Origin: Bacteroidales bacterium
GTDB taxonomy: Bacteria > Bacteroidota > Bacteroidia > Bacteroidales > Tenuifilaceae
Reading direction: 5' to 3'
DNA: 64,000 bases
Assembly: GCA_013376985.1 (NCBI GenBank)
Contig: JACABB010000009.1
Coordinates: 1-64,000 of the forward strand
The notes under the pieces are model-generated. The model saw only the letters and a program-made list of their open reading frames with translations, had not been told where the DNA came from and ran no database searches. This document shows positions 1 to 64,000 of this stretch, one piece after another (positions within the stretch are counted from its first letter, which is position 1; each line of letters starts with the position of its first letter). Both the position numbers and the translations under genes were made by a program.

Positions 1-109
1 CTATAAGCTTAGTCTCGTATGACCTTTTTTCATAGGTAATCTTAGCAATGCTAGCACTGCTACTAGCCATTAGGATTACTAATACGATAATAAGTTGCTT
101 TGCCTTCAT
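1..109 (-). CDS. Partial N-terminus of a secreted protein
   Basis: Only the first 36 codons are present; the rest lies off the left edge. Reading leftwards from the ATG at 109 gives a basic start (MKAKQ), a hydrophobic run (LIIVLVILMA) and small residues ending near SASIA, which is the shape of a Sec signal peptide. No stop codon is met. The protein is probably exported; nothing in the visible part identifies its function. Confidence 0.5.
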   Translation of the reverse strand, partial: MKAKQLIIVLVILMASSSASIAKITYEKRSYETKLI

Positions 110-613
110 CTTTAATTTAAATTTTAAAAGATCCCATTGTTCATTAATAATACCATCAATACTTTCAAAAGCTACATTAACAGAAGTAATTTTCCATTTG
201 CTACTTTGTTAATAAATTTGTTTTTAGCAAGTTCCTTTCCACCACATCCTCACAAGAGACATTTATTTTTATGTTTTGTTGCATTGTATTAGAAAATAAA
301 ATTTTCATTTTGAAAAGTGAATCGTATTTAATAGATTTTTTTTTAAATAATAGCCGTTTATTCCAATGAGTAAATGGCAATCACATTATATGCCATCCCC
401 ATTAGATGAAAGATTATCAGTTAATTATTAATAATATTTAGGAAGAGTTATTGTTCAGTTCCGTATAGTTTTTGTTCGGATTCGAACAAGTAGTTTGTGA
501 TTAATACAGAATTTAACAGATTAATTAAACTTTCTATTTCAAAAGTTCTGTGTTGTTCACTTTGAGTTTAAGAGTCATTCTGAATTAAAAAACTTTATAA
601 TAATAGTTTTAGT
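110..613. other. Intergenic region without recognised gene
   Basis: About 500 AT-rich bases between the partial secreted protein and the thioesterase, both on the minus strand. I see no ORF with protein-like composition, no strong hairpin and no clear TAnnTTTG element in a useful position. It probably carries the promoter of the leftmost gene. Confidence 0.4.
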
Positions 614-1093
614 TTATTCAATAAACGCTTTAATTCCTGGATAATTAAACTTTATAGCAGCGAGTTCTTGGGGGTACACAAAATATTGAACATCTGCTTC
701 AGTACAAAGTTCATTATTTTCATCGAATATCTCAACGCCAATGTTTACTAAACGTTTTTTCTTACTTTTAAACTTTGCTTTAATGGTTATTGCTCCATTA
801 CTAATTATAACTGGTTTTAGGTAGCGAATCTCCATTTTTGCAGTTACTCCTGCTGTTTCAAGTAGAACATAGATAACCCAACTAGCAATCTCGTCCATAA
901 TAGTTGCTTGTACACCCCCGTGCAGAACATCTGTATATCCTTGAAGATAATCCTTTGGACTCCAATTAGCCTCAACGGCATTATCCTCCTCGTTCAACCA
1001 GAATTCAAGTTTTAATCCATGATGATTATCGGGTGAACAGCCAAAACAGTTGAAACTATCTTTTCCTATGAATGGGTTATTTATCTTTTTCAT
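614..1093 (-). CDS. PaaI-family hotdog-fold acyl-CoA thioesterase
   Basis: A 159-residue single-domain protein of the size of PaaI/YbgC-type hotdog thioesterases, which hydrolyse acyl-CoA thioesters in the cytoplasm. The family signature is visible as VLHGGVQATIMDE (about residues 56-68): the HGG turn precedes the central helix and D67 lies where the catalytic acid usually sits. N-terminal C16 and C19 (CFGC) are also typical of this subgroup. There is no signal peptide. It stands alone and is divergent from the two-component system on its right, so its substrate cannot be read from context. A weak -7-like element precedes the ATG. The fold is confident; substrate specificity is unknown. Confidence 0.85.
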   Translation of the reverse strand: MKKINNPFIGKDSFNCFGCSPDNHHGLKLEFWLNEEDNAVEANWSPKDYLQGYTDVLHGGVQATIMDEIASWVIYVLLETAGVTAKMEIRYLKPVIISNGAITIKAKFKSKKKRLVNIGVEIFDENNELCTEADVQYFVYPQELAAIKFNYPGIKAFIE

Positions 1094-1250
1094 TATTTAT
1101 CTTTTTTGCAAAATTGAGAAAAATAATTTCAATTTATGAAGAGAAAAAAAAGAATCTTGGAAGAGTCTTTTAACGCCAATACGAATAATAAAATAGCCCG
1201 GTTTATTAAATTAAAAAATGTTTCATTTCAGAACATACTAAACAATTTGA

Positions 1251-1265
1251 TACCTTTGTCAAAGG
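1251..1265 (+). promoter_or_regulatory. Candidate -7 element overlapping a palindrome
   Basis: TACCTTTG at 1251-1258 matches the Bacteroidetes -7 consensus TAnnTTTG. It overlaps a perfect 13-nt palindrome, CCTTTGTCAAAGG (1253-1265), about 90 bases upstream of the response regulator. A good -33 element is not evident. The palindrome could be an operator; this is inference from sequence only. Confidence 0.35.
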
Positions 1266-1355
1266 TTGTTGTGGATTAGGATATTAACTCAACAAGTAAT
1301 AAATATAGTATCTGTTTAAATCCTTTTCATTTTTGTCATCTGTATTCTTATAAAT

Positions 1356-2735
1356 ATGGAAATCAAGACGGGTCGAATACTAGCAATTGATGATAATCAG
1401 GAAATCCTTTTATCTCTAAGGGTAGTGCTTTCAAAGCATCTCGAGGAGATTAAACTTTACGTTGCCCCAAGCGATGATGCCATAAAAGAGATTACCTCGG
1501 GTAGTTATGATGTAGTCCTATTAGACATGAATTTTACACCAGGTTCAACAAGTGGAAAGGAAGGACTGGATTTTCTTAAAAAGATAATTTCAATTGATCC
1601 TTCAATTTCTGTAGTAATGATTACGGCCTATGGCGATGTAAATATAGCTGTAGAAGCGATGAAATATGGTGCAACCGATTTTGTACTTAAACCGTGGGAG
1701 AATAAAAAATTACTTGCAACTGTTTTATCAGCATATAACCTCAGCAAGAGCAAAAGAGAATCAGCCGATCTTAGACAAAGTAGAAGGGTTTTGGCAAATG
1801 ATATCGATACACCATATGTAAAGATTATAGGCGAGTCAGAACCGATGAAAAAGGTAATGTCTGACATTGAAAAGGTTGCTAAAACTGATGCCAATGTTCT
1901 AGTTCTTGGTGAAAATGGTACAGGTAAAGAGCTAGTTGCAAGGGCAATTCATCGGATCTCTGATAGGGCATCGCAGCTATTCGTTTCTGTTGATATGGGA
2001 GCAATTCCCGATACGCTCTTTGAAAGTGAACTTTTTGGTTGTGTTAAAGGTGCTTATACCGATGCTCGTGAAAATAGACCAGGTCGGTTTGAGATGTCAT
2101 CGGGGGGAACTCTATTTCTTGATGAGATTGCAAATATCCCTTTAACCTTACAAGCAAAACTGCTTGGAGTTCTTCAAACAAAGCAAGTTTCACGTTTAGG
2201 CTCAGTGGCGAGTAAAGATATTGATATTCGTTTAATATCCGCCACAAATGCATCAATAAACCAGATGATTAATGAGGGAAAATTTAGACAAGATCTTTAC
2301 TATAGAATAAATACTATTGAAATAACAATACCTCCATTGCGCGAGAGGGGCGATGATATCCTACTTCTAGCGAATCATTATCTTGATATTTATAGCAGGA
2401 AGTATGGTAAACGGAATTTAAGACTATCAAAGGCAGTTCAACGCCTTATACATTCTTACAACTGGCCTGGAAATGTTAGGGAGTTGGCACATTCTATCGA
2501 ACGAGCAGTTATAATGACCGATGGAGCTGCAATTGAACCAGATTCTATCCTATTCGCTCACCAAAATCCATCAATGCTTCAGCAGAGAGATACTAGCCTC
2601 CATATAGATGAGGTTGAAAAACAAACAATCATAAAAGCATTGAAAGTAAATGATGGGAATATCAGCACTGCTGCATTAGAGCTAGGAATGGGAAGAACTA
2701 CACTTTATCGTAAAATGGCAAAATATGGTATTTAA
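1356..2735 (+). CDS. Sigma-54-dependent NtrC-family response regulator
   Basis: A 459-residue activator with the full NtrC/AtoC layout. The receiver domain (1-125) has acidic D12/D13, phospho-acceptor D57 and a KPW lysine. The AAA+ sigma-54 interaction domain (about 155-380) has Walker A GENGTGKE (185-192) and the Walker B stretch LFLDEI. A Fis-type HTH ends the protein (GNISTAALELGMGRTTLYRK). The sigma-54 contact loop reads GAYTDA rather than the canonical GAFTGA, so contact may be altered; Y for F is common, D for G less so. Its stop overlaps the start of the histidine kinase by 11 bases, making the two a cognate pair. Target genes are not evident locally. Confidence 0.93.
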   Translation: MEIKTGRILAIDDNQEILLSLRVVLSKHLEEIKLYVAPSDDAIKEITSGSYDVVLLDMNFTPGSTSGKEGLDFLKKIISIDPSISVVMITAYGDVNIAVEAMKYGATDFVLKPWENKKLLATVLSAYNLSKSKRESADLRQSRRVLANDIDTPYVKIIGESEPMKKVMSDIEKVAKTDANVLVLGENGTGKELVARAIHRISDRASQLFVSVDMGAIPDTLFESELFGCVKGAYTDARENRPGRFEMSSGGTLFLDEIANIPLTLQAKLLGVLQTKQVSRLGSVASKDIDIRLISATNASINQMINEGKFRQDLYYRINTIEITIPPLRERGDDILLLANHYLDIYSRKYGKRNLRLSKAVQRLIHSYNWPGNVRELAHSIERAVIMTDGAAIEPDSILFAHQNPSMLQQRDTSLHIDEVEKQTIIKALKVNDGNISTAALELGMGRTTLYRKMAKYGI

Positions 2736-4083
2736 GTCGTTTCGATTTAAGGTTATATTGAGATTGTTGATAATTACTTCGGTAATAGTTTTTATTATCT
2801 ATTTTATAGCTAAACCTTATTACTATTTTACTGTTGGCGAGTTATTACTTCTGGTTATAGCATTAATTATAGAACTTATTCGTTTTATAGAAAAAGGTCA
2901 TCGTCAAATTAATCAAATGCTCGAATCGCTTAAAGAGCGCGATTTCAGCCTTAAATTTAACCCTGTTGAAGAGGGTAAAGTTTTTCGTGGGCAAGCCAAA
3001 ATTTTGACCCAGCTGGTGCAATCTTATCGGGATATAAGAATCGAGAAGGAGATGCACTACCAGTTTCTTAATTTAATTGTTAATCAGCTAAATTATGGCA
3101 TTGTTTGCTTTGATGCCGATGGAAAAATTAGTTTATCAAATAAAACTATAAAAAAACTATGTGGGCTTAGCGAGATTAGTCACATATCATCACTGAATAG
3201 AATTGATAAAAATCTTAGTAATGCGATTGAGTCGCTTAAAACAGGGGAAGAAAAATTGATCTCTGTGATTAAAGATGGTGAATTCTTTAAGTATTCAATT
3301 TCTTGTAACGAAATCAGATTACTTGATAGTAGATACAAATTGGTTGCCCTACATAATCTACACTCTACCTTGCAGGAACATGAGTTAGATTCACATAAGA
3401 AGTTGATAAGAATTTTAACCCATGAGATTATGAATTCGGTTACCCCAATTCTATCTCTCAGTGAATCGATGAACGAGAACCTAAAGGATGAATCAGGGAA
3501 TATAAAGGAACTGAATGATATAAGTAAAGAGGATGCTGAGGATTTGATTCTAGGATATGAAGCAATTGAGGTTAGGAGTAGAGCTCTTATGCGATTTGTA
3601 AACGATTTCCGAAGTTTAACCCGATTGCCAGATCCAAAAATAGAAGTGGTTGAGATTGATAGCTTGTTTAGGAATGTACTTTCCCTTTATCGAGCCGAAA
3701 TTGATGAAAAAGGAATAAAACTCTCAGTTTATATCACTCCTGATATCGAGACTATTTCAGTTGATAGGGGAATGCTAGAACAGGTTTTGATTAACTTGAT
3801 AAAGAACTCTATAGAGGCCTTAGAGGATACATTTAAATCGGAGATTGTTATAGAGTCCTTGCTCCTTGAAAATAGTATAGCCATTGTAATTACTGATAAT
3901 GGTAAAGGAATTTCTCCCGAAAACCTTGAGAAGGTTTTTATTCCATTCTTTTCTACAAAAAAGGATGGATCTGGCATAGGTCTTAGCCTTTCACAACATT
4001 TAATTCATTTAATGGGCGGTACAATAGGTGTAAAATCCATTCAGGGTTTAAAAACTTCATTTAGCATTAGGTTTCCCATTTAG
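2725..4083 (+). CDS. Membrane-bound sensor histidine kinase
   Basis: A 452-residue kinase partner of the preceding NtrC-type regulator; the genes overlap by 11 bases, implying translational coupling. Two hydrophobic helices in the first 50 residues anchor it with almost no periplasmic loop, so it probably senses a cytoplasmic or membrane signal. A PAS-like segment follows (about 110-220). The phospho-acceptor is H233 in ILTHEIMNSVTP, followed by the N box (NLIKNSIEAL), G1 box (DNGKGIS, about 391) and G2 box (GSGIGLSLS). This is the NtrB/AtoS-like arrangement usual for sigma-54 regulators. The signal is unknown. Confidence 0.92.
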   Translation: MVFKSFRFKVILRLLIITSVIVFIIYFIAKPYYYFTVGELLLLVIALIIELIRFIEKGHRQINQMLESLKERDFSLKFNPVEEGKVFRGQAKILTQLVQSYRDIRIEKEMHYQFLNLIVNQLNYGIVCFDADGKISLSNKTIKKLCGLSEISHISSLNRIDKNLSNAIESLKTGEEKLISVIKDGEFFKYSISCNEIRLLDSRYKLVALHNLHSTLQEHELDSHKKLIRILTHEIMNSVTPILSLSESMNENLKDESGNIKELNDISKEDAEDLILGYEAIEVRSRALMRFVNDFRSLTRLPDPKIEVVEIDSLFRNVLSLYRAEIDEKGIKLSVYITPDIETISVDRGMLEQVLINLIKNSIEALEDTFKSEIVIESLLLENSIAIVITDNGKGISPENLEKVFIPFFSTKKDGSGIGLSLSQHLIHLMGGTIGVKSIQGLKTSFSIRFPI

Positions 4084-4158
4084 ATATATTACCTGCTTTT
4101 TTTGTACAATATAGAATAAACGATTGTTTAATTTTAGATATTTAAAACTAATTATTAA

Positions 4159-4166
4159 TATTTTTG
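4159..4166 (+). promoter_or_regulatory. Candidate -7 promoter element of the TetR gene
   Basis: TATTTTTG fits TAnnTTTG exactly, 23 bases before the TetR ATG at 4190, a distance compatible with a short leader. No convincing -33 TTTG lies at the expected spacing. Confidence 0.4.
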
Positions 4167-4189
4167 CACTCCTATAGAAAAATATAAGT

Positions 4190-4801
4190 ATGGATTCTTC
4201 AACTGGAAATACAACACGCGATAAGTTAATTGAAACAGCCAAAGAGTTATTTCTTGCAAAAGGGGTAGATAGAGTTGGTGTTAGGGAGATTGCCGCAACT
4301 GCAGGTATTAACCTTTCATTGATGAATTACTATTTTCGCAGTAAAGAAAAGTTATTAGAGACAATTTTTGAAATGGTAATAGCCGATAAAGCCACTATCC
4401 TTCGCCAAATTCTCGATTCCGATAAGCCAATTGAGGTTAAGATAAAAGATTATGTTTATAAATACATCGATTTACTTGTAGAAGATCCATTATTAGTATC
4501 TTTTGTATTATCTATTATCCACCGCAATAACGATAAAATAACCAAAATGCGGGTAATCATGAATTTGTATAATTCAGAGCATTTTATTGCACAATTAAAA
4601 CGTGAAGCTGAGATGGGTAGAATTAAGTCTATAGATTCTGAACAGTTCTATATTAGCATGTTAGCACTTATACTATTCCCCTTTTCAATAAAACCTCTTA
4701 TTTCCCATCGAAATAATTTCAATGATAAGGAAACATTGAATTTTCTGCTTAATAGGAAGAAATCTGTATACGAAATGTTAATTGCTACTATTAAGTTATA
4801 A
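4190..4801 (+). CDS. TetR/AcrR-family transcriptional regulator
   Basis: A 203-residue regulator. The N-terminal 60 residues hold the TetR HTH: RDKLIETAKELFLAKGVD, then VGVREIAATAGI and the recognition helix around LSLMNYYFRSKEKL. The C-terminal ligand domain is all-helical and not recognisable further. It follows the kinase by about 100 bases with its own promoter-like element, so it need not be cotranscribed. No efflux pump or divergent target lies beside it. It ends convergently only 7 bases from the cyclophilin gene. Confidence 0.9.
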   Translation: MDSSTGNTTRDKLIETAKELFLAKGVDRVGVREIAATAGINLSLMNYYFRSKEKLLETIFEMVIADKATILRQILDSDKPIEVKIKDYVYKYIDLLVEDPLLVSFVLSIIHRNNDKITKMRVIMNLYNSEHFIAQLKREAEMGRIKSIDSEQFYISMLALILFPFSIKPLISHRNNFNDKETLNFLLNRKKSVYEMLIATIKL

Positions 4802-4808
4802 TAAGGAG

Positions 4809-5396
4809 TTATTGCTTAATTCTTCTGATACTTATTATTTTAACAGGATTTATAAGGTATTGGTCATTATCTTTTAGTTGTTGAATTTTTCGTACAACCT
4901 CCATTCCCCTCAATACTTTACCAAATGCAGCAAAACCTTGCCCATCAGGATTTCTTTTGCCATTATAATCCAATTCAGGTTGATCACCAATACATATAAA
5001 GAATTCCGAAGATGCCGATCCCGGTTCCATTCTAGCCATCGATATCACACCATCTTTATGTAGTATTCCTGTTTCTTTGGTTGTTTCGTGCTTGATAGGA
5101 GGGAATTGATACTTTTCAATTAAAGAATCTTCTTGGAAACCACCCTGAATAACTTCAATTCTTATGGGCTTATTGGGTTGGTTATCTAACCTAACAACCC
5201 TATAGAAATAAGCCCCGTTATTATACCTGCCAGCATCAACGTACTTAAGAAAATTTGCGGCAGTGGTGGGTGCTTTATTAAGATACACTTCAACATCAAT
5301 ATCACCCATTTTTGTGATAATCCTAACAACTGGATTTTGACCAATTCCTTCAATCGAAGCTATAATTGCTAAAGCAATTATTAATATTTTTTTCAT
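4809..5396 (-). CDS. Secreted cyclophilin-type peptidyl-prolyl isomerase
   Basis: A 195-residue protein with a signal peptide (MKKILIIALAIIASIEGIGQ) followed by a cyclophilin domain catalysing proline cis-trans isomerisation, so it acts in the periplasm. Cyclophilin features include NKAPTTAANFLKYVDAG, the yrvv strand with F/Y, GVISMAR, SASSEFFICI (the substrate-binding region) and FGKVLRGMEVV near the end. Length fits bacterial PpiA-type enzymes. It is transcribed alone, convergent with the TetR gene; a near-consensus -7 (TATCTTTA) lies about 30 bases upstream. Confidence 0.92.
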   Translation of the reverse strand: MKKILIIALAIIASIEGIGQNPVVRIITKMGDIDVEVYLNKAPTTAANFLKYVDAGRYNNGAYFYRVVRLDNQPNKPIRIEVIQGGFQEDSLIEKYQFPPIKHETTKETGILHKDGVISMARMEPGSASSEFFICIGDQPELDYNGKRNPDGQGFAAFGKVLRGMEVVRKIQQLKDNDQYLINPVKIISIRRIKQ

Positions 5397-5580
5397 AGTT
5401 GATTTTTTGTAAAGTGCGGACAGATTGTAAAGATATAATTTTTGATTATTTCTGAGAAATACTCGTAATCTATTAAAACAAATAGCACATCCTCATAGAG
5501 TAATTTTTTGCTATGAATTGGCAGGAATTTTCTAGCCCAATATCATCTAAAATATTGCTATTCCTTTCTCTAATTCAATT

Positions 5581-5608
5581 ATCGTTATGCCTTGATATAC
5601 ATAACGAT
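5581..5608. promoter_or_regulatory. ModE-like box 1
   Basis: A 9-bp perfect inverted repeat, ATCGTTATG and CATAACGAT, with a 10-base spacer. Its core is CGTTAT-N12-ATAACG, the same half-sites and spacing as the E. coli ModE operator as I recall it. It lies about 60 bases upstream of the -7 element of the molybdenum hydroxylase cluster, and a ModE-like protein is encoded at 16781. Confidence 0.65.
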
Positions 5609-5669
5609 AAATTATGAAAATTTATCTTTTATGTGATTAAAATCATATGATTATTGTTAACTGATTTTC

Positions 5670-5677
5670 TATTTTTG
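5670..5677 (+). promoter_or_regulatory. Candidate -7 element of the aldehyde oxidoreductase cluster
   Basis: TATTTTTG matches TAnnTTTG exactly, 38 bases before the first gene of the cluster. It lies between the two ModE-like boxes, and the second box begins three bases downstream, over the expected transcription start. That placement suits repression. A clear -33 element is not visible. Confidence 0.5.
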
Positions 5678-5680
5678 CCA

Positions 5681-5706
5681 TCGTTATGAAATATAATTCA
5701 TAACGA
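5681..5706. promoter_or_regulatory. ModE-like box 2
   Basis: A 10-bp perfect inverted repeat, TCGTTATGAA and TTCATAACGA, spaced by 6 bases. It gives CGTTAT-N12-ATAACG exactly as in box 1. It covers the likely +1 region just after the -7 element and ends 8 bases before the start codon at 5715, so bound protein should block transcription. Confidence 0.65.
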
Positions 5707-5714
5707 ATAAACTT

Positions 5715-6155
5715 ATGGTCAAAGATCATCTTGAAGAGGCTTTGGAGCTATTTAAATCTGGTTATCACTGCTCGCAATCGGTTCTTGCTGCTTTTAGTGA
5801 AGAGTTAGGACTTCCTCAAGAAACAGCACTTAAAATTGCTTGCCCTTTTGGAGGAGGACTTGGTGGATACGGAAGAACCTGTGGTGCTCTTACAGGTGCC
5901 ATGATGGTTGTAGGTCTAAAGTATGGAGCTACTAAAGATACAGATGTTGAAGCTAAAACGCTTTCGCGTAAAAAAACTCGGGAACTGATTGAGGCATTCG
6001 AGAAAGCGCATGGTACAAGTATTTGTAATGACCTTATTGGTGTTAACAGAAGTAATTTTGGAGGAGATGAACTACTGGCAATACGTCCAATAGTTCAGAA
6101 CACTTGCCCTAAATTTCTAGAAACAGTTATTACATACCTTGAAGAAGAGTTATAA
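5715..6155 (+). CDS. C_GCAxxG_C_C family redox-type protein
   Basis: A 146-residue cytoplasmic protein of the C_GCAxxG_C_C family, named for its spaced cysteines. Visible: C in YHCSQSV, C in ACPFGGG, CGALTGA (the GCAxxG-like core), C in SICNDLIG and the last C in NTCPKF. Such proteins are presumed to bind metal or carry redox-active thiols; no reaction is established to my knowledge. It is the first gene after the promoter with two ModE-like boxes and lies 45 bases before the aldehyde oxidoreductase. A homologue (DVU_1555 type) occupies the equivalent cluster in Desulfovibrio, from memory. It probably supports maturation or electron transfer for the molybdoenzyme. Confidence 0.85.
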   Translation: MVKDHLEEALELFKSGYHCSQSVLAAFSEELGLPQETALKIACPFGGGLGGYGRTCGALTGAMMVVGLKYGATKDTDVEAKTLSRKKTRELIEAFEKAHGTSICNDLIGVNRSNFGGDELLAIRPIVQNTCPKFLETVITYLEEEL

Positions 6156-6187
6156 ACTAGACACTAAAGACTAAAAACAAAATAACT

Positions 6188-6195
6188 AGGAGGAA
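6188..6195 (+). promoter_or_regulatory. Strong Shine-Dalgarno site, unusual for this phylum
   Basis: AGGAGGAA lies 5 bases before the ATG at 6201. Bacteroidetes genes generally lack such sites, and the neighbours here do. It fixes the start of the aldehyde oxidoreductase and suggests high expression or acquisition from another phylum. Confidence 0.7.
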
Positions 6196-6200
6196 CATTC

Positions 6201-9119
6201 ATGAAACTTAGAAAAATGTGGCTCAATATCAATGGAGCAAACCGAATGTTTATTTGCGATCCCGAAAAGGATACTCTTGCTGATGTAGTTCGTCGTATGG
6301 GCTTAACCGGAACTAAAGTAGGATGCAATAAGGGCGTCTGTGGTTCTTGCTCTGTGATTTTGAACGGAAAATTGGTACGTGCTTGTACAAAGAAAATCCG
6401 TTCAGTTGATGAGTATAGTCAATTGTTAACCATTGAAGGTATCGGTACACCAACAAACTTACACCCAATTCAAGTCGCTTGGATGCAGCTTGGCGCTGTT
6501 CAATGCGGTTTCTGTGTACCAGGTTTCATTGTGTCAACCTATGCAATGCTTCTTGAAAATATTAACCCTACACGCGAAGAAGCACGTGATTGGTTTCAGA
6601 AGCATCGTAATGTTTGTCGTTGTACTGGCTACGTACAAATAATTGATGCTGTAATGGCTGCTGCAAAGGTGATGCGCGGCGAAGCAACTATCGATGATAT
6701 TTCTTTCAAGAATCCTAAGGATGGTGAATATTATGGCAAACCAGTAGTTCGTCCTACAGCACTTGCAAAAGTATGCGGTCTAGCAGACTATGGTGATGAC
6801 CAAGAGCTTAAGATGCCTGCCGAAAGTCTTAAAGTTGTGATGGTACAGCCTAAGATTGCTCATCACGCTAAAATCTTAAAAATTGATACTACCGAAGCTG
6901 CAAAAATGCCAGGTGTGGTAAAAATTATCACAGCTGATGATATTAAAGCTGCCGGTGGAACAAATATTATGGCCGAAGGTCACTTCCATGAGCGTACTAC
7001 AATTATGGTTCCTAGCCGTAAAGTTCTTTGTGAAGATAAAATCTATCGTTATGGTGATGTTGTAGCCCTTGTTTGTGCAGATACAAAAGATCATGCTCGT
7101 GATGCTGCTGCAAAAGTAAAGGTGGAGATTGAAAAACTTCCTGAATATCTAGGTTACCTTGACGCTGTAATGCCTGATGCTATGCGCATTCACGAAGACA
7201 CTACAAATATTTTTGCTAAGCAACCTGTTCTAAAAGGTGTTGGTCTAGATCAACCTTCTAAAGTTGCTGAAGTAATTGATAGTTCAGCTTTTAGTGCAGA
7301 GGGAAGTTTCTTTGCAACCCGTGAACCCCATCTTTCCATCGAAGGCGATACTGTTCAAGCATACTTTGATGAAGATGGTTTCCTCGCTATTCAATGTAAA
7401 TCTCAAGGTGTATACTCATCTATTGGTCGTATTGGAAACTCTGTAGGTGTACCAAAGGATAAGATAAGAATTATCATGAACCCAACCGGTGCTAGTTTCG
7501 GTTGGTCAACAAACGCTGGCGACCTTTGTCTTGCCGCAGCGGCCACTGCAATCACTAAAATGCCTGTTGCATTATCAATGACCTATGAAGAGCATCAGCA
7601 TTTTTCTGGAAAACGTCGCCCTTGTCACTCAAACGGACGAGTTGCTTGCGATAAAAATGGTAAGATAACCGCTACTGAATTTGAATTTGGTATGGATCAA
7701 GGGTGCTATACCTTTGGAGGTGATGATATCATTTCAAAACAGGTTCGTTTTGCATTTTTTCCATACAATGTTCCTAATGTGGCTGGTATTTCTCGTATAG
7801 CAATCACCAATCACAATTTTGGTACTGCTTACAGGAGTTATGGATCACCACAGGCTTTTACATTAAGCGAAGCGCTTATGGACATGCTTGCTGAGAAAGC
7901 GGGTATCGATCCATTTGAAATACGTTGGAGAAATATTGCACGTCAAGGTGAGTTAAACATTAATAGTTGTCCATTTAGGCTTTATCCAATGGAGAAAATG
8001 ATGGAAATGCTGAAACCACATTATGATAAGGCTGTTAAAGAGGCTAAAGAGAAAGATACGCCAGAAGTTCGTCGTGGTGTAGGTTTAGCATGGGGTGGTT
8101 TCAATGTAACTGAAGGTGCGACCGACCACGCAACTATTCACCTAGAACTTAACCCTGATGGTACAATCACAAAGTACGATACTTGGCAAGAACTTGGTCA
8201 GGGAGGTGATATAGGTTCTGTTATGGTAACTTTAGAGGCATTAAAGCCACTTGGTATAACACCTGAGCAAATTAAACTTGTTCAAAGCGATACAAAGCTA
8301 TGTCCCGATAGCGGTATGTCAGCTGGTAGCCGTTCTCACTACATGAATGGTCATGCTACCATTATTGCTGCTGAGAAGCTAATGAAAGCTATGAAAAAAG
8401 CAGATGGTACCTATAGAACATATGACGAAATGGTTAAAGAAAACATACCTACAAAATATGAAGGTAAGTATATGACCATCGTAACCCCAGGCTTAAGCCG
8501 CCTTGATCCAAATACAGGTATTGGAGACCCAACCCCAGCATTTACCTATGCTCTTAATATGGCAGAGGTTGCTGTTGATACAAAAACTGGAAAAACTACA
8601 GTTACCCGTTTTGTCTGCGTAGCTGATGTTGGTAAAGTTGGAAACATCGATGCTGTAAACGGTCAGGCTTATGGCGGTATATCACATAGTATTGGTTTTG
8701 CACTCTCTGAAAACTATGAAGATGTAACCAAGCACACTAATATTGCATCGAGCGGTGTACCATATATCAAGGACATTCCAGATGATATTCAGCTTATCTA
8801 TCATGAAAGCGACGATAAGACTGGACCATTTGGCTCATCAGGAGCATCAGAGGCGTTCCAAGCATCGGGTCACGTTGCAGTTTTAAATGCTATTAATAAC
8901 GCTTGCGGTGTAAGAATTTACGAAATGCCAGCAACCAAAGAAAAGGTTAAAGAAGGACTTGATATTCTTGCAGCAGGAGGTAAAATTAATCCACCTAAAA
9001 AATATTTCCTTGGTGCTGATTTGTATGATGAGCTAGAAGATATTAAAGCTAATCCAGTTCCATACGGCGGTATCGATTTCTTTAAGCCACTTGGGGCTGC
9101 TGGAGAAAGATTCTTTTAG
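6201..9119 (+). CDS. Mop-type molybdenum aldehyde oxidoreductase
   Basis: A 972-residue fused xanthine oxidase-family hydroxylase, close in size and layout to Desulfovibrio Mop: two 2Fe-2S domains, then the molybdopterin domains, with no FAD domain. The plant-type cluster uses C42, C47, C50 and C62; the second uses C102, C105, C139 and C141 (QCGFC, CRCTGY). The expected catalytic glutamate is E884 in GSSGASEAFQASGH. Such enzymes hydroxylate aldehydes or related carbons with water. There is no signal peptide. It has a strong Shine-Dalgarno site and many CGT arginines, unlike its neighbours. Electrons probably go to the flavoprotein encoded next. The substrate is unknown. Confidence 0.92.
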   Translation: MKLRKMWLNINGANRMFICDPEKDTLADVVRRMGLTGTKVGCNKGVCGSCSVILNGKLVRACTKKIRSVDEYSQLLTIEGIGTPTNLHPIQVAWMQLGAVQCGFCVPGFIVSTYAMLLENINPTREEARDWFQKHRNVCRCTGYVQIIDAVMAAAKVMRGEATIDDISFKNPKDGEYYGKPVVRPTALAKVCGLADYGDDQELKMPAESLKVVMVQPKIAHHAKILKIDTTEAAKMPGVVKIITADDIKAAGGTNIMAEGHFHERTTIMVPSRKVLCEDKIYRYGDVVALVCADTKDHARDAAAKVKVEIEKLPEYLGYLDAVMPDAMRIHEDTTNIFAKQPVLKGVGLDQPSKVAEVIDSSAFSAEGSFFATREPHLSIEGDTVQAYFDEDGFLAIQCKSQGVYSSIGRIGNSVGVPKDKIRIIMNPTGASFGWSTNAGDLCLAAAATAITKMPVALSMTYEEHQHFSGKRRPCHSNGRVACDKNGKITATEFEFGMDQGCYTFGGDDIISKQVRFAFFPYNVPNVAGISRIAITNHNFGTAYRSYGSPQAFTLSEALMDMLAEKAGIDPFEIRWRNIARQGELNINSCPFRLYPMEKMMEMLKPHYDKAVKEAKEKDTPEVRRGVGLAWGGFNVTEGATDHATIHLELNPDGTITKYDTWQELGQGGDIGSVMVTLEALKPLGITPEQIKLVQSDTKLCPDSGMSAGSRSHYMNGHATIIAAEKLMKAMKKADGTYRTYDEMVKENIPTKYEGKYMTIVTPGLSRLDPNTGIGDPTPAFTYALNMAEVAVDTKTGKTTVTRFVCVADVGKVGNIDAVNGQAYGGISHSIGFALSENYEDVTKHTNIASSGVPYIKDIPDDIQLIYHESDDKTGPFGSSGASEAFQASGHVAVLNAINNACGVRIYEMPATKEKVKEGLDILAAGGKINPPKKYFLGADLYDELEDIKANPVPYGGIDFFKPLGAAGERFF

Positions 9120-9120
9120 A

Positions 9121-9238
9121 AGAAGTGCCTAGAGTGCCTAAAGTACTTCGAGTGCCTAAAGTTAGTTATACTTAACTCTAATACTATTAACTTTAAGTAC
9201 TCTAAGTACTTGAAGTACTCTTAACTTTATGTACTAAC
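9121..9238. repeat. Short direct and inverted repeats between operon genes
   Basis: This spacer consists of repeats of AGTGCCTAAAGT-like and AGTACTT-like units in both orientations, able to fold into AT-rich stems. It separates the oxidoreductase from the flavoprotein. Whether it processes the mRNA or is an inert repeat cannot be told. Confidence 0.6.
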
Positions 9239-9240
9239 AA

Positions 9241-11475
9241 ATGACTGAGCAAAACGAATTTGTTAAGGAATGTTTACAAAACGAACGGGCATTTTGCACA
9301 GCAGAGTGCCCGTTCAGTCTTGATATTCGCGATTTTGTTGGAAAAATCCAACAAGGTCGATTTAATGTAGCATACAGAACATATCAGAATGCGGTAGGAT
9401 TTCCCGGTATTGTTTCGGCTTTGTGCCCTGAACCATGCAAACAGGTTTGTCCTATGAAGGATGCAGGAGGTTCTATCTCAATAAAGCGACTCGAAATCGC
9501 AGCTATGAGCTATGCTCGTAATACTGCGCCAGACCAATATAATATGCCCCCAAAAGGCAATAGAATTGCCATTATTGGTGGCGGAATTAGCGGTCTTGCT
9601 TGTGCGCTTCGTTTAACCACAAAAAAATACGATGTAACCATCTATGAGAAGTCATACTTGTTGGGTGGACATCTTCATAGTTTGCTTGAACCCGAAGTAT
9701 TCCTTAATGATATAAAGCAGCAGTTCATTAATGAAAATTTCACGCTATTGCTCAACACCGAAGTTACACGTTTAGATGATTTGAGTTTTGATGCTATCTA
9801 TATAGCAACGGGTAAGGGTGGTAATGATTTCGGTCTTTTTGAAAGTAATGAAGGTGCTTTTGCCACTACAAAATTTGGTATTTTTATAGGCGGATCAATC
9901 ACTGGGGTAGATACTATGACTGCAATTGCACATGGTCTTAATGTTTCAGGAGCTATTGAGCGATTCTTGAAGATTGGAAAAATGAATCATCCAGTAGAAG
10001 CAACTGGAACTAAATTGCTTTATGAGGGAATACGAATAGTTAAGGCTGATGCCGTTGAGCCATTAGATGGAAAAACATTTACCAAAGAAGAATCTATAAC
10101 TGAAGCAAATCGCTGTCTTAAATGTGCTTGCGATGCCTGTGTTCATCATTCTCCGTTGATGAACTATTTCAAAAAATTTCCTAAACGCATTGCCGATGAA
10201 GTTGAAGTAACCATAAGGCCTAGCACATTAGATGGTAATGGTACAGTTTGTACAAGGCTTATTTCCACTTGCAATCATTGTGGGTTGTGCAAAGAGGTTT
10301 GCCCTAAAGATATCGATACTGGTGAATTTCTGCGAGAAAGTATGCATTCAATGCATAAGAAAGGAGCAATGCCTTGGGCATTCCATGAATACTACATAAG
10401 GGATATGGAATTTTCAAATAATGAGGCTGCTCTTACAAAGTTACCACAAGGCCATAACAAAAGCCGATATCTCTTTTTTCCAGGTTGTCAACTTGGGGCT
10501 TCAGATTCTCGTTATGTAACCGAAAGCTATAAATTTTTAAGTGAGCAATTCCCCGACACGGCGTTAATGCTAAGTTGTTGTGGCGCTCCTGCCGATTGGG
10601 CTGGTGATGTAGAAAATCACACTAAAGTTATCGATAGGATAAAGGCTGACTGGATTAGTCTTGGAAAACCAATTGCCATCTTTGCATGTCCGATGTGCAA
10701 GCAGATGTTTCAGCGTTTTCTTCCAGAAATTGAAGGACAATTTCTATATAATATCATTGATGAAAAAGGAAGTGACCTTATTCAAAAAACAAAAAAGGGT
10801 ATTGCATCGGTATTCGATCCTTGTGCAAGTAGGTTTGAGCCAGCATTGCAGAGTTCTATTCGTAATCTAGCAACCAAGGCAGGTTTTTGCCTTGAACCGT
10901 TGCCTATGGAAGGTAAAATGGCGGAGTGCTGTAGCTATGGCGGACATGTGGCAATTGCATATCCACCTTATGTGACTCATAATGTGCAAAAACGAATTGA
11001 GCAAAGTAATAATCCATACATAACCTATTGCTCAAACTGTCGTGATACATTTACGGCAGCAAAGAAACCAACTTGGCATATCCTCGATATAATTTTTGAT
11101 TTGGATAATGAAAATCGAGTATTACCAACGATTTCAGAGCGAAGGGATAAACGACTACAGCTGAAACAACAATTGCTAAATGAGTTTTGGAAGGAGGCAA
11201 GTATTATGGAAAAACCAGCAATAGAGGTTATAATCTCACAAGAACTCAAAGAGAAATTAAATAGTAAATATATTTTAGAATCGGATATTTACACAGTAAT
11301 TGATAATTGTGAGAAAAGCGGAAGCAAACTGTTTAATCCCAACTCAGAGACATTTACAGGGTATTTGCAAATTGGTAAAATGACTTATTGGGTTGAATAT
11401 CGTGCTAAACAAGAGCGTGAATTTGAACTTGTAAACGCATACTGTCATCGAATGAAAATAGAGGAGGGAGAATAG
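9241..11475 (+). CDS. GltD-like flavoprotein with dicluster and CCG domains
   Basis: A 744-residue fusion. Residues 1-100 form a GltD-type N-terminal Fe-S domain (FCTAECP, LCPEPCKQVCP). An FAD-binding Rossmann segment follows (IAIIGGGISGLACALRL, about 109-125). Then come two cluster motifs (CLKCACDACVHH, CNHCGLCKEVCPKD). The C-terminal half carries HdrB-like CCG motifs (FPGCQLG with SCCGAP, and CCSYGG with CSNC). It is therefore a soluble electron carrier or bifurcation-type module linking a flavin, Fe-S clusters and perhaps a thiol-disulfide centre. It follows the molybdoenzyme and precedes a tiny redox protein by 4 bases. The same fusion (DVU_1558 type) sits beside Mop in Desulfovibrio, from memory. 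Confidence 0.85.
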   Translation: MTEQNEFVKECLQNERAFCTAECPFSLDIRDFVGKIQQGRFNVAYRTYQNAVGFPGIVSALCPEPCKQVCPMKDAGGSISIKRLEIAAMSYARNTAPDQYNMPPKGNRIAIIGGGISGLACALRLTTKKYDVTIYEKSYLLGGHLHSLLEPEVFLNDIKQQFINENFTLLLNTEVTRLDDLSFDAIYIATGKGGNDFGLFESNEGAFATTKFGIFIGGSITGVDTMTAIAHGLNVSGAIERFLKIGKMNHPVEATGTKLLYEGIRIVKADAVEPLDGKTFTKEESITEANRCLKCACDACVHHSPLMNYFKKFPKRIADEVEVTIRPSTLDGNGTVCTRLISTCNHCGLCKEVCPKDIDTGEFLRESMHSMHKKGAMPWAFHEYYIRDMEFSNNEAALTKLPQGHNKSRYLFFPGCQLGASDSRYVTESYKFLSEQFPDTALMLSCCGAPADWAGDVENHTKVIDRIKADWISLGKPIAIFACPMCKQMFQRFLPEIEGQFLYNIIDEKGSDLIQKTKKGIASVFDPCASRFEPALQSSIRNLATKAGFCLEPLPMEGKMAECCSYGGHVAIAYPPYVTHNVQKRIEQSNNPYITYCSNCRDTFTAAKKPTWHILDIIFDLDNENRVLPTISERRDKRLQLKQQLLNEFWKEASIMEKPAIEVIISQELKEKLNSKYILESDIYTVIDNCEKSGSKLFNPNSETFTGYLQIGKMTYWVEYRAKQEREFELVNAYCHRMKIEEGE

Positions 11476-11479
11476 AAAG

Positions 11480-11671
11480 ATGGAAGAAAAAAAACTTATT
11501 TGCTTTAAATGCCAGAAGAAGTTAGAACTTAAAAAAACTAACTTCTCATATCTGGGGCACATTTTTTTCACCGAGGTACCAAGATGCCCTCAATGTGGTT
11601 TGGTTTTTATCTCCGAAGACTTGGTAAAGGGACGAATATCTGAAGTTGAGATGCAGATGGAGGACAAATAA
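11480..11671 (+). CDS. Small four-cysteine redox protein (DVU_1557-like)
   Basis: A 63-residue protein with two CxxC knuckles, CFKC near residue 10 and CPQC near residue 37, in a rubredoxin-like or zinc-ribbon pattern; the tail is acidic. It starts 4 bases after the flavoprotein and ends 21 bases before the radical SAM gene, so it is surely cotranscribed. The spacing of the cysteines would suit one iron or zinc. Small proteins of this type occupy the same place in the Desulfovibrio cluster (DVU_1557 family, from memory). It may shuttle electrons between the flavoprotein and its partners. The metal is unproven. Confidence 0.75.
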   Translation: MEEKKLICFKCQKKLELKKTNFSYLGHIFFTEVPRCPQCGLVFISEDLVKGRISEVEMQMEDK

Positions 11672-11692
11672 GTTAAAAGAGATAAGTGAAGA

Positions 11693-13030
11693 GTGAAAAG
11701 TTCAAGACTTATATTGGAAAACGGATTAATGCCTGATTATCAGTTATTATATAAAACATGGAGTATTTGTCCAATCTGTATGAAACGCCTGCCCGCAGAA
11801 CGTGTGCAAAGAGGTGAGCAAGTATTTCTTAAAAAAATATGTAAAGAACACGGCTCATTTGAAAGCATTATTTGGCGAGGATATTCCAGTTTTAGTGAAT
11901 GGGTAAATAACTCCGATCAACCTGCTCTTGAAAACCCTAATTGCCCTGATAGTTGTGGTTTATGCTCAGATCATCTTCAGAAAACATGCTGTGTAATTCT
12001 CAATATAACAAATCGATGTAATCTCAATTGCCATTTTTGTTTTGCAGATTGTAATAACAGCAATGATGAACTAACTTTTGAAGAGATAAATAAGTCGCTT
12101 TCTAAGCTAATAGTAAAAGGTAAAACTCTTGTTCAACTTAGTGGTGGCGAGCCAACAATGCGCGATGATTTACCTGAAATCATAAAGGCCGCAAAAGATT
12201 TAGGTGCAAAATATGTGCAACTCAACTCAAATGGCATCCGTTTGAGTGAAGATAAAGAATATGTGAGAAAACTTGCCAAAGCAGGTCTATCCTTTGTATT
12301 CATGCAATTTGATGGTACTGATGATGCAATATACAAGAGTTTACGCGGTAAGTCGCTTCTGAAAGTTAAGCAGAAAGCAATTGAACGTTGCTCAGAGCAT
12401 AATATTGGTGTAACGCTTGTTCCAACATTGGTTCGTGGTGTTAACACCCATAACATTGGTGATATACTTAGTTATGCAATCTCTGAGTCGCCCAAAGTTC
12501 GCGGAGTACATTTTCAACCAGCGACTTTTTTAGGTCGAGTACCCGAAAAGCCAACAAACGATGAACGTTTTACACTTGATGAACTGATATTCGAAATTCA
12601 AAAGCAGACAAATGGAATGATTAAGTCAGAGAATTTGCTTCCCTCTGCATGTGACCATCCTCTTTGTGGCTTTCATGGAGATTTTATTGTTGATCAAAAC
12701 AAAGTTATTTCGCTTTTAAAGCGAGAAAAAACTGAGAAGAGTTGTTGCGGTAGCCCTGTAGCGGCCGATATAAATAGGGAGTTTGTTGCGAGACGTTGGC
12801 AAAGACCTCCAACTACAAATGCAAGTTTGGATTCATCTAATGGCAATTTACACGATATGGAGTTCTTTCTTAATCGTGTAAAAACGCATGGCTTTACAGT
12901 AACATCAATGGCATTTCAGGATGCTGGCAATATTGATTTTTCACGCCTTCGGAATTGTAGCCTCCATGTATATGATAAAGGAAGTTTTATACCATTTTGC
13001 TCATATTATCTTTCAGGATGGAAGCAATAA
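11693..13030 (+). CDS. Radical SAM protein (TrsS-like)
   Basis: A 445-residue radical SAM enzyme. The cluster motif is CNLNCHFC in NITNRCNLNCHFCFADC (about residue 105), followed by the glycine-rich LSGGEPTMR. The N-terminal segment has a CPIC knuckle plus further cysteines, and the C-terminal part has many more (DHPLCGFHGDF, SCCGSP, NCSLHV, PFCSYY), suggesting extra Fe-S or metal sites. The overall shape resembles MoaA/Tes-like proteins and the family NCBI calls TrsS. The given start is GTG at 11693; ATG at 11729 is an alternative. It overlaps the methyltransferase gene, so the two probably act together. The reaction is unknown. Confidence 0.82.
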   Translation: MKSSRLILENGLMPDYQLLYKTWSICPICMKRLPAERVQRGEQVFLKKICKEHGSFESIIWRGYSSFSEWVNNSDQPALENPNCPDSCGLCSDHLQKTCCVILNITNRCNLNCHFCFADCNNSNDELTFEEINKSLSKLIVKGKTLVQLSGGEPTMRDDLPEIIKAAKDLGAKYVQLNSNGIRLSEDKEYVRKLAKAGLSFVFMQFDGTDDAIYKSLRGKSLLKVKQKAIERCSEHNIGVTLVPTLVRGVNTHNIGDILSYAISESPKVRGVHFQPATFLGRVPEKPTNDERFTLDELIFEIQKQTNGMIKSENLLPSACDHPLCGFHGDFIVDQNKVISLLKREKTEKSCCGSPVAADINREFVARRWQRPPTTNASLDSSNGNLHDMEFFLNRVKTHGFTVTSMAFQDAGNIDFSRLRNCSLHVYDKGSFIPFCSYYLSGWKQ

Positions 13031-13659
13031 AGAATACATCTTGTGTTATAAACCGCCCAGGCGGTTTTATAATTACCGACACAGCATTTTCCTTCTGTTC
13101 ATTTACTAAAAATGCAAAAATTCTTGATCTAGGATGCGGCTCTGGTGCAACTGTTGAATATTTGCACCATAAATATGGCTTCGATGTCTATGGACTTGAT
13201 AAAAAACTAGAACTATCGGATATACCAAATAATCTATTTAAAGCAGCAGCAGAAGTAATCCCCTTTCCTGAAATATCAATGGATGGAGTTCTTATGGAAT
13301 GTAGCTTTTCAATGATGACTAATCAGAAAACCGTGTTAAAAGAGTGTAATCGAGTGCTAAAAGCAGATGGTCGTTTGATTATCTCAGATATGTACGCACG
13401 TGGCGAAGCAGCACAGTTAAAAGGCTGTTTGGGACGTGTTGACTCAAAGGAAAGTATTATAAATATTATAGAGAGTAATGGTTTCACAATAGAGCTTTTC
13501 GAAGACTTCTCCCAACATCTTCAAACCATGTGGGGGCAAATGATCTTTGAAAAAGGGGCAAAGACTTTCTATTGCGACTTGGGCGTTGATCCCGAAACCA
13601 TGAAACGTATTAAATGCGGCTACTATCTAATTGTTGCCAGCAAAAAGGTTGCGTTATGA
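13018..13659 (+). CDS. SAM-dependent methyltransferase (DVU_1556/TrsM-like)
   Basis: A class I methyltransferase of 213 residues from the ATG at 13018, which overlaps the radical SAM gene by 13 bases; an upstream TTG at 12997 is less likely. SAM motif I is ILDLGCGSGATVEYL; LDKKL supplies the acidic end of strand 2 and VLMECSFSMM motif IV; KECNRVLKADGRLIISD is the typical post-motif helix and strand. Its stop overlaps the next start (ATGA). The tight coupling to the radical SAM gene implies sequential or joint modification of one substrate. No substrate can be inferred. Confidence 0.85.
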   Translation: MEAIKNTSCVINRPGGFIITDTAFSFCSFTKNAKILDLGCGSGATVEYLHHKYGFDVYGLDKKLELSDIPNNLFKAAAEVIPFPEISMDGVLMECSFSMMTNQKTVLKECNRVLKADGRLIISDMYARGEAAQLKGCLGRVDSKESIINIIESNGFTIELFEDFSQHLQTMWGQMIFEKGAKTFYCDLGVDPETMKRIKCGYYLIVASKKVAL

Positions 13660-14879
13660 TTTCTCCCGTTGAAACATGGGTTGCTGAACGTACTGGCCTT
13701 CGAGATAATCTTAATCCCGAAACATTAAAGAAATGGCAACTTGGTAAGCTTAGTGCTTTGATTCAATATGCCTGTGAAAATACTAAATTTTACCATGAAA
13801 AACTTCATTCTACAAGCGATATAACTGAATTACCATTCACATCCCCTTCAGATATTGCTGCAGATCCATTTGCTTTTCTTGCTATACCGCAGAGTTTAGT
13901 TGCAAGGGTAACTACTCTTGCGAACTCAGGAACTACTCACCTAAAAAAACGCATATTCTTTTCGAAAGCTGATCTAGAAAGAACCATTGATTTTTTTGCT
14001 GTAGGCATGAGCACAATGGTGCGTAAAGGAGAAAAATCACAGATACTTATTTCAAACAGAACCGAAAATAGCCTTGGAAGTTTACTCAAGGAGAGTCTTT
14101 TGAGAATAGGTGTTACCTCAGAAATATCTGGAACAATTAAATCAGTGAATGCTGCGATTGAAGCTTCTAAAGGCGGCGATTGTCTGATTGGTATGCCTGC
14201 TGAAATGCTTTATATGAGTCATAAAGCACCTGAGTTGCGTCCTAGAAGCGTTCTTCTTGCTGCTGATTATATACCTCAAAGTTTAATTAATGGTATTAAA
14301 GAAACATGGAAATGTGATGTGTTCACGCACTATGGTCATTCAGAGTTTGGTTTTGGATGTGCTGTTGATTGCGATCAACACAATGGATATCATTTGCGAG
14401 ATGCAGATCTTATTTTTGAAATTATCGATTTTAAGACAGGAAAGTCAGCCAAGATTGGTGAAAGTGGTGAAATAGTAATTACAACCCTATCTAACGAAGC
14501 GATGCCACTAATTCGTTATCGTACAGGCAATATATCTCGGTTTATAAATACTCCTTGTGGATGTGGTAGCCTACTTCCAAGATTAGGGAGTATAGAAGGG
14601 CGTATTTCTAGTTATATCCCTATTGGTGAAGGTAAGGTATTGAGCATACATCAACTTGATGAGATAATATTTGCAGACCCAAATGTTCGTAGTTTTGATG
14701 CTTCTATTAAAAATGATAAGGTAATGAAAACTTTACTTTTAACTGTAGATTCTAATGGTTCTATTGACTTGGATTCCTTTAGTGATAAGCTGCCAAAGAG
14801 CATCAACGTTGAGGTGAAGTACGATAAAGTAGATCCTTTCTCTCACAGGGCAAAAAGACGAATAAATATAGTTTCGTAA
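13656..14879 (+). CDS. PaaK-like AMP-dependent adenylating enzyme
   Basis: A 407-residue protein from the ATG at 13656, overlapping the methyltransferase stop by four bases. It resembles phenylacetate-CoA ligase-type adenylate-forming enzymes: a start like ETWVAERTGL, many short helices (LIQYACENTKFYHEKL), the phosphate-loop equivalent ANSGTTHLKKR, the GHSEFGFG motif, and the adenylation motif PLIRYRTGN. Glycine- and cysteine-containing PCGCGSLLPRLG is typical of the PaaK group. It presumably activates a carboxylate to an acyl-adenylate or acyl-CoA, perhaps the acid made by the aldehyde oxidoreductase. It matches the DVU_1553 type from memory. It is the last gene of the transcription unit. 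Confidence 0.8.
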   Translation: MISPVETWVAERTGLRDNLNPETLKKWQLGKLSALIQYACENTKFYHEKLHSTSDITELPFTSPSDIAADPFAFLAIPQSLVARVTTLANSGTTHLKKRIFFSKADLERTIDFFAVGMSTMVRKGEKSQILISNRTENSLGSLLKESLLRIGVTSEISGTIKSVNAAIEASKGGDCLIGMPAEMLYMSHKAPELRPRSVLLAADYIPQSLINGIKETWKCDVFTHYGHSEFGFGCAVDCDQHNGYHLRDADLIFEIIDFKTGKSAKIGESGEIVITTLSNEAMPLIRYRTGNISRFINTPCGCGSLLPRLGSIEGRISSYIPIGEGKVLSIHQLDEIIFADPNVRSFDASIKNDKVMKTLLLTVDSNGSIDLDSFSDKLPKSINVEVKYDKVDPFSHRAKRRINIVS

Positions 14880-14916
14880 TAAATAGCAATGTCTATTTTT
14901 TTAAGCATTAATAAAA

Positions 14917-14944
14917 TTCGATATGAATTTATTTTCATATCGAA
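14917..14944. promoter_or_regulatory. ModE-like box 3
   Basis: An 11-bp perfect inverted repeat, TTCGATATGAA and TTCATATCGAA, spaced by 6 bases. Its core is CGATAT-N12-ATATCG, the same architecture as boxes 1 and 2 with an A/T swap at one symmetric position. It lies just upstream of the -7 element of the aldehyde dehydrogenase, over the -33 region. Confidence 0.55.
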
Positions 14945-14952
14945 ATAGATAT

Positions 14953-14960
14953 TATGTTTG
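14953..14960 (+). promoter_or_regulatory. Candidate -7 element of the aldehyde dehydrogenase gene
   Basis: TATGTTTG matches TAnnTTTG, 92 bases before the start codon at 15053 and nine bases after ModE-like box 3. The -33 position falls inside that box. Confidence 0.5.
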
Positions 14961-15052
14961 CAAAAGTTTTTAAAAAAACATTAAAGTATCGGATTTGTTA
15001 CTCAGATATCAATTCCACATGAATCAGAAAATATAAACAAAACATAAATAGT

Positions 15053-16603
15053 ATGGAAAGAGAAAGAATTAAACATGTGCTTGACAGGTTTGGTATAAAG
15101 CCAATTAATAATGGAGTATCTACTGGAGTTGTATGGTTTGAAACCAAAGGTGATATTACTGTATCTTCGTCGCCAATTGATAATAAAGAAATTGCTAAGG
15201 TTAAGAATGCAACAATAGAAGATTATGAAACAGTTGTAAAAAAAGCAGAAGAAGCATTTTTAATTTGGAGAGAAATTCCAGCACCTAAAAGGGGTGAAAT
15301 TGTTCGTCAGATAGGACTTGCTTTGCGCGATGCAAAAGAAGATTTAGGCTACCTAGTTTCGCTCGAAATGGGAAAGATATATCAGGAAGGTTTGGGTGAA
15401 GTTCAGGAGATGATTGATATTTGTGACTTTGCAGTAGGTCAATCGCGCTTGTTAAATGGCTTTACGATGCGTTCTGAAAGGAGGGAACATAGGATGTACG
15501 ATCAGTACCATTCATTGGGAATTGTAGGTCTTATCACATCGTTTAATTTTCCTGTAGCGGTTTGGGCATGGAACTCAATGCTTGCTGCTGTTTGTGGCGA
15601 TGTTGTAATTTGGAAACCCAGTTCAAAAACGCCTATATCTGCAATTGCAACTCAAAATATTATCTCAAAAGTACTTAAGGATAATAACCTTCCCGAAGGT
15701 ATCTTCAACTTGATAGTTGCTAAATCAAATGTTCTAGGTGATAATTTTGTTGCAGATAAGCGAATACCTCTATTCTCGATTACAGGTTCTACAAAAGTTG
15801 GCAAAAGGGCAAGTGCAATAATTGGTGAACGCCTTGGAAAGGCAATACTTGAATTAGGTGGAAATAATGCAGTTATTGTTTCTGATTCTGCCGATATTCA
15901 AATGGCTGTGTCTTCGACCGTTTTTGGAGCTGTTGGTACATGCGGGCAAAGATGTACAACAACTAGAAGAATAATTGTTCAAGAGAAAATTTACAATGAG
16001 GTGAAAAACAGTTTGGTAAACGCTTATGAACAGATTAAAGAAAAAATTGGGAATCCCCTTTTAGAAAATAACCTTGTTGGCCCTTTGGTTGACCAATCAG
16101 CAGTTAAGGCATTTTTACATGCTATTGATGTGGTTAAAAAGGAGGGAGGAAAGGTTTTGTGCGGTGGTTATGCCCTTGAGGGAGATAAATACCCTTCAGG
16201 AAATTACGTAGTGCCCGCTTTGGTTGAAGCAGAAAACCATTATAAAATTGTTCAGGAAGAGACATTTGCACCGATACTCTATCTCATTAAATATAAAACG
16301 ATTGAAGAAGCAATTGCCTTAAATAATGGTGTTCCTCAAGGATTATCTTCATCGATTTTTACTTTAAATATGCGTGAAGCAGAAAGGTTTGTATCAGATT
16401 TAGGATCTGATTGTGGTCTTGCTAACGTGAATGGCGGTACTTCGGGAGCAGAGATTGGTGGCGCATTTGGTGGTGAAAAAGAGACTGGTAGTGGTAGAGA
16501 GTCAGGTTCTGATTCATGGAAGCAATACATGAGAAGACAAACTAACACCATTAATTATAGTAATGAACTTCCATTGGCACAAGGAATTAAATTTGAATTT
16601 TAA
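15053..16603 (+). CDS. ALDH7-family aldehyde dehydrogenase
   Basis: A 516-residue NAD-dependent aldehyde dehydrogenase of the ALDH7 (antiquitin, aminoadipate semialdehyde) group. Hallmarks: SFNFPVAVWAWNSMLA, KPSSKTP for NAD binding, FTGSTKVG-like SITGSTKVG, general base E267 in LELGGNNA, the catalytic cysteine C301 in GQRCTTTRR, and the ALDH7 C-terminus GGEKETGSGRESGSDSWK. Length is normal. The family oxidises alpha-aminoadipic semialdehyde in lysine catabolism, but no other lysine genes are near. Its promoter holds a ModE-like box, so it may be coregulated with the molybdenum hydroxylase and handle a related aldehyde. Confidence 0.92.
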   Translation: MERERIKHVLDRFGIKPINNGVSTGVVWFETKGDITVSSSPIDNKEIAKVKNATIEDYETVVKKAEEAFLIWREIPAPKRGEIVRQIGLALRDAKEDLGYLVSLEMGKIYQEGLGEVQEMIDICDFAVGQSRLLNGFTMRSERREHRMYDQYHSLGIVGLITSFNFPVAVWAWNSMLAAVCGDVVIWKPSSKTPISAIATQNIISKVLKDNNLPEGIFNLIVAKSNVLGDNFVADKRIPLFSITGSTKVGKRASAIIGERLGKAILELGGNNAVIVSDSADIQMAVSSTVFGAVGTCGQRCTTTRRIIVQEKIYNEVKNSLVNAYEQIKEKIGNPLLENNLVGPLVDQSAVKAFLHAIDVVKKEGGKVLCGGYALEGDKYPSGNYVVPALVEAENHYKIVQEETFAPILYLIKYKTIEEAIALNNGVPQGLSSSIFTLNMREAERFVSDLGSDCGLANVNGGTSGAEIGGAFGGEKETGSGRESGSDSWKQYMRRQTNTINYSNELPLAQGIKFEF

Positions 16604-16634
16604 ATATCAAAGTTCAAAAATCTAGTTGCTTTTT

Positions 16635-16669
16635 TTATTAACCACCTGATAGCATCAGGTGGTTAATAA
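16635..16669 (+). terminator. Perfect 16-bp hairpin after the aldehyde dehydrogenase
   Basis: Arms at 16635-16650 and 16654-16669 pair perfectly around a 3-base loop (AGC), 31 bases after the stop codon. The downstream side is AT-rich but lacks a long T run, so it may be a weak terminator, an mRNA end protector or a repeat. Confidence 0.5.
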
Positions 16670-16780
16670 TACAATGCCTTTATTAAAAATTATAAGGAAT
16701 ATTATTAATTTAATCAGTTGAAATATAGAATCTTGAATCTCTATTTACTGATAACTTCTAATTCAATCAAAGTTACTTAG

Positions 16781-17140
16781 GTGAAAAATCAAAAGAATAA
16801 AGCAGGTAAAATTGATGCCGATAGTAGAATATGGCTTACCATAGACAATAAATCATTTTTAGGTCAGGGCAAAATAGAGTTGTTAGAAAAAATCAAAGAA
16901 TACGGATCGTTACGTAAAGCTGCTGGAGAAATGAAGATGTCGTATAGAAAAGCATGGGGGAGCATAAATAAAATTAATGAACTTGCTGGTAAACCTTTAG
17001 TTATCCTCAAACGAGGTGGGAAAGATGGTGGCATTGCTGAAATCACTGAAGTTGGAGAAAAAGCAATTATTATATTTAATCAACTTCAAGAAGAAATTAA
17101 GAATTTACTCGAAAAACAAACAAACTCCTTAGAACTGTAA
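16781..17140 (+). CDS. ModE-like winged-helix regulator lacking molybdate domains
   Basis: A 119-residue protein equal to the N-terminal DNA-binding domain of ModE. After a short tail comes WLTIDNKSFLGQGKIELL, then the HTH IKEYGSLRKAAGEMKMSYRKAWGSINKIN and the wing region PLVILKRGGKDGG. The two C-terminal TOBE/Mop domains that bind molybdate in E. coli ModE are absent, so ligand sensing must come from elsewhere or be lost. The start is GTG. It precedes the DUF364 gene by 22 bases. It is the natural candidate to bind the three CGnTAT-N12-ATAnCG boxes in this locus. Confidence 0.88.
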   Translation: MKNQKNKAGKIDADSRIWLTIDNKSFLGQGKIELLEKIKEYGSLRKAAGEMKMSYRKAWGSINKINELAGKPLVILKRGGKDGGIAEITEVGEKAIIIFNQLQEEIKNLLEKQTNSLEL

Positions 17141-17162
17141 TATTTAAAATTCATAACCTCTT

Positions 17163-17969
17163 ATGATTTTACAAGAAACATACGATTTATTGCGTACTAA
17201 ATACAGCGACCATTTAGAAAAAATTACAATTGAAAAAATACAGATAGGTTTATTTCTAACTGCTGTAAAACTTTCAAATGGTTATTGCGGAGTTGCCAGT
17301 AGTGATTTGGATACAACAATAAATTGTTGCCATAAGCAAAAACGTGATTTTGGCGATTTTACACCCGGAAATATTAATGGGCAAAAGGTTTTAGATCTAT
17401 TTAACTGTCAAGACAATTCAAAAATATTAGATAGGGTAAAACATGCCGTGCTAAATGCTGTATCTACTGAAATTATTGCTACATCAAATTACAAAATAAT
17501 AGAGGATAAAGACCCTTTTGACTTGATTGATACGAGCGGGCAAAAAACAATATGCATTGTTGGGGCATTTCAATCTTACATTAGAAAAATCTCAAACACT
17601 AGGCATAAGTTGTATGTATTAGAATTAAACGAAAATGCACTTGCTGAAGCTCAAAAGCAATACTATATTCCTGCCACCAATGCATCAGAAATATTACCTA
17701 ATTCTGATATTGTAATTATTACAGGTTTAACCCTAGCAAATAATACATTAGATGATTTACTATCCCATATTCCTTCAAATAAACAAGTGATTATTGTTGG
17801 ACCTACTAGCGGATTAATTCCCGATATACTTTTTAAGCACGGTATTAATATTATAGGATCAACAAAAATTACAAACCCTGAAAGAATGTTTACTGTAGTT
17901 TCAGAGGGTGGTGCAGGATTTCATTTATTTAAATATTGTGCTCGAAAAATTTGTATTCTAAATGAATAA
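17163..17969 (+). CDS. DUF4213/DUF364 putative metal-chelation protein
   Basis: A 268-residue two-domain protein. Residues 1-95 look like DUF4213 (an enolase N-terminal-like fold: VKLSNGYCGVAS) and 110-268 like the Rossmann-type DUF364 (ICIVGAFQSYI, IVIITGLTLANNTLDDLL, VIIVGPTSGLIPDILF, SEGGAGFHLFKYC). The family is described as a putative heavy-metal chelation domain and is often found near molybdenum or tungsten genes. It lies between the ModE-like gene and a membrane-protein gene whose start overlaps its stop by 8 bases. A role in handling molybdate or cofactor is plausible but inferred. Confidence 0.8.
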   Translation: MILQETYDLLRTKYSDHLEKITIEKIQIGLFLTAVKLSNGYCGVASSDLDTTINCCHKQKRDFGDFTPGNINGQKVLDLFNCQDNSKILDRVKHAVLNAVSTEIIATSNYKIIEDKDPFDLIDTSGQKTICIVGAFQSYIRKISNTRHKLYVLELNENALAEAQKQYYIPATNASEILPNSDIVIITGLTLANNTLDDLLSHIPSNKQVIIVGPTSGLIPDILFKHGINIIGSTKITNPERMFTVVSEGGAGFHLFKYCARKICILNE

Positions 17970-18095
17970 AAGCGATAAACTAAGCGAAAAATGGATTAAA
18001 GCCTCAATTCTTGGAATCATTTGGGCTGCTTCTGAGATTGTTCTTGGTAGTTTTTGCATAATTTGAAAGTACCATTTAGCGGGAATGTATTAACT
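17962..18095 (+). pseudogene. Frameshifted, truncated membrane-protein gene
   Basis: An ATG at 17962, overlapping the DUF364 stop, opens a frame of 34 codons ending at 18066. It begins MNKSDKLSEKWIKASILG and runs into a hydrophobic helix. The end of that frame (SFCII) becomes sensible if one T is added to the T run at 18051-18055: it then reads SFLHNLKVPFSGNVLT before losing protein character near 18095. So a gene for a membrane protein, translationally coupled to DUF364, has suffered a one-base deletion and a break. The break coincides with the left half-site of a palindromic element. The family is not recognised. Confidence 0.6.
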
Positions 18096-18262
18096 CATGC
18101 TTAAGTTCAGCGAAGCAAATTCGTACTTTTTACCCTTAATGAATCAAACTAAAAAACTACAAAATATTCTATTCTTCCTGTTTAAATTTTATTGCCAATT
18201 ACTATATGTATTACTTTTAACTCTAGCACGATTAGCTTTGCTGAACTCCCTTTGGTCGGTTG
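18089..18262. repeat. attC-like imperfect palindrome D (left edge of array)
   Basis: Inverted arms AGTTCAGCGAAGC (18104-18116) and GCTTTGCTGAACT (18235-18247) pair with one mismatch and extend imperfectly outward from their inner ends. Outer half-site-like ATTAAC (18089) and GTTG (18259) flank them. The left half-site is where the truncated membrane gene stops. Degenerate integron attC sites look like this, but the match is loose. Confidence 0.35.
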
Positions 18263-18285
18263 CAAATCTGCGTTAGCGGGATGAA

Positions 18286-18360
18286 TTTTAATTTGGTATT
18301 TGTGCGGTCATGAGACCGCTATTTAAAGACGACGAAGTTACGCTTCGCTAAACTTCGACG
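18286..18360. repeat. Structured dispersed repeat, copy 1
   Basis: Forty-nine bases (18286-18334) are identical to 20756-20804. They include a hairpin GCGGTC-ATGA-GACCGC (18304-18319). A second stem follows: CGAAGTT (18333-18339) with AACTTCG (18351-18357) and an 11-base loop. The second copy changes two pairs of that stem from A-T to T-A on both sides, so the fold is conserved by compensatory change. Confidence 0.7.
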
Positions 18361-18368
18361 AGCTGGGG

Positions 18369-18470
18369 GACTACTCAAAGTATTTTTTATTTCTTGTAAT
18401 GTTCTCATAGCTCCCAAATACCACTTTTATTCAACCAAAAATAATCATTATGTCGAATTTTAAATTGCTG
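18369..18470 (-). pseudogene. Remnant of a duplicated MNT nucleotidyltransferase 5' end
   Basis: This stretch repeats 19911-20012, the first codons and upstream region of the MNT gene at 19660-19950, with scattered differences. Reading leftwards from the ATG at 18408 gives MRTLQEIKNTLSS, then the homology stops at 18369, next to the structured repeat. Only about 13 codons remain, so it is a leftover of a lost gene or of a recombination event. Confidence 0.75.
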
Positions 18471-18529
18471 TTGTGATAGAACTATCTTAATCCTAATGAA
18501 CCGCTGCCCACTCGATTATGTGGCGTAAT

Positions 18530-19378
18530 TTATTTTAGTTTTCTGATTTCATCTTGTGATAATCCAGTTAAATCAGAAATATCAGCTATTGCCATACCTT
18601 TAACCAATCCTTTTTTAGCAACATCAATGGCTTTTTGAAATTCTCCTTCGTCTCTTGCTGTATCAAGTGAATTTTTTAAATCTCTATAGTATTTTAAGCT
18701 ATCTTCATAAGAACGCATTTGCTCTTGCGTGAATCCAGCTATTTCAGCGGTTTTAAACAATTTATCAAATATCTGTTCTCTTAATTTATCAGGTATTCTT
18801 TCAAGTTTGTTTAGGTTCTTAATCACATAAAGCCATTTATCAAAGCGTGTTTCCAATTCATCAACTGATTTATTGAATTTTGGCATCTCCAAGTATATAA
18901 AAGTCAATTTATCGTAGAATACCTTTTTTGTATCAATATCTGAAAGTTTTACATCATATCGAAATTTATTAGGCTCGGCTTTGTCTGCATCAAACACAAA
19001 ATCAAGTATTGCAATAGTATAAATCGCTTTAAGTTCGTAGTCCCAATCTGCACGCTTTGCTTGCTCCCTAATAGGAAATGTTGAATAATAAACAGTTCTG
19101 TCTTTGAAAAAATTCTGTTTGGTTTTTTGTAGCTCAACAATAAATTTCTCACCTTTTTCATTCTCACAGTACAAATCAAATATTGCTTTTCTGTCTAATT
19201 CAGAAGTACCTAATTGTTCGGTTTTAAGATATGTCAAATCCTTTATTTGACCTTGTTCTTCTTTAAGTAACTCGTTGAGAAAATCCAATAATAAATCCTT
19301 GTTGAGCTCTTCGCCAAAAAGTTTCTTAAACCCGTAATCGGTAAATGGGTTAATATATTTTTCAACAAATTCTGCCAT
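18530..19378 (-). CDS. Rpn-family PD-(D/E)XK nuclease / putative transposase
   Basis: A 282-residue protein of the Rpn (PDDEXK_2) family, recombination-promoting nucleases once called transposases. The start is typical: INPFTDYGFKKLFGEELNKDLLLDFLN. The nuclease core is ELDRKAIFDLYCENEKGEKF followed by IVELQK, with D and E in the metal-binding positions. The C-terminal helical part ends in a low-complexity segment IADISDLTGLSQDEIRKLK common in these proteins. It is a free-standing gene in the cassette-like region; such genes are often mobile. No terminal inverted repeats or target duplication were seen. Confidence 0.9.
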   Translation of the reverse strand: MAEFVEKYINPFTDYGFKKLFGEELNKDLLLDFLNELLKEEQGQIKDLTYLKTEQLGTSELDRKAIFDLYCENEKGEKFIVELQKTKQNFFKDRTVYYSTFPIREQAKRADWDYELKAIYTIAILDFVFDADKAEPNKFRYDVKLSDIDTKKVFYDKLTFIYLEMPKFNKSVDELETRFDKWLYVIKNLNKLERIPDKLREQIFDKLFKTAEIAGFTQEQMRSYEDSLKYYRDLKNSLDTARDEGEFQKAIDVAKKGLVKGMAIADISDLTGLSQDEIRKLK

Positions 19379-19659
19379 TGTACTACATTTTTTGTCAAAT
19401 ATACAATATTTTCAAATGGGGCGGGAGGTATAATCCTTCGAATATAGGGATAGCATTTGGCGGTATGAAGCGTAGCGGGTTTCGTGGCTGCAAACTTATC
19501 ATGTCTTTCGTCACCAGTCGTTATTTGGCAATGCAAAAATAATTATTCTATTTTATTTGCTTATGTCTTAGAATGCCGAGCGGGGGGCTATGTGGTTTTA
19601 TTATTTTCAATTATCGTGTCCAACCAATCATATCATCCAATAACAATAATGTATCACGC
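19379..19659. other. Spacer with degenerate attC-like sequence
   Basis: Between the Rpn gene and the MNT gene. The part around 19455-19530 has the motif GGTATGAAGCGTAGCGGGTT also seen in weaker form at 23503 and 24368, and ends near GTTATTTGGC, but the arms pair poorly. A 46-bp dispersed repeat copy sits at 19541-19586. No gene is seen. Confidence 0.4.
19541..19586. repeat. 46-bp dispersed repeat, copy A
   Basis: Starts AATTATTCTATTTTATTTGC and ends in ATGCCGAGCGGGG. Near-identical copies lie at 20713-20755 and 23334-23379. Inside it, ATTCTA and TAGAAT can pair. All copies are in the same orientation and in spacers of the minus-strand array. Confidence 0.75.
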
Positions 19660-19950
19660 TTAGACATATATTAAATCTGAGTCAATTGATTTTAAGTATT
19701 TTTCTTTAATTCCTTTTTTTGAAACTAGATCCACCTTAAATCCAACAATTGTTTCTAACTCTTCGGCTAAATCGATAAATCTTACACCAATCTTATCAGA
19801 AAACTCTACAAGGATATCCAAATCACTGGAGTCATTTTGTTCTCTACGAGAATAAGACCCAAAAATAGCCATTGATTTAATGGGATAGTCTTGAAATAAT
19901 CTGCTTTTATGACTACTCAAAGTATTTTTTATTTCTTGTAATGTTCTCAT
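19660..19950 (-). CDS. MNT-type minimal nucleotidyltransferase (antitoxin-like)
   Basis: A 96-residue minimal nucleotidyltransferase. The signature is MAIFGSYSRREQNDSSDLDI: the GS motif, then the DxD metal pair, with a later D in FKVDLVSK. MNT proteins act as antitoxins of HEPN RNases by adenylylating them. No HEPN gene follows; the HEPN at 20046 lies upstream and is already paired with another MNT, so this is an orphan or a second antitoxin. Its first codons and upstream region are duplicated at 18369-18470. Confidence 0.88.
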   Translation of the reverse strand: MRTLQEIKNTLSSHKSRLFQDYPIKSMAIFGSYSRREQNDSSDLDILVEFSDKIGVRFIDLAEELETIVGFKVDLVSKKGIKEKYLKSIDSDLIYV

Positions 19951-20045
19951 CGTGCAAAAACACCACTTTTATTCAACCAAAAATAATCATTATACCGAAT
20001 TTTGAATCGCTGGGGTGGTTGTCATTAGTGTTGTAAACTGGCTTT

Positions 20046-20384
20046 TTATTCGTCCTTTAATAGGGTCTCAACCTGCTTTTGTAAGATTGGAAGTTGTTTT
20101 GAGATTATGCCCCAAATTATAACATCATCAATTTTATCATAACCGTGGATTACCCAATTTCGTAAATCAACTATTTTTCTTGCATCTTCAATCGGAAAAT
20201 TAGAATCTATTTTCAGAATACGACTAGCTGCTTCTCCAATTATTTCAAACTCTCGTTCAATCCCTCGCTTAAGGAGTTTGTTAGTTTTATATGTGTTAAA
20301 ATCTCTATTTTCCCCAAGATATTCATTAATAGAGTCTATTGAGGTTTTAATGTCGAACAAGAACTTTTGTATTTCAAGTTGCAT
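20046..20384 (-). CDS. HEPN-domain RNase toxin (HepT/DUF86-like)
   Basis: A 112-residue all-helical HEPN protein. The catalytic motif RNWVIHGY is at residues 75-82 (R75, H80, with Y82 the residue modified by MntA-type antitoxins in characterised systems). GIEREFEIIGEAASRI is the typical second helix. It overlaps the upstream MNT gene by 11 bases, the classic HepT-MntA arrangement. The toxin is presumed to cleave tRNA and be neutralised by poly-AMPylation. Confidence 0.88.
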   Translation of the reverse strand: MQLEIQKFLFDIKTSIDSINEYLGENRDFNTYKTNKLLKRGIEREFEIIGEAASRILKIDSNFPIEDARKIVDLRNWVIHGYDKIDDVIIWGIISKQLPILQKQVETLLKDE

Positions 20385-20703
20385 AAATCAGCTGTTTAGT
20401 TTGTTCTATACCTTTTATGAAATATGGATTAGAAAGAGAGTTTTCAGTTAGCAAATCAATTCGACGTTTAAATAGGTCCTGTAATTTGTAATGTAAATCA
20501 AAATAGTTTTCGGTGTATTGTTCGATTGATAAATTGTCAAAAGAGATTAAAAGGTCAATGTCGCTGCTATCATTGAATTTATCAGTACATACAGAGCCAA
20601 ATGCGTACATTGTCCTTACCTTGTAAATTTCACAAAGTTTCTTTAAATCAACTATCCTATCAATTAGTATCTTATTCATTTCATCGACTTGAACTTGAGT
20701 CAA
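20374..20703 (-). CDS. MNT nucleotidyltransferase antitoxin (MntA-like)
   Basis: A 109-residue nucleotidyltransferase paired with the HEPN gene by an 11-base overlap. The motif MYAFGSVCTDKFNDSSDIDL has the GS turn and DxD pair; a later RRIDLLTE supplies the third acidic residue. Together they form a HEPN/MNT toxin-antitoxin module in the cassette-like region, where such modules are typical stabilising cargo. The 46-bp repeat copy B lies a few bases upstream of its start. Confidence 0.9.
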   Translation of the reverse strand: MTQVQVDEMNKILIDRIVDLKKLCEIYKVRTMYAFGSVCTDKFNDSSDIDLLISFDNLSIEQYTENYFDLHYKLQDLFKRRIDLLTENSLSNPYFIKGIEQTKQLIYAT

Positions 20704-20712
20704 ATTTACAAC

Positions 20713-20755
20713 AATTATTCTATTTTATTTGCATATGCCTTAGAATGCCGAGCGG
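20713..20755. repeat. 46-bp dispersed repeat, copy B
   Basis: A close copy of 19541-19586, ending GAATGCCGAGCGG at 20755. It abuts directly the structured repeat copy 2, so the two repeat families are joined here. Confidence 0.75.
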
Positions 20756-20831
20756 TTTTAATTTGGTATTTGTGCGGTCATGAGACCGCTATTTAAAGAC
20801 GACGTAGATACGGCTTCGCTAATCTACGTCG
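20756..20831. repeat. Structured dispersed repeat, copy 2
   Basis: Identical to copy 1 over 49 bases, then a 10-bp perfect stem, CGACGTAGAT (20800-20809) with ATCTACGTCG (20822-20831), and a 12-base loop. Two base pairs differ from copy 1 and both sides changed together. This supports selection for the folded form, as RNA or single-stranded DNA. Confidence 0.7.
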
Positions 20832-20866
20832 AGCGTGGGCGCTGCGAATTTTAATTTTCAACTTCT

Positions 20867-21427
20867 TTATTTTGATATTTGTTTTGTTTTAACTTCCTCT
20901 AAAAAAGCAAGAAAATTATCAAGTACAGATAAGTCAAAAAAGATAGCTGTACCAAAATCATATTTATTATTTGTTAGCCTGAAATATAATTTCCCTTTTT
21001 CGTTAAATATGCCAAACATCAATAACCCCTTTTTTGTCACATGTGAAATAGTTTGATACTCGACCAGTTCAGAAGCCTTTTCCTTCGAAAATTTAATCCA
21101 CTTAATTAACGAATCAATTTCGTCCATATCAAGGATTGAATTATATGTTTTAGTATCTTTAGATAGGTAATCAGTTAAGCAAACCAATCTAATTCCATAT
21201 ATTATTGAGTCATTGTCCAAATCCTTATATTTCATGAATATAAAGTCTAGTCTTCTATAAGGGTTTTGAAATTGTTTTCCAGGTTTATAGATTTCAAAAC
21301 TCTCGATATAGTTTCTGTTTGGCCGTGTAATAAACAATTCTGCATTTGAGAATTGTCCCAAATTATCTTGCGCGAACAACTGTCCAAAGAATAAAACTAA
21401 TCCAAATGATACAATTAATCTTCTCAT
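20867..21427 (-). CDS. Secreted protein of unknown function
   Basis: A 186-residue protein with a signal peptide (MRRLIVSFGLVLFFGQLFAQ) and no lipobox, so it is likely periplasmic. The mature part is mixed alpha/beta with aromatic-rich strands (RRLDFIFMKYKDLDNDSIIYG, of which the first part recalls a beta-rich lipoprotein fold) and a polar C-terminus. I do not recognise a family. It sits alone on the minus strand between two repeat-containing spacers, as a cassette gene would. Confidence 0.7.
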   Translation of the reverse strand: MRRLIVSFGLVLFFGQLFAQDNLGQFSNAELFITRPNRNYIESFEIYKPGKQFQNPYRRLDFIFMKYKDLDNDSIIYGIRLVCLTDYLSKDTKTYNSILDMDEIDSLIKWIKFSKEKASELVEYQTISHVTKKGLLMFGIFNEKGKLYFRLTNNKYDFGTAIFFDLSVLDNFLAFLEEVKTKQISK

Positions 21428-21530
21428 ATTCTATATCTAAATATTTACAATTTAAAATCAACTCATAAATCTAATAAACGTATCCAATATCAATCAAATT
21501 TTACCAAAAAGCTATGGTTTCATTTCGTTG

Positions 21531-21699
21531 CGCCCAACGTTTTGCGTATTTGTTGTGTTTGGGAGTTTACCTTCGGTGAGTTCGCAAAAAAACGCTCGGT
21601 TGAAACCGTTTTCTTATCCCCCGTTAATAAAACTACCAAAAAGCGTTAAGAACTCCAAATGTGTCATCAGTCCAAATACAATAATACGCTGTTGTGCCC
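21531..21699. repeat. attC-like imperfect palindrome C
   Basis: Arms at 21544-21562 and 21672-21689 pair over 18 bases with two G-T-compatible changes and one unpaired base on one side only. They are flanked by GCCCAAC (21532-21538) and GTTGTGC (21691-21697), close to the integron half-sites RYYYAAC and GTTRRRY. The extra base recalls the extrahelical bases of attC. It lies just after the stop of the serine hydrolase gene, as a cassette attC would. Confidence 0.5.
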
Positions 21700-21710
21700 A
21701 GTTGTTTTTT

Positions 21711-23165
21711 CTATTCTTTCACTATTCTGTTTGCAGTTCTGCCACTACTTAAATCCAAAATCCCAATTACTTTTCCGGCAGTATCTTGTTGAAACCTAAA
21801 ATTCCCTTGAACCTCTGAAATAAAAAAATCATTTTGTGCTGTGAAATAGAGTTCCCAAGGGCAGTCCTCAACAATGAATAATTTATTATTTTTCTTAAAG
21901 ACAGACATTTTTTTATCGCCAAAAAGGTATTCTCCTTCGTAACGTGAAAGAACTGAATCGGGCAATGAAATAACAATCTTTATGTCAGGTTTATAAAAAT
22001 CCTTCCAATGATAAACGTATGCGACACTATTAATTATCTCTGAAAGTATCTCAACATTTGCAGTGTTCATCATTACAACAACTCCGTTTCCATTCTCCAT
22101 ATCAGCCCAATAATCAGATGTAAAACCATAGTTTCCGCCGCTAAATTCAAAATATTTCCCATGATGATGAATATATACACCCATTGCGGAATAACCATCG
22201 AAGGGTGTTAACCGTATCTTAGTCATTTCAGGTGAGAGGACTTTTGATGATTTCCCCAGCAAAGAAAGTTGTGTTTCAACGATATATTTAGCTACATCAG
22301 TTGGTGTTGTCCATAAACCACCAGCTGCCAACTCAGGATAATTACAATATTTCCCAGAAACTTCGCTTCCATCTCTATTATAGGCGGTAGCCAACAATTC
22401 TTTTTTTTCTAAAGGAGGTGGCTGCATAAAGAAACTTTCATTCATTTCCAACGGTTTTAAAACGCTATTCTGCATATACTCGCCAAATGGTTGATTCGTA
22501 ATATCTGTAATAATCACCTGTGTAATACAGATGCCTCCGCCCGAATATTGGTACCGTAATCCAGGTTCAAGCTCAGATTTAACGGCAGGTGTCTTTGATG
22601 GAGTTTTTCCATCAAGGATTTGGAGGATGGTTGGAATCGAATCGGTGAAAAAGTATCCCGGAAACCCGCTTACATTTAAACCAGCTGAATGGTTTAAAAG
22701 ATTCCTAACCGTAATTTTCTTGTTTTTTGACACTGAATCATAGGGAAATTTCCATGAACGCAAATACTGATTGATATCTATATCAATATCTATTTTTTTT
22801 TCCTGCCCTAATTTCAATATTCCCATCGCACTTAACGATTTACTAATTGAAGCTGCTTGAAAAAGAGTATGCGGTGTTACGTTTCGCTTTTCAGCCACGT
22901 CTGCCCAGCCATATCCTTTAGCCCATTCAACTTTGAAATTATGGATAACTGCAATACTCACTCCATTGACCATATGGGATTTCATCCGTTCTTCAATATT
23001 CCAGCGCAGCAAACTATCAGGGGTCTGAACCCAATCCATAAGTGAGTTTTCTACCTTTTTAATATTGCTGGTAACTTCAGAAGAATAGGAATTTGATTGC
23101 CCATAAACCAATGTCGTATAACCAAACACTAAAATTAATTGACAAATAAAAAGTTTAACTTTCAT
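21711..23165 (-). CDS. Secreted beta-lactamase-fold serine hydrolase
   Basis: A serine hydrolase of the class C beta-lactamase/AmpC-like family (485 residues from the ATG at 23165, where a clean signal peptide MKVKLFICQLILVFGYTTLV begins; an upstream ATG at 23189 adds eight residues). The SxxK motif is SISK in FQAASISKSLSAMG; YQYSGGG supplies the second-motif tyrosine, and HHHGKYFEFSGGNYG the HxG-like third. A C-terminal beta-rich domain follows (YEGEYLFGDKK). Proteins like this are mostly esterases or peptidases rather than true beta-lactamases. It is a single gene in the cassette-like array. Confidence 0.88.
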   Translation of the reverse strand: MKVKLFICQLILVFGYTTLVYGQSNSYSSEVTSNIKKVENSLMDWVQTPDSLLRWNIEERMKSHMVNGVSIAVIHNFKVEWAKGYGWADVAEKRNVTPHTLFQAASISKSLSAMGILKLGQEKKIDIDIDINQYLRSWKFPYDSVSKNKKITVRNLLNHSAGLNVSGFPGYFFTDSIPTILQILDGKTPSKTPAVKSELEPGLRYQYSGGGICITQVIITDITNQPFGEYMQNSVLKPLEMNESFFMQPPPLEKKELLATAYNRDGSEVSGKYCNYPELAAGGLWTTPTDVAKYIVETQLSLLGKSSKVLSPEMTKIRLTPFDGYSAMGVYIHHHGKYFEFSGGNYGFTSDYWADMENGNGVVVMMNTANVEILSEIINSVAYVYHWKDFYKPDIKIVISLPDSVLSRYEGEYLFGDKKMSVFKKNNKLFIVEDCPWELYFTAQNDFFISEVQGNFRFQQDTAGKVIGILDLSSGRTANRIVKE

Positions 23166-23333
23166 AGATTGATATTTAAACAATAACAATTAGTAAGATA
23201 AATTTACTTTATGACGCTTGGTCTATGGTTTCGGTTACAATTGAGACTAACCTAATATATGTCTGAATTTGTAAGACCTATATTTAAAATTTTAAGGGAT
23301 AGGTCTGATTCATGTCATGCTTTATAAAAATAT

Positions 23334-23379
23334 AATTATTCTATTTTACTTGAGTATGTCTTTGAATGCCGAGCGGGGG
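23334..23379. repeat. 46-bp dispersed repeat, copy C
   Basis: Third copy, more diverged (ACTTGAGTATGTCTTTG in the middle), ending GCCGAGCGGGGG. It lies in the 460-base spacer upstream of the serine hydrolase, which holds no gene. Confidence 0.65.
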
Positions 23380-23487
23380 TCTTGCATGTTCCACAATAGT
23401 TTAAACAGAAGTCATAATATTCTTCATCTTCTGTTTTTTTATGTCTTAGTAGTCCAAACATATATTTGATGCAATAAAATTAATTAC

Positions 23488-23628
23488 CCATAACGTTCAA
23501 GGCTATGAAACGTAGGGGGTTGCGTGCTTGAAAATGTATCAACCGATACAAACCATGCCACCGGACTAACCTGTTGCTTAACCTCTTAAACTCCTATGTT
23601 TTATGAGCCTTTGTTTTACACCGTTATA
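23488..23628. repeat. attC-like imperfect palindrome B
   Basis: Arms GGCTATGAAACGTAGG (23501-23516) and CCTATGTTTTATGAGCC (23593-23609) pair with G-T-compatible mismatches and one extra base. Outer half-sites are ATAACG (23490-23495) and CGTTAT (23622-23627). It lies at the stop of the 97-residue gene. The size, orientation and single extrahelical base match the palindromes at 21531 and 24366. Confidence 0.5.
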
Positions 23629-23917
23629 AATTATTATTTAACCACTTGAACATATTTTTGCCATCAGGTTCATCCGAGTTTGGACCAAATCCACCCCAAC
23701 CTTTTTTCTCAAACTCTAGTACTAAATTTCGAGATCCATAAATCTCTCTTACTTTATCTCGGAGTCTTAGGGAATTTATCGTGTCTTTGTAATCAATAAC
23801 TATCCAGAAATTTTTTATCCAGTGCCACCAATTAAATTCATTCTCCTTTATATAATCGAGAAACAAATTATCTTGTTCCTTTGTAGATTCTTCAATCGTT
23901 ACTATAAATTTTCTCAT
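23624..23917 (-). CDS. Small protein of unknown function
   Basis: A 97-residue soluble protein: a beta strand start (MRKFIVTIEE), a tryptophan-rich middle (FNWWHWIKNFWIVIDYKD), then a glycine-rich turn (KKGWGGFGPNSDEPDG). The shape suggests a small alpha/beta fold of one domain; I do not recognise the family. The gene lies 4 bases after the next upstream gene (stop 23922) and may be cotranscribed with it. Codon use and protein-like composition support a real gene, typical of unknown cassette cargo. Confidence 0.65.
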   Translation of the reverse strand: MRKFIVTIEESTKEQDNLFLDYIKENEFNWWHWIKNFWIVIDYKDTINSLRLRDKVREIYGSRNLVLEFEKKGWGGFGPNSDEPDGKNMFKWLNNNL

Positions 23918-23921
23918 TTTA

Positions 23922-24305
23922 CTAATTTTTCTCGTTCACAATAGTGTTTTTACTCTCTAATCTTTTATTAGCACTTACGCTGTCAATTTCGATTTTACCC
24001 ATTGAACTATCACCAACGAATCCTTTTTCAATAGCTAATTTTTGTACAATAAATTTCTCAGAGCGCAAGGCGTCTTTGTCTGTAAATAGACAATAGAAAT
24101 ATACAATTAGATAAACAACAATTGTTAATCCAGTCAAAATACTCGAAGTATAAGAAATTCCTTTTGGCAGATTAAAGTAAAAAGCGGTTATAGTCCCACT
24201 TATCAATATAATTATCAGCCAATTGAGAGGTTTCATCACGGTAGATTTAGAACTCTCTGCCGTAGCTTGTTCTAAAAATGATTTTATTATTCCAATTCCG
24301 GGCAT
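23922..24305 (-). CDS. Small two-helix membrane protein of unknown function
   Basis: A 127-residue protein with two transmembrane segments (about residues 27-43, LNWLIIILISGTITAFYF, and 52-72, SSILTGLTIVVYLIVYFYCL), a short amphipathic N-terminus and a charged soluble tail rich in Lys, Glu and Ser. I do not recognise it. It is followed within 4 bases by the 97-residue gene, so the pair may form a unit, for example a membrane anchor with a small soluble partner; this is only inferred from spacing. Confidence 0.6.
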   Translation of the reverse strand: MPGIGIIKSFLEQATAESSKSTVMKPLNWLIIILISGTITAFYFNLPKGISYTSSILTGLTIVVYLIVYFYCLFTDKDALRSEKFIVQKLAIEKGFVGDSSMGKIEIDSVSANKRLESKNTIVNEKN

Positions 24306-24365
24306 ATTTATTATTATTTAGTTATTCTATGTTGTAATGCTTTCCGATAATGGTGTACAACAGTC

Positions 24366-24475
24366 GCGTATATGAAACGAAGCGGATTGTGGAGCTGCGT
24401 CTGTATCCCCCGTGCCAAACCCCGATGCAGGACGAAACGCTGCAAACCCAATGCTTCCGCTTTGTTTTATATGCG
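24366..24475. repeat. attC-like imperfect palindrome A
   Basis: Arms at 24366-24386 and 24456-24475 pair over about 20 bases with two G-T-compatible changes and one extra base on the left arm. Outside are TACAAC (24356-24361) and GTTGTTA (24475-24481), resembling degenerate half-sites. It lies directly at the stop of the TrmH-like gene, as expected for a minus-strand cassette. Confidence 0.5.
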
Positions 24476-24478
24476 TTG

Positions 24479-25675
24479 TTATGGCACGTTAATTATTTCT
24501 ATACATTTTTTCTTCAGTTTTTCAATCAACCGTTTTAATTCAAACTTCTCACTTTCTGTAAAATCAATTAAAATCTTATTTTCCGCATTTTCAATTATCG
24601 CCCAAAGTTTCCCTATCGTTTCAACACCAGTTTCAGTGATTATCAAATTATTTGATGTGTCAGTATTGATTAATCCTTTTGATAATAGCGGCTCAAAAAA
24701 AGGTTTTATTTCTTTATCAGGAAGTCCAAATTGCTTTTGAACTTCCAAAATGCTCATTATTGAATCACATTTTAAAACCATCATAAAAACCAGTTGAGTA
24801 CTCGATAATTCGGATACCTTTTTTAATTCTTTGTCAAGTACGTCCCGTATCATCGTAGCGACAACATTAATCTCACGACCTAACGTAGATTTTATTTTTT
24901 TCTCAATCATACCTAATACTTGTTTCAATTTAAGTTCATAGATGCTAATCCCGGTGGCTACGCCAACATTTAAACTTTCCACTTGACTTTGCATTGGAAT
25001 CTGAACCGTAATATCAGCCTGCTTAATAAAATCATCTGATACCCCTTCGGTTTCATTACCAACAATCAACGCAACGGGTCTTTCCGATAACGATATTAAT
25101 GATTGTATTTTATCACCGTATGGACTTGTAGTTACTATTTGAAAATTATTCTTTTTTAAATACGCAATTGTGTCTAATGGATTTTGAAATGTTTTGAAAT
25201 TCGTAGAAAACACTCTGCCACGAGACGAATCAACTGTTTTTCGTTGAAATAAATCAAGGTCATTTCTTGTACTTAGAACAGTATCTATCCCAAAAGCATG
25301 GCAAGTTCTGACGATTGTTCCTATATTCCCAAAATCTTTAAGGTCATCAAGAACAACTACAAAATCTGTTGATTGAGATTTTTCATTTACATTGCCAACT
25401 GCAACAATCGGTATTAGATAATTAGTGTCTGTTACCTTTTTCAATAATCCATCTGTAACGATGTAAATATCTATATTGGAATACGATTTATTAACTTCTT
25501 TTGTCTGCTTTGTTGCAAGAATATAATCAATTCTAATACTTGAGTTTATTGCCCATTCAATCGCTTCAAATCCTTCAATTAGAAATTTACCACTATCAAT
25601 CCGTCCTTTCGATGAACTCAAGCTTTTCGCTAGTTGTATTTTTTCGTCTTTTAAAGATGTTATTTCTTGTATCAT
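24479..25675 (-). CDS. TrmH-family RNA methyltransferase fused to a winged-helix domain
   Basis: From the ATG at 25675 this is a 398-residue protein; an upstream ATG at 25777 adds 34 residues without protein character. Residues 1-95 form the substrate-binding domain of SpoU enzymes (LIEGFEAIEW). The knotted SAM domain follows with its three motifs: NIGTIVRTCHAFG, IVGNETEGVS and IPMQSQVESLNVGVATGI. It resembles ribose 2'-O-methyltransferases such as the thiostrepton-resistance enzyme Tsr. The last 130 residues look like a MarR-type winged helix (STQLVFMMVLKCDSIMSILE, TDTSNNLIITETGVETIGK), which is unusual for this family. The RNA target is unknown. Confidence 0.82.
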   Translation of the reverse strand: MIQEITSLKDEKIQLAKSLSSSKGRIDSGKFLIEGFEAIEWAINSSIRIDYILATKQTKEVNKSYSNIDIYIVTDGLLKKVTDTNYLIPIVAVGNVNEKSQSTDFVVVLDDLKDFGNIGTIVRTCHAFGIDTVLSTRNDLDLFQRKTVDSSRGRVFSTNFKTFQNPLDTIAYLKKNNFQIVTTSPYGDKIQSLISLSERPVALIVGNETEGVSDDFIKQADITVQIPMQSQVESLNVGVATGISIYELKLKQVLGMIEKKIKSTLGREINVVATMIRDVLDKELKKVSELSSTQLVFMMVLKCDSIMSILEVQKQFGLPDKEIKPFFEPLLSKGLINTDTSNNLIITETGVETIGKLWAIIENAENKILIDFTESEKFELKRLIEKLKKKCIEIINVP

Positions 25676-25863
25676 TCTGTCGTCTGTGTGCTGTTTTTTA
25701 ATGTGCCATAACTCGTTTATATATGCACTAAAAGTACATATACACACCCATATCGGAATATATTGTGTACCTTCCATTAATCTTTACCAAAACTAACATT
25801 CTTTATTGAATATTTAAACAGAATTACGCCCTTTTGCACATTTCCACGGAATCAAAAATGTGA

Positions 25864-26094
25864 ACCCCCGATGAAATCAAAGAAATAGCCCGTAGCTCAA
25901 TTCTGCATCACATCACACCATAGCTATCGCTTCGGGAGATTTGCCTATTCATGGTGGAGTATAGCTTTTTCACCACCAACCATGTGCTAATCAAACCCAA
26001 CCCCGTTTCGCTTTACGATGTGTTGGAGTAATTCCGCCCTAAACCCATCGGGTTAATGCTGGAATACTCACTATTCAGGGAGGATTGGGAATGA
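25864..26094 (+). pseudogene. Possible decayed coding sequence
   Basis: One forward frame reads protein-like with three internal stops: DEIKEIARSSILHHITP, then MVEYSFFTTNHVLIKPNP, SLYDVLE and FRPKPIGLMLEYSLFREDWE. No complete ORF exists and I do not recognise the family. It may be a remnant of a gene interrupted before the tandem repeats, or chance. Confidence 0.25.
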
Positions 26095-26121
26095 TTCTCA
26101 GGTGGTTATGTTGCTATTTTC

Positions 26122-26438
26122 CTTGTATTGGTAGGGATCACCCATGTATGTATCGGAATAAAACATCCATGTATCGGAACAAAACATCCTTGTATCGGAA
26201 CAAAACATGCTTGTATCGGAACAAAACATGCTTGTATCGGAACAAAACATGCTTGTATCGGAATAAAACATCCATGTATCGGAACAAAACATCCTTGTAT
26301 TGGAACAAAACATGCTTGTATTGGAACAAAACATGCTTGTATTGGAACAAAACATGCTTGTTTTGGTAGAGATCATCCTTGCTTTGGAATAAAACATGCT
26401 TGCATTGGTAGGGATCATCTTTTTATTGGTAAAGATTA
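26122..26438. repeat. 21-bp tandem repeat array, about 15 units
   Basis: Units such as GCTTGTATCGGAACAAAACAT repeat about 15 times with drift at both ends, especially the right (GGTAGGGATCAT variants). The period of 21 is a multiple of three and lacks stops in several frames on both strands, which creates long spurious ORFs. There is no start signal, no flanking cas gene and no spacer diversity, so it is a minisatellite-like array. Confidence 0.9.
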
Positions 26439-26440
26439 TC

Positions 26441-26588
26441 TCCCGCTAGGGATGAAAATGTAGGCACTTATGTCTTCCGCCTTCTAAACTCAACCAAATA
26501 CAATTTCATCCCGATGGGATTTAAAGAAGTGGAGGGATGATTTTGGAATTACCGATATATTGTCCCTACGGGACAGCACCGATAGGGA
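26441..26588. repeat. 148-bp direct repeat, copy 1
   Basis: Begins TCCCGCTAGGGATGAAA and ends CAGCACCGATAGGG. It contains inner palindromes CATCCCGATGGGAT and TGTCCCTACGGGACA. The second copy is at 26671-26818 with the same length. Motifs of the type TCCCTACGGGA are frequent extragenic repeats in Bacteroidetes. Confidence 0.85.
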
Positions 26589-26670
26589 TTCTGTTATTAT
26601 TTTGTTCCTTCTGGAAAGTCCAGCTAGGGACGATATCTCGGTAAAAGGTAATATGAAGGTTTTTTAAAAA

Positions 26671-26818
26671 TCCCGCTAGGGATGAAATTGTATGTACCTA
26701 TATCTTCCGCTTACTAAACTCACCCAAATACTATTTCATCCCGATGGGATTTAAAGATGTGGAGGGATGATTTTGGAATTACCGATATATTGTCCCTACG
26801 GGACAGCACCGATAGGGT
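26671..26818. repeat. 148-bp direct repeat, copy 2
   Basis: Same length as copy 1 and nearly identical. The 82 bases between copies also hold a CTAGGGACGATATCTCGG fragment of the same family, suggesting repeated duplication. Confidence 0.85.
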
Positions 26819-27136
26819 TGTTAGAGGTAGTAATACTTCTATTCCTATGAAAAATAACCCTAACGCCTTAAAAATAAAAACCCCAACCCCTTAAATTAAG
26901 GGGCTATAACAGGGTTTCACAGGTGGTTTCCTCTTCTTCCTTTCGGTGTAAATGGTTGTTTGCTTTGCGTTTTTTGTGATTCCTTTGTGTTTTTTTGTGG
27001 AATAGCTATTACATAAAGGGTGTTAGTCCCTATCGCAAAATGCGATATAATGGCAAACGGGTGGCATGATTGTTAGGACGAACAAACCAAATTCCTTTCT
27101 TAAAAGTTCTTTTAAGCTTCAGGAATACGAATAAAA
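26819..27136. other. Intergenic stretch without gene
   Basis: Holds a 17-nt palindrome CCCCTTAAATTAAGGGG (26887-26903), a T/G-rich low-complexity run (26930-27000) and a copy of the 15-nt palindrome at 27032-27046. I see no coding sequence. Confidence 0.5.
27032..27046. repeat. Recurrent 15-nt palindrome ATCGCAAAATGCGAT
   Basis: The hexamer arms ATCGCA and TGCGAT enclose three bases. Further copies are at 29480-29494, 29771-29785, 29953-29967 (AAG centre, one arm base changed) and 30268-30282 (ATT centre). All lie in non-coding spacers around the sodium symporter gene. Confidence 0.7.
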
Positions 27137-27168
27137 AGAGGGTGTCTCAAAAATCCGAGACACCCTCT
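27137..27168 (-). terminator. Intrinsic terminator of the symporter operon
   Basis: A perfect 12-bp stem (AGAGGGTGTCTC with GAGACACCCTCT) and 8-base loop. On the minus strand it is followed by TTTTTAT. It lies 50 bases after the small membrane protein gene. Confidence 0.82.
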
Positions 27169-27219
27169 CATGTATAGTCGTTACAGATTGCATTCAATGG
27201 AATTAACCATTGAGAAGCA

Positions 27220-27432
27220 TTAAATCTTCTGCTTTAGTACTTTTTTCATTGCAAAGTAAAACATAATACTCCCAAAGATAAGCATGAATACACCCATCCA
27301 TAAATTGATATTGATGGATAGCGATTTTGCATACATCTCAGTGTTTGAATTTGTGAATAATCCGTAGATGCTAAGAATAAATCCAAAGATTGTAAACATT
27401 AGCCCTATTGGAAATCTGATATCAAGTCCCAT
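27220..27432 (-). CDS. Small membrane partner of the SSS transporter
   Basis: A 70-residue protein with two transmembrane helices (IGLMFTIFGFILSIYGLFT and WMGVFMLIFGSIMFYFAM) joined by a polar loop, ending in a lysine-rich tail. It begins 12 bases after the symporter stop and precedes the operon terminator. Small proteins starting MGLD.R.PIGLMF are regularly encoded next to Bacteroidetes sodium/solute symporters and are called symporter small accessory proteins, from memory. Presumably it stabilises or tunes the transporter. Confidence 0.75.
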   Translation of the reverse strand: MGLDIRFPIGLMFTIFGFILSIYGLFTNSNTEMYAKSLSININLWMGVFMLIFGSIMFYFAMKKVLKQKI

Positions 27433-27444
27433 AATATTTTCCTC

Positions 27445-29169
27445 CTACCAAAAGATTATACTTAAAATAACACAAATAATACCTACAATCGTTGCCAATA
27501 CTACAGGTCGATTGTACCACTCCTTAACAATAACTTTACTGCGAGGAGTCATTGAGTATACTAAACCGATGAGCTCATCATCAGATTTAATCTTTTTAGT
27601 TATTAGCGATAAAATAACTGTTAGTGATGCGCTTGTGGTGAATGCGAATATAGCAGTCCAGAAGTTTTGAGCCATCTCAACAGGATATGTATGAACTACA
27701 CCTATCCAGCCTCCTTTAACTAAAGTTGTTGCTCCTTCGGGTATTGTTAAACCGTGATGCAATAATGCAACCAAGAAACCTGCTAGTAATCCAGTAAAAG
27801 CTGCATGACCAGTGGTTCGTTTCCAGAACATTCCAAGGAATATAACAGCAAACAGCGGAGCATTAATCATTGAGAATATTGTTTGAAGGAAGTCCATGAT
27901 GTTACCGAACAATCCTGCAAGGTAAGCGGCTGCAATACTAACAACAACCCCAAAAATTGTAGCCAAACGACCAACTTTTAGGTAATGTTTATCATCAGCA
28001 TCTTTATTGCCAGTTGCTGGGCGAATGTAGCTTTGATAGATATCGTAGGTCCAAACCGTATTAAATGCTGAAACATTCCCTGCCATTCCCGACATAAAGG
28101 ATGCAAGCAATGCAGTAATACCAAGACCTAGTACTCCAGTGGGTAGATATTGCTTTAAAAGCATAATGATTGTAAGGTCGTAGTTGGCTTTCCCGTCTAC
28201 CATAATTGAGAACCCAGTTGAAGCGTCGTTCATTAGAACTAATGCCACAACACCTGGAACTATGATAAGGAAAGGGATAAACATTTTAGGAATTGCACCA
28301 ATCAAAGGGGTTTTGCGGGCTGCATTGATTGATTCTGCTGCCATGGCACGTTGAACAATCAAAAAGTTGGTACACCAGTAACCAAACGAAAGAACAAAAC
28401 CTAATCCAGCAGCAATGCCGTACCATTCAACACCAAGCGGATTTGATTTTGCAGCGCCTGTGTATTTCCATGTTGAAGTAAATGTATCGGCTGCATACCC
28501 TTTAGCAGAAACAATAGGAGCAAGGCTATGCTCTAAGCCTGACCAACCACCAACCTGTTTCAAACTTAAGAATACGATAGGTAGCAAGCCAATAACAATT
28601 ATGAAGAATTGTAAAACCTCATTGTATATAGCCGATGAAAGTCCACCAAGATATGTATAGCCCAAAACGATTACAGCAGATAGCATAAGGCTTAAATGAA
28701 AATTCCAACCTAGAACGGTCTCCATTAATAGTGCTAAAGCGTACATGGAGATGCCTGATGCCAGAATGGTCATTACAGCAAATAAAATAGCGTTTAGTCC
28801 TCGTGTTTTCTCATCATACCTAAGCTTTAAATACTCAGGTACCGATCTTGCCTTTGAGCCGTAGTAAAAAGGCATCATAAATAGCGCGAGGAATATCATT
28901 GCAGGGATAGCCCCAATCCAATAGAAATGCGTGGTTAACATCCCGTATTTTGCACCAGAACCGGTCATTCCCATAACCTCTAATGCACCAAGGTTGGTGG
29001 ATATAAATGCAAGTCCTGCAACCCATGCTGGCATGGAGCGCCCAGCTTCAAGAAAGGCTGATGCGGATTTCATATACTTTTTAAGTGCCCAGCCAATACC
29101 CAAAACGAAGATAAAGTATATCAGCATTATGGCATAATCAATCCAGCCTAGTTCAAATTTTAGTCCCAT
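27445..29169 (-). CDS. Sodium/solute symporter (SSS family)
   Basis: A 574-residue integral membrane protein of the SSS/SGLT family with about 14 transmembrane helices. Family stretches include LGIGWALKKYMKSASAFLEAG near the start, AGLAFISTNLGALEVMG (sodium-site region), YTYLGGLSSAIYNEVLQFF and TALLASFMSGMAGNVSAFNTVWTYDIYQ. It takes up an organic solute with Na+. The SGLT-like features (GGW, YLGGLSS) suggest a sugar. It has its own small partner and terminator, and lies between repeats, some 1.3 kb from the glucan locus, so coregulation is uncertain. Confidence 0.9.
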   Translation of the reverse strand: MGLKFELGWIDYAIMLIYFIFVLGIGWALKKYMKSASAFLEAGRSMPAWVAGLAFISTNLGALEVMGMTGSGAKYGMLTTHFYWIGAIPAMIFLALFMMPFYYGSKARSVPEYLKLRYDEKTRGLNAILFAVMTILASGISMYALALLMETVLGWNFHLSLMLSAVIVLGYTYLGGLSSAIYNEVLQFFIIVIGLLPIVFLSLKQVGGWSGLEHSLAPIVSAKGYAADTFTSTWKYTGAAKSNPLGVEWYGIAAGLGFVLSFGYWCTNFLIVQRAMAAESINAARKTPLIGAIPKMFIPFLIIVPGVVALVLMNDASTGFSIMVDGKANYDLTIIMLLKQYLPTGVLGLGITALLASFMSGMAGNVSAFNTVWTYDIYQSYIRPATGNKDADDKHYLKVGRLATIFGVVVSIAAAYLAGLFGNIMDFLQTIFSMINAPLFAVIFLGMFWKRTTGHAAFTGLLAGFLVALLHHGLTIPEGATTLVKGGWIGVVHTYPVEMAQNFWTAIFAFTTSASLTVILSLITKKIKSDDELIGLVYSMTPRSKVIVKEWYNRPVVLATIVGIICVILSIIFW

Positions 29170-29373
29170 GATAATTTTTGTTTTATTTTATAATTTTGGA
29201 TTGATAAATATAGCAATTAAGTTGCACGTATCACTTTCTGATTAAATATAGATGTACCCAATAATGTTGCGGGGGAGGGATGTTTAGGGGTTTAGCGATT
29301 TAGGGGTTTAGACTATTAGGTTGTAGGGTTGTTAGACTGTTTTGCTGTGGGGTTTGGAAAATATGTTCTTACT

Positions 29374-29445
29374 TGTCATGCTGAACGGAGTGAAGCATCT
29401 TGGATTACTGGTTTAAATAGTTCCTTCGCTTCGCTCAGGATGACA
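29374..29445. repeat. Extragenic inverted repeat (TGTCAT...ATGACA)
   Basis: Arms beginning TGTCATGCTGAACGGAGTGA and ending TTCGCTCAGGATGACA pair imperfectly across about 28 bases. The same type of repeat is widespread in bacterial genomes. It lies in the symporter's upstream spacer. Confidence 0.7.
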
Positions 29446-29479
29446 GGGAGGGGTATTTGTTGTGATGCTGTGATGTGTT

Positions 29480-29766
29480 ATCGCAAAATGCGATGATCAA
29501 TTCGAATGTTGGGTTGTGGTTTTTTTGTTTTAGGTGCAGAGCACCACAATATTTGTAGCATCAAATTGTAGTCTCAATTCTAGGTGCAGCGCACCGTAAT
29601 GTCTATTTATTTAATTAGCGGATAATGTTTCGGTGCGCTGCACCTAATGTTCAATCGGTATATCGTTTTGCTACAAATATTTTGCAGCTCTGCTGCTTTA
29701 CGATGCGTTACATTATTTAGGCTATTCGGCTGTTAGGCTGTAGGGTTGTGATGCTGTGATGCGGTT
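29480..29766. repeat. 287-bp direct repeat with nested palindromes, copy 1
   Basis: Contains three nested inverted pairs: a 15-bp pair (29582-29596 with 29631-29645), a 13-bp pair (29548-29560 with 29669-29681) and GCAGAGC/GCTCTGC (29536, 29687). The whole can fold into one long hairpin. It carries no coding sequence and resembles a MITE. The second copy is 473 bases downstream. Confidence 0.88.
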
Positions 29767-29952
29767 CATTATCGCAAAATGCGATGAGAGTGTTTAGGAG
29801 TTTAGCGTTTTAGGCTATTAGACTGTGGGGTTGTAGGGTTGTGTTGCTGTGATGCTGTTTTGCTGTGTTGTTGTTTTGCTGTGTTGTAGTGATGCAGTGA
29901 CCTTGAAGGATCTAGTTTATACATTCCAGATAATCCTTTATTTATCCATACT

Positions 29953-30239
29953 ATCGCAAAGTGCGATGATTAGTTCGAATGTTGGGTTGTGGTTTTTTTG
30001 TTTTAGGTGCAGAGCACCACAATATTTGTAGCATCAAATTGTAGTCTCAATTCTAGGTGCAGCGCACCGTAATGTCTATTTATTTAATTAGCGGATAATG
30101 TTTCGGTGCGCTGCACCTAATGTTCAATCGGTATATCGTTTTGCTACAAATATTTTGCAGCTCTGCTGCTTTACGATGCGTTACATTATTTAGGCTATTC
30201 GGCTGTTAGGCTGTAGGGTTGTGATGCTGTGATGCGGTT
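29953..30239. repeat. 287-bp direct repeat, copy 2
   Basis: Nearly identical to 29480-29766; the visible differences are in the first 20 bases. Between the copies lies a T/G-rich run of GCTGTG/GTTGT words and two more 15-nt palindrome arms. The spacing suggests a recent tandem-type duplication. Confidence 0.88.
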
Positions 30240-30464
30240 TTGCGGTTTTGCGGTGAGGCGATGCATTATCGCAATTTGCGATGATCAATTCGAGTGTTGG
30301 GTTGTGATGCAACCTTCTGACTCCCGTCCTCGGACTTCGGACTCCCCTCTTCTGTCAACTCTCAACTTATATCTTTCCACTTTCCACTTTTCACTTTTCA
30401 CTTTTTGCTTTCCACTTTCCACTAAATCACCAAGGACAGGTGGGTTAATATATTGTTGTTGTTT
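30240..30464. other. Low-complexity spacer
   Basis: A 15-nt palindrome copy (30268) followed by a pyrimidine-rich run of TTTCCACTTTTCAC words (30360-30425). No gene seen; ORFs here are by-products of the simple sequence. Confidence 0.5.
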
Positions 30465-33400
30465 TTATAGCGTTATTTCAATGATATTTTCTTGCTTATT
30501 TAACATTGATAAAAATTGATCTGTTGGAATAACTGCCCCGCCAGAACGATATTTATTATACTCAAGCGTGAACATAATGCCCTTACCATTAATCGATATG
30601 GCTTTAGGGCCAAAATTGCTTACTTTAATTTTGTATTTAAATGTAAGAGGATAGCCCATATAATCAATTGATGTAAATAGACCATTCAGGGAGTTTGGAA
30701 TGACTGGATCGATTATCGTGTTCCCAAATTCGGTTCGTAGGCCAAGTAATCGTGAAATAACTATGCCAATGTAAATGCCTGGCCCACTGGAGTAGACTCT
30801 CCATCCACCTCTAAGAGTAAAACTGCCAGTTTTAATCTCATCATAACGCTCATCCGCCTCGTAACGATTTTTGAATGCAACATCGGAGCTGCTATAATAA
30901 CAATTTGATTGGCGGATATCCCCACAGGTTACAATATCTCTGTATGCAACTGGATTTGCCTGACGTAATGCTTTTATAAAAGCATCTGCTTTACCCATTA
31001 TCGCTAGCGATTCAGCGTATCGAATATGTTCATGTACGTACATTAATCCTATTTCGCGACCAAAGAAAGTACTGCTTTCTGCTCTCTGAAAGATTGTTTG
31101 AATTCCACCTTTGTATTTAAGAGGACGATCCATTAATCTAGCACCATCAGGGCCTTTTAAGTGTTGTTCAATAATTTCTTGGTGGTGAAGTGCCTGCTCT
31201 TTTGTAAATATTTCGCTTATAATACCACGATCCATTGGTAGTATACTGTAGTGTATTCCGGTTTTATTATCACTTGGATGAAGTAGCACATTTATTTTAC
31301 CATCTTCTTCAACAAGGCCATAACCCGCTACAACATCATCTTTTATAAGATATTTATTAAAGTCGGATTTGATTCTTTCACAAATATTCTTTAGTTCTGT
31401 TGCTTTTTCAGTATTTCCAGCCTGTTCATATACCCTTTGATATTGGGTAAATGCTTGATAGTTCATTTCAACAGTCCAGCTCGAAATCATACGTTGAGCC
31501 AACTCCTTGCTAACAGGTTGAAGAGAATCGTTCCAGTCGCCACCGCCAAAGGGAACAAACGCAGTATCAGTAATAAATGAGTTTATTATCATCCGAATAA
31601 GCCTATTAACATGTTCGCTGATTGGTTTTTTCTCGACTTCGGTGTTATTTTTTGCCTGATAAAATGGCAGAATATCATCAAGAATTGTAAGATCTCCAGT
31701 TACTTTGATATAGTTGCTAAGCGCAATAATCACCCAATAAACAACATCTCCGTGAGAATCGCCTGCTCGAATATTTGAGTAGCTATCGAACATCCACCAT
31801 TGTGGCCATCCGCCATCAGCATTCTGATTGGAGAATATAATATGCAGTACTTGTTTGGCTGCATCGTATTTTTCCATTGTTAACAGCAAGTCAAATGGCC
31901 CTTGAGATACATCACGTGTACCCCATGCAGCTCCACCAAATTGCTCTAACCCGTGTGGTGTAAGAAAGTGGGTAATTGCATTCATTCCAAACCAGGGCAA
32001 AATTTCCTGAATGGCTGCTAAATCTTTACAATCACTTTTAAGGGAAAGATTTAAACATAGATCTTTCCAATCTGATTGAGCATCCCTGCAATCAATAACA
32101 AATTGTTTGTCTGAATTTTCAATCTTATCCAATTCAGTTTGACTAGAAACCTCCCCAATAAAACTCATGCAAAACTCAGCCGTTTCATCAACATCCAGAA
32201 CGAAAAGAGAGTTATCATGATTTTGGTTATTGATATAGAGAGCTTCGGCTCCACAAGCATTGTAATCGGATTTGCTATTTACAATGATTCGGAATTGAGC
32301 ATTTGGAAATTTGCTGGCTATTAAACTATCCGCTTTTGGTTTGAAAATAAAATCTTTAGAGACTTTTGTCCAACCATTACTTTCATCGAAATGATGTGTA
32401 ATAAGCAATTTTACATTCTTTCCGCTAATAACCTTGAAATCTAGGTTGACACGTGGAGATGTTTTTGAAGTCCATGTACGAACCTGAAAGCAGTAATTGC
32501 CGAATTTATAAATCCAACGACAATGGTTTAGACCGATTTCAAAGGCTGATGGAATTCCAAGTAAGTATTTACGGCCTTCAATCTCAACAAAGATTCTTTG
32601 ACCTGTTTCAGGCGATTGGTTAAATTGACTGGTGCAGACCGATAGGAAAATATTGAAATTGGTGTTGCCTTGAGTGAGATGAGAATTAAAAACACCAAAT
32701 GCGAAGGAAGTGGTGGATACAATGTTTTCATCGGGTACATACCCTGCTTTGGCTTGCATTATATGACCATGTGGACGGTCGGCCATTAATTCTTTGGCAC
32801 GCAACATAACATGGTTATTTTGACCGTAGAAGAATGACAATAGTTGCCCGTTTTCTATTTCACAATGTCGTCTTTCGTTATCAAAAAAACGTTTGAGATC
32901 TTCGTTATCTAAATCATCAACAGGTAAGAAAGCAGAAGTATTAAAGATATTTTTTATTGGGGCAAATAATTCATCCGAATTTTGTGCCGAGATTTCTGTA
33001 TTAAATTCCTGTAACAAATTCGGTATTTGCTTTAAATCCAATTCTGATGTTGCGGTAGGATGATCGTGCAAATAGGAAGCCACAAAAACACTCTTATGTT
33101 TATTGCCAACAAGCAGTTTAAAAGGCTTTTCCTGAATGGCAACTATTGAAGATTCACTGGAATATTCCCCTCCAAATTTATCTGCAAGCAGGCCTTCAGC
33201 AATTCCAGTTTGACGAAAAGTGTTGCCAAAAAACTGCATTCCATCTGTACATGCCGAATTTGCATTGATTTTAGAAGCAATCATTAACCAAGGATTGCCA
33301 ACAGATTCCTTTGTGTTCTGCCTACAACAAATCACCGAACCATATTGATAATCTTCAAGAATAAGCCGTTCGAGATACTGGCTTACATAGTATTCGTTAA

Positions 33401-33794
33401 CTAAACCGCCTGATATTTGCTTTAAACCAATATCCTGCACGTAAATCAGGTCAAGTTCAACATTGCCAGCTGCGATATTTGTAATATCAATACTCCATTG
33501 CCAGCTAAGACTTTTCTGCGAAAGTTGAAGAATACAGGTATAATCTAGTCCATTCCAATTGCCTTTAGCAATAAAAGCATTTTGTTTAATCTGGAATTGG
33601 CTATTGCTTTCTGGGCCCAATAGGGCTTTAAATTCAAAGGGATTTGCCCTTTTCCTGAGATAAATATTTGCTCCCGATTTGGAATAAGGTGTTGCTGATT
33701 TAAGGCTTATTCTGATAGGATCAACCTCAATATGCTGAATTGATCCGTTTTCTAAGAAATCGAATGAAAGACCGAGGGTGTTTTTGATATTCAT
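30465..33794 (-). CDS. GH94-like cytoplasmic oligoglucan phosphorylase
   Basis: About 1109 residues from the ATG at 33794; an upstream ATG at 33863 adds 23 residues translated from a GAAGTTTGAAG-type repeat and is unlikely. N-terminal beta-sandwich regions are followed by an (alpha/alpha)6 catalytic domain with GH94/GH36-like motifs: GGAAWGTRDVSQGPFDL, GGWPQWWMFD, GDSHGDVVYW and GGDWNDSLQPV. There is no signal peptide, so it acts in the cytoplasm. The length fits 1,2-beta-oligoglucan phosphorylase (SOGP, about 1100 residues), which releases glucose 1-phosphate. GH149 is a similar-size alternative. The neighbouring GH144 and GH3 genes favour SOGP. Confidence 0.75.
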   Translation of the reverse strand: MNIKNTLGLSFDFLENGSIQHIEVDPIRISLKSATPYSKSGANIYLRKRANPFEFKALLGPESNSQFQIKQNAFIAKGNWNGLDYTCILQLSQKSLSWQWSIDITNIAAGNVELDLIYVQDIGLKQISGGLVNEYYVSQYLERLILEDYQYGSVICCRQNTKESVGNPWLMIASKINANSACTDGMQFFGNTFRQTGIAEGLLADKFGGEYSSESSIVAIQEKPFKLLVGNKHKSVFVASYLHDHPTATSELDLKQIPNLLQEFNTEISAQNSDELFAPIKNIFNTSAFLPVDDLDNEDLKRFFDNERRHCEIENGQLLSFFYGQNNHVMLRAKELMADRPHGHIMQAKAGYVPDENIVSTTSFAFGVFNSHLTQGNTNFNIFLSVCTSQFNQSPETGQRIFVEIEGRKYLLGIPSAFEIGLNHCRWIYKFGNYCFQVRTWTSKTSPRVNLDFKVISGKNVKLLITHHFDESNGWTKVSKDFIFKPKADSLIASKFPNAQFRIIVNSKSDYNACGAEALYINNQNHDNSLFVLDVDETAEFCMSFIGEVSSQTELDKIENSDKQFVIDCRDAQSDWKDLCLNLSLKSDCKDLAAIQEILPWFGMNAITHFLTPHGLEQFGGAAWGTRDVSQGPFDLLLTMEKYDAAKQVLHIIFSNQNADGGWPQWWMFDSYSNIRAGDSHGDVVYWVIIALSNYIKVTGDLTILDDILPFYQAKNNTEVEKKPISEHVNRLIRMIINSFITDTAFVPFGGGDWNDSLQPVSKELAQRMISSWTVEMNYQAFTQYQRVYEQAGNTEKATELKNICERIKSDFNKYLIKDDVVAGYGLVEEDGKINVLLHPSDNKTGIHYSILPMDRGIISEIFTKEQALHHQEIIEQHLKGPDGARLMDRPLKYKGGIQTIFQRAESSTFFGREIGLMYVHEHIRYAESLAIMGKADAFIKALRQANPVAYRDIVTCGDIRQSNCYYSSSDVAFKNRYEADERYDEIKTGSFTLRGGWRVYSSGPGIYIGIVISRLLGLRTEFGNTIIDPVIPNSLNGLFTSIDYMGYPLTFKYKIKVSNFGPKAISINGKGIMFTLEYNKYRSGGAVIPTDQFLSMLNKQENIIEITL

Positions 33795-33922
33795 TTTTTT
33801 AGGAAGTCTGAAGTTTGAAGACCGAAGATTGAAGTTGGAAGATTGATGTTTAACAAAATGCATCCATTCATTTCATAAGTGTTTTCTTATCATATAATTA
33901 GAAACTGATTAAATTTTTATTT

Positions 33923-34045
33923 CCGTTGGCTTTAGCCAACGGTTAAACTGATAAATACAATTGGCTTTAGCCACATTACTCAATTACCAATGGGGCTGAA
34001 GCCCATTTATTTCATATATTCTATTCCGTTGACTAAAGTCAACGG
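33923..34045. repeat. Cluster of extragenic hairpins
   Basis: Four short palindromes with related sequence: CCGTTGGCTTTAGCCAACGG (33923), TGGCTTTAGCCA (33962), TGGGGCTGAAGCCCA (33991) and CCGTTGACTAAAGTCAACGG (34026). An inverted pair of GGAAGTCCGAAGT sequences lies at 34080-34152. Repeats of this kind are common between Bacteroidetes genes. The 380-base spacer has no gene. Confidence 0.75.
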
Positions 34046-34178
34046 CAATTCAGAACCTACAATTTAATATCATTGGCCGTCGGAAGTCCGAAGTTTAACA
34101 AAATAAATCTATTTGTTTCATTACAATACTTTTCTGACTTCGGACTTCCATCTTCCGACAGCCTTTAACCTAAACCTG

Positions 34179-36626
34179 TTAATTCGAAGGAGTAGCATTT
34201 ATTTTAATACTAAGAATCATTTCGCTCCTGTGCTTGTGGCTATAAATGAATGCAATTCTTTTACCATCTTTTACCATTTGAATATTTTCACTTGAAATTG
34301 TTGCAGACCTGATTCTTTTCACATTTTCGCCTTCAAAAACAATCTCTCCGATCAGATCACGATCTCCGAAAAGTGTAATTTCCACCTGATCATTCATCTC
34401 TTTTACATCAAGAATATCGGAAGTGCTATGCAGAATCTTTAATTCATCAAAAACTTTGATACATAACGGACTTAATACACTGTATAAAGCAGGCCATAAA
34501 ATTTCACCCTTTGAGTAAGGAATTGTAATTGCTTCACCACTTTCGGGATGTGTATATGTTATTTTAGCGCTGTGTTCTTCGTTGTAGTAATTTCCAACAA
34601 AAAGCATTGCTGAATGGGCATTTGTGAAACGTTCCCTTACGTTGATATGATAATTGTTGCTACTTGCTTGTCTGATTTTTGCAGTTGATTTATTCAGAAT
34701 TGCCTCGTAAACAGGTTTTTGCCCTTCGGTATCGAATCCAATCCATGTACCAAGGTGAATTAATGAACCTTTTCCAAGAGGTTTCGAGAAGCCACAAATA
34801 TCTCCGTTGATGGTGCGAGCAATAACTTCTGCTCCAGAAAGTGATTTTTCATCATATACAACCTGCGGATTTGCACATTTGATATCTTTCAAATTGTATA
34901 TATCAATCAGAGGAGAATCAATGGTAACTGTTTTGGATGGAGCAATTGAAAGGGCATTGCGAATGATGGTACATGGCTTTTGCGACATCTCCCGATCAGG
35001 TAGGTATGGGAAAATAACCGTATTTCCACCGTCTTTAGTATAGTCAACAATGGTTTGCTGTTCCCTTGCGTTCATCTCATCGGTACAGAATGCCCAAACC
35101 TGTTTGTATTTAACCAGAGTATCAGCGGTAGCCTTATTCAAATCCACCATATCATAGTCGATATTGAGAACTTGAAGGACTTTAAGCAATCCATCGAAAT
35201 AGGCTGGGCGACGGATGGCAGAATATGAGAATGTAAGTTCGCATTCACTTCCAACTGGCCTCTCAAGTTCAGTTGAATAGTAGGGAGGATAGAAAAGAAC
35301 ACATACTTCAGCCTTGCGCTTTGCTTCAACAATAATGTTTTCAGAGATTTTAATAATATTATTCATCCGTTTAACCAGAGGAAAAGCACTGGTCTGCTCA
35401 CCTTCCGGGGTGAGTGGATTGAACCAGTAGAAAGTTTCACCCGAATAGCCTTTGTGTCTCGGATTACGACCTTGTGAAAACATGTAGTAATTCCATCCAA
35501 CCAAACCATTGGCAAGGCTTGCCTTATAGAATAGTTCCATTTCACGAGGATTTGTCTCCACGTGATGTTCGCGTGAGCCACTCTGGAATTCGGCAGCAAA
35601 CAACGGTTTGTTTCCCTGCATTGCTAGGGTTATATCATTAATTATTCTATCATCATGTAGGTTTCGGTACGAAACGAATTCAGGAATATGATCAACACCA
35701 AATATTATCTCACTCTTATCTTCGAAAAGATCTTCGTACATGGTTATATTCACTGGGAATTCATAACCATTTCCGTAGATCCAACCCGGAAGATTGTGAT
35801 ACAAAGGAAGCGTAACGCCTCTTTCCCTTGCCCACTGGGTCAACATTCTCAGATAGTCACCATAATAGGTTCTCCAGAAAAGGTGCCATTCGTAATCACG
35901 AGCACGATCAGCCTTTGAAGCATAAGCGTTTCTCCCGTCGGGAGGAAGTTCAATGGAAGCAAAATCTTTAAAGTTGGTATCCCACAATCTATTCACTTCT
36001 GAAATGCTTGAAAATTTTTGCGATAGGTATGAAATGAATCGATCTTTCACCTCTTCACAGTAATCGGCCTGATGCGCCAACCATGAGAAAACGCCTATTT
36101 CATTGCAAATTTGCATCATGATAATTGGGCCACCATTGGATATTTGGTGTTTGCTGATGAAAGGCATAATCCGATCGTACCACAAAGCGACCTTTTCCAA
36201 ATATATCTTGTTGAAAAGGCTAACCCCATCACTTGCTACGATTCCGCCTTTGCTGTTGTGCATTTTAACAGCATTGTAATACTGATTCATAAACCAATCG
36301 GGCAATCCAGCACCACGATATTCTGCTAGAATAAATGGCCCGGGCTTAACAATACAATTCAACCCATGAGCCTGACATCGTTGTAACCAACCTTGGAGAT
36401 CACGTTCAGGACATGATGAGCCGTCAAAATCAAAAACCTTTTCTTCGTATTCGTGCCATGCCCAAGGAACATAGGTGCTAACTGTTGTTAAGCCAGCCTC
36501 TTTGGCTGCATCCAAATGTTTATCCCACAGTTCACGCTTTATTCTGAAATAATGTATCTCTCCCGAATTGAGAAATACCTTTTTGTTGTTGAGATAAAAA
36601 CTATCTTTTTTGATACTGAAAGTCAT
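34179..36626 (-). CDS. GH35-family cytoplasmic enzyme, possibly a beta-1,2-glucosyltransferase
   Basis: An 815-residue protein with the GH35 N-terminal barrel: FLNSGEIHYFRIKRELWDKH, STYVPWAWHEYEEKVFDF and PGPFILAEYRGAGLPDW. The acid/base region is MMQICNEIG (about residue 170-180), and the nucleophile region probably AAEFQSG (about 345). No signal peptide is present. Classical GH35 enzymes are beta-galactosidases, but a GH35 from Ignavibacterium is a beta-1,2-glucosyltransferase in a similar cluster, from memory. Given the GH144, GH3 and GH94 genes nearby, transfer between beta-1,2-glucan oligosaccharides is plausible. It is 18 bases from the symporter gene, likely cotranscribed. Confidence 0.8.
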   Translation of the reverse strand: MTFSIKKDSFYLNNKKVFLNSGEIHYFRIKRELWDKHLDAAKEAGLTTVSTYVPWAWHEYEEKVFDFDGSSCPERDLQGWLQRCQAHGLNCIVKPGPFILAEYRGAGLPDWFMNQYYNAVKMHNSKGGIVASDGVSLFNKIYLEKVALWYDRIMPFISKHQISNGGPIIMMQICNEIGVFSWLAHQADYCEEVKDRFISYLSQKFSSISEVNRLWDTNFKDFASIELPPDGRNAYASKADRARDYEWHLFWRTYYGDYLRMLTQWARERGVTLPLYHNLPGWIYGNGYEFPVNITMYEDLFEDKSEIIFGVDHIPEFVSYRNLHDDRIINDITLAMQGNKPLFAAEFQSGSREHHVETNPREMELFYKASLANGLVGWNYYMFSQGRNPRHKGYSGETFYWFNPLTPEGEQTSAFPLVKRMNNIIKISENIIVEAKRKAEVCVLFYPPYYSTELERPVGSECELTFSYSAIRRPAYFDGLLKVLQVLNIDYDMVDLNKATADTLVKYKQVWAFCTDEMNAREQQTIVDYTKDGGNTVIFPYLPDREMSQKPCTIIRNALSIAPSKTVTIDSPLIDIYNLKDIKCANPQVVYDEKSLSGAEVIARTINGDICGFSKPLGKGSLIHLGTWIGFDTEGQKPVYEAILNKSTAKIRQASSNNYHINVRERFTNAHSAMLFVGNYYNEEHSAKITYTHPESGEAITIPYSKGEILWPALYSVLSPLCIKVFDELKILHSTSDILDVKEMNDQVEITLFGDRDLIGEIVFEGENVKRIRSATISSENIQMVKDGKRIAFIYSHKHRSEMILSIKINATPSN

Positions 36627-36644
36627 TCTATTATTATTTTCTTG

Positions 36645-38744
36645 TTAAACTATTGATGGTTCAGTTCCACTATTTTCTCCGTTTGAGCGCTCCGAATTTC
36701 TTTGTTTGAGTAGCTCCTTGATTTCATGTGATCGTTTTTCGGTAAGTGAATACTTGAGCACAAAGAAAATAGATACTAAACTCAATAAGAATGGAAGTCC
36801 GATCTCTACAATACGCATCATCAAAAGGGTATAAGGAGTTTGTTGTGTTAATGGCATAATTTCTTTTTCGATGGTTCCAAGATCATTGTCTAATGAAGCT
36901 AGGGAGGAAGTTGTCTGGATATCGGCAATTCTATCTCTAACACCAGTAATCTCTTGCATGATAAGATTATAGTGTTTATCTGTCTCTTCTTTTTTGATTA
37001 ATTTTGGTTCTAGCGATTTAGAATTCAAGTGCGAGATGAGCTCAAATGAATTCATCTTGGCTTTCTCAAATTTAGTCTGAAGTGTAAGTGATACCGCTTC
37101 ATTGGAAAGTCGAATAGCAACGGAGTCAGAAGGCTGAGATTCCAGTGTTTCTAGTTGTGACTGGATATGTTCAAGCCCAACAACAGTAGACTTGGTGACA
37201 GAAAGTGCATTCAGCAGCGCAGATTTTCTATCAATTTGATATTTAGCTATATTTTGATTTGATTCGCTTTCCTTTTTAACAGATTCTTTTTCAAGGAAAT
37301 TCACATAAGTCTTTGATTCATCTAATGCATCAGCGCACTGCTTTTTGGTAGTTTCAAGCAGAGATACAGTTGAGCCTTTAAATCCTTCATCACCATTCCA
37401 TATTTGAACTTTACTTCGAAGTTCTCTGATATTACCCTGCAAACTATCAACTTTTGTAACCTGTGCTTCGTCAAACATGGTGAATACGATGAGCGCACCT
37501 GCAACAAAGCTGGCAAGGGCAGTTCCCATTTTTATAAACCACCAGAATATTGCATAATAGCTTCCTTCGGAACGTTTGCCTGTGTTTAGCTCATCTTCAT
37601 CACAGATATCACCTACCATTGATGAGCCAAGGGTAAAGAAGAACAGCATTCCAATTGATAGTAAAATTGTAGGTATTACAATTAAGTAGGGATATTGTGG
37701 GTTGTAACAAACTATCTTGGAAAGTTGAGCTAGACTCATTAGAACCATAGCAATAATAAGGGTATTACGCTTACCTAATTTAGGACTTATCCAGTTGAGG
37801 GGAAATACAGCAAGAACTCCAGTAATAGCCCATACTGTTCCATTGATTCCAAGCATGGTTGCACCAGCAACTTTATCGCCACCGAAAACATAAAAAATAG
37901 GGATATATGAGCCAAGTAGTTGTACGAAATTAAAGCCCATTGCAAGTGTAAACACTGTCAATGTTAGCATTACGAAGTTTCTGTTGGAGACTACTAACTT
38001 CATATCTTTCCAGAAGTGCGTTTTTTCCTGCTTCGAAACTTTTTGAAATCCCGGTTCACGTAACTTGAAAAACCACCAGAAAGAGAGTGGGATAAGAATG
38101 GCTGCAATCATCAGTGATACATAGCGCATTCCATCAGCCTCATTGCCTCCGGGTCCTTTGAAAACCTCCATTGTAGCAATCGCAAAAAGCCAAGGTGTGC
38201 TCATGGCAAACAGATTTCCAACAAAACTTTTGGCACTGAATAGGCGAGTACGTGCATGGTAATCGGTGGTCATCTCCATACCTAGAGCTCCGTGAGGAAT
38301 CTCGAATATATTTACGGCAGTGAAAAATAATAGGAGTGTAAAAAGAATATAGACTAGCTGAAATGCATGGTAACTTGATTCGGATGGAAACCAGGTTTGC
38401 ACCATTTCGCCCTTGGGAATCCACCACATTATCACAAAAGTGATTGACACCAGAATTCCACCCACAAGCAAATAGGGGCGACGCCGTCCCCAGCGGGTTC
38501 TGGTGTTATCTGAAATATGACCAATGATAGGGTCGGAGAGGGCATCCCATAATCGTGGGATAATTAGAATAAATCCTAACCAAAAGGCACTTAAGCCTAG
38601 GCTTATATTGCCCATTAAACCAACGAGTATTCCTGCTACATTGAAAAGCGCTATTGGAATAATACCTCCGGCACCATAGGCCGCTAGTTGTGTAAAGGGA
38701 ATTCGATCTTGTGGTATTGTGATATTTTTTGAATTCTTATTCAT
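36645..38744 (-). CDS. GPH-type sugar symporter with a large coiled-coil insert
   Basis: A 699-residue MFS-2/GPH cation symporter, about 200 residues longer than usual. The normal core starts PFTQLAAYGAGGIIPIALFN, has DPIIGHISDNTRTRWGRRR (the GPH signature) and DICDEDELNTGKRSEGSYY. Between the penultimate and last helices (about residues 425-635) lies a hydrophilic, helical insert with coiled-coil character (QGNIRELRSKVQIWNG, LEKESVKKESESN, SQLETLESQ), expected on the periplasmic side. The last helix follows (TLLMMRIVEIGLPFLLSL). It probably imports glucan oligosaccharides; the insert's role is unknown. Confidence 0.85.
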   Translation of the reverse strand: MNKNSKNITIPQDRIPFTQLAAYGAGGIIPIALFNVAGILVGLMGNISLGLSAFWLGFILIIPRLWDALSDPIIGHISDNTRTRWGRRRPYLLVGGILVSITFVIMWWIPKGEMVQTWFPSESSYHAFQLVYILFTLLLFFTAVNIFEIPHGALGMEMTTDYHARTRLFSAKSFVGNLFAMSTPWLFAIATMEVFKGPGGNEADGMRYVSLMIAAILIPLSFWWFFKLREPGFQKVSKQEKTHFWKDMKLVVSNRNFVMLTLTVFTLAMGFNFVQLLGSYIPIFYVFGGDKVAGATMLGINGTVWAITGVLAVFPLNWISPKLGKRNTLIIAMVLMSLAQLSKIVCYNPQYPYLIVIPTILLSIGMLFFFTLGSSMVGDICDEDELNTGKRSEGSYYAIFWWFIKMGTALASFVAGALIVFTMFDEAQVTKVDSLQGNIRELRSKVQIWNGDEGFKGSTVSLLETTKKQCADALDESKTYVNFLEKESVKKESESNQNIAKYQIDRKSALLNALSVTKSTVVGLEHIQSQLETLESQPSDSVAIRLSNEAVSLTLQTKFEKAKMNSFELISHLNSKSLEPKLIKKEETDKHYNLIMQEITGVRDRIADIQTTSSLASLDNDLGTIEKEIMPLTQQTPYTLLMMRIVEIGLPFLLSLVSIFFVLKYSLTEKRSHEIKELLKQRNSERSNGENSGTEPSIV

Positions 38745-38772
38745 TTTTGACTTTTCTTTAAGAATAAAATTT

Positions 38773-38852
38773 AACCGCAGAGATCGCTAAGTATGCGCAA
38801 AGACCGCAAGAACTTGGTGCTCTTTGCGTAAAACTTTGTGTACTTAGCGGTT
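38773..38852. repeat. Inverted repeat with CGCAAAG words
   Basis: AACCGCAGAGATCGCTAAG at 38773 pairs imperfectly with CTTTGTGTACTTAGCGGTT ending at 38852, with TGCGCAAAGA and TCTTTGCG inside. A typical Bacteroidetes spacer repeat, in the gap between the symporter and the large discoidin protein. Confidence 0.7.
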
Positions 38853-38873
38853 ATATCTTTCATTTTTTACTTT

Positions 38874-41800
38874 TTAATATGAAATTAAAACAATAGCTGG
38901 TAACTCTTTTATTGAAATTTCCTTTTCATTAAAATCCTTAATTTCATTTCCATTCACTGTAACTCTTTTAGGAAGTTTCGATCCATTAAAGTTTTTTATT
39001 TTGATACCATTAGCCGGAATTTTTACATTGCCAGATATTGAGAAATGGTATTTATCGATATCCTTTTTAATTGAATATGAAATTTCACCGTAGTATGTTG
39101 GTAGATTCTGAACAGACATTCCCTCAGTCGCATCAATCCAATCCTGATAAAGCGCAGAGCCCAAAACAAGCGATTGATCCGATTCATTTTCATAAACAAA
39201 CATTGACCTAATTGCATTGATAAAATCGCTGCCAACCCAAGTGTGCGGCATATCGCCAATGTAACGTGGAGTACGGTAATCTTTCCAAACCACTTCTGCC
39301 CAGTGATTCCATCCCTGTGGACGCTGATCGTTAAGGAAGAATTGGATCAGTTCATGCGCTCTTTCAGGTTGATCAAGCATTATAAATGAACCGATTAAGC
39401 GATTTTCATAGGGAGTATAGTTGACCCAATTAATTTTGTTGTCTCTACGGTTCTTGAAAAAGTCGTAGTACTTATCGAAAGTATTGTAAACCTGTGGTTT
39501 TGGTAGATTTTTCAGTTCGTTACAAGGCGTTAAAGCGATGGTTGTTGATGTTGCATCAAAATCACCAAGTTCAACACAACCGGGGATATAGTTGATTCTC
39601 CTTAGTTTCATTGCAAGTTGCAATGAGTTGTAAAGATTTTCACTAAACGTATCACGGATCTTCTTTACTCTTTCATAATTTGATGTTTCTCCTAAAATTC
39701 TTTGGATCTCGGTTGCATCTTTCAGCCCTTTCAGAGTAAAGAAATCATCCCAGTAAGAGTGCATGGGTTTGGCAGAATAACCCTCGTGGCTTATTGATTC
39801 GGGCATTAGACCATAAAAAGCGCGTAAACTATCGTTCCCGTTTTTATAGCTATCAGTGGATCTCTGGGCAACCATCGATTCAATATAATCAACTGCCATA
39901 AGAACATTGCTATTCTTTGATTTGAGAAAAGTCGTATCATGCGTAAAATTGAAATATTCACGGATTAGGTAGATCATTTCTCCGTGGCTATCATTCTCTG
40001 GAACTGGGTCGGGACCTCGGTGATCAACAACGCAAGGGACTTTCCCATTTTCATATTGATTTGCTGTGTACCAATCAATAAAGTCTTTGACTTCTGTTAC
40101 AATACCTGATTTTAAAAGGGCCGATGAAGTTAAAGCACCATCGCGAATCCAACTTCTTTCGTAAGAACGAGAACCGGGCTGTATTCCTACTATATCCCTG
40201 TTAACTAGTATATAAGCGAGGTTTGATTTGTACGTATTAACAATCCTATTTGCCGATTCTGGCAAATTAAATTTGATATGCTCAACCTTCGATTTCCAAA
40301 ATTCAGTTGACTTGGTAAATTCATCTGCAACGTTGATGGTTTCTAATTTTTCATTGGATGAATTTTTGTTATAGAAAGGAACAATAACGTAGAATTCTGA
40401 TGATTCTTCCGGATTCAGGTGTAATGAGTATTTTATCACGCCATTTGCTAGGCTGCTTTGATCAACTGCTGATTTATTTGGAGGCATTTTTCCTTTGCGA
40501 ATAAAATCGACAATATTTCCTTCATCAAAGGTGCTTGCGCCAAAGGAATCATACTTTTTTTGAGGTAGTATAACCTTATCATCCACTGATATGAAATTGC
40601 CCTCTTCTTTGATTGATTTTACCTTACCAACGCCTCCTGCAAGATTCAGAAATTGATAGTAAGGATTAACTTGGTAAGGTCTAATCAATAGGTAGAACTC
40701 AAAGTTTTTTGATTGGTTGGTGAGATTCTTAAATGAGTAACGAATATCCAATTTTGAATTCTTATTTGCCTCTCCAGTTGCTGTAATCCCGGTTACAAAT
40801 TTAAGATCGTTACAGTTCCAAGTTACAGTTGGTACAAAATTGAAATCACGCTTATCTTCTGATGTGCCAAGTGATTGAATAGTTTTAACATTACTCCAGT
40901 TGTAAAGTGAATCACCCATTTTTATCATCGGCTCAATTGAGAAAAGGGCTTTATCGACTTCAACCATTCCATCCTCGTTGATCAAGGCTTCCTTTACATC
41001 GTTGTTTACACCAGTAATAGTCCAATAAGAGGCTTGTTCAGAAAAGTATCGTGGGTAATTGCCCGCAAGAGTGTTTTTAGCGTTGTAAATTAGAAAGTCG
41101 TTTTTGGTTGAGGAATTCTTGGTATCCAAAAACTTTATTTCACTTATTCCAACCCCATTTGCTGTGCTATTTTCGGTGATATTTATTTTAAGATATTTTG
41201 CTTCCGCTTCGGGAAGTCTGATAAAACTGATATTGCTTTGATTGGATTGAACGGTATAGACTTTATCCCAATTCTTTGCATCCATAGATAGAAAAATGTC
41301 AAAGGCTTTAGCGTGATAGTTTTTTAGCCAATTGATTTGCAAGCCACCAAATTCCCTGCGGGTTTTGAAATCAATAATAATTTGCTGATCCTTTACATTG
41401 TTGCTTTGCCAGTATGTTTCATTCGAATTGTCTAGAATAAGATATGCCAAATGATTTTTCGTAGATGACGTAGTTTCAATCGATGGCTTCGGATAGGATT
41501 GTGTTTCGGCTGGAAGCGGTTCAAACTTAAGATCATCAAGCCAAATAGTTCCTTTACCACCTACAAAGGAGGATATTGTAAATTCAATTCTATCAATTCG
41601 TTTCAAATGCTGATCGGTTGTTGGTCCCCATGCAAAGCTGATATGCCTTTTTTTGATGGTGATTTTTTTCCATTCGGTTGGAAAATCGTAATTACGATTG
41701 TTTACCCACCAAACATTATTTCCAGTACTATCTATAAATTTTATTTCAAAATTATTGGCAGGAGATTCGGCCTTAACATAAAAGGTAAATTCATAATTAT

Positions 41801-42053
41801 CAGGTAGATCTATTGGGAAAAGTTTTTGTATTCCTCCGTAACCTGTCCCTTTGGTAAAATCGTAATCGAAACGAATTGCATTGCCGGTTAACCCTTTTTC
41901 ATTTGTTAAGTTAAGATTAACCCCATCGGATTTGATAAAATTCCAGCCATTTTTGTTTTCAAATTCATCCAACGTTTTAATTTGAGCTTGGATAATGGTG
42001 GTTGTGAATGTTAGTGCAATTAATGCTATGATGTTACTGATTAACTTTGTCAT
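38874..42053 (-). CDS. Secreted discoidin-domain protein with an (alpha/alpha)6-type hydrolase domain
   Basis: A 1059-residue protein with a signal peptide (MTKLISNIIALIALTFTTTI, cleavage near IQAQ). Residues 25-185 resemble a CBM11-like beta-sandwich (IWLDDLKFEPLP ends it). Residues 195-310 are an F5/8 type C discoidin domain (AFDIFLSMDAKNWDKV, ISEIKFLD). A long beta-rich linker follows, and the C-terminal 450 residues look like a GH15/GH94-type helical barrel (SYERSWIRDGALTSSALLKSG, HGEMIYLIREYF, WDDFFTLKGL, GDMPHTWVGSDF). It starts 14 bases from the GH144-like gene's end. Substrate and family are not established, so it may be a new glycosidase of beta-1,2-glucan use. Confidence 0.75.
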   Translation of the reverse strand: MTKLISNIIALIALTFTTTIIQAQIKTLDEFENKNGWNFIKSDGVNLNLTNEKGLTGNAIRFDYDFTKGTGYGGIQKLFPIDLPDNYEFTFYVKAESPANNFEIKFIDSTGNNVWWVNNRNYDFPTEWKKITIKKRHISFAWGPTTDQHLKRIDRIEFTISSFVGGKGTIWLDDLKFEPLPAETQSYPKPSIETTSSTKNHLAYLILDNSNETYWQSNNVKDQQIIIDFKTRREFGGLQINWLKNYHAKAFDIFLSMDAKNWDKVYTVQSNQSNISFIRLPEAEAKYLKINITENSTANGVGISEIKFLDTKNSSTKNDFLIYNAKNTLAGNYPRYFSEQASYWTITGVNNDVKEALINEDGMVEVDKALFSIEPMIKMGDSLYNWSNVKTIQSLGTSEDKRDFNFVPTVTWNCNDLKFVTGITATGEANKNSKLDIRYSFKNLTNQSKNFEFYLLIRPYQVNPYYQFLNLAGGVGKVKSIKEEGNFISVDDKVILPQKKYDSFGASTFDEGNIVDFIRKGKMPPNKSAVDQSSLANGVIKYSLHLNPEESSEFYVIVPFYNKNSSNEKLETINVADEFTKSTEFWKSKVEHIKFNLPESANRIVNTYKSNLAYILVNRDIVGIQPGSRSYERSWIRDGALTSSALLKSGIVTEVKDFIDWYTANQYENGKVPCVVDHRGPDPVPENDSHGEMIYLIREYFNFTHDTTFLKSKNSNVLMAVDYIESMVAQRSTDSYKNGNDSLRAFYGLMPESISHEGYSAKPMHSYWDDFFTLKGLKDATEIQRILGETSNYERVKKIRDTFSENLYNSLQLAMKLRRINYIPGCVELGDFDATSTTIALTPCNELKNLPKPQVYNTFDKYYDFFKNRRDNKINWVNYTPYENRLIGSFIMLDQPERAHELIQFFLNDQRPQGWNHWAEVVWKDYRTPRYIGDMPHTWVGSDFINAIRSMFVYENESDQSLVLGSALYQDWIDATEGMSVQNLPTYYGEISYSIKKDIDKYHFSISGNVKIPANGIKIKNFNGSKLPKRVTVNGNEIKDFNEKEISIKELPAIVLISY

Positions 42054-42067
42054 AGGTTGAGAAAATT

Positions 42068-43450
42068 CTATTTTATATTAGAAAAACCTAGTTTTGTGAG
42101 ACCTTTCTGGATTATTGGATCTTTCATTACATAGTTCCAAACTAAACCTGTTCTGAAATTTTCAATCATAATAAGCATAGGCCCTTCATCTATACCAATA
42201 AAATCATTATCAACCCATTTTGCGGTTAGATTGAAAGAATCATAATAGCCATATTTACCCCATAGTTGTTTGCCGTACTTTGCATTGAATGATTTTATTG
42301 TAGGTAAAACTATTTCGGGTGCAAATGGCAATGATGAAATCGATCCGTAGGGTGCAATTGTTCCATCTTCATAATAATTATCATCGGGTCCGCTTGTACC
42401 TCTTCCGGCATAACCTAGGAATTTTTTATCACTAAAATTATATTTTTCACTAGGGCCATCGCTTGCGGTAACTCCCCAGCAAAGGGAATCATAACCAGTC
42501 CAGCCTTTGGAGTTATCTATTGCATATTGACGCTGAACATAAGTTGCGCGCCGTGAGTTTTCAAAGTAATCGATTCCTTTTTCCTTCATATATTTATCAA
42601 CTAGACCACGATAATCGATAAATACTTGGGAAAACTGATGACCAAATAGTGGAGGAAAAGCCACATGCGAAAGTCCTTTATAAGGAGTACTCCATTTATA
42701 TGTTGATAGCCATGAATTGTAGCTCTGGTTTACGTTTTTCATTCCACTTCCTGCAGCCAGAATATATAGGAATAAACCCTCGTTGTAACCACTCCATCCA
42801 AAATCTAGCAGTCCATTCTCAGGCGACCAGGCCATTGATATTGTATTTGGATGTTTAGCTGATGCTGATAATTGCATGAAATTCCAGTCAATCCTACTAA
42901 GCAGTGTTGCTGCTAGTGAACGGATTTGATTTTCGACTTCATTGTTTTGTTTATAATAGTTTTGAGCAAAGAGGATACCCATCATCAGGATGCCAGTATC
43001 AATGGACGAGAGTTCACAATTCCATTCACGGGTACCAGAATTCATGCGTAGGAAATGGTAATAGAATCCCTTGTATCCTGTAGAATTTGCATAGGTATTT
43101 TGGTCTGAATTAGCAAAGAATTTGAGAATCTTTAGCGTAATATCAGCGGCCTGTTCTCGTGTAATCCATTTTCTTTCAGCACCAATTGCAAAGGCAGGAA
43201 TCCCAAAACCAGTGGATGCTATACTGGCAGGAGTGAAGCTAGCAGCACGATCTTTTACAATTCCCCAATCGGGATGATGTTCATTTAAGAAGAAAAGAAA
43301 AGTTTTGTGCTGAATTGAATCTAGCATAATCTCTTCATCGTGCGTGATATGATAATCAACCCTTCCATTCGATTTGAATACAAGTTGTTGTGGCTGATTA
43401 CATGCAGTAAGAGCCAAAATTGTAAACAATAAAACTTCGCTGATTTTCAT
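42068..43450 (-). CDS. GH144-like lipoprotein, candidate endo-beta-1,2-glucanase
   Basis: 460 residues from the ATG at 43450, where a lipoprotein signal begins (MKISEVLLFTILALTAC, lipobox LTAC); an upstream ATG at 43498 is less likely. The rest is the glycoamylase-like domain (PF10091) of GH144: HPDWGIVKDRAA, ASTGFGIPAFAIGAERKW, WGVTASDGPSEKYNF, GYYDSFNL and GIDEGPMLIMIENFRTGL. GH144 enzymes cleave beta-1,2-glucan. It is membrane-anchored, perhaps at the surface. It lies between the discoidin protein (14 bases) and the GH3 gene. A second paralogue is at 45863. Confidence 0.85.
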   Translation of the reverse strand: MKISEVLLFTILALTACNQPQQLVFKSNGRVDYHITHDEEIMLDSIQHKTFLFFLNEHHPDWGIVKDRAASFTPASIASTGFGIPAFAIGAERKWITREQAADITLKILKFFANSDQNTYANSTGYKGFYYHFLRMNSGTREWNCELSSIDTGILMMGILFAQNYYKQNNEVENQIRSLAATLLSRIDWNFMQLSASAKHPNTISMAWSPENGLLDFGWSGYNEGLFLYILAAGSGMKNVNQSYNSWLSTYKWSTPYKGLSHVAFPPLFGHQFSQVFIDYRGLVDKYMKEKGIDYFENSRRATYVQRQYAIDNSKGWTGYDSLCWGVTASDGPSEKYNFSDKKFLGYAGRGTSGPDDNYYEDGTIAPYGSISSLPFAPEIVLPTIKSFNAKYGKQLWGKYGYYDSFNLTAKWVDNDFIGIDEGPMLIMIENFRTGLVWNYVMKDPIIQKGLTKLGFSNIK

Positions 43451-43551
43451 AGAGTTTCTAGTCTTAAAATGATTTAACATCTTCACAATAATTTTCAAGA
43501 GATTTGTCTAGATTGATATAATTAATAATTTTCATTTTTTTGATAATCAAT

Positions 43552-45783
43552 TCATAATAGTTCAAAATCGGCTTCTAACAATTCTACAGAATTGCTTCCA
43601 ACAAAAACTTTAAACTTTCCGGGTTCAGCAAGGAATTTCATGTTTGCATCGTAAAATTTTAAATCATTTTCGGTTATTGAAAAAGATAATTCCTTCTGCT
43701 CGCCTGATTTTAAGAATACTTTCTTAAACCCTTTCAATTCTTTAACTGGGCGAGTTACACTACCTACCAAATCTCTGATATAGAGTTGAGCAACCTCCTC
43801 GCCATCATACTTTCCTGTATTTTTCAGAGTAAAAGTTACTGTTAACGATTCGGAATTCTGAATACTTTGTTTACTCAACTTTAAGTTTGAATATTCAAAA
43901 GAGGTGTAACTTAAACCAAAGCCAAATGGGAAAAGCGGGTCGTTTGAAATATCTAGGTATTTACTGGTATATGAATTTTTTGCATCAAAAGGTCGCCCAG
44001 TGTTCTTTGTGCTATAGAAAATTGGCACTTGACCAATACTTCTTGGGAAGGTCATTACCAGTTTTCCTGAAGGATTATAGTCGCCGCTTAGAACGTCTGC
44101 AATAGCATCGCCAGCTCTAGTTCCTAGATGCCCTGCAAAAAGAATAGCGTTTACATTCTTTGATAGCCACTCAATTGTTAATGGCCTACCTGCCATGACT
44201 ATTGCAATTATTGGTTTACCTGTTTTTACTAATTCTTCCATTAATTCCTGCTGTACACCAGGTAAACCAATCTCTGAGCGACTTGCAGCTTCTCCACTTT
44301 GGTCAATATTTTCACCAATAGTGCAAATAACAATATCTGATTTTAATGCTAGTGTAATGGCTGAATTAAATCCAACCTTATCTTTCCCATTAAAATCTGA
44401 ACCTTTTGTATATTCAATAATTGATTCTGGATATTTACTCTTCAAGCCTGCAAGTATAGTGGTCACTTTATTTTCGTCGCCTTGGGCATTCCAAGTACCC
44501 AACATGTCTTTCTTATTGTCGGCTAAAGGCCCAATAAGAGCAATTTTTTTAACTGATTTACTTAGTGGAAGTAATTTACGTCCCTTATAATCAGTGTTTT
44601 TCAGTAAAACAATAGATTCCTTTGCTGATAATAACGCATGATCCAAATGCCGTTTCGAATAGGTAATCTCTTTCTCTCGTTTATTGTCGAGATAGAGGTA
44701 TGGATTTGCAAATAATCCCAGATTATATTTAAGTTTCAGGATTCTTCGTACCGATTCATTAAGTTGTTTTTCGGATATTTTACCTTCATCGAGAGATTTC
44801 TTTAGGTAATTGAAATAAACAGCACCTTGCATATCCATGTCTAATCCTGCGTTCAAAGCCAATTCACCCGCTTTTTTCTCACTCGCTGCATAGCCATGAT
44901 TTACCATTTCGTTTATTGCTGTCCAGTCCGAAACAACAAACCCTTTGAATCCCCATTCGTTTCGTAGTATCTGGGTTAGCAAATATTTATTTCCAGAACT
45001 TGGCACTCCATCCAGTTCATTAAAAGAGCTCATTACTGTTGCAACGCCAGCGTCAACTGCTGTTTTGTAGGGTGGGAGATAGGTTTCGCGCAGCATCCTA
45101 TCCGACATGTCTACTGTATTGTAATCTCTACCCCCAATCGGTGCTCCATAAGCAGCAAAATGCTTAACGCAAGCAGCCATTGTTAAAGGATCATTCAATT
45201 TTTCTCCTTGGTAGCCAATTACTCTTGCTTTAGCAATCAGAGAAGCAAGGTAGCAATCCTCTCCAGATCCCTCAGCAACTCTTCCCCATCTTGGATCACG
45301 AGCAATATCAACCATTGGACTAAAAGTCCAATTTAAACCAGCGGCACATGCTTCTTCTGCGGATAATCTGGCTGTTTTTTCGATAAGTTCAATATCCCAG
45401 CTACAAGCTTCAGCCAAGGGAATAGGAAAAATTGTTTTAAATCCATGAATTACATCGTAACCGAAAAGCAAGGGTATTCTTAAACGGGTGTTTTTAACTG
45501 CTAATTCTTGCAATTTTCTAACTTGTTCAACGCCATAGACGTTTAGAATTGCACCAACCCGACCATCTTTAATATCTTTTTCATATTCTTTATTAGTGGT
45601 TGGCCCTGTTTGATCCATATTGCCAGCCACCAAATTGAGTTGACCTATCTTTTCATCCAAAGTCATGATAGCAAGAATCGAATCGACCTTGGTTTCAAGT
45701 TTATTATTATTGGTATTCAGTTTTTTACATGATATACCGAACAAAATCAAACTAGTAAGCAGTATGAGTTTTAGTTTTTTCAT
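43552..45783 (-). CDS. GH3 beta-glucosidase lipoprotein
   Basis: A 743-residue BglX-type GH3 enzyme with signal and lipobox (LFGISC). The barrel domain has GYDVIHGFKTIFPIPLAEACS, ARDPRWGRVAEGSGED, KHFAAYGAP and the nucleophile aspartate in FVVSDW (about residue 285). The second domain and C-terminal fibronectin-like domain (EVAQLYIRDLVGSVTRPVKELKG) are complete, so the length is normal. It should remove terminal glucose from beta-linked oligosaccharides; GH3 enzymes with beta-1,2 preference occur in sister PULs such as that of Bacteroides thetaiotaomicron, from memory. It lies between two GH144-like genes. Confidence 0.9.
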   Translation of the reverse strand: MKKLKLILLTSLILFGISCKKLNTNNNKLETKVDSILAIMTLDEKIGQLNLVAGNMDQTGPTTNKEYEKDIKDGRVGAILNVYGVEQVRKLQELAVKNTRLRIPLLFGYDVIHGFKTIFPIPLAEACSWDIELIEKTARLSAEEACAAGLNWTFSPMVDIARDPRWGRVAEGSGEDCYLASLIAKARVIGYQGEKLNDPLTMAACVKHFAAYGAPIGGRDYNTVDMSDRMLRETYLPPYKTAVDAGVATVMSSFNELDGVPSSGNKYLLTQILRNEWGFKGFVVSDWTAINEMVNHGYAASEKKAGELALNAGLDMDMQGAVYFNYLKKSLDEGKISEKQLNESVRRILKLKYNLGLFANPYLYLDNKREKEITYSKRHLDHALLSAKESIVLLKNTDYKGRKLLPLSKSVKKIALIGPLADNKKDMLGTWNAQGDENKVTTILAGLKSKYPESIIEYTKGSDFNGKDKVGFNSAITLALKSDIVICTIGENIDQSGEAASRSEIGLPGVQQELMEELVKTGKPIIAIVMAGRPLTIEWLSKNVNAILFAGHLGTRAGDAIADVLSGDYNPSGKLVMTFPRSIGQVPIFYSTKNTGRPFDAKNSYTSKYLDISNDPLFPFGFGLSYTSFEYSNLKLSKQSIQNSESLTVTFTLKNTGKYDGEEVAQLYIRDLVGSVTRPVKELKGFKKVFLKSGEQKELSFSITENDLKFYDANMKFLAEPGKFKVFVGSNSVELLEADFELL

Positions 45784-45862
45784 TTCTAGTTGATTTATTT
45801 TCTCGATTTAAGAGATATCTGTTGATTTAAATTGATTTCTGTTCCAAAATATTTACTTGATA

Positions 45863-47542
45863 TTAGTAGCTAAAACCAAGTTTTGTTAGGCCAGCCTTAA
45901 CTTCTGAAGCCGACATGAAAAGATTCCAAAGTAATGCTGTGCGATAGTTTTCGATCATGCAAATCTCAGGTCCCTGATCAATTGATAAATATGCAGATGA
46001 CCACCAGGCTTCGTTCAAATCAAAAGAATCATAGAAACCATAATCGCCCCAGACTTTATCACCTAAAGTGTAGTAGAAGAAGCGAATAGCATTCATCGAT
46101 TGTGTTGGAGTATAGGCAATTGCCGAAACTGCTGCAGTTGGCGAAATAACGCCTAAATCATTAGAGGGAGAGTGTGCGGCATAGCCCCATGGATTATCGG
46201 TAGCTGTTAGCCCCCAACAATTCTTGCTATAGCCCATATAGTTTTTTGGATTGGTTTTGCAATATGTGAAATTGATAAGCGAGTGGTTTACGTTTTGTTC
46301 CCAATAATTAGCATAAATATCACTTAGATTTCTTGGATCAAGGCCAAGATATGAGTACTGACTGAAAAATAGTGGTCCGCCATAGGGTTCTCCAATTGGA
46401 AGTTTAATGTTATAGTATGTATTGCCATTTACTATTGCTCCGCTTTTTGCATATCCCTGCTGGTACACCTCTTTTGTTATAGGATGTGTAGTTGATGTTG
46501 CAGCAACCACATAAGTTATTAAAGTTTCATTGTAACCTTCTATCCTGAAATTCATTTGCCAACCGTAGGTTGGCGACCAGTGCCAGAAAAGTGAATTTTG
46601 TCCACCGTTTCGGAACCAATCGTATTCAACGGCACTGCAAAGTGCATTGATTCTACTAATTAAAGCATTCTCTGTTGCATCACCAGAGTTTAAATATTGA
46701 CGCATAGTGATCAAACCCTGAACCATATATGAGGTTTCGACTAAATCGCCGCCATCATCGTATTGGGTAAAGGGTACAGTTTTGCCCGTGTTTCCGTTTA
46801 GCCAATGTGGCCAAGCACCATGGAAACGGTCACAGGTTGCTAGAAATGTCAAAATCTTATCCAGTCGGGCAATTCCTTGATTACGAGTAATAAAACCCCG
46901 CTCAATTCCGACTATCAGTGCCATCACTCCAAAGCCTGAACCGCCTGTTGTAACTACATCTCCAGATATATTTCTTTCTCTAGCCATGCCACATGATGGA
47001 TGTGCAAAATCGTAGAAGTATTTGAAAGTTTGCTGCTGAATTTTAGTTAATAATTGATCGTCGCTAATGCGAGGAAACTTATCGGTGCTATCGATTTGAG
47101 TAATGATTTTTACCTTACCCTCGCTGACAAGAGAATTTCCTCGTTTTGAAGTAAGTGCAGTTTTTATGGATAAATTATACCTTGATAGTGAGTTTAGCGG
47201 CGAAAGAGTTTGAAAATGTATTATGCTATCCTTATTTTCAAATGATATAGCTAAAGGTAACGTTATACCACTTTTGGTGGAGAATATAATTGATTTTTTA
47301 GCGCTAGAAGTATCGACTGGTGCAGAAAGAATAACTCGGCAATCAAACGACAGTGAAGTATTATAGTAGTTATAAGTTCCTGTTTGATCATTAACATAGA
47401 TTCTTTTTATATGAAAATCCTCTGGTGCGAGTGGTGGATTATCTTTTTTACACGATGTGATAAATACCAATGATATCATAAATGATCCGCATAGAGCCAG
47501 ACCTAGATTGATATATTTTATTTTTCTGCTAATACTATTCAT
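45863..47542 (-). CDS. GH144-like lipoprotein with N-terminal Ig-like domain
   Basis: 559 residues. The lipoprotein signal ends ITSC (about residue 30). Residues 40-150 form a Big_5/Ig-like beta domain (SLSFDCRVILSAPVDTSSAKK, LSRYNLSIKTAL). The remaining 400 residues match the GH144/glycoamylase domain: FAHPSCGMARERN, GGSGFGVMALIVGIERGF, GWQMNFRIEGYNE, NCWGLTATDNPWG, GDYGFYDSFDLNEAWW and IDQGPEICMIENYRTALLWN. It is about 80 residues longer than its paralogue because of the Ig-like domain. It begins just after the terminator that ends the SusCD-LamG unit. Confidence 0.85.
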   Translation of the reverse strand: MNSISRKIKYINLGLALCGSFMISLVFITSCKKDNPPLAPEDFHIKRIYVNDQTGTYNYYNTSLSFDCRVILSAPVDTSSAKKSIIFSTKSGITLPLAISFENKDSIIHFQTLSPLNSLSRYNLSIKTALTSKRGNSLVSEGKVKIITQIDSTDKFPRISDDQLLTKIQQQTFKYFYDFAHPSCGMARERNISGDVVTTGGSGFGVMALIVGIERGFITRNQGIARLDKILTFLATCDRFHGAWPHWLNGNTGKTVPFTQYDDGGDLVETSYMVQGLITMRQYLNSGDATENALISRINALCSAVEYDWFRNGGQNSLFWHWSPTYGWQMNFRIEGYNETLITYVVAATSTTHPITKEVYQQGYAKSGAIVNGNTYYNIKLPIGEPYGGPLFFSQYSYLGLDPRNLSDIYANYWEQNVNHSLINFTYCKTNPKNYMGYSKNCWGLTATDNPWGYAAHSPSNDLGVISPTAAVSAIAYTPTQSMNAIRFFYYTLGDKVWGDYGFYDSFDLNEAWWSSAYLSIDQGPEICMIENYRTALLWNLFMSASEVKAGLTKLGFSY

Positions 47543-47560
47543 TGCTAATAAGGTTTGATT

Positions 47561-47591
47561 AAAAGGGCTTAGAAACGTTCTAAGCCCTTTT
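47561..47591 (-). terminator. Terminator between the SusCD unit and the glycosidase genes
   Basis: A 14-bp perfect stem with a 3-base loop (arms 47561-47574 and 47578-47591). On the minus strand its distal arm ends CCTTTT then AATC. It follows the LamG gene by about 70 bases. It may let the transport genes be expressed above the hydrolases. Confidence 0.82.
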
Positions 47592-47663
47592 ATCTTGTCA
47601 TAATATAATCAAAGCCAATATATTAGTTTGATTATTTAATCTAATTGGCTTAGATATAAACGA

Positions 47664-48566
47664 TTATCTGCCTGCAAGACCTAGGTTATACAGAGCAGAA
47701 ACTTCAGCTTGAGAAAGAGTTGTATTAAAAATACGAACATCATCAATTGATGCTGTTGCCCAAGGAGCCCATGTTTGTTGAGCTGGTGCGCCTGCAAATC
47801 CAATATCACTAGATGCGATGCTTCCGAATACTGCTTGAACAGGTACTGCCATAATTTCTTCGGCTGTTGTACCTCTATCATTCCAAGCTCCACTTGAAAC
47901 GGCATTTCCGTAAAGCAGGAATTGGTGGGTACTAGCATTCCAAGTCATTACATAATGCGACCATACTTTTGCTCCCATAAACCAAGCACCGTTACCAACG
48001 TCATTTAATTGTGCTACATTATCCTGTAAACTATTGCCACCACCAACAGGGTGAGTGTTAAGTAAATTCTTTAACTCAAGAGTATCAGATGATGGAAGGT
48101 GACGAGATGTTTCTGCATTAGCCATTATATCGCCCCAAATATCAGTAACACCTGTTGGGATAAGAGCAAAAAATGAGGTAAAACCAGCATTAGTAGCACG
48201 TTTATTGCCAGATACTTTTACCCATAAGCTAACTGAGAAATTATTCAATGCATTAGCAGTGTTAATGTTAGCAATACCTGGAAAAACTATTGCCCCTTTT
48301 GTTAGTTTTAAAGCTTTACCAATTTGACCTGCCTCAAAACCATAAGTACCATACTTATTTGATGGAGCAGTAGCAGAAATAGCTTCGTTGTAAGTATCAT
48401 CAAAGGTCCAATGAGCTTTGAGGTAGGTTGAAGCTACTTGATTAGAATTGTCGTAGCCATTAATTTGAGGAAGTTTATCTTCCTTTTTGCAAGAATTAAT
48501 GGTAACTATTCCGAGTATCATTAAAACTGAAACTAGGAATAACGAAATTTTAGTGATTTTTTTCAT
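47664..48566 (-). CDS. LamG-like surface glycan-binding lipoprotein
   Basis: A 300-residue lipoprotein: signal MKKITKISLFLVSVLMILGI, lipobox INSC. The mature part is one concanavalin A/LamG-like jelly roll: LKAHWTFDDTYNEAIS, IGKALKLTKGAIVFPG, FSVSLWVKVSG, SHYVMTWNASTHQFLLYGNA and the end ASIDDVRIFNTTLSQAEVSALYN. It is encoded directly after SusD in the same unit, the usual place of a surface glycan-binding protein. It presumably captures the glucan; ligand specificity is unproven. Confidence 0.85.
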   Translation of the reverse strand: MKKITKISLFLVSVLMILGIVTINSCKKEDKLPQINGYDNSNQVASTYLKAHWTFDDTYNEAISATAPSNKYGTYGFEAGQIGKALKLTKGAIVFPGIANINTANALNNFSVSLWVKVSGNKRATNAGFTSFFALIPTGVTDIWGDIMANAETSRHLPSSDTLELKNLLNTHPVGGGNSLQDNVAQLNDVGNGAWFMGAKVWSHYVMTWNASTHQFLLYGNAVSSGAWNDRGTTAEEIMAVPVQAVFGSIASSDIGFAGAPAQQTWAPWATASIDDVRIFNTTLSQAEVSALYNLGLAGR

Positions 48567-48647
48567 AAGTTAATTGTTTTAAAGGTTAGAATTATTTGAA
48601 TTGAGAGTTAATGATTTCATTGTTAATTTATTAGCATGAGGTTATGA

Positions 48648-50141
48648 TTAATAACCGAAGTTTTGGGTAAGTTTCCCTCCACTGAGTTGGATTTGGGAAT
48701 TTGGAATTGGCAGCAGTTCATGAGTACCTGCTACAAAATGCTTACCTACTGCATTCAAAACCTGACTGGCTCTACCTTGTCGAACTAGATCCCAAAATCT
48801 ATCATGTTCAAGAGCTAATTCAAGCCTGCGCTCTTTCCAAATATTATCTAGGGTTGGTGCTACATCAGCTAAACCTGCACGTTGGCGGATAAGATGTAAT
48901 GGAGTGCTTACATCACCTCCAATATGGTAGGCTGCCTCAGCGTTCATAAGGAGTACATCAGCATACCGGAGTATTTTTATGTTTTTGGGTCTGTCTTTAT
49001 CATTCTGATTAACAAATGTTTCTTTAGAGGCACTGGCGTATGCTTTGTAGTTATAGTAAAGATTTTGTACTGAGTCTTTACTTGGAACCCTGAATCCATC
49101 CCAAAGAACGGTTCCTTTATGTGTACCAGAGTTATCAATAAAAATAATAGTAGCATCTTTCCGTTTGTCGCCAGGTTCATAAGCGTTGATAAGATTAGTG
49201 GTAGGAGTACAGAATCCCCAGCCGAGATCGTTCCAGCCGCCCATTCCTCCAACTCTTACACCTTGGCTAACAGTATAGTTGCTTACTCCAAGATTAGAAT
49301 TGTTGTAGGAGCCAGTCTCTATTTCAAAAATGGATTCATTGCAATTATCTCCAGCCTGTCTCCAAAGAATTGAATAATCAACAAGTCCGTATTTACCTGA
49401 AAGTATAACATCCTGAGTGAGGTCGTACACTTTTTGCCAATCTTGGAGATACATATAAACCTTTGCTAGCATTGATTCAGCAGCTCCTTTATTCGCATGA
49501 CCAACAGGATAGGCTGATTTTAGCGGTAGGTTATCTACTGAGAATTGTAAATCCGAAACAATTGAATCGTAGACAATTTGCTTGTTTACACGGGTTTGAA
49601 ATGCTGGGTCATTATTGGCATCAGTTTGATCTTTTGGAACGCGCATTACTAAAGGGACATCGCCAAACATCCTTACAAGGTTGAAGTATAAATAACCTCT
49701 TAAGAATCTTACTTCGCCAATCAACCTATTTTTGGTTTGGGTGCTAATATTTGCCGTACTTAGTGCCAATAATGCCTGATTAGCCGTACCTATGGCATTA
49801 TAATGACCACTCCAAAGGGTTTCGGCAAATTTATTTGTAGCGGTGAGATTGAAATCATCAATATCGCCTACAGGAACTTTTTGATCATCAAGAGTGCTTC
49901 CTTTATCGGCATCGTCCGATGCAATATCGGTGACGGAAATAAAGGCAAATCCATGAACATCACCATTTCCCCATGAATCACCTTGTAATAGGCTATTGTA
50001 AGTTCCTGTAACCAATTTCTGGGCTAAATCAGGATCTGACTTTGTTGTTGCACCTCCCTGAATTGGTACATCTAGAAAGGATTCTGAGCATGATGTTAGC
50101 ACAATTGCTATCAGAAAAATTGAAATATAGAGTGTTTTCAT
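48648..50141 (-). CDS. susD: SusD/RagB outer-membrane glycan-binding lipoprotein
   Basis: 497 residues with a lipobox (IAIVLTSCSESFLD). The SusD fold is clear: TPR-like helices in the middle (RLIGEVRFLRGYLYFNLVRMFG, ESMLAKVYMYLQDWQ) and the C-terminal DRFWDLVRQG, LELALEHDRFW, LLPIPNSQIQLSGG motifs. Length is normal. It binds oligosaccharide at the cell surface and covers the SusC channel. It is 18 bases after SusC, as usual. Confidence 0.95.
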   Translation of the reverse strand: MKTLYISIFLIAIVLTSCSESFLDVPIQGGATTKSDPDLAQKLVTGTYNSLLQGDSWGNGDVHGFAFISVTDIASDDADKGSTLDDQKVPVGDIDDFNLTATNKFAETLWSGHYNAIGTANQALLALSTANISTQTKNRLIGEVRFLRGYLYFNLVRMFGDVPLVMRVPKDQTDANNDPAFQTRVNKQIVYDSIVSDLQFSVDNLPLKSAYPVGHANKGAAESMLAKVYMYLQDWQKVYDLTQDVILSGKYGLVDYSILWRQAGDNCNESIFEIETGSYNNSNLGVSNYTVSQGVRVGGMGGWNDLGWGFCTPTTNLINAYEPGDKRKDATIIFIDNSGTHKGTVLWDGFRVPSKDSVQNLYYNYKAYASASKETFVNQNDKDRPKNIKILRYADVLLMNAEAAYHIGGDVSTPLHLIRQRAGLADVAPTLDNIWKERRLELALEHDRFWDLVRQGRASQVLNAVGKHFVAGTHELLPIPNSQIQLSGGKLTQNFGY

Positions 50142-50159
50142 AATTTTATCGATTTGAGG

Positions 50160-53100
50160 TTAAAAATTAAGATTTACCCCTAGGGCAATTGTCCGTGTAG
50201 TAGGGTAGGTGCTCAACTCAATACCTGAATCTAAAGGGCTTCCTGGTAATTCGGAGGTAAAACCAGAATATTTTTTGAGTGTCAATAAATTCTGCGATGT
50301 AATGAAAACCCGCAGACTGCTAATATTTAATTTCTTTAGGAAGGGATCTGGAAAGGTGTAGCCAACTGTTAGGTTGTTAATTCTGTAGAAATCTCCAGAT
50401 TCTACGAAGTAATCGGAAGCTAATAGGTTTCCTGTATTTGCACCCGGTTGTGTTTGACTTGGATTTTGACTACCATTCCAACGATTATATACTAGAGCCG
50501 ATTCAATATTATCTTTTCCGTTTATCCTAATAGCTCTTTTTCCATTATAGACCTTGTTACCAACATTCCCATAAATATCCATGCTGAAGTCCCATTTCCT
50601 GTAATAAACATTGATATTTACTCCGAAATATGCTTTGGGTTGATAGGATCCGGCGAAATCACGGTCTTTGTCATCAATTTTACCATCATCATTTTTATCC
50701 CAGTATTTAAATTCGCCAGGTTTTGCTGTTGGCTGAATAATTGTGCCATTGCTGCTTTTATAGTTTAAAATTTCAGGATCGTCCTGGAAAACACCAAGAA
50801 CCTTGAGAACATAAAAACTTCCAATTGCATGGTTATTATCCGTTAAGGTAGTAAAACCCTGAGCTGCACCAATATTGCCTCCCCAGATAGGTTCTCCTCC
50901 ATTTAACCCCACAACTTTGTTCTTGTTCAGCGTTACGTTGGCCCCGATGCTGTATGATAGGTTTTTGTTCACGCTACTTTTCCATTTTATCATCACTTCA
51001 ACACCTGTATTTTGTATGGATGTGGCATTGGTTAAGATTTGATGGTCGGCATCGCCAACGGTAGATGGAATATTTACATTAATTAGGGCATTATCTACCT
51101 TTTTATTGTAATAATTCAATTCGCCACTTAGCTTATTTTCTAATACTCCAAATTCGAGAGCAAAGTCGTACTCTGCCGTGCTTTCCCATTTAATATTAGG
51201 ATCCTTTATTTGGTTAATCTGACTTCCATTCGAAGCACCCGATGAGATACCGCTGAAAGGGTATGCTAGGTTTGGTATGACAGTATTAGTATATGCATCG
51301 GTTGAAATTTGATCGTTACCAACTACACCCCAACTTGCACGTACTCGAAGCACGTCAAATAGGTGTTGAGATTGCATAAAACTCTCTTTATTGATATTCC
51401 ATGCTAGCCCAACTGACGGAAATGTTCCCCATCTATTTTTCTTAGGAAAACGGGAACTTCCATCACGCCTTAGAGTTGCAGTTAGCATATAACGATCGTT
51501 ATAGCTATAGTTCAAACGACTCATGTATGAGTTTCTGGTCCAAATATCTCCTTTACCATCATTCTGGGAACTATTGGCAAGTCCATTGTACAAGTACCAA
51601 AGATCTGAATCAGCAGGAACATCTTTGCGGCTTCCAGAAAGCCAAGTTTCCTGAAATTTCTCGGCAGTTGTACCCACCATTAATTTAAAATCGTGTTTGT
51701 CAAATTTTTTCGAAAAAGTGATGTAATTATCCCAAACCCATTTAAAATTTTGAACATTTTTATTTGCCAGATAGCTAATGGAATTCAGCTGATTCCCACC
51801 AGCAACATCAAAATTAGTTTCATCGTTAAGAAACTTGTAATCATATAACCTTGCTTGCCGGAATAATATATCTGTACCGATACTTGAGTGGTAACTTAAG
51901 AATGAAAAGGGATTTATATCCAGATAACCAGCCGCTTGAATACGATTTGCTGCAACACGAACTCTATTATTCTCAATATCGAGCAATGGATTACCTACTT
52001 GACCATTAAAAGCAGAAACGTTGCCATATTTATCTCCTACTTTAGGAGATATTATGGGAGCAGCCCGGTAAGCATCGTTAAAAGCAGATCCAATATTGCC
52101 ATTCTCATTAATATCCAAATTATTGAACCCATTCTCATTTATAGCATTAGCATAGGATGATTGAAAGCCAGTCTTAATATATTTTGAGATGTTGAAATCG
52201 ATATTCGAACGTAGAGTTATTCGTTTAAAATTATTCTTAAGAACAATTCCTTGATCGTTTAAGTAACTGGTACTGAAAAAGTATGTTGCTTTTTCGGAAC
52301 CACCAGAAATAGATATATTTTGGTTTTGTTCGAAGGCATTTCGAAGAATGGTCTTGTACCAGTTGGTGTTAGCTGTTGGACCTGAAATTGCAATTCCAGT
52401 AGCTGCTTGGTAATAGTTTTTATATTCGGCGGCATTAGCCATTTTTACAAGATTTGACGCTTGCCTTATACCTATGTTAGAATTATAATTGATATTCAGC
52501 TTGCCTGCACTACTGCTTCCTTTCTTCGTTGTAATTATTATAACTCCGTTTGCACCGCGAGATCCATATATTGCCGAAGAGGAGGCATCCTTCAATATGT
52601 TCATATCCACAATATCCGAAGAGTTTACGTTGGTAATGTCATCGGTAAGGATTCCATCAACAACGTAGAGTACATGGGTACCTCCCAGCATTGTTCCCGT
52701 TCCCCTGATTCTCATTTGAGGTGTTGACCCTGGATTTCCTGAACTAATAATCTGAACTCCTGACACTTTTCCCTGCATGGCCTGTGTTGCAGTTAATACA
52801 GGTTGTTTTGATAATTCTGTTCCTTTAAGTTGTATAGTTGCCCCAGTAATATCGCTTTTCTTTTGTACACCATATCCTATTACTACAAGTTCATCAATTG
52901 CAGTATTTTTGGACTTAAGGGTTACATTTAATACGGTTTGAGTTCCAATTTCGATTTCTTGATCCTCGTATCCTATAAATGAGAAAACAAGAACTTTTTC
53001 TTCTGGTTTTAAATCAAGGGTGTAAAAACCATCGAAATTTGTAACGGTTCCATGATTGGTACCTTTAACAATAACGTTTACCCCTGGCAGGCTTTCGCCA

Positions 53101-53225
53101 TTATCAGAAGCTTTGACCGTACCCTTAATAATCTGCTGACTTAGGCCTATTGCTGGTAAGGAAATTAATAGCATAGCCGTTAGCAGATACTTTAAGATTT
53201 TTCTTATCAAAGATTGTATATGCAT
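50160..53225 (-). CDS. susC: SusC TonB-dependent outer-membrane transporter
   Basis: 1021 residues: signal peptide (about 1-30), carboxypeptidase-regulatory-like domain (about 35-110, IKGTVKASDNGESLPGVNVI and FDGFYTLDLKPEEKVLVFSF), plug domain (IDELVVIGYGVQKKSD, VLYVVDGILTDDITNVN, SSAIYGSRGANGVIII) and the 22-strand barrel ending in the terminal aromatic F of GVNLNF. It carries oligosaccharides across the outer membrane using TonB. It is complete and of usual length. A palindromic element and candidate promoter lie upstream. Confidence 0.95.
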   Translation of the reverse strand: MHIQSLIRKILKYLLTAMLLISLPAIGLSQQIIKGTVKASDNGESLPGVNVIVKGTNHGTVTNFDGFYTLDLKPEEKVLVFSFIGYEDQEIEIGTQTVLNVTLKSKNTAIDELVVIGYGVQKKSDITGATIQLKGTELSKQPVLTATQAMQGKVSGVQIISSGNPGSTPQMRIRGTGTMLGGTHVLYVVDGILTDDITNVNSSDIVDMNILKDASSSAIYGSRGANGVIIITTKKGSSSAGKLNINYNSNIGIRQASNLVKMANAAEYKNYYQAATGIAISGPTANTNWYKTILRNAFEQNQNISISGGSEKATYFFSTSYLNDQGIVLKNNFKRITLRSNIDFNISKYIKTGFQSSYANAINENGFNNLDINENGNIGSAFNDAYRAAPIISPKVGDKYGNVSAFNGQVGNPLLDIENNRVRVAANRIQAAGYLDINPFSFLSYHSSIGTDILFRQARLYDYKFLNDETNFDVAGGNQLNSISYLANKNVQNFKWVWDNYITFSKKFDKHDFKLMVGTTAEKFQETWLSGSRKDVPADSDLWYLYNGLANSSQNDGKGDIWTRNSYMSRLNYSYNDRYMLTATLRRDGSSRFPKKNRWGTFPSVGLAWNINKESFMQSQHLFDVLRVRASWGVVGNDQISTDAYTNTVIPNLAYPFSGISSGASNGSQINQIKDPNIKWESTAEYDFALEFGVLENKLSGELNYYNKKVDNALINVNIPSTVGDADHQILTNATSIQNTGVEVMIKWKSSVNKNLSYSIGANVTLNKNKVVGLNGGEPIWGGNIGAAQGFTTLTDNNHAIGSFYVLKVLGVFQDDPEILNYKSSNGTIIQPTAKPGEFKYWDKNDDGKIDDKDRDFAGSYQPKAYFGVNINVYYRKWDFSMDIYGNVGNKVYNGKRAIRINGKDNIESALVYNRWNGSQNPSQTQPGANTGNLLASDYFVESGDFYRINNLTVGYTFPDPFLKKLNISSLRVFITSQNLLTLKKYSGFTSELPGSPLDSGIELSTYPTTRTIALGVNLNF

Positions 53226-53291
53226 ACGAATGCGGTTTAGGTGAGTGCTTTATGGTTTAAAGTTTGGTTTCAGTATTTTGATTGACCTAGC

Positions 53292-53328
53292 ACTATCGGA
53301 ATATAATGGTGGTACCATTATTGATAGT
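53292..53328. promoter_or_regulatory. Nested palindrome upstream of susC
   Basis: TAATGGT (53304-53310) and ACCATTA (53314-53320) are inverted around 3 bases, with an outer pair ACTATC (53292-53297) and GATAGT (53323-53328). It is in the 435-base gap between susC and the regulator, 70-100 bases before the susC start, so it may be an operator of the PUL regulator. Confidence 0.4.
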
Positions 53329-53500
53329 TTAGAATGTTGCTGGTTAAAAACAAAACGAAAATTCTTAATTTGAGCCATCTATAGCAAATGATATTTTGAT
53401 AATACATTACTTGGTACTCAAACCCCCTCAAAAGGATCAGCATATAACTTAAATGTAAATTTATGCCTTAAAATTGTTGAATTCCATTTTTAGTTCACAT

Positions 53501-53554
53501 CAAAAATACTACATACGGCAAAGTGGCTGAAAAAGTTCCCCCTTAATACTACAT
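53501..53554 (-). promoter_or_regulatory. Candidate promoter and 10-nt direct repeats upstream of susC
   Basis: CAAAAATA at 53501-53508 reads TATTTTTG on the minus strand, a perfect TAnnTTTG element facing susC, giving a leader of about 270 bases. AATACTACAT occurs at 53505-53514 and again at 53545-53554, exactly 40 bases apart (roughly four helical turns); a related inverted ATGTAG is at 53571. These may be binding sites of the neighbouring regulator. Confidence 0.35.
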
Positions 53555-53660
53555 CATTTGATGAATTATTATGTAGAATAACCCATTTAATAGGGTTTTT
53601 CGCAATGGAGTTTTATAAGAAAAGTGAAATGAGTTTTTGAAAAAAAACTTATAGTGATGA

Positions 53661-56534
53661 TTAAAAACCTAAGATAAAATCAGTAAGATTTTGGTCGGAT
53701 AAAAGATTTAGTCGTTTTCTTAAGCGGTATCTACGCTCTTCAACACCCCTTGTGGTTATGTTAATCAGTGGAGCAATCTCCTTTGATGATAGATTTAAAC
53801 GCAAATAAGCACAAAGTCTTAAATCGCTTGGTGTAAGATCTGGGTATTCTGTTTTTAATCGTTTAAAGAAATTTTCATGAGCTTGGTCGAAAAGTTTTTC
53901 GAACATTACCCAATCGTGTTCGCTAGTAATATTTTGCTCAATGAGTAAATATATGTTATCGTAATATTTATTGGGAATTCTATAACCTAAATCTTTCTTA
54001 AGTTTTTCCAGTTGCTCCTTAATCTCGATGAGTAGCTCATTTTTCTTAATTAAGGATATTGTATTATTTGCTAATTGGGAGTTTGAATGCGATATTTCTG
54101 CTTGAAGTTTTTCGTTTGCTAACCTTATTATTTCTTGGTTAGCTTTTTCTTTTTGAACCCTAATTTTCTCCTGTTCTTTTTCTAAAAGAATTATTTGTTG
54201 TCTTATAAATCGTCTCTTAATATAATACCTTAAGTAAAAAGCCGAAGCCACTAATATGCTAATATACAATAGATAAGCGTATAGAGATAAAAACCATGGT
54301 GGCTTAATTCGGAAAACAAACTTAGCAGGTTGAGTCTTAATTCCCTTTGAATTAACTGTTTGAACCAAGAATGTGTAATTGCCAAATGGTAACCGAGTGT
54401 ATGAAACTTCGGAACTATACGACCAGTCGCTCCACGTATTATCTATCCCAACAAGTTTGTACTGATAGAATTTTCTTTGTCCAACTGATTCTTTTGAAGT
54501 AAACGAAATGGATACGTTATTATACTTATTGGGTATCAGAGTTTTTGATTCATTTCTATAATCAAACTTGTTTGTTTTACCCTTTCGAGTCCAGAATAAA
54601 ACATCCTTAATGGTTGGTGGTTTATTGACCTCTTTTAGTTGATTCATCAGGTAGATATTCAGAATGGCAAACCCATTATCGAGGCATATTAGATTTAGGC
54701 TATCGTTTAGCGAAACGATATTCTCGTAATTTTCAACTAGATTCAAACCGTACATTTGAGGAATTAACCGATAGAGAAGTTTTGCTTTACCAAATAAAAC
54801 TTCAAACATGCCAATCTCATTTTTCTTGATAAACCAGTACCTATTATTGGGGTTGGCAACTATGGAGTTTGACGATTTAAATTCTTCAAGTTGTTTGTTT
54901 AGCTCATTATATGGGATGAGCTTATTGGTTAAATCATCCCATCGGTAAAGCTGATTTTCATCGGGGATTACTATTCTATTATCTATCTTAAAAACTTTAT
55001 TTGTGTTTTCTAATAGCCCTTCGTTACTGCCAATTTGTTTCACTATTAATGCTGAGTCAATATTCTTTGATGGTTGTATCATATACAGACCCTTTATAGA
55101 ATGACCCAACCAGATGTTGCCCATAAAATCGACTTCAAGATATCGGCATGGAGCAATTAGACCTTTCATGGTATGGTTTTTTGTCCATACATCTTTATTA
55201 TGATTATATAGTACAACTGAACTGTAAGTACTTTGGATAAGATATTCCTTTTCCTGCCAAGTAATCTTTTTCAAATTATATCCACCGCTAATATTACTAA
55301 CGAGTTTTAATTGATGATCCTCAATTAAATAGGTTCCATCGTTAAGACCGCAATAAAGCTTATTGTCAATATTTTTTATAAACCAAACCTGACCTTGAGA
55401 GTTCTTCAAAAGATGTTTATTTTCAAACTTTCCATCGTCGTTTAGCGAATAGATATAAACCCCCTGATTGGTTCCTAAGTACAACTCTTTTTTAAATAAA
55501 CAAGCTCCATAAACTGTTCCAGAGTTCATCTCTTTATTTTCATAAATATCTATTGGCGAATTAAAAGATATATAATCAATGCCTTTATCCATGCCTACCC
55601 ATAGATTACCAGTTTCATCGCCTTGTAGTGCCAGTATTGTGTTATTTTGCAGAGAGGTGTTGCTTGTAATGTGGTTTAGGAGTTTTCCTTTTAGATTAAA
55701 AACGTAAATACCCTTTAGTATTGTACCAAAAACTATTTTTTCGTTTAACCGAATACCATTGTTTATTTTTGACTCCTTGATATCTTCTGAAGCCTCATTT
55801 TTCCATTCTGAAAAGGAGTTCCCGTCATATTTATAAATCCCTTTTGAACTAGTGCCAATAAGAATTTCATTACCATTTAGTGATGTAATGGATTTTATTT
55901 CTGTATCCTGAAAGATTTTACTTCCGGGAACGAATATTAAATCCTGATCAATAAGCTCGTATAAGCCACTATTAACTTGTTGTACAAATAGGCGATCATT
56001 TGATTTTAAAAGGAATAATATAGAGTTGGGGATTTTAATTTGTTTTATAGTTTTATAATTGTAAGCCAGAATAGTTCCAAAGCTTTGAAAGTATATACAA
56101 TCCTTGTGCTTTACGATTTTCCAGAACTCATCATTATGTAGTTTTATATTGCCGAGTAAAGGGATTAACGAGATGTATTTCCATTCCCTAGTTGAGTCCA
56201 CTTCCCAGTAACCAAACTCTTCAAAGGAACCTGTATAAATCCTATTATTATCGGAGGCTACAGACCTAATTATTGTATTGACAGGGAGTTTTAGCAACTC
56301 CCATTTTGCTCCATCAAATGCTAGCAGTCCATTATTATTGGCTATATATACATTTCCTTTTCTATCGAGGGTGATATCCCAGTTCTGGTTACCGCCATTA
56401 TATTCGTTTTTATTATAATTGGTTATATGTACTATGTTTTGAGATTTAACAACGTATTCACAATTAAATAGCAGTAAAAGAATGACGTATTTAACAATGT
56501 TATCCCTGTACATTTTTAAAATTGCTTTACACAT
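53661..56534 (-). CDS. Membrane-spanning propeller/Y_Y_Y regulator with LuxR-type HTH
   Basis: 957 residues. The signal peptide is at the N-terminus (an internal ATG at 56513 is an alternative start). A two-component-regulator propeller fills residues 35-640 (repeats such as NIWLGHSIKGLYMI, NLWVGMDKGIDY). A Y_Y_Y domain follows (FYQYKLVGIDNTWSDWS, FGNYTFLVQTVNSKG), then a transmembrane helix (about 750-770), a coiled coil (about 775-850) and a C-terminal LuxR-like HTH (DLRLCAYLRLNLSSKEIAPL, GVEERRYRLRKRLNL). There is no kinase domain, so it is a one-component relative of HTCS regulators. It should sense glucan fragments in the periplasm and control susC. Confidence 0.88.
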   Translation of the reverse strand: MCKAILKMYRDNIVKYVILLLLFNCEYVVKSQNIVHITNYNKNEYNGGNQNWDITLDRKGNVYIANNNGLLAFDGAKWELLKLPVNTIIRSVASDNNRIYTGSFEEFGYWEVDSTREWKYISLIPLLGNIKLHNDEFWKIVKHKDCIYFQSFGTILAYNYKTIKQIKIPNSILFLLKSNDRLFVQQVNSGLYELIDQDLIFVPGSKIFQDTEIKSITSLNGNEILIGTSSKGIYKYDGNSFSEWKNEASEDIKESKINNGIRLNEKIVFGTILKGIYVFNLKGKLLNHITSNTSLQNNTILALQGDETGNLWVGMDKGIDYISFNSPIDIYENKEMNSGTVYGACLFKKELYLGTNQGVYIYSLNDDGKFENKHLLKNSQGQVWFIKNIDNKLYCGLNDGTYLIEDHQLKLVSNISGGYNLKKITWQEKEYLIQSTYSSVVLYNHNKDVWTKNHTMKGLIAPCRYLEVDFMGNIWLGHSIKGLYMIQPSKNIDSALIVKQIGSNEGLLENTNKVFKIDNRIVIPDENQLYRWDDLTNKLIPYNELNKQLEEFKSSNSIVANPNNRYWFIKKNEIGMFEVLFGKAKLLYRLIPQMYGLNLVENYENIVSLNDSLNLICLDNGFAILNIYLMNQLKEVNKPPTIKDVLFWTRKGKTNKFDYRNESKTLIPNKYNNVSISFTSKESVGQRKFYQYKLVGIDNTWSDWSYSSEVSYTRLPFGNYTFLVQTVNSKGIKTQPAKFVFRIKPPWFLSLYAYLLYISILVASAFYLRYYIKRRFIRQQIILLEKEQEKIRVQKEKANQEIIRLANEKLQAEISHSNSQLANNTISLIKKNELLIEIKEQLEKLKKDLGYRIPNKYYDNIYLLIEQNITSEHDWVMFEKLFDQAHENFFKRLKTEYPDLTPSDLRLCAYLRLNLSSKEIAPLINITTRGVEERRYRLRKRLNLLSDQNLTDFILGF

Positions 56535-56735
56535 TTTATTTAGATCCTACTGTTCTTCTTTTGATGGAATAAATATAGTGACTTTCTATGAAGTCATTTA
56601 AAAAAGTATAATTGTTTTTAAATTGGATCTTCGCACTGATATCAAGAAATCAGATTTTTTTGAATAAAATCGGAAATGAGTTAAGAATACACCATTTGGC
56701 ATCACTATCAAAAGAAAGTAATGAAGTAACGGATT

Positions 56736-57881
56736 TTATTTAACCCTTTCCAAATACAGTGTTTCATGCTTCCGTATAAAACTATTAAAGGAATATTTTT
56801 CAAGGATCAACTCATACCCTTTTTTTCCTAAATTTTCGGAGAGGATTTTATCCTGCAAAAGCAAAATAATATTTTCTGCCACACTCTTAAAGTCATGTTG
56901 AGGAGATGTAAGGCCGTTGTGTTGGTCAATAACCGCAGTTTCACCTTTAGAGCCTGTTGCAATAATGGGCTTTTTATAGTGCATGGCTTCGAGAAATACG
57001 TATGGAAGCCCTTCCCACAGTGAGGTGTTCACATATACGTCAATAATGCCGTATATTTTATAAATTTCAATTACATATCCTGTTAAAATAATGCGATGCT
57101 TTAGCCCAAGTTTCGAAATCAGCAATTCTAAACTATTGCGTAGTTCTCCTTCGCCAACAATTAAAAAAACAACATCAGGGTAGGTTTTTATTACTTCATT
57201 TGCCGCATGTATGTATGTAATCCAATCCTTCTGTACGGTTAACCTGCCAATAGCCCCCACAACCAAAGAATCGGATGGTATCCCCAGCTGATGCTTGGTT
57301 TTATTTACAGCAACCGCCTGATTGTATTCGTTAAAGTCAATGGCATTATTAATATTATATGCTTTTGGGGGTGGTACAATTTTATTCCGCAGTAAATGCA
57401 GCATTTCGGTATCCGAAACAATAATACCTGTGGTGATTTTTCCCATAATTTTTTCGACCTTGATAAAAAACCATTTACTAAAACCCGATTGTGATTGAAA
57501 ATAGAAACAATGGGGTGTATAGTAAACGTTCGGGGTATGGGCTAGCCAAGATGCTATTCGAAATAGTGCACCAGCCTTTGAGCTGTGTGCATGTATAATA
57601 TCAAATTTGTGAGTGAAGATGTAGTACCAGATTTTTAATAGTGCTATCAAATCTTTTAAGGGGCGTATATTCCGGTGGATAGGTATAAAAATAACTTTTG
57701 CACCGGCAGATTGCATTTTTTTGATCTCGTTTTCTGCGTTTTCCTGCCTTAAATTCGAGAGCATAACTGTTATGTCGAAGAGTTCAGGGTTTAAGCGGGT
57801 GACTATGTATACCAGATGCTTTAATGCCCCTCCTCCTGCGGCTTCAAGTCCATATAAAATTTTTATTTTACACTCGCTCAT
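56736..57881 (-). CDS. GT4 glycosyltransferase
   Basis: 381 residues of GT-B fold. The N-terminal domain has GLEAAGGGALKHLVYIV and DIIHAHSSKAGALFRIAS. The C-terminal nucleotide-sugar domain has VGAIGRLTVQKDWITYI, FLIVGEGEL, and the GT4 EX7E region WEGLPYVFLEAMHYKKPIIAT. It adds a sugar to a lipid-linked glycan in the cytoplasm, with an unknown donor. It is the last gene of the surface-glycan cluster on the minus strand, 51 bases after the next one. Confidence 0.9.
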   Translation of the reverse strand: MSECKIKILYGLEAAGGGALKHLVYIVTRLNPELFDITVMLSNLRQENAENEIKKMQSAGAKVIFIPIHRNIRPLKDLIALLKIWYYIFTHKFDIIHAHSSKAGALFRIASWLAHTPNVYYTPHCFYFQSQSGFSKWFFIKVEKIMGKITTGIIVSDTEMLHLLRNKIVPPPKAYNINNAIDFNEYNQAVAVNKTKHQLGIPSDSLVVGAIGRLTVQKDWITYIHAANEVIKTYPDVVFLIVGEGELRNSLELLISKLGLKHRIILTGYVIEIYKIYGIIDVYVNTSLWEGLPYVFLEAMHYKKPIIATGSKGETAVIDQHNGLTSPQHDFKSVAENIILLLQDKILSENLGKKGYELILEKYSFNSFIRKHETLYLERVK

Positions 57882-57932
57882 GAAGTTTCAGGTTCGGAAT
57901 TTTTAAGTCATTTTTATTAGCTGAACAAAGCA

Positions 57933-59240
57933 TTATGAGAATGATGCTTTACTTTTAAAATGTTTTTTATTGATGATATATTTTTCAAAAATCGCTACTA
58001 ATTTATTGGTAGATATTTCAATATCAAAGCTATCTTTTACTTTTCGCTCTCCATTTTCGGCTATTCTATTGTACAATTGATTATCATTATTAAGTCTCAG
58101 GATAGCATCAGCTATAGCTGTTTCGTTTTTTTCGGAGACTAACAACCCTGTTTCCTCATCCTTTATCAATTCAGGAATGGCTGATATGTTGGTAGAAATT
58201 ACAGGAATGCCCATCGCCATTGCTTCCAACAATACATTAGGTAAGCCATCCCTATCGCCATTTTTTACCACGATACAAGGCAATACAAAAATATCGGAAT
58301 CAGCTACCTGTTGTTTTACTTCCTCCTGCGAAATTAAATCTTTTAAACGAACGCAATGAGTTAAATTGTTCTTTATAATAAATCTCTTCAACTGTTTTTG
58401 TAAGGGTCCATTGCCGATAATTGTACAATGAATTTTTGTTCCATTACCTTTTAAAATGCGGATTGCTTTTAACAGGTAAATTAATCCCTTCTTTTCCACC
58501 AATCGAGCCACTGATACAATTTTTATGTTATCGTTTTTATCCCCGCTGTTTGGACTCTCTGTCTGCTTCCACTTTGAAACATCAATCCCATGATAAATGG
58601 TATGTAATTTTGCAGCGTATTGCCCTTTTGTAAGTTTATTAAGGAAAGTCCGATTATATTCCGTGCAGGTAACGACAAAAGAAGCACCCGCAACTTCTTG
58701 CTCGATATTTGTTTGATTTAGATAAATATCCTGTGCATGGACTGTAAAACTATAGGTTACTTCAATAAGCCGGGATAGGATTTTGGCGATATCGGTAGCA
58801 ATAAAACCAAAATGGGCATGAATGTGATGTACCTGCATGTTTTTAAGTTGAGCGGCAAAATACTTGCTAATGCAGTAGTTACGAAGATATTTTAGGAATG
58901 AGAAAGGGGAGTGGCGATGAAAGTCGGGAAATGGGAAAATGGAGAAAGGCGAACGGAAAAATGGAAGAAATATGAATGGTAGGTAAAAGTATATTTTGGG
59001 TAGATATATAATATGCGATTTCAGGTTTTTTATTTCAGAAATATCAAAGTGATGCTTTTGTTTTCGAAGAACGAGTAGGTGTATTTCAAACCCTCTTTTT
59101 TCTAATGAAAGGATTTCATTTAGGATAAAATACTCAGTAGAGGAGGGGAACTTTTCAACAATATAAATAATACGAAAGGGAGCTTGGTAATGAAGCCCAG
59201 AAGTTGACTTTATCGTATTATTTTCCTGCAACTTGTTCAC
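57933..59240 (-). CDS. GT4 glycosyltransferase with a low-complexity insert
   Basis: 435 residues with typical GT4 elements: IYIVEKFPSSTEYFILNEI at the start, VHHIHAHFGFIATDIAKILS, IVSVARLVEKKGLIYLLKAI, and the EX7E region DGLPNVLLEAMAMGIPVIS. Residues 85-125 (FIFLPFFRSPFSIFPFPDF and on) are Phe/Pro-rich and encoded by purine-rich repeat-like DNA (58890-58985). This may be a neutral in-frame insertion between two N-terminal secondary elements. The gene starts 7 bases before the flippase stop end, so it is cotranscribed with it. Confidence 0.88.
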   Translation of the reverse strand: MNKLQENNTIKSTSGLHYQAPFRIIYIVEKFPSSTEYFILNEILSLEKRGFEIHLLVLRKQKHHFDISEIKNLKSHIIYLPKIYFYLPFIFLPFFRSPFSIFPFPDFHRHSPFSFLKYLRNYCISKYFAAQLKNMQVHHIHAHFGFIATDIAKILSRLIEVTYSFTVHAQDIYLNQTNIEQEVAGASFVVTCTEYNRTFLNKLTKGQYAAKLHTIYHGIDVSKWKQTESPNSGDKNDNIKIVSVARLVEKKGLIYLLKAIRILKGNGTKIHCTIIGNGPLQKQLKRFIIKNNLTHCVRLKDLISQEEVKQQVADSDIFVLPCIVVKNGDRDGLPNVLLEAMAMGIPVISTNISAIPELIKDEETGLLVSEKNETAIADAILRLNNDNQLYNRIAENGERKVKDSFDIEISTNKLVAIFEKYIINKKHFKSKASFS

Positions 59241-59247
59241 TGTTTAT

Positions 59248-60756
59248 TTATTTGAAAACACCTGCAAAGCGCAATCCTATTAAATAGATAGAACTCCCCA
59301 CCACAAAGCTCGTTCCCATATATGTCATTTTTATTAAAAGACCCATATTACTCAAATTATCCATGAATGTTTTTGAAAAGAATATTACCAAAGTAAAGAT
59401 GATTACCGGAAATGCTATTTTTAACAAGAAGTTGCGGATTTTTTTGACATCGAAGGTTATCTTATTTTTCAAAAGTCCCAGTAAAATCAAGTTTTTCACT
59501 GTTTTTTGAATTACAAAAGCAATAGCGATCCCAATATACCCTATCCATCCAATAAAAATCCAGGTCAACACAATATGAAGCAATACGCACCCTATTCCTA
59601 CAAAAACAGGGGTTTTGGCATCGGCATTGGCATAGTAAAAAATAACAAGTATGGTTTCGATGGCAAAGAATACCATCCCCAATGAATAAACCATTAATGG
59701 CGTGGAAGTAAGCAACGTTGAGGTTCTATCGAAAGCACCATGCTGAAAAATTATTTCGATAATGGAAGTGGAGTAAATAAAGAAAAATGATGCAATGGGA
59801 AGAAATGCTATTACAATCCATTTTAAAGAATCTGCCAATAATTTTTTGAGTTTCTCTTGCTGTTTTTCAATGGCAAGTTGCGAAAAATAGGGGAAAACAA
59901 CTATACTCAAAACATAAGGAAAAATAATTATGGGAAGTTCCACCACCTTTTTTGCATAGCTTAAGGCGGCAATAGCACCTTCTTGTAAATACGAGGCAAA
60001 AATATTATCGGTCAGACTGCTTACTTGAGAAAAGCTAACGCCTAAAAGCAAAGGCCAAGTGAGCATCCATGCTTTTTTTGCATAGCTTTTGTCGACGGAA
60101 GTTTTGCGGAAACTGATTTTATCGTACAGTTTCACCAAATGAATACCTAACCGGCCTATAGATCCTGCTATAATACCTATAATAGCCCCAACAATCCCCA
60201 ACTCACGGTAAAATACTACAATTCCAATCAAAATAAAACCTTTAAAAGCAAGTTCGCCCGATGCGGGTAGTACAAATAATTTCATCCCGTTCAGGGTAAT
60301 GCTTGTTAGTGTGGATAAAGCTAAAAATATAAATGCGGGAACTGCTATTTGAAGGAGTTTTACTGAGAGGACCCATTTGTCCCCTTCAAAGCCGGGAGCA
60401 AAAACATTCATAATACTTTCAGGAAATAGAAATGCCAGCAAAGCAACTGGTATTGTTATTGCCAAAATAATCCGAATGCCTTTGTTAAATAGATGCCATG
60501 CTCCTGATTCGTCGCCCTTGCTTTTTGCTTCGAGGAAAACATTAAGAAATCCCGGTTCTACAACCTCTCTGAAAAAATAGAATAAGCTTAAAACAATGGT
60601 TAAAATAACAGTATAAACGTCCACCCGGTAGCTTGTACCATAGTAGTATGCCAATACTAGTTTTTCGGCATAACCTAGCATTTTAACAAGTAATGTGATA
60701 ATTAACAATCCCGCAGAGGACTTGATTATGTTATTTTGCAGTAGTTTTTTTAGCAT
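59248..60756 (-). CDS. MurJ/Wzx-type lipid-linked glycan flippase
   Basis: 502 residues with about 14 transmembrane helices of the MOP superfamily. The start IKSSAGLLIITLLVKMLGYAEKLVLAYYYG and the later DRTSTLLTSTPLMVYSLGM resemble MurJ-type proteins. In this context, among four glycosyltransferases, it more probably flips an undecaprenyl-linked oligosaccharide than lipid II. It overlaps the upstream GT4 gene by 7 bases and is followed within 8 bases by another GT4. Confidence 0.85.
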   Translation of the reverse strand: MLKKLLQNNIIKSSAGLLIITLLVKMLGYAEKLVLAYYYGTSYRVDVYTVILTIVLSLFYFFREVVEPGFLNVFLEAKSKGDESGAWHLFNKGIRIILAITIPVALLAFLFPESIMNVFAPGFEGDKWVLSVKLLQIAVPAFIFLALSTLTSITLNGMKLFVLPASGELAFKGFILIGIVVFYRELGIVGAIIGIIAGSIGRLGIHLVKLYDKISFRKTSVDKSYAKKAWMLTWPLLLGVSFSQVSSLTDNIFASYLQEGAIAALSYAKKVVELPIIIFPYVLSIVVFPYFSQLAIEKQQEKLKKLLADSLKWIVIAFLPIASFFFIYSTSIIEIIFQHGAFDRTSTLLTSTPLMVYSLGMVFFAIETILVIFYYANADAKTPVFVGIGCVLLHIVLTWIFIGWIGYIGIAIAFVIQKTVKNLILLGLLKNKITFDVKKIRNFLLKIAFPVIIFTLVIFFSKTFMDNLSNMGLLIKMTYMGTSFVVGSSIYLIGLRFAGVFK

Positions 60757-61868
60757 CCCAATATTGTTTTATAAACACATACAGTTTCTTTTGCTGCCCG
60801 TTCCCATGTAAACTGTTTTACCCATTCTTTACCTTCGGATATTAGTTTTTGTTTCAGATCCGTATTTATAATTAATTGATACATTCCTTCTGCCAGCTGA
60901 TTTACATCATATGGGTCTACCTGAAGGCTCTTTCCTCCAGTAATCTCAGGCAAGGCTCCTCTATTGGAAATCAGTGTTGGTAGTCCACATGCCATCGCTT
61001 CCAAAGGAGGGAAGCCAAAACCTTCGTATAAGGAAGGGAATGCAAACAAATTGGCCAATGAATAAAAGCAAGGCAACTCCTCTTTGGGAACATAGCCAGG
61101 AAATAGTACTTCGTTTTCCAAACCTGATTTTTTAACGATATCGAATACTTGCTTGTATTTCCAACCCTTTTTACCCACTATAACTAGTTTATGGTTAATG
61201 TCCGTTTCTTTTTTAAGTTTATAGAATGCAGCTATTAACCTTTCTAAGTTCTTTTTTGGTTCTATATTCCCTACAAAGAGGATAAATTGTTCTGGTAAAT
61301 GGTATTTACGGATAACATTACTCAGTAATTCCAAATCGGTTATCTTCCTGAAACTACTGCATATTCCATGATAAACAACTTCTATTTTTTCAGGAGGGGT
61401 TTTGAAATGCCGTATTATATCTTCTTTCACCTTGTGGGAAACGGCTATAATTTTGCTTGCTTTATTGATAGACTGTGGTAAAAATAAGCGAAAGTAAAAC
61501 GCCGATTCTGTTTGGCATAACTCAGGATAATCGAGAGTGATTAAATCGTGGATAGTTACAACAGTGGGGAAAGGACATCTAAACGGCAGAAGGTAATTTG
61601 GAGAATGATATAAATCGAAATTTTGATTAAGGAAATATTTTGGTAGGATAAAGTTTTCGTAAAAAATCCGTTTAACACGACTTTCTTTTAAATTAATAAA
61701 ATGAATATTAATCAACTCATTAGCATCAAAATTATTCTTGTAACTTTTAGAAGCTAAAAAATCAAAATTTTTATTTTGCTTTTGATATTCATGCAATAAA
61801 TTCTCGGTATAGTATTGAACACCTGTATTTAAATTACCTAATTGGAGACCATTTATCAATATTTTCAT
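60750..61868 (-). CDS. GT4 glycosyltransferase (mannosyltransferase-like)
   Basis: 372 residues. Signature elements: NTGVQYYTENLLHEYQKQN, DLYHSPNYLLPFRCPFPTVV, VTIHDLITLDYPE, then FILFVGNIEPKKNLERLIAAF, VIVGKKGWKYKQ, FPGYVPKEELPCFYSLANLF and the EX7E motif YEGFGFPPLEAMACGLP. This is the WbpX/MtfB-like mannosyltransferase subgroup. It overlaps the flippase gene. The donor sugar is inferred from similarity only. Confidence 0.9.
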   Translation of the reverse strand: MKILINGLQLGNLNTGVQYYTENLLHEYQKQNKNFDFLASKSYKNNFDANELINIHFINLKESRVKRIFYENFILPKYFLNQNFDLYHSPNYLLPFRCPFPTVVTIHDLITLDYPELCQTESAFYFRLFLPQSINKASKIIAVSHKVKEDIIRHFKTPPEKIEVVYHGICSSFRKITDLELLSNVIRKYHLPEQFILFVGNIEPKKNLERLIAAFYKLKKETDINHKLVIVGKKGWKYKQVFDIVKKSGLENEVLFPGYVPKEELPCFYSLANLFAFPSLYEGFGFPPLEAMACGLPTLISNRGALPEITGGKSLQVDPYDVNQLAEGMYQLIINTDLKQKLISEGKEWVKQFTWERAAKETVCVYKTILGC

Positions 61869-61904
61869 TTAATAATGGGTTCAAAATTTGATTTGTTCAT
61901 TTGA

Positions 61905-63053
61905 TTATCTGAGAGTTTCAATAACTTCTTCAATTTTTATTATCGAGTTTTTTAAATTAAAGTGGCTCAATACTCTTTCCCTGCTAGCTTTCCCCATCTG
62001 AAGTCTCAATTCGTTATTTGTTAGTAAATTAGTTGCCTTTTGAGCTATGCCATTTATATTCCTAGGTTCTATTAGATAACCAGTTACATTGTCTAGGATT
62101 ATTTCTGATGGGCCTCCTGACTTGTATGCAATAACCGACTTTTCCATTGACATGGCTTCAATAATAACCCTACCAAATGGCTCATTAATTGCGGTATGTA
62201 TTAAAATATCAGCCATCGAAATGACTTCCCTTATATTTTCTTGGAAATCTATTATGCTGAAAAAATCTGATACTCCTTCAGCCTTAATGTATTCATTTAA
62301 AAACTCTAAATAATGCTTATCGGCTTTGTTTATAGGTCGACCAACAATTGCCATATGAGAATTGGTTACTTTTTCATGAATTAGCTTTGAGGCTTTGATA
62401 AAATCAATATGATTTTTCCATCGGGTTATCTGACTGACCATGATAATTAAACGTTTATCCGATGAAATATTCATCTGCTCTCGCATGTATATCTCAGATA
62501 TACTGTTACTTTCTTTCCAGAAATAAGTATCAATTCCATTATATATTTTAACTGTTTTGTCCCTTTTTTTACCTTTAAATTGTTTATTAATAAAATCAGA
62601 AACACATATTAGTCGATCACTCTGGTTTAACATCATACTCTTAATTATTTCTGAGGAAATGTAATCTCTGACATGTAAAATTATTTTTGTTCGAGTGAAA
62701 AAATTTATAATTAATACATAAGGAAAGGCCTTATAGGTGTTCACATAAACAATATCTATTTTTTTATTTATAACATAAATTAGTAGCTTTATAGAGTAAT
62801 AGACAATATTAAAAAAGTACAAACCAATTTTAAATAAATTAAAGGTTTTAACAAAGTTCAATAAGTTATATTCCTTAATAAAAACAGCATTATTTATTAG
62901 TTTATGATAATTATTGTTTGATGGTAATATTAGAGTAATTTCGTATTTGCTTTTATCGATTGAATTTATGATATCTACCATGCTTTGCTCTGCACCACTC
63001 AGCAGAACAGAATTATTAATGAATAAAATTTTATTTTTATTATCTTTTTCCAT
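61905..63053 (-). CDS. GT4 glycosyltransferase
   Basis: 382 residues from the ATG at 63053 (MEKDNKNKILFINNSVLLSG); an upstream ATG at 63113 would add 20 basic residues without similarity to the fold. GT-B features: SGAEQSMVDIINSI, VYVNTYKAFPYVL, LICVSDFINKQF, RLIIMVSQITRWKNHIDFI, MAIVGRPIN and the EX7E region EPFGRVIIEAMSMEKSVIA. The base composition is more AT-rich than its neighbours, common for surface-glycan genes. It precedes the GT4 gene at 60750 by 37 bases. Confidence 0.88.
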   Translation of the reverse strand: MEKDNKNKILFINNSVLLSGAEQSMVDIINSIDKSKYEITLILPSNNNYHKLINNAVFIKEYNLLNFVKTFNLFKIGLYFFNIVYYSIKLLIYVINKKIDIVYVNTYKAFPYVLIINFFTRTKIILHVRDYISSEIIKSMMLNQSDRLICVSDFINKQFKGKKRDKTVKIYNGIDTYFWKESNSISEIYMREQMNISSDKRLIIMVSQITRWKNHIDFIKASKLIHEKVTNSHMAIVGRPINKADKHYLEFLNEYIKAEGVSDFFSIIDFQENIREVISMADILIHTAINEPFGRVIIEAMSMEKSVIAYKSGGPSEIILDNVTGYLIEPRNINGIAQKATNLLTNNELRLQMGKASRERVLSHFNLKNSIIKIEEVIETLR

Positions 63054-63208
63054 GAACCTCGATTTTCGAAAAAGCCATCTAGTATGAAATTCCTTAATAA
63101 TATGCGTTTTCAATTTTAATATATCTGGTTTTTTGTTGATTAATCTTAAAGGAAGGGATTGAATTTTCTGGGGTTTTGGAATGTTATTTTCTTTAATTAT
63201 AGTAAAGG

Positions 63209-64000
63209 TTATATGGATGTTAACAGTTCTTTGGTCTCAAACTCAGGAGTATAGTTTTTTATCATCCAGTTTCTGATTATATCAAAGATTTCCATCTCCC
63301 ACTTAACCGAGTAGAAGCTATGGTTTGCGCCTGTGATTATATGCTTATGGTATCCTAAATTGTATTTTTCTAATAAAGATGTGATTTGGTGCAATGTAAC
63401 ATCTGTTTCAGGATCTTTCTCTCCATGTATGAGTAAAAAAGGAGTACCTGAATAATTTTTAAAGGAAGAATCGGCTACGACAGTTTTTGTTTGAGGGCGG
63501 GTTTTAGATTTGTTGTTTTTGAAACGATCCGCAATAGAATGCGTTAAAAAAAATGCATATCGAAAAGGAACTTCTATTATTTTTTTAAACTTTACATCAC
63601 CCGAAACCAACTTAATCAGTTTTTCTTTATTTAAATAATTGAAAACGCTATTCTTCTTTTTGTTTATTTTTGCTTGAGCTTCTGAATCAGGACGTAATAG
63701 AGAACTCGACATTTCAATTACACCATCTATTTTTTGTTTCCCTGTTTTGGCATAATAAATTGCCAGTTTTGCCCCAGAACAAATCCCTAAAAGGATTATT
63801 TTGTTGTACCTTATAGTGTCATTCAAATATGAAATTACTTGCTCCAAATCAAAAAGCATAGAAGAATTGCTTGTTTCAAACCTCTTACCTGCGCTATATC
63901 CCCTGCCCCTAAAATCGAAACGGACGCTATAATAGCCCATCTCAGAAAACTGGCGGGCATACTTTACAAACATCTGGTGTGGCCCAATGCGATAACCAGT
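63209..64000 (-). CDS. Alpha/beta hydrolase, 5' end outside the window
   Basis: The open frame continues without a stop to the right edge; beyond the internal ATG at 63973 it reads TGYRIGPHQMFVKYARQFSE, which matches the start of alpha/beta hydrolases, so the true start is further right. Features: FDFRGRGYSAGKR, the nucleophile elbow GICSGAKLA, LIHGEKDPETDV with the acid, and the histidine region ITGANHSFYSV. The RIGPH.MFV start resembles exosortase-linked or lipid-acting hydrolases in polysaccharide clusters. It is the first visible gene of the surface-glycan cluster. Confidence 0.85.
   Translation of the reverse strand, partial: TGYRIGPHQMFVKYARQFSEMGYYSVRFDFRGRGYSAGKRFETSNSSMLFDLEQVISYLNDTIRYNKIILLGICSGAKLAIYYAKTGKQKIDGVIEMSSSLLRPDSEAQAKINKKKNSVFNYLNKEKLIKLVSGDVKFKKIIEVPFRYAFFLTHSIADRFKNNKSKTRPQTKTVVADSSFKNYSGTPFLLIHGEKDPETDVTLHQITSLLEKYNLGYHKHIITGANHSFYSVKWEMEIFDIIRNWMIKNYTPEFETKELLTSI

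Follow-up and report, generated by a model that had tools for sequence, protein, structure and literature searches.

A Trs-type operon in a Bacteroidales bacterium: a candidate CoA-linked radical SAM pathway in which the molybdenum hydroxylase may be an exchangeable oxidase

What joint task might be performed by a molybdenum hydroxylase, a radical SAM protein, a methyltransferase and a CoA ligase whose genes lie side by side? The question is raised by seven genes in a 64,000-nucleotide stretch of contig JACABB010000009.1 from a Bacteroidales bacterium (the window). An entry "Radical SAM selenoprotein TrsS NF045646", referenced to Haft and Tolstoy 2025, appears in a 2026 review; our literature search found no paper assigning a function to the operon, and the Haft papers are known to us by citation only.

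Gene layout, co-occurrence and the operon core

The genes, all on the + strand, are as follows: CGA (5715..6155), a C_GCAxxG_C_C protein (PF09719, 106.8 bits); Mop (6201..9119; NF045668), a molybdenum hydroxylase of the xanthine oxidase family that lacks the FAD domain; DIC (9241..11475; NF045663 and Pfam), which joins Fer4_20, an FAD-binding part, a 4Fe-4S dicluster, two CCG motifs and a C-terminal domain, DICc (about 11218-11460, from fold comparison); RED (11480..11671; NF045645, PF24292), 63 residues with four Cys and a conserved C-terminal ...E-x3-E-x-K; TrsS (11729..13030; NF045646), a Tes-related radical SAM protein whose frame is open from a GTG at 11693, the ATG at 11729 being preferred; MT (13018..13659; NF045667), a class I SAM methyltransferase of the DVU_1556 family; and LIG (13656..14879; NF045666), a PaaK-type AMP-forming CoA ligase. 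Starts for the last three were taken from the closest relative (locus L024), and these start codons are present in the window. The sequence-only reading had described seven adjacent same-strand genes in this order from 5715 to 14879, the last three overlapping, and this is what we find: TrsS and MT overlap by 13 bases and MT and LIG by 4 (ATGA).

It had also named the set as DVU_1551-DVU_1559-type, which holds in large part. Six of the seven genes exceed the curated NCBIfam cut-offs of the Trs / DVU_155x neighbourhood and keep the same partners (bits/cut-off: Mop 1149.6/1100, DIC 764.8/530, RED 77.2/60, TrsS 530.1/490, MT 190.4/155, LIG 363.8/300). The divergent CGA, in contrast, passes the general C_GCAxxG_C_C model (76.9/47.4) but not the DVU_1555 model (53.4 bits, cut-off 103), and neither a DVU_1551-type NTP transferase nor XdhC is found within the window, so that no MocA or XdhC gene adjoins the operon; three further stretches of the same genome gave one MocA-like gene (34.6% identical, contig C67). 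The f14 gene beside the operon, for a Bacteroidota membrane protein, is a fragment here; a common family of f14 with the L116/L122 membrane protein of 238 residues was rejected (hhalign 0.1%).

Do these genes belong together? In 297 genomes of one phylum, TrsS is accompanied by LIG in 31 of 33 TrsS genomes (33 of 33 counting near-cut-off matches) and by MT in 28 (32 counting such matches), and Mop genomes carry TrsS in 24 of 25 cases and DIC in 25 of 25. Fisher tests gave p values of 1e-27 to 1e-44, which are only a guide because the genomes are related; the joint presence of the gene set is more than chance. The sequence-only reading had said that its proposal would fail if the radical SAM and methyltransferase genes occurred mostly without the oxidoreductase or if the gene order were an accident of one genome. 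Of the 33 TrsS genomes 24 also have Mop; among the other nine, the Mop of G169 is partial and sits at a contig edge, and the stretch of G318 stops at such an edge. The Desulfarculus phylum and Chloroflexota have the order Mop-DIC-RED-MT-CGA-TrsS-LIG, and Bacteroidota have CGA-Mop-DIC-RED-TrsS-MT-LIG, where CGA leads and TrsS precedes MT; the order is kept within each group. The proposal is thus not refuted on either count. Two pairs were left in the counts given here and below: L037 and L125, which are the same locus, and L030 and L031, which are near-identical. A scan of genome contigs with two short patterns gave 11 loci, which is not a census; a TrsS search matched nothing in viral contigs, and in plasmids a TrsS-only query returned 7 records with identities of 28.7-32.2%.

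Molybdoenzyme and radical SAM/methyltransferase genes had further been taken to act in one transcription unit. They do share an operon here, but one TrsS clade (support 0.974) keeps the core DICc-RED-MT-TrsS-LIG without Mop, and HGD-D/BcrAD genes adjoin two of its eight Mop-free loci. The best reading is therefore that Mop is not the defining part but a client of this core, an exchangeable oxidase.

The Mop pocket, molybdate control and the neighbouring aldehyde dehydrogenase

Mop matches the Desulfovibrio gigas aldehyde oxidoreductase (AOR; 1sij) at 816.7 bits and resembles it (1sij/1vlb) in being a single chain with the same domains. It keeps E884, the equivalent of the Glu that we take to be catalytic, as well as R545 (Arg533) and Y547 (Tyr535), but T437, G506 and D509 stand in place of the gate residues Phe425, Phe494 and Leu497. 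After removal of Mop matches of 600 residues or fewer, the Phe425 position is Thr in all nine Bacteroidota copies, and Phe425 and Tyr535 are both kept in 22 of the 26 rows from elsewhere (one locus appears twice). In the AOR study (PMC4726530) this pair sandwiches the benzaldehyde ring, so its retention outside Bacteroidota, taken with a ligase of PaaK type, suggests aryl-type substrates. For the window this reading is at its weakest, because Phe425 has become Thr and the A7 Asp of LIG has become Asn (below), and from the Mop gate residues the name "aldehyde oxidoreductase" may mislabel the substrate in the Bacteroidota branch.

Palindromes were scored against what we assume to be the Mo-box consensus. 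Two lie before the operon, at 5582..5607 (no mismatch, both half-sites, with the same site upstream of the L024 operon) and at 5681..5706 (no mismatch, with its end 8 bases ahead of the first start codon); a third, at 14918..14943, is self-complementary with two mismatches to the pattern and has a match at the corresponding place in L024. Of 137 loci only two have an exact site, and they are on the same contig; 2 of 100 shuffles produced three palindromes at up to two mismatches. Downstream on the + strand lie a short ModE-type regulator with the DNA-binding domain only (16781..17140; TIGR00637 78.5 bits, below the cut-off of 98.5) and a DUF4213/DUF364 protein (17163..17969; PF04016, PF13938), a recurrent Bacteroidota neighbour. 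The Mo-box-like palindromes, with a ModE-type protein encoded nearby, suggest that the operon is probably molybdate-switched; the sequence-only reading had proposed a test of the operon's response to molybdate, and such control now gains some support from the sequence.

The third palindrome precedes a gene of the ALDH superfamily (15053..16603, + strand; NF050084, 770.5/730), possibly of the same regulon but not of the core. Could the operon then simply oxidise or detoxify an aldehyde, with Mop and ALDH as the oxidising enzymes, LIG activating the resulting acid and the radical SAM part serving another purpose? The adjacency of ALDH with its own palindrome fits this, as does the oxidation of aldehydes by D. 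gigas AOR (PMC4726530), but LIG accompanies TrsS even where Mop is missing, and ALDH scores as an L-piperidine-6-carboxylate dehydrogenase; we consider this explanation unlikely.

A second alternative, that TrsS, MT and LIG act as maturation factors for the molybdenum enzyme, modifying either its pterin cofactor or the protein itself, would account for the presence of TrsS in nearly every Mop genome and for the MocA-, XdhC- and molybdopterin-binding-like genes that often lie within the same stretch (among eight Bacteroidota relatives, five have a MocA-like gene and four of these five XdhC too). The supported clade that keeps the core without Mop argues against it, as does the ordinary molybdopterin cytosine dinucleotide of the D. 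gigas AOR structures, and we judge it improbable.

DIC, RED and the resemblance to a toxin-antitoxin pair

If Mop is a client of the core, what might connect the two? DIC has two complete five-Cys CCG motifs (C416/446/447/483/486 and C528/563/564/597/600), as do HdrB and other double-CCG proteins, but here they share one chain with a flavin part, a dicluster and DICc. Among solved double-CCG structures the top match is 9ojn, an iron-sulfur-binding reductase that outranks HdrB; the motifs therefore do not imply disulfide chemistry for DIC.

RED Glu57 and Lys63 are present in 36 of 36 aligned members, and in 44 of 47 loci the protein ends directly after the conserved Lys. Might RED therefore be a peptide-like substrate whose tail is modified by TrsS and MT, as in ribosomal peptide pathways? 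Its absence, at cut-off, from all 75 genomes without TrsS that were chosen from 264 agrees with this. Against it, the Cys are conserved as strongly as the tail, three Mop-free copies extend two residues past the Lys, a docking site could also conserve the tail, and RED resembles a structural zinc ribbon; we find the idea about as improbable as cofactor maturation.

The DICc-RED pair also resembles a toxin-antitoxin pair, a BrnT/RelE-like fold followed immediately, as in MqsRA and BrnT-type systems, by a YgiT/MqsA-like zinc finger. This is a weaker lead. RED is below the curated cut-offs of YgiT (20.0/20.2) and MqsA (13.4/61.8) and has no helix-turn-helix in its 63 residues, of which 5 to 63 are covered by the 60-position DVU_1557 model; DICc is mostly fused to an oxidoreductase, and the pair was found here only in Trs operons. 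DUF4258 matches only 4 of 37 DICc copies, the window copy not among them, and is below cut-off for that of L109 (13.2/25). Fold comparison of DICc gave Z 8.1, at the edge of the unrelated-fold range according to the tool, and the best Foldseek match had E 0.02, none reaching 0.001. Against solved structures the RED profile found CTCF zinc fingers first (E 7.8e-06), with MqsA absent from the best 60 of 93 matches, and in Pfam RED copies match many general zinc ribbons. These general matches and the weak DICc fold scores speak against descent from a toxin-antitoxin pair.

TrsS, MT, LIG and CGA

The only close solved relative of TrsS is the tetraether lipid synthase Tes (7tol, 305.2 bits), with which it shares the zinc-ribbon start, radical SAM core and C-terminal Cys motif. 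All 11 Cys that are invariant across four Tes-like sequences are kept (nine in 46 of 46 TrsS rows, two in 45 rows plus one gap); presumably they divide between the zinc ribbon and Fe-S clusters. TrsS differs in its C-terminal third, in His273 for Asn/Thr/Ser and in the loss of two His invariant in the Tes set (K97, R157). Selenocysteine is optional in the family; the window frame has no in-frame stop. A lipid pathway akin to tetraether synthesis, with TrsS as Tes, is very unlikely in spite of this kinship and the kept Cys, as TrsS falls short of the Tes equivalog cut-off (327.6/450), relatives L027 and L028 have separate Tes-like genes without adjoining operon genes, and the stretches have no recurrent lipid family.

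MT matches methyltransferases for sugars, amines and arsenic alike, and its Cys102 (initial ORF numbering) is present in 44 of 44 rows; arsenite methyltransferase was rejected (43.2 bits against 263, and one invariant Cys only). LIG, whose best solved match is PaaK 4r1l (246.1 bits), is matched by PaaK structures along the whole chain and carries the SGTT, HYGxxE and C-terminal Lys motifs. Its A7 position, where PaaK-type ligases have an Asp that we take to bind ribose, is Asn in the window, Asp in 38 of 43 rows and Asn or His in the other five, all from Bacteroidota, where five of seven LIG have thus lost the Asp (L030 was left out because of a gap).

CGA is possibly an Fe-S domain. Its model (pLDDT 92.8) matches split-Soret cytochrome c (1h21) without the haem part at Z 12.3 over 128 residues, although helical models reach about 13 by chance according to the tool; the gap to the next entry (3.4) is why we favour this fold. 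The Foldseek E value is 0.10, and by sequence profile two G-protein chains (E 0.002, 0.0023) outrank 1h21 (E 0.01). A common family of CGA and DUF5714 was rejected (hhalign probability 0.6-2%), as was DUF5714 as a core part: it is absent from the window's genome and was found in 5 of the 11 genomes tested, and so is a branch trait.

A candidate pathway and its meaning

From gene content, order, co-occurrence, conserved residues and palindromes we infer a molybdate-controlled, CoA-linked radical SAM pathway that acts on an acid of cyclic or aromatic type and uses Mop as an exchangeable oxidase; to this reading we give an even chance. LIG would activate a carboxylic acid, probably a cyclic or aromatic one, as its adenylate and link it to CoA; TrsS, like Tes, would take a hydrogen off an unactivated C-H to allow a new C-C or C-S bond; and MT would add a methyl group to the compound. 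From the substrate, or from its aldehyde form, Mop would abstract a hydride, and the electrons would run through the flavin, 4Fe-4S and CCG centres of DIC, with CGA as a putative Fe-S carrier and RED perhaps docked on DICc. A new natural product, named by the sequence-only reading among the likely outcomes next to a new substrate or cofactor, is possible.

A bolder version is rather doubtful, the more so given the general zinc-ribbon matches of RED and the weak DICc scores: the Trs core as a free-standing pathway with swappable redox clients (molybdenum hydroxylase or HGD-D-type) for an undescribed CoA-linked compound, its DICc-RED docking joint derived from a toxin-antitoxin pair, and the Bacteroidota working on a different substrate. 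If the pair truly has that origin, it would be an example of a toxin-antitoxin pair turned into the joint of a metabolic complex.

The gene neighbourhood is already known from NCBIfam, and the window adds its Bacteroidota branch with a changed Mop pocket, a changed LIG A7 residue and Mo-box-like sites. To our knowledge the D. gigas Mop, a textbook molybdenum enzyme, has no agreed physiological role; that Mop is almost never without TrsS, MT and LIG indicates that this role sits in the operon, and since the Mop-free clade tells the parts of the machine from the client, deletions in a laboratory strain can be aimed.

Layout of the operon and its palindromes

The sequence-only reading had proposed seven adjacent genes in a stated order, the last three overlapping, and this was borne out: at 5715-14879 the genes for a C_GCAxxG_C_C protein (CGA), a molybdenum hydroxylase of the xanthine oxidase family (Mop), a flavin/dicluster/CCG protein (DIC), a four-Cys protein of 63 residues (RED), a radical SAM protein (TrsS), a SAM methyltransferase (MT) and a PaaK-type CoA ligase (LIG) lie head to tail, and with start codons as in the closest relative the overlaps TrsS/MT/LIG are 13 and 4 bases. 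Its match to the Desulfovibrio DVU_155x set stands for six of the seven genes, which pass curated NCBI family cut-offs named after or tied to that set, but not for CGA, which is above the cut-off of the general C_GCAxxG_C_C model only. The Trs neighbourhood is already catalogued (NCBIfam; an excerpt of the review PMC13188914), and the window holds a divergent variant of it.

The palindrome TCGTTAT-N12-ATAACGA occurs twice in perfect form, at 5582-5607 and at 5681-5706; a weaker third one, at 14918-14943, is upstream of an ALDH gene that follows LIG and is itself followed by a short ModE-type gene and DUF364. With up to two mismatches 0.37 matches are expected by chance, and three matches arose in 2 of 100 shuffles. 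The locus of the closest relative (L024) has palindromes at the matching two places, and the exact palindrome was found in none of the other loci searched. Site 1 with its flanks makes 28 bases close to the ModE Mo-box.

Inspection by eye places regulatory genes upstream of the operon (1356-4801), for an NtrC-type regulator, a histidine kinase and a TetR-type regulator. At 17962-18095 is a remnant of a neighbouring gene that in relatives comprises a membrane part and an NTPase; 31 and 15 residues of it survive in two frames, and the rest is lost. After it, again by eye, come a transposase-like nuclease gene (18530-19378, minus strand), two nucleotidyltransferase-like ORFs flanking a HEPN-like ORF in the likeness of MNT/HEPN toxin-antitoxin sets (19660-20703, minus strand), and a glycan-use cluster of SusC/SusD-like and glycosidase genes, then glycosyltransferases (30465-63113).

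Co-occurrence and two operon types

The phylogenetic profile proposed earlier was run with five family models on the same 297 genomes, all of the phylum of the Desulfarculus locus L038, and the five families co-occur: TrsS, MT, LIG, Mop and DIC exceed the cut-off in 33, 30, 32, 25 and 26 genomes, respectively. TrsS and LIG occur together in 31 strictly, or 33 including three near-cut-off LIG matches (275-289 bits; next score 240), and TrsS and MT in 28, or 32 including four near matches (143-152; next score 107). All 25 Mop genomes have DIC and 24 have TrsS; the sole exception (G306, locus L131) has the other operon genes in a broken assembly. TrsS exceeds the cut-off in 2 of 201 Chloroflexota and in 5 of 60 relatives of the window's genome, itself included. 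Among 80 genomes searched for RED it was found in all five with TrsS and in none of 75 without, which were hand-picked by the author from 264. G361 and G140 have two RED copies apiece; the contig that carries TrsS, MT and LIG in G361 is not the one with Mop, DIC and one RED.

In these 297 genomes TrsS does not occur mostly without the oxidoreductase; eight loci have no Mop. We compared 51 stretches, 47 Trs loci (one counted twice) and four Tes-like ones (Tes, tetraether lipid synthase), annotated with profiles built for this analysis. The Bacteroidota share the order CGA-Mop-DIC-RED-TrsS-MT-LIG, which is therefore not a chance of one genome; elsewhere it is usually Mop-DIC-RED-MT-CGA-TrsS-LIG, often preceded by a molybdopterin-binding-like gene and followed by XdhC, MocA and a phosphatase-like gene. 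In the Mop-free loci DIC is shrunk to dicluster and CCG parts (within the stretch for six of eight), and its C-terminal domain (DICc) is a separate gene of ~90 residues followed by RED-MT-TrsS-LIG, with LIG on another contig in L109. Trees unite these eight loci (support 0.974 for TrsS, 0.991 for MT and, for seven of them, 1.0 for LIG). Therefore this is one system of two types, in which Mop is the exchangeable part. HGD-D and BcrAD-type genes lie upstream in two of the eight. The L038 stretch likewise lacks Mop, yet is placed in the Mop clade.

In a Lentimicrobiaceae MAG RED is divided between two frames (L032:9831-10012) and MT was detected as two pieces, by decay or sequencing error. In two relatives of the window's genome (L027, L028) a TrsS homologue is Tes-like (32% and 29% identity), and the other operon genes were not found near it.

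Enzymes and Bacteroidota-branch traits

TrsS aligns with Tes (7tol) in two regions, the first 300 residues and the C-terminal Cys motif. It retains all 11 Cys, and neither of two His, invariant in the four Tes-like sequences, a set defined by scoring below the TrsS cut-off and not by a Tes model. The ten CCG Cys of DIC form two motifs. Among the Mop-type rows that have a residue at these positions 37 or 38 keep Cys, one Ser aside, as do five or six of six Mop-free rows (exceptions one Ser, one Ala). LIG matches PaaK along the chain, and MT, with one Cys kept in 44/44 rows, resembles several kinds of small-molecule methyltransferase. The predicted CGA model has an outstanding fit only to split-Soret cytochrome c, whose structure entry names a novel iron centre in its title; the matched part is the one holding that centre.

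By alignment, Thr437, Gly506, Asp509 and Tyr547 of the window's Mop correspond to Phe425, Phe494, Leu497 and Tyr535 of the D. gigas aldehyde oxidoreductase, of which we take Phe494 and Leu497 to have pocket roles. The Thr/Gly/Asp/Tyr set is common to all nine Bacteroidota copies, and Phe/Phe/Leu/Tyr is kept in 22 of 26 other rows (the rest being L094, two copies in L117, and L119). In the D. gigas enzyme Phe425 and Tyr535 hold an aromatic ring (excerpt of PMC4726530). DVU_1559 stands as aldehyde oxidoreductase under ethanol metabolism in an excerpted proteome table (PMC10920352) and is included in a protein table of a biofilm study (PMC11784015, excerpt). The A7-motif Asp of LIG is Asn or His in five of seven Bacteroidota rows and Asp in all remaining rows. 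DUF5714 occurs in part of the Bacteroidota branch and in its sister L117/L119, is fused to TrsS in L023 and L024, and is absent from the window's genome.

The DICc-RED pair and a proposed pathway

In all 44 loci with a detected DICc, RED lies downstream of it on the same strand, 5 to 216 bases from the end of the domain match; DICc went undetected in three further loci that have DIC. The predicted DICc model has a pLDDT of 79.9 and is well defined from residue 37 onward. It matches BrnT over 75 residues (Z 8.1, rmsd 2.7), a toxin of Salmonella (also Z 8.1), and RelE and MqsR-type toxins; the most frequent Pfam match of DICc is DUF4258 (4 of 37 copies, best E 0.0077). The most frequent foreign NCBIfam matches of RED are MqsA (28/36) and the YgiT finger (20/36, best 3e-05), all under cut-off among the matches listed. 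In mqsRA a toxin-fold domain likewise precedes a zinc finger. This likeness to a toxin-antitoxin pair is a lead, and contrary results were also obtained. In 44 of 47 loci the extreme C-terminus of RED is a conserved E-x3-E-x-K.

We give about even odds to a molybdate-controlled pathway whose reactions we infer as follows: LIG would convert a cyclic or aromatic-type acid to its CoA ester, TrsS and MT would remodel the carbon skeleton, and Mop together with DIC would oxidise the compound.
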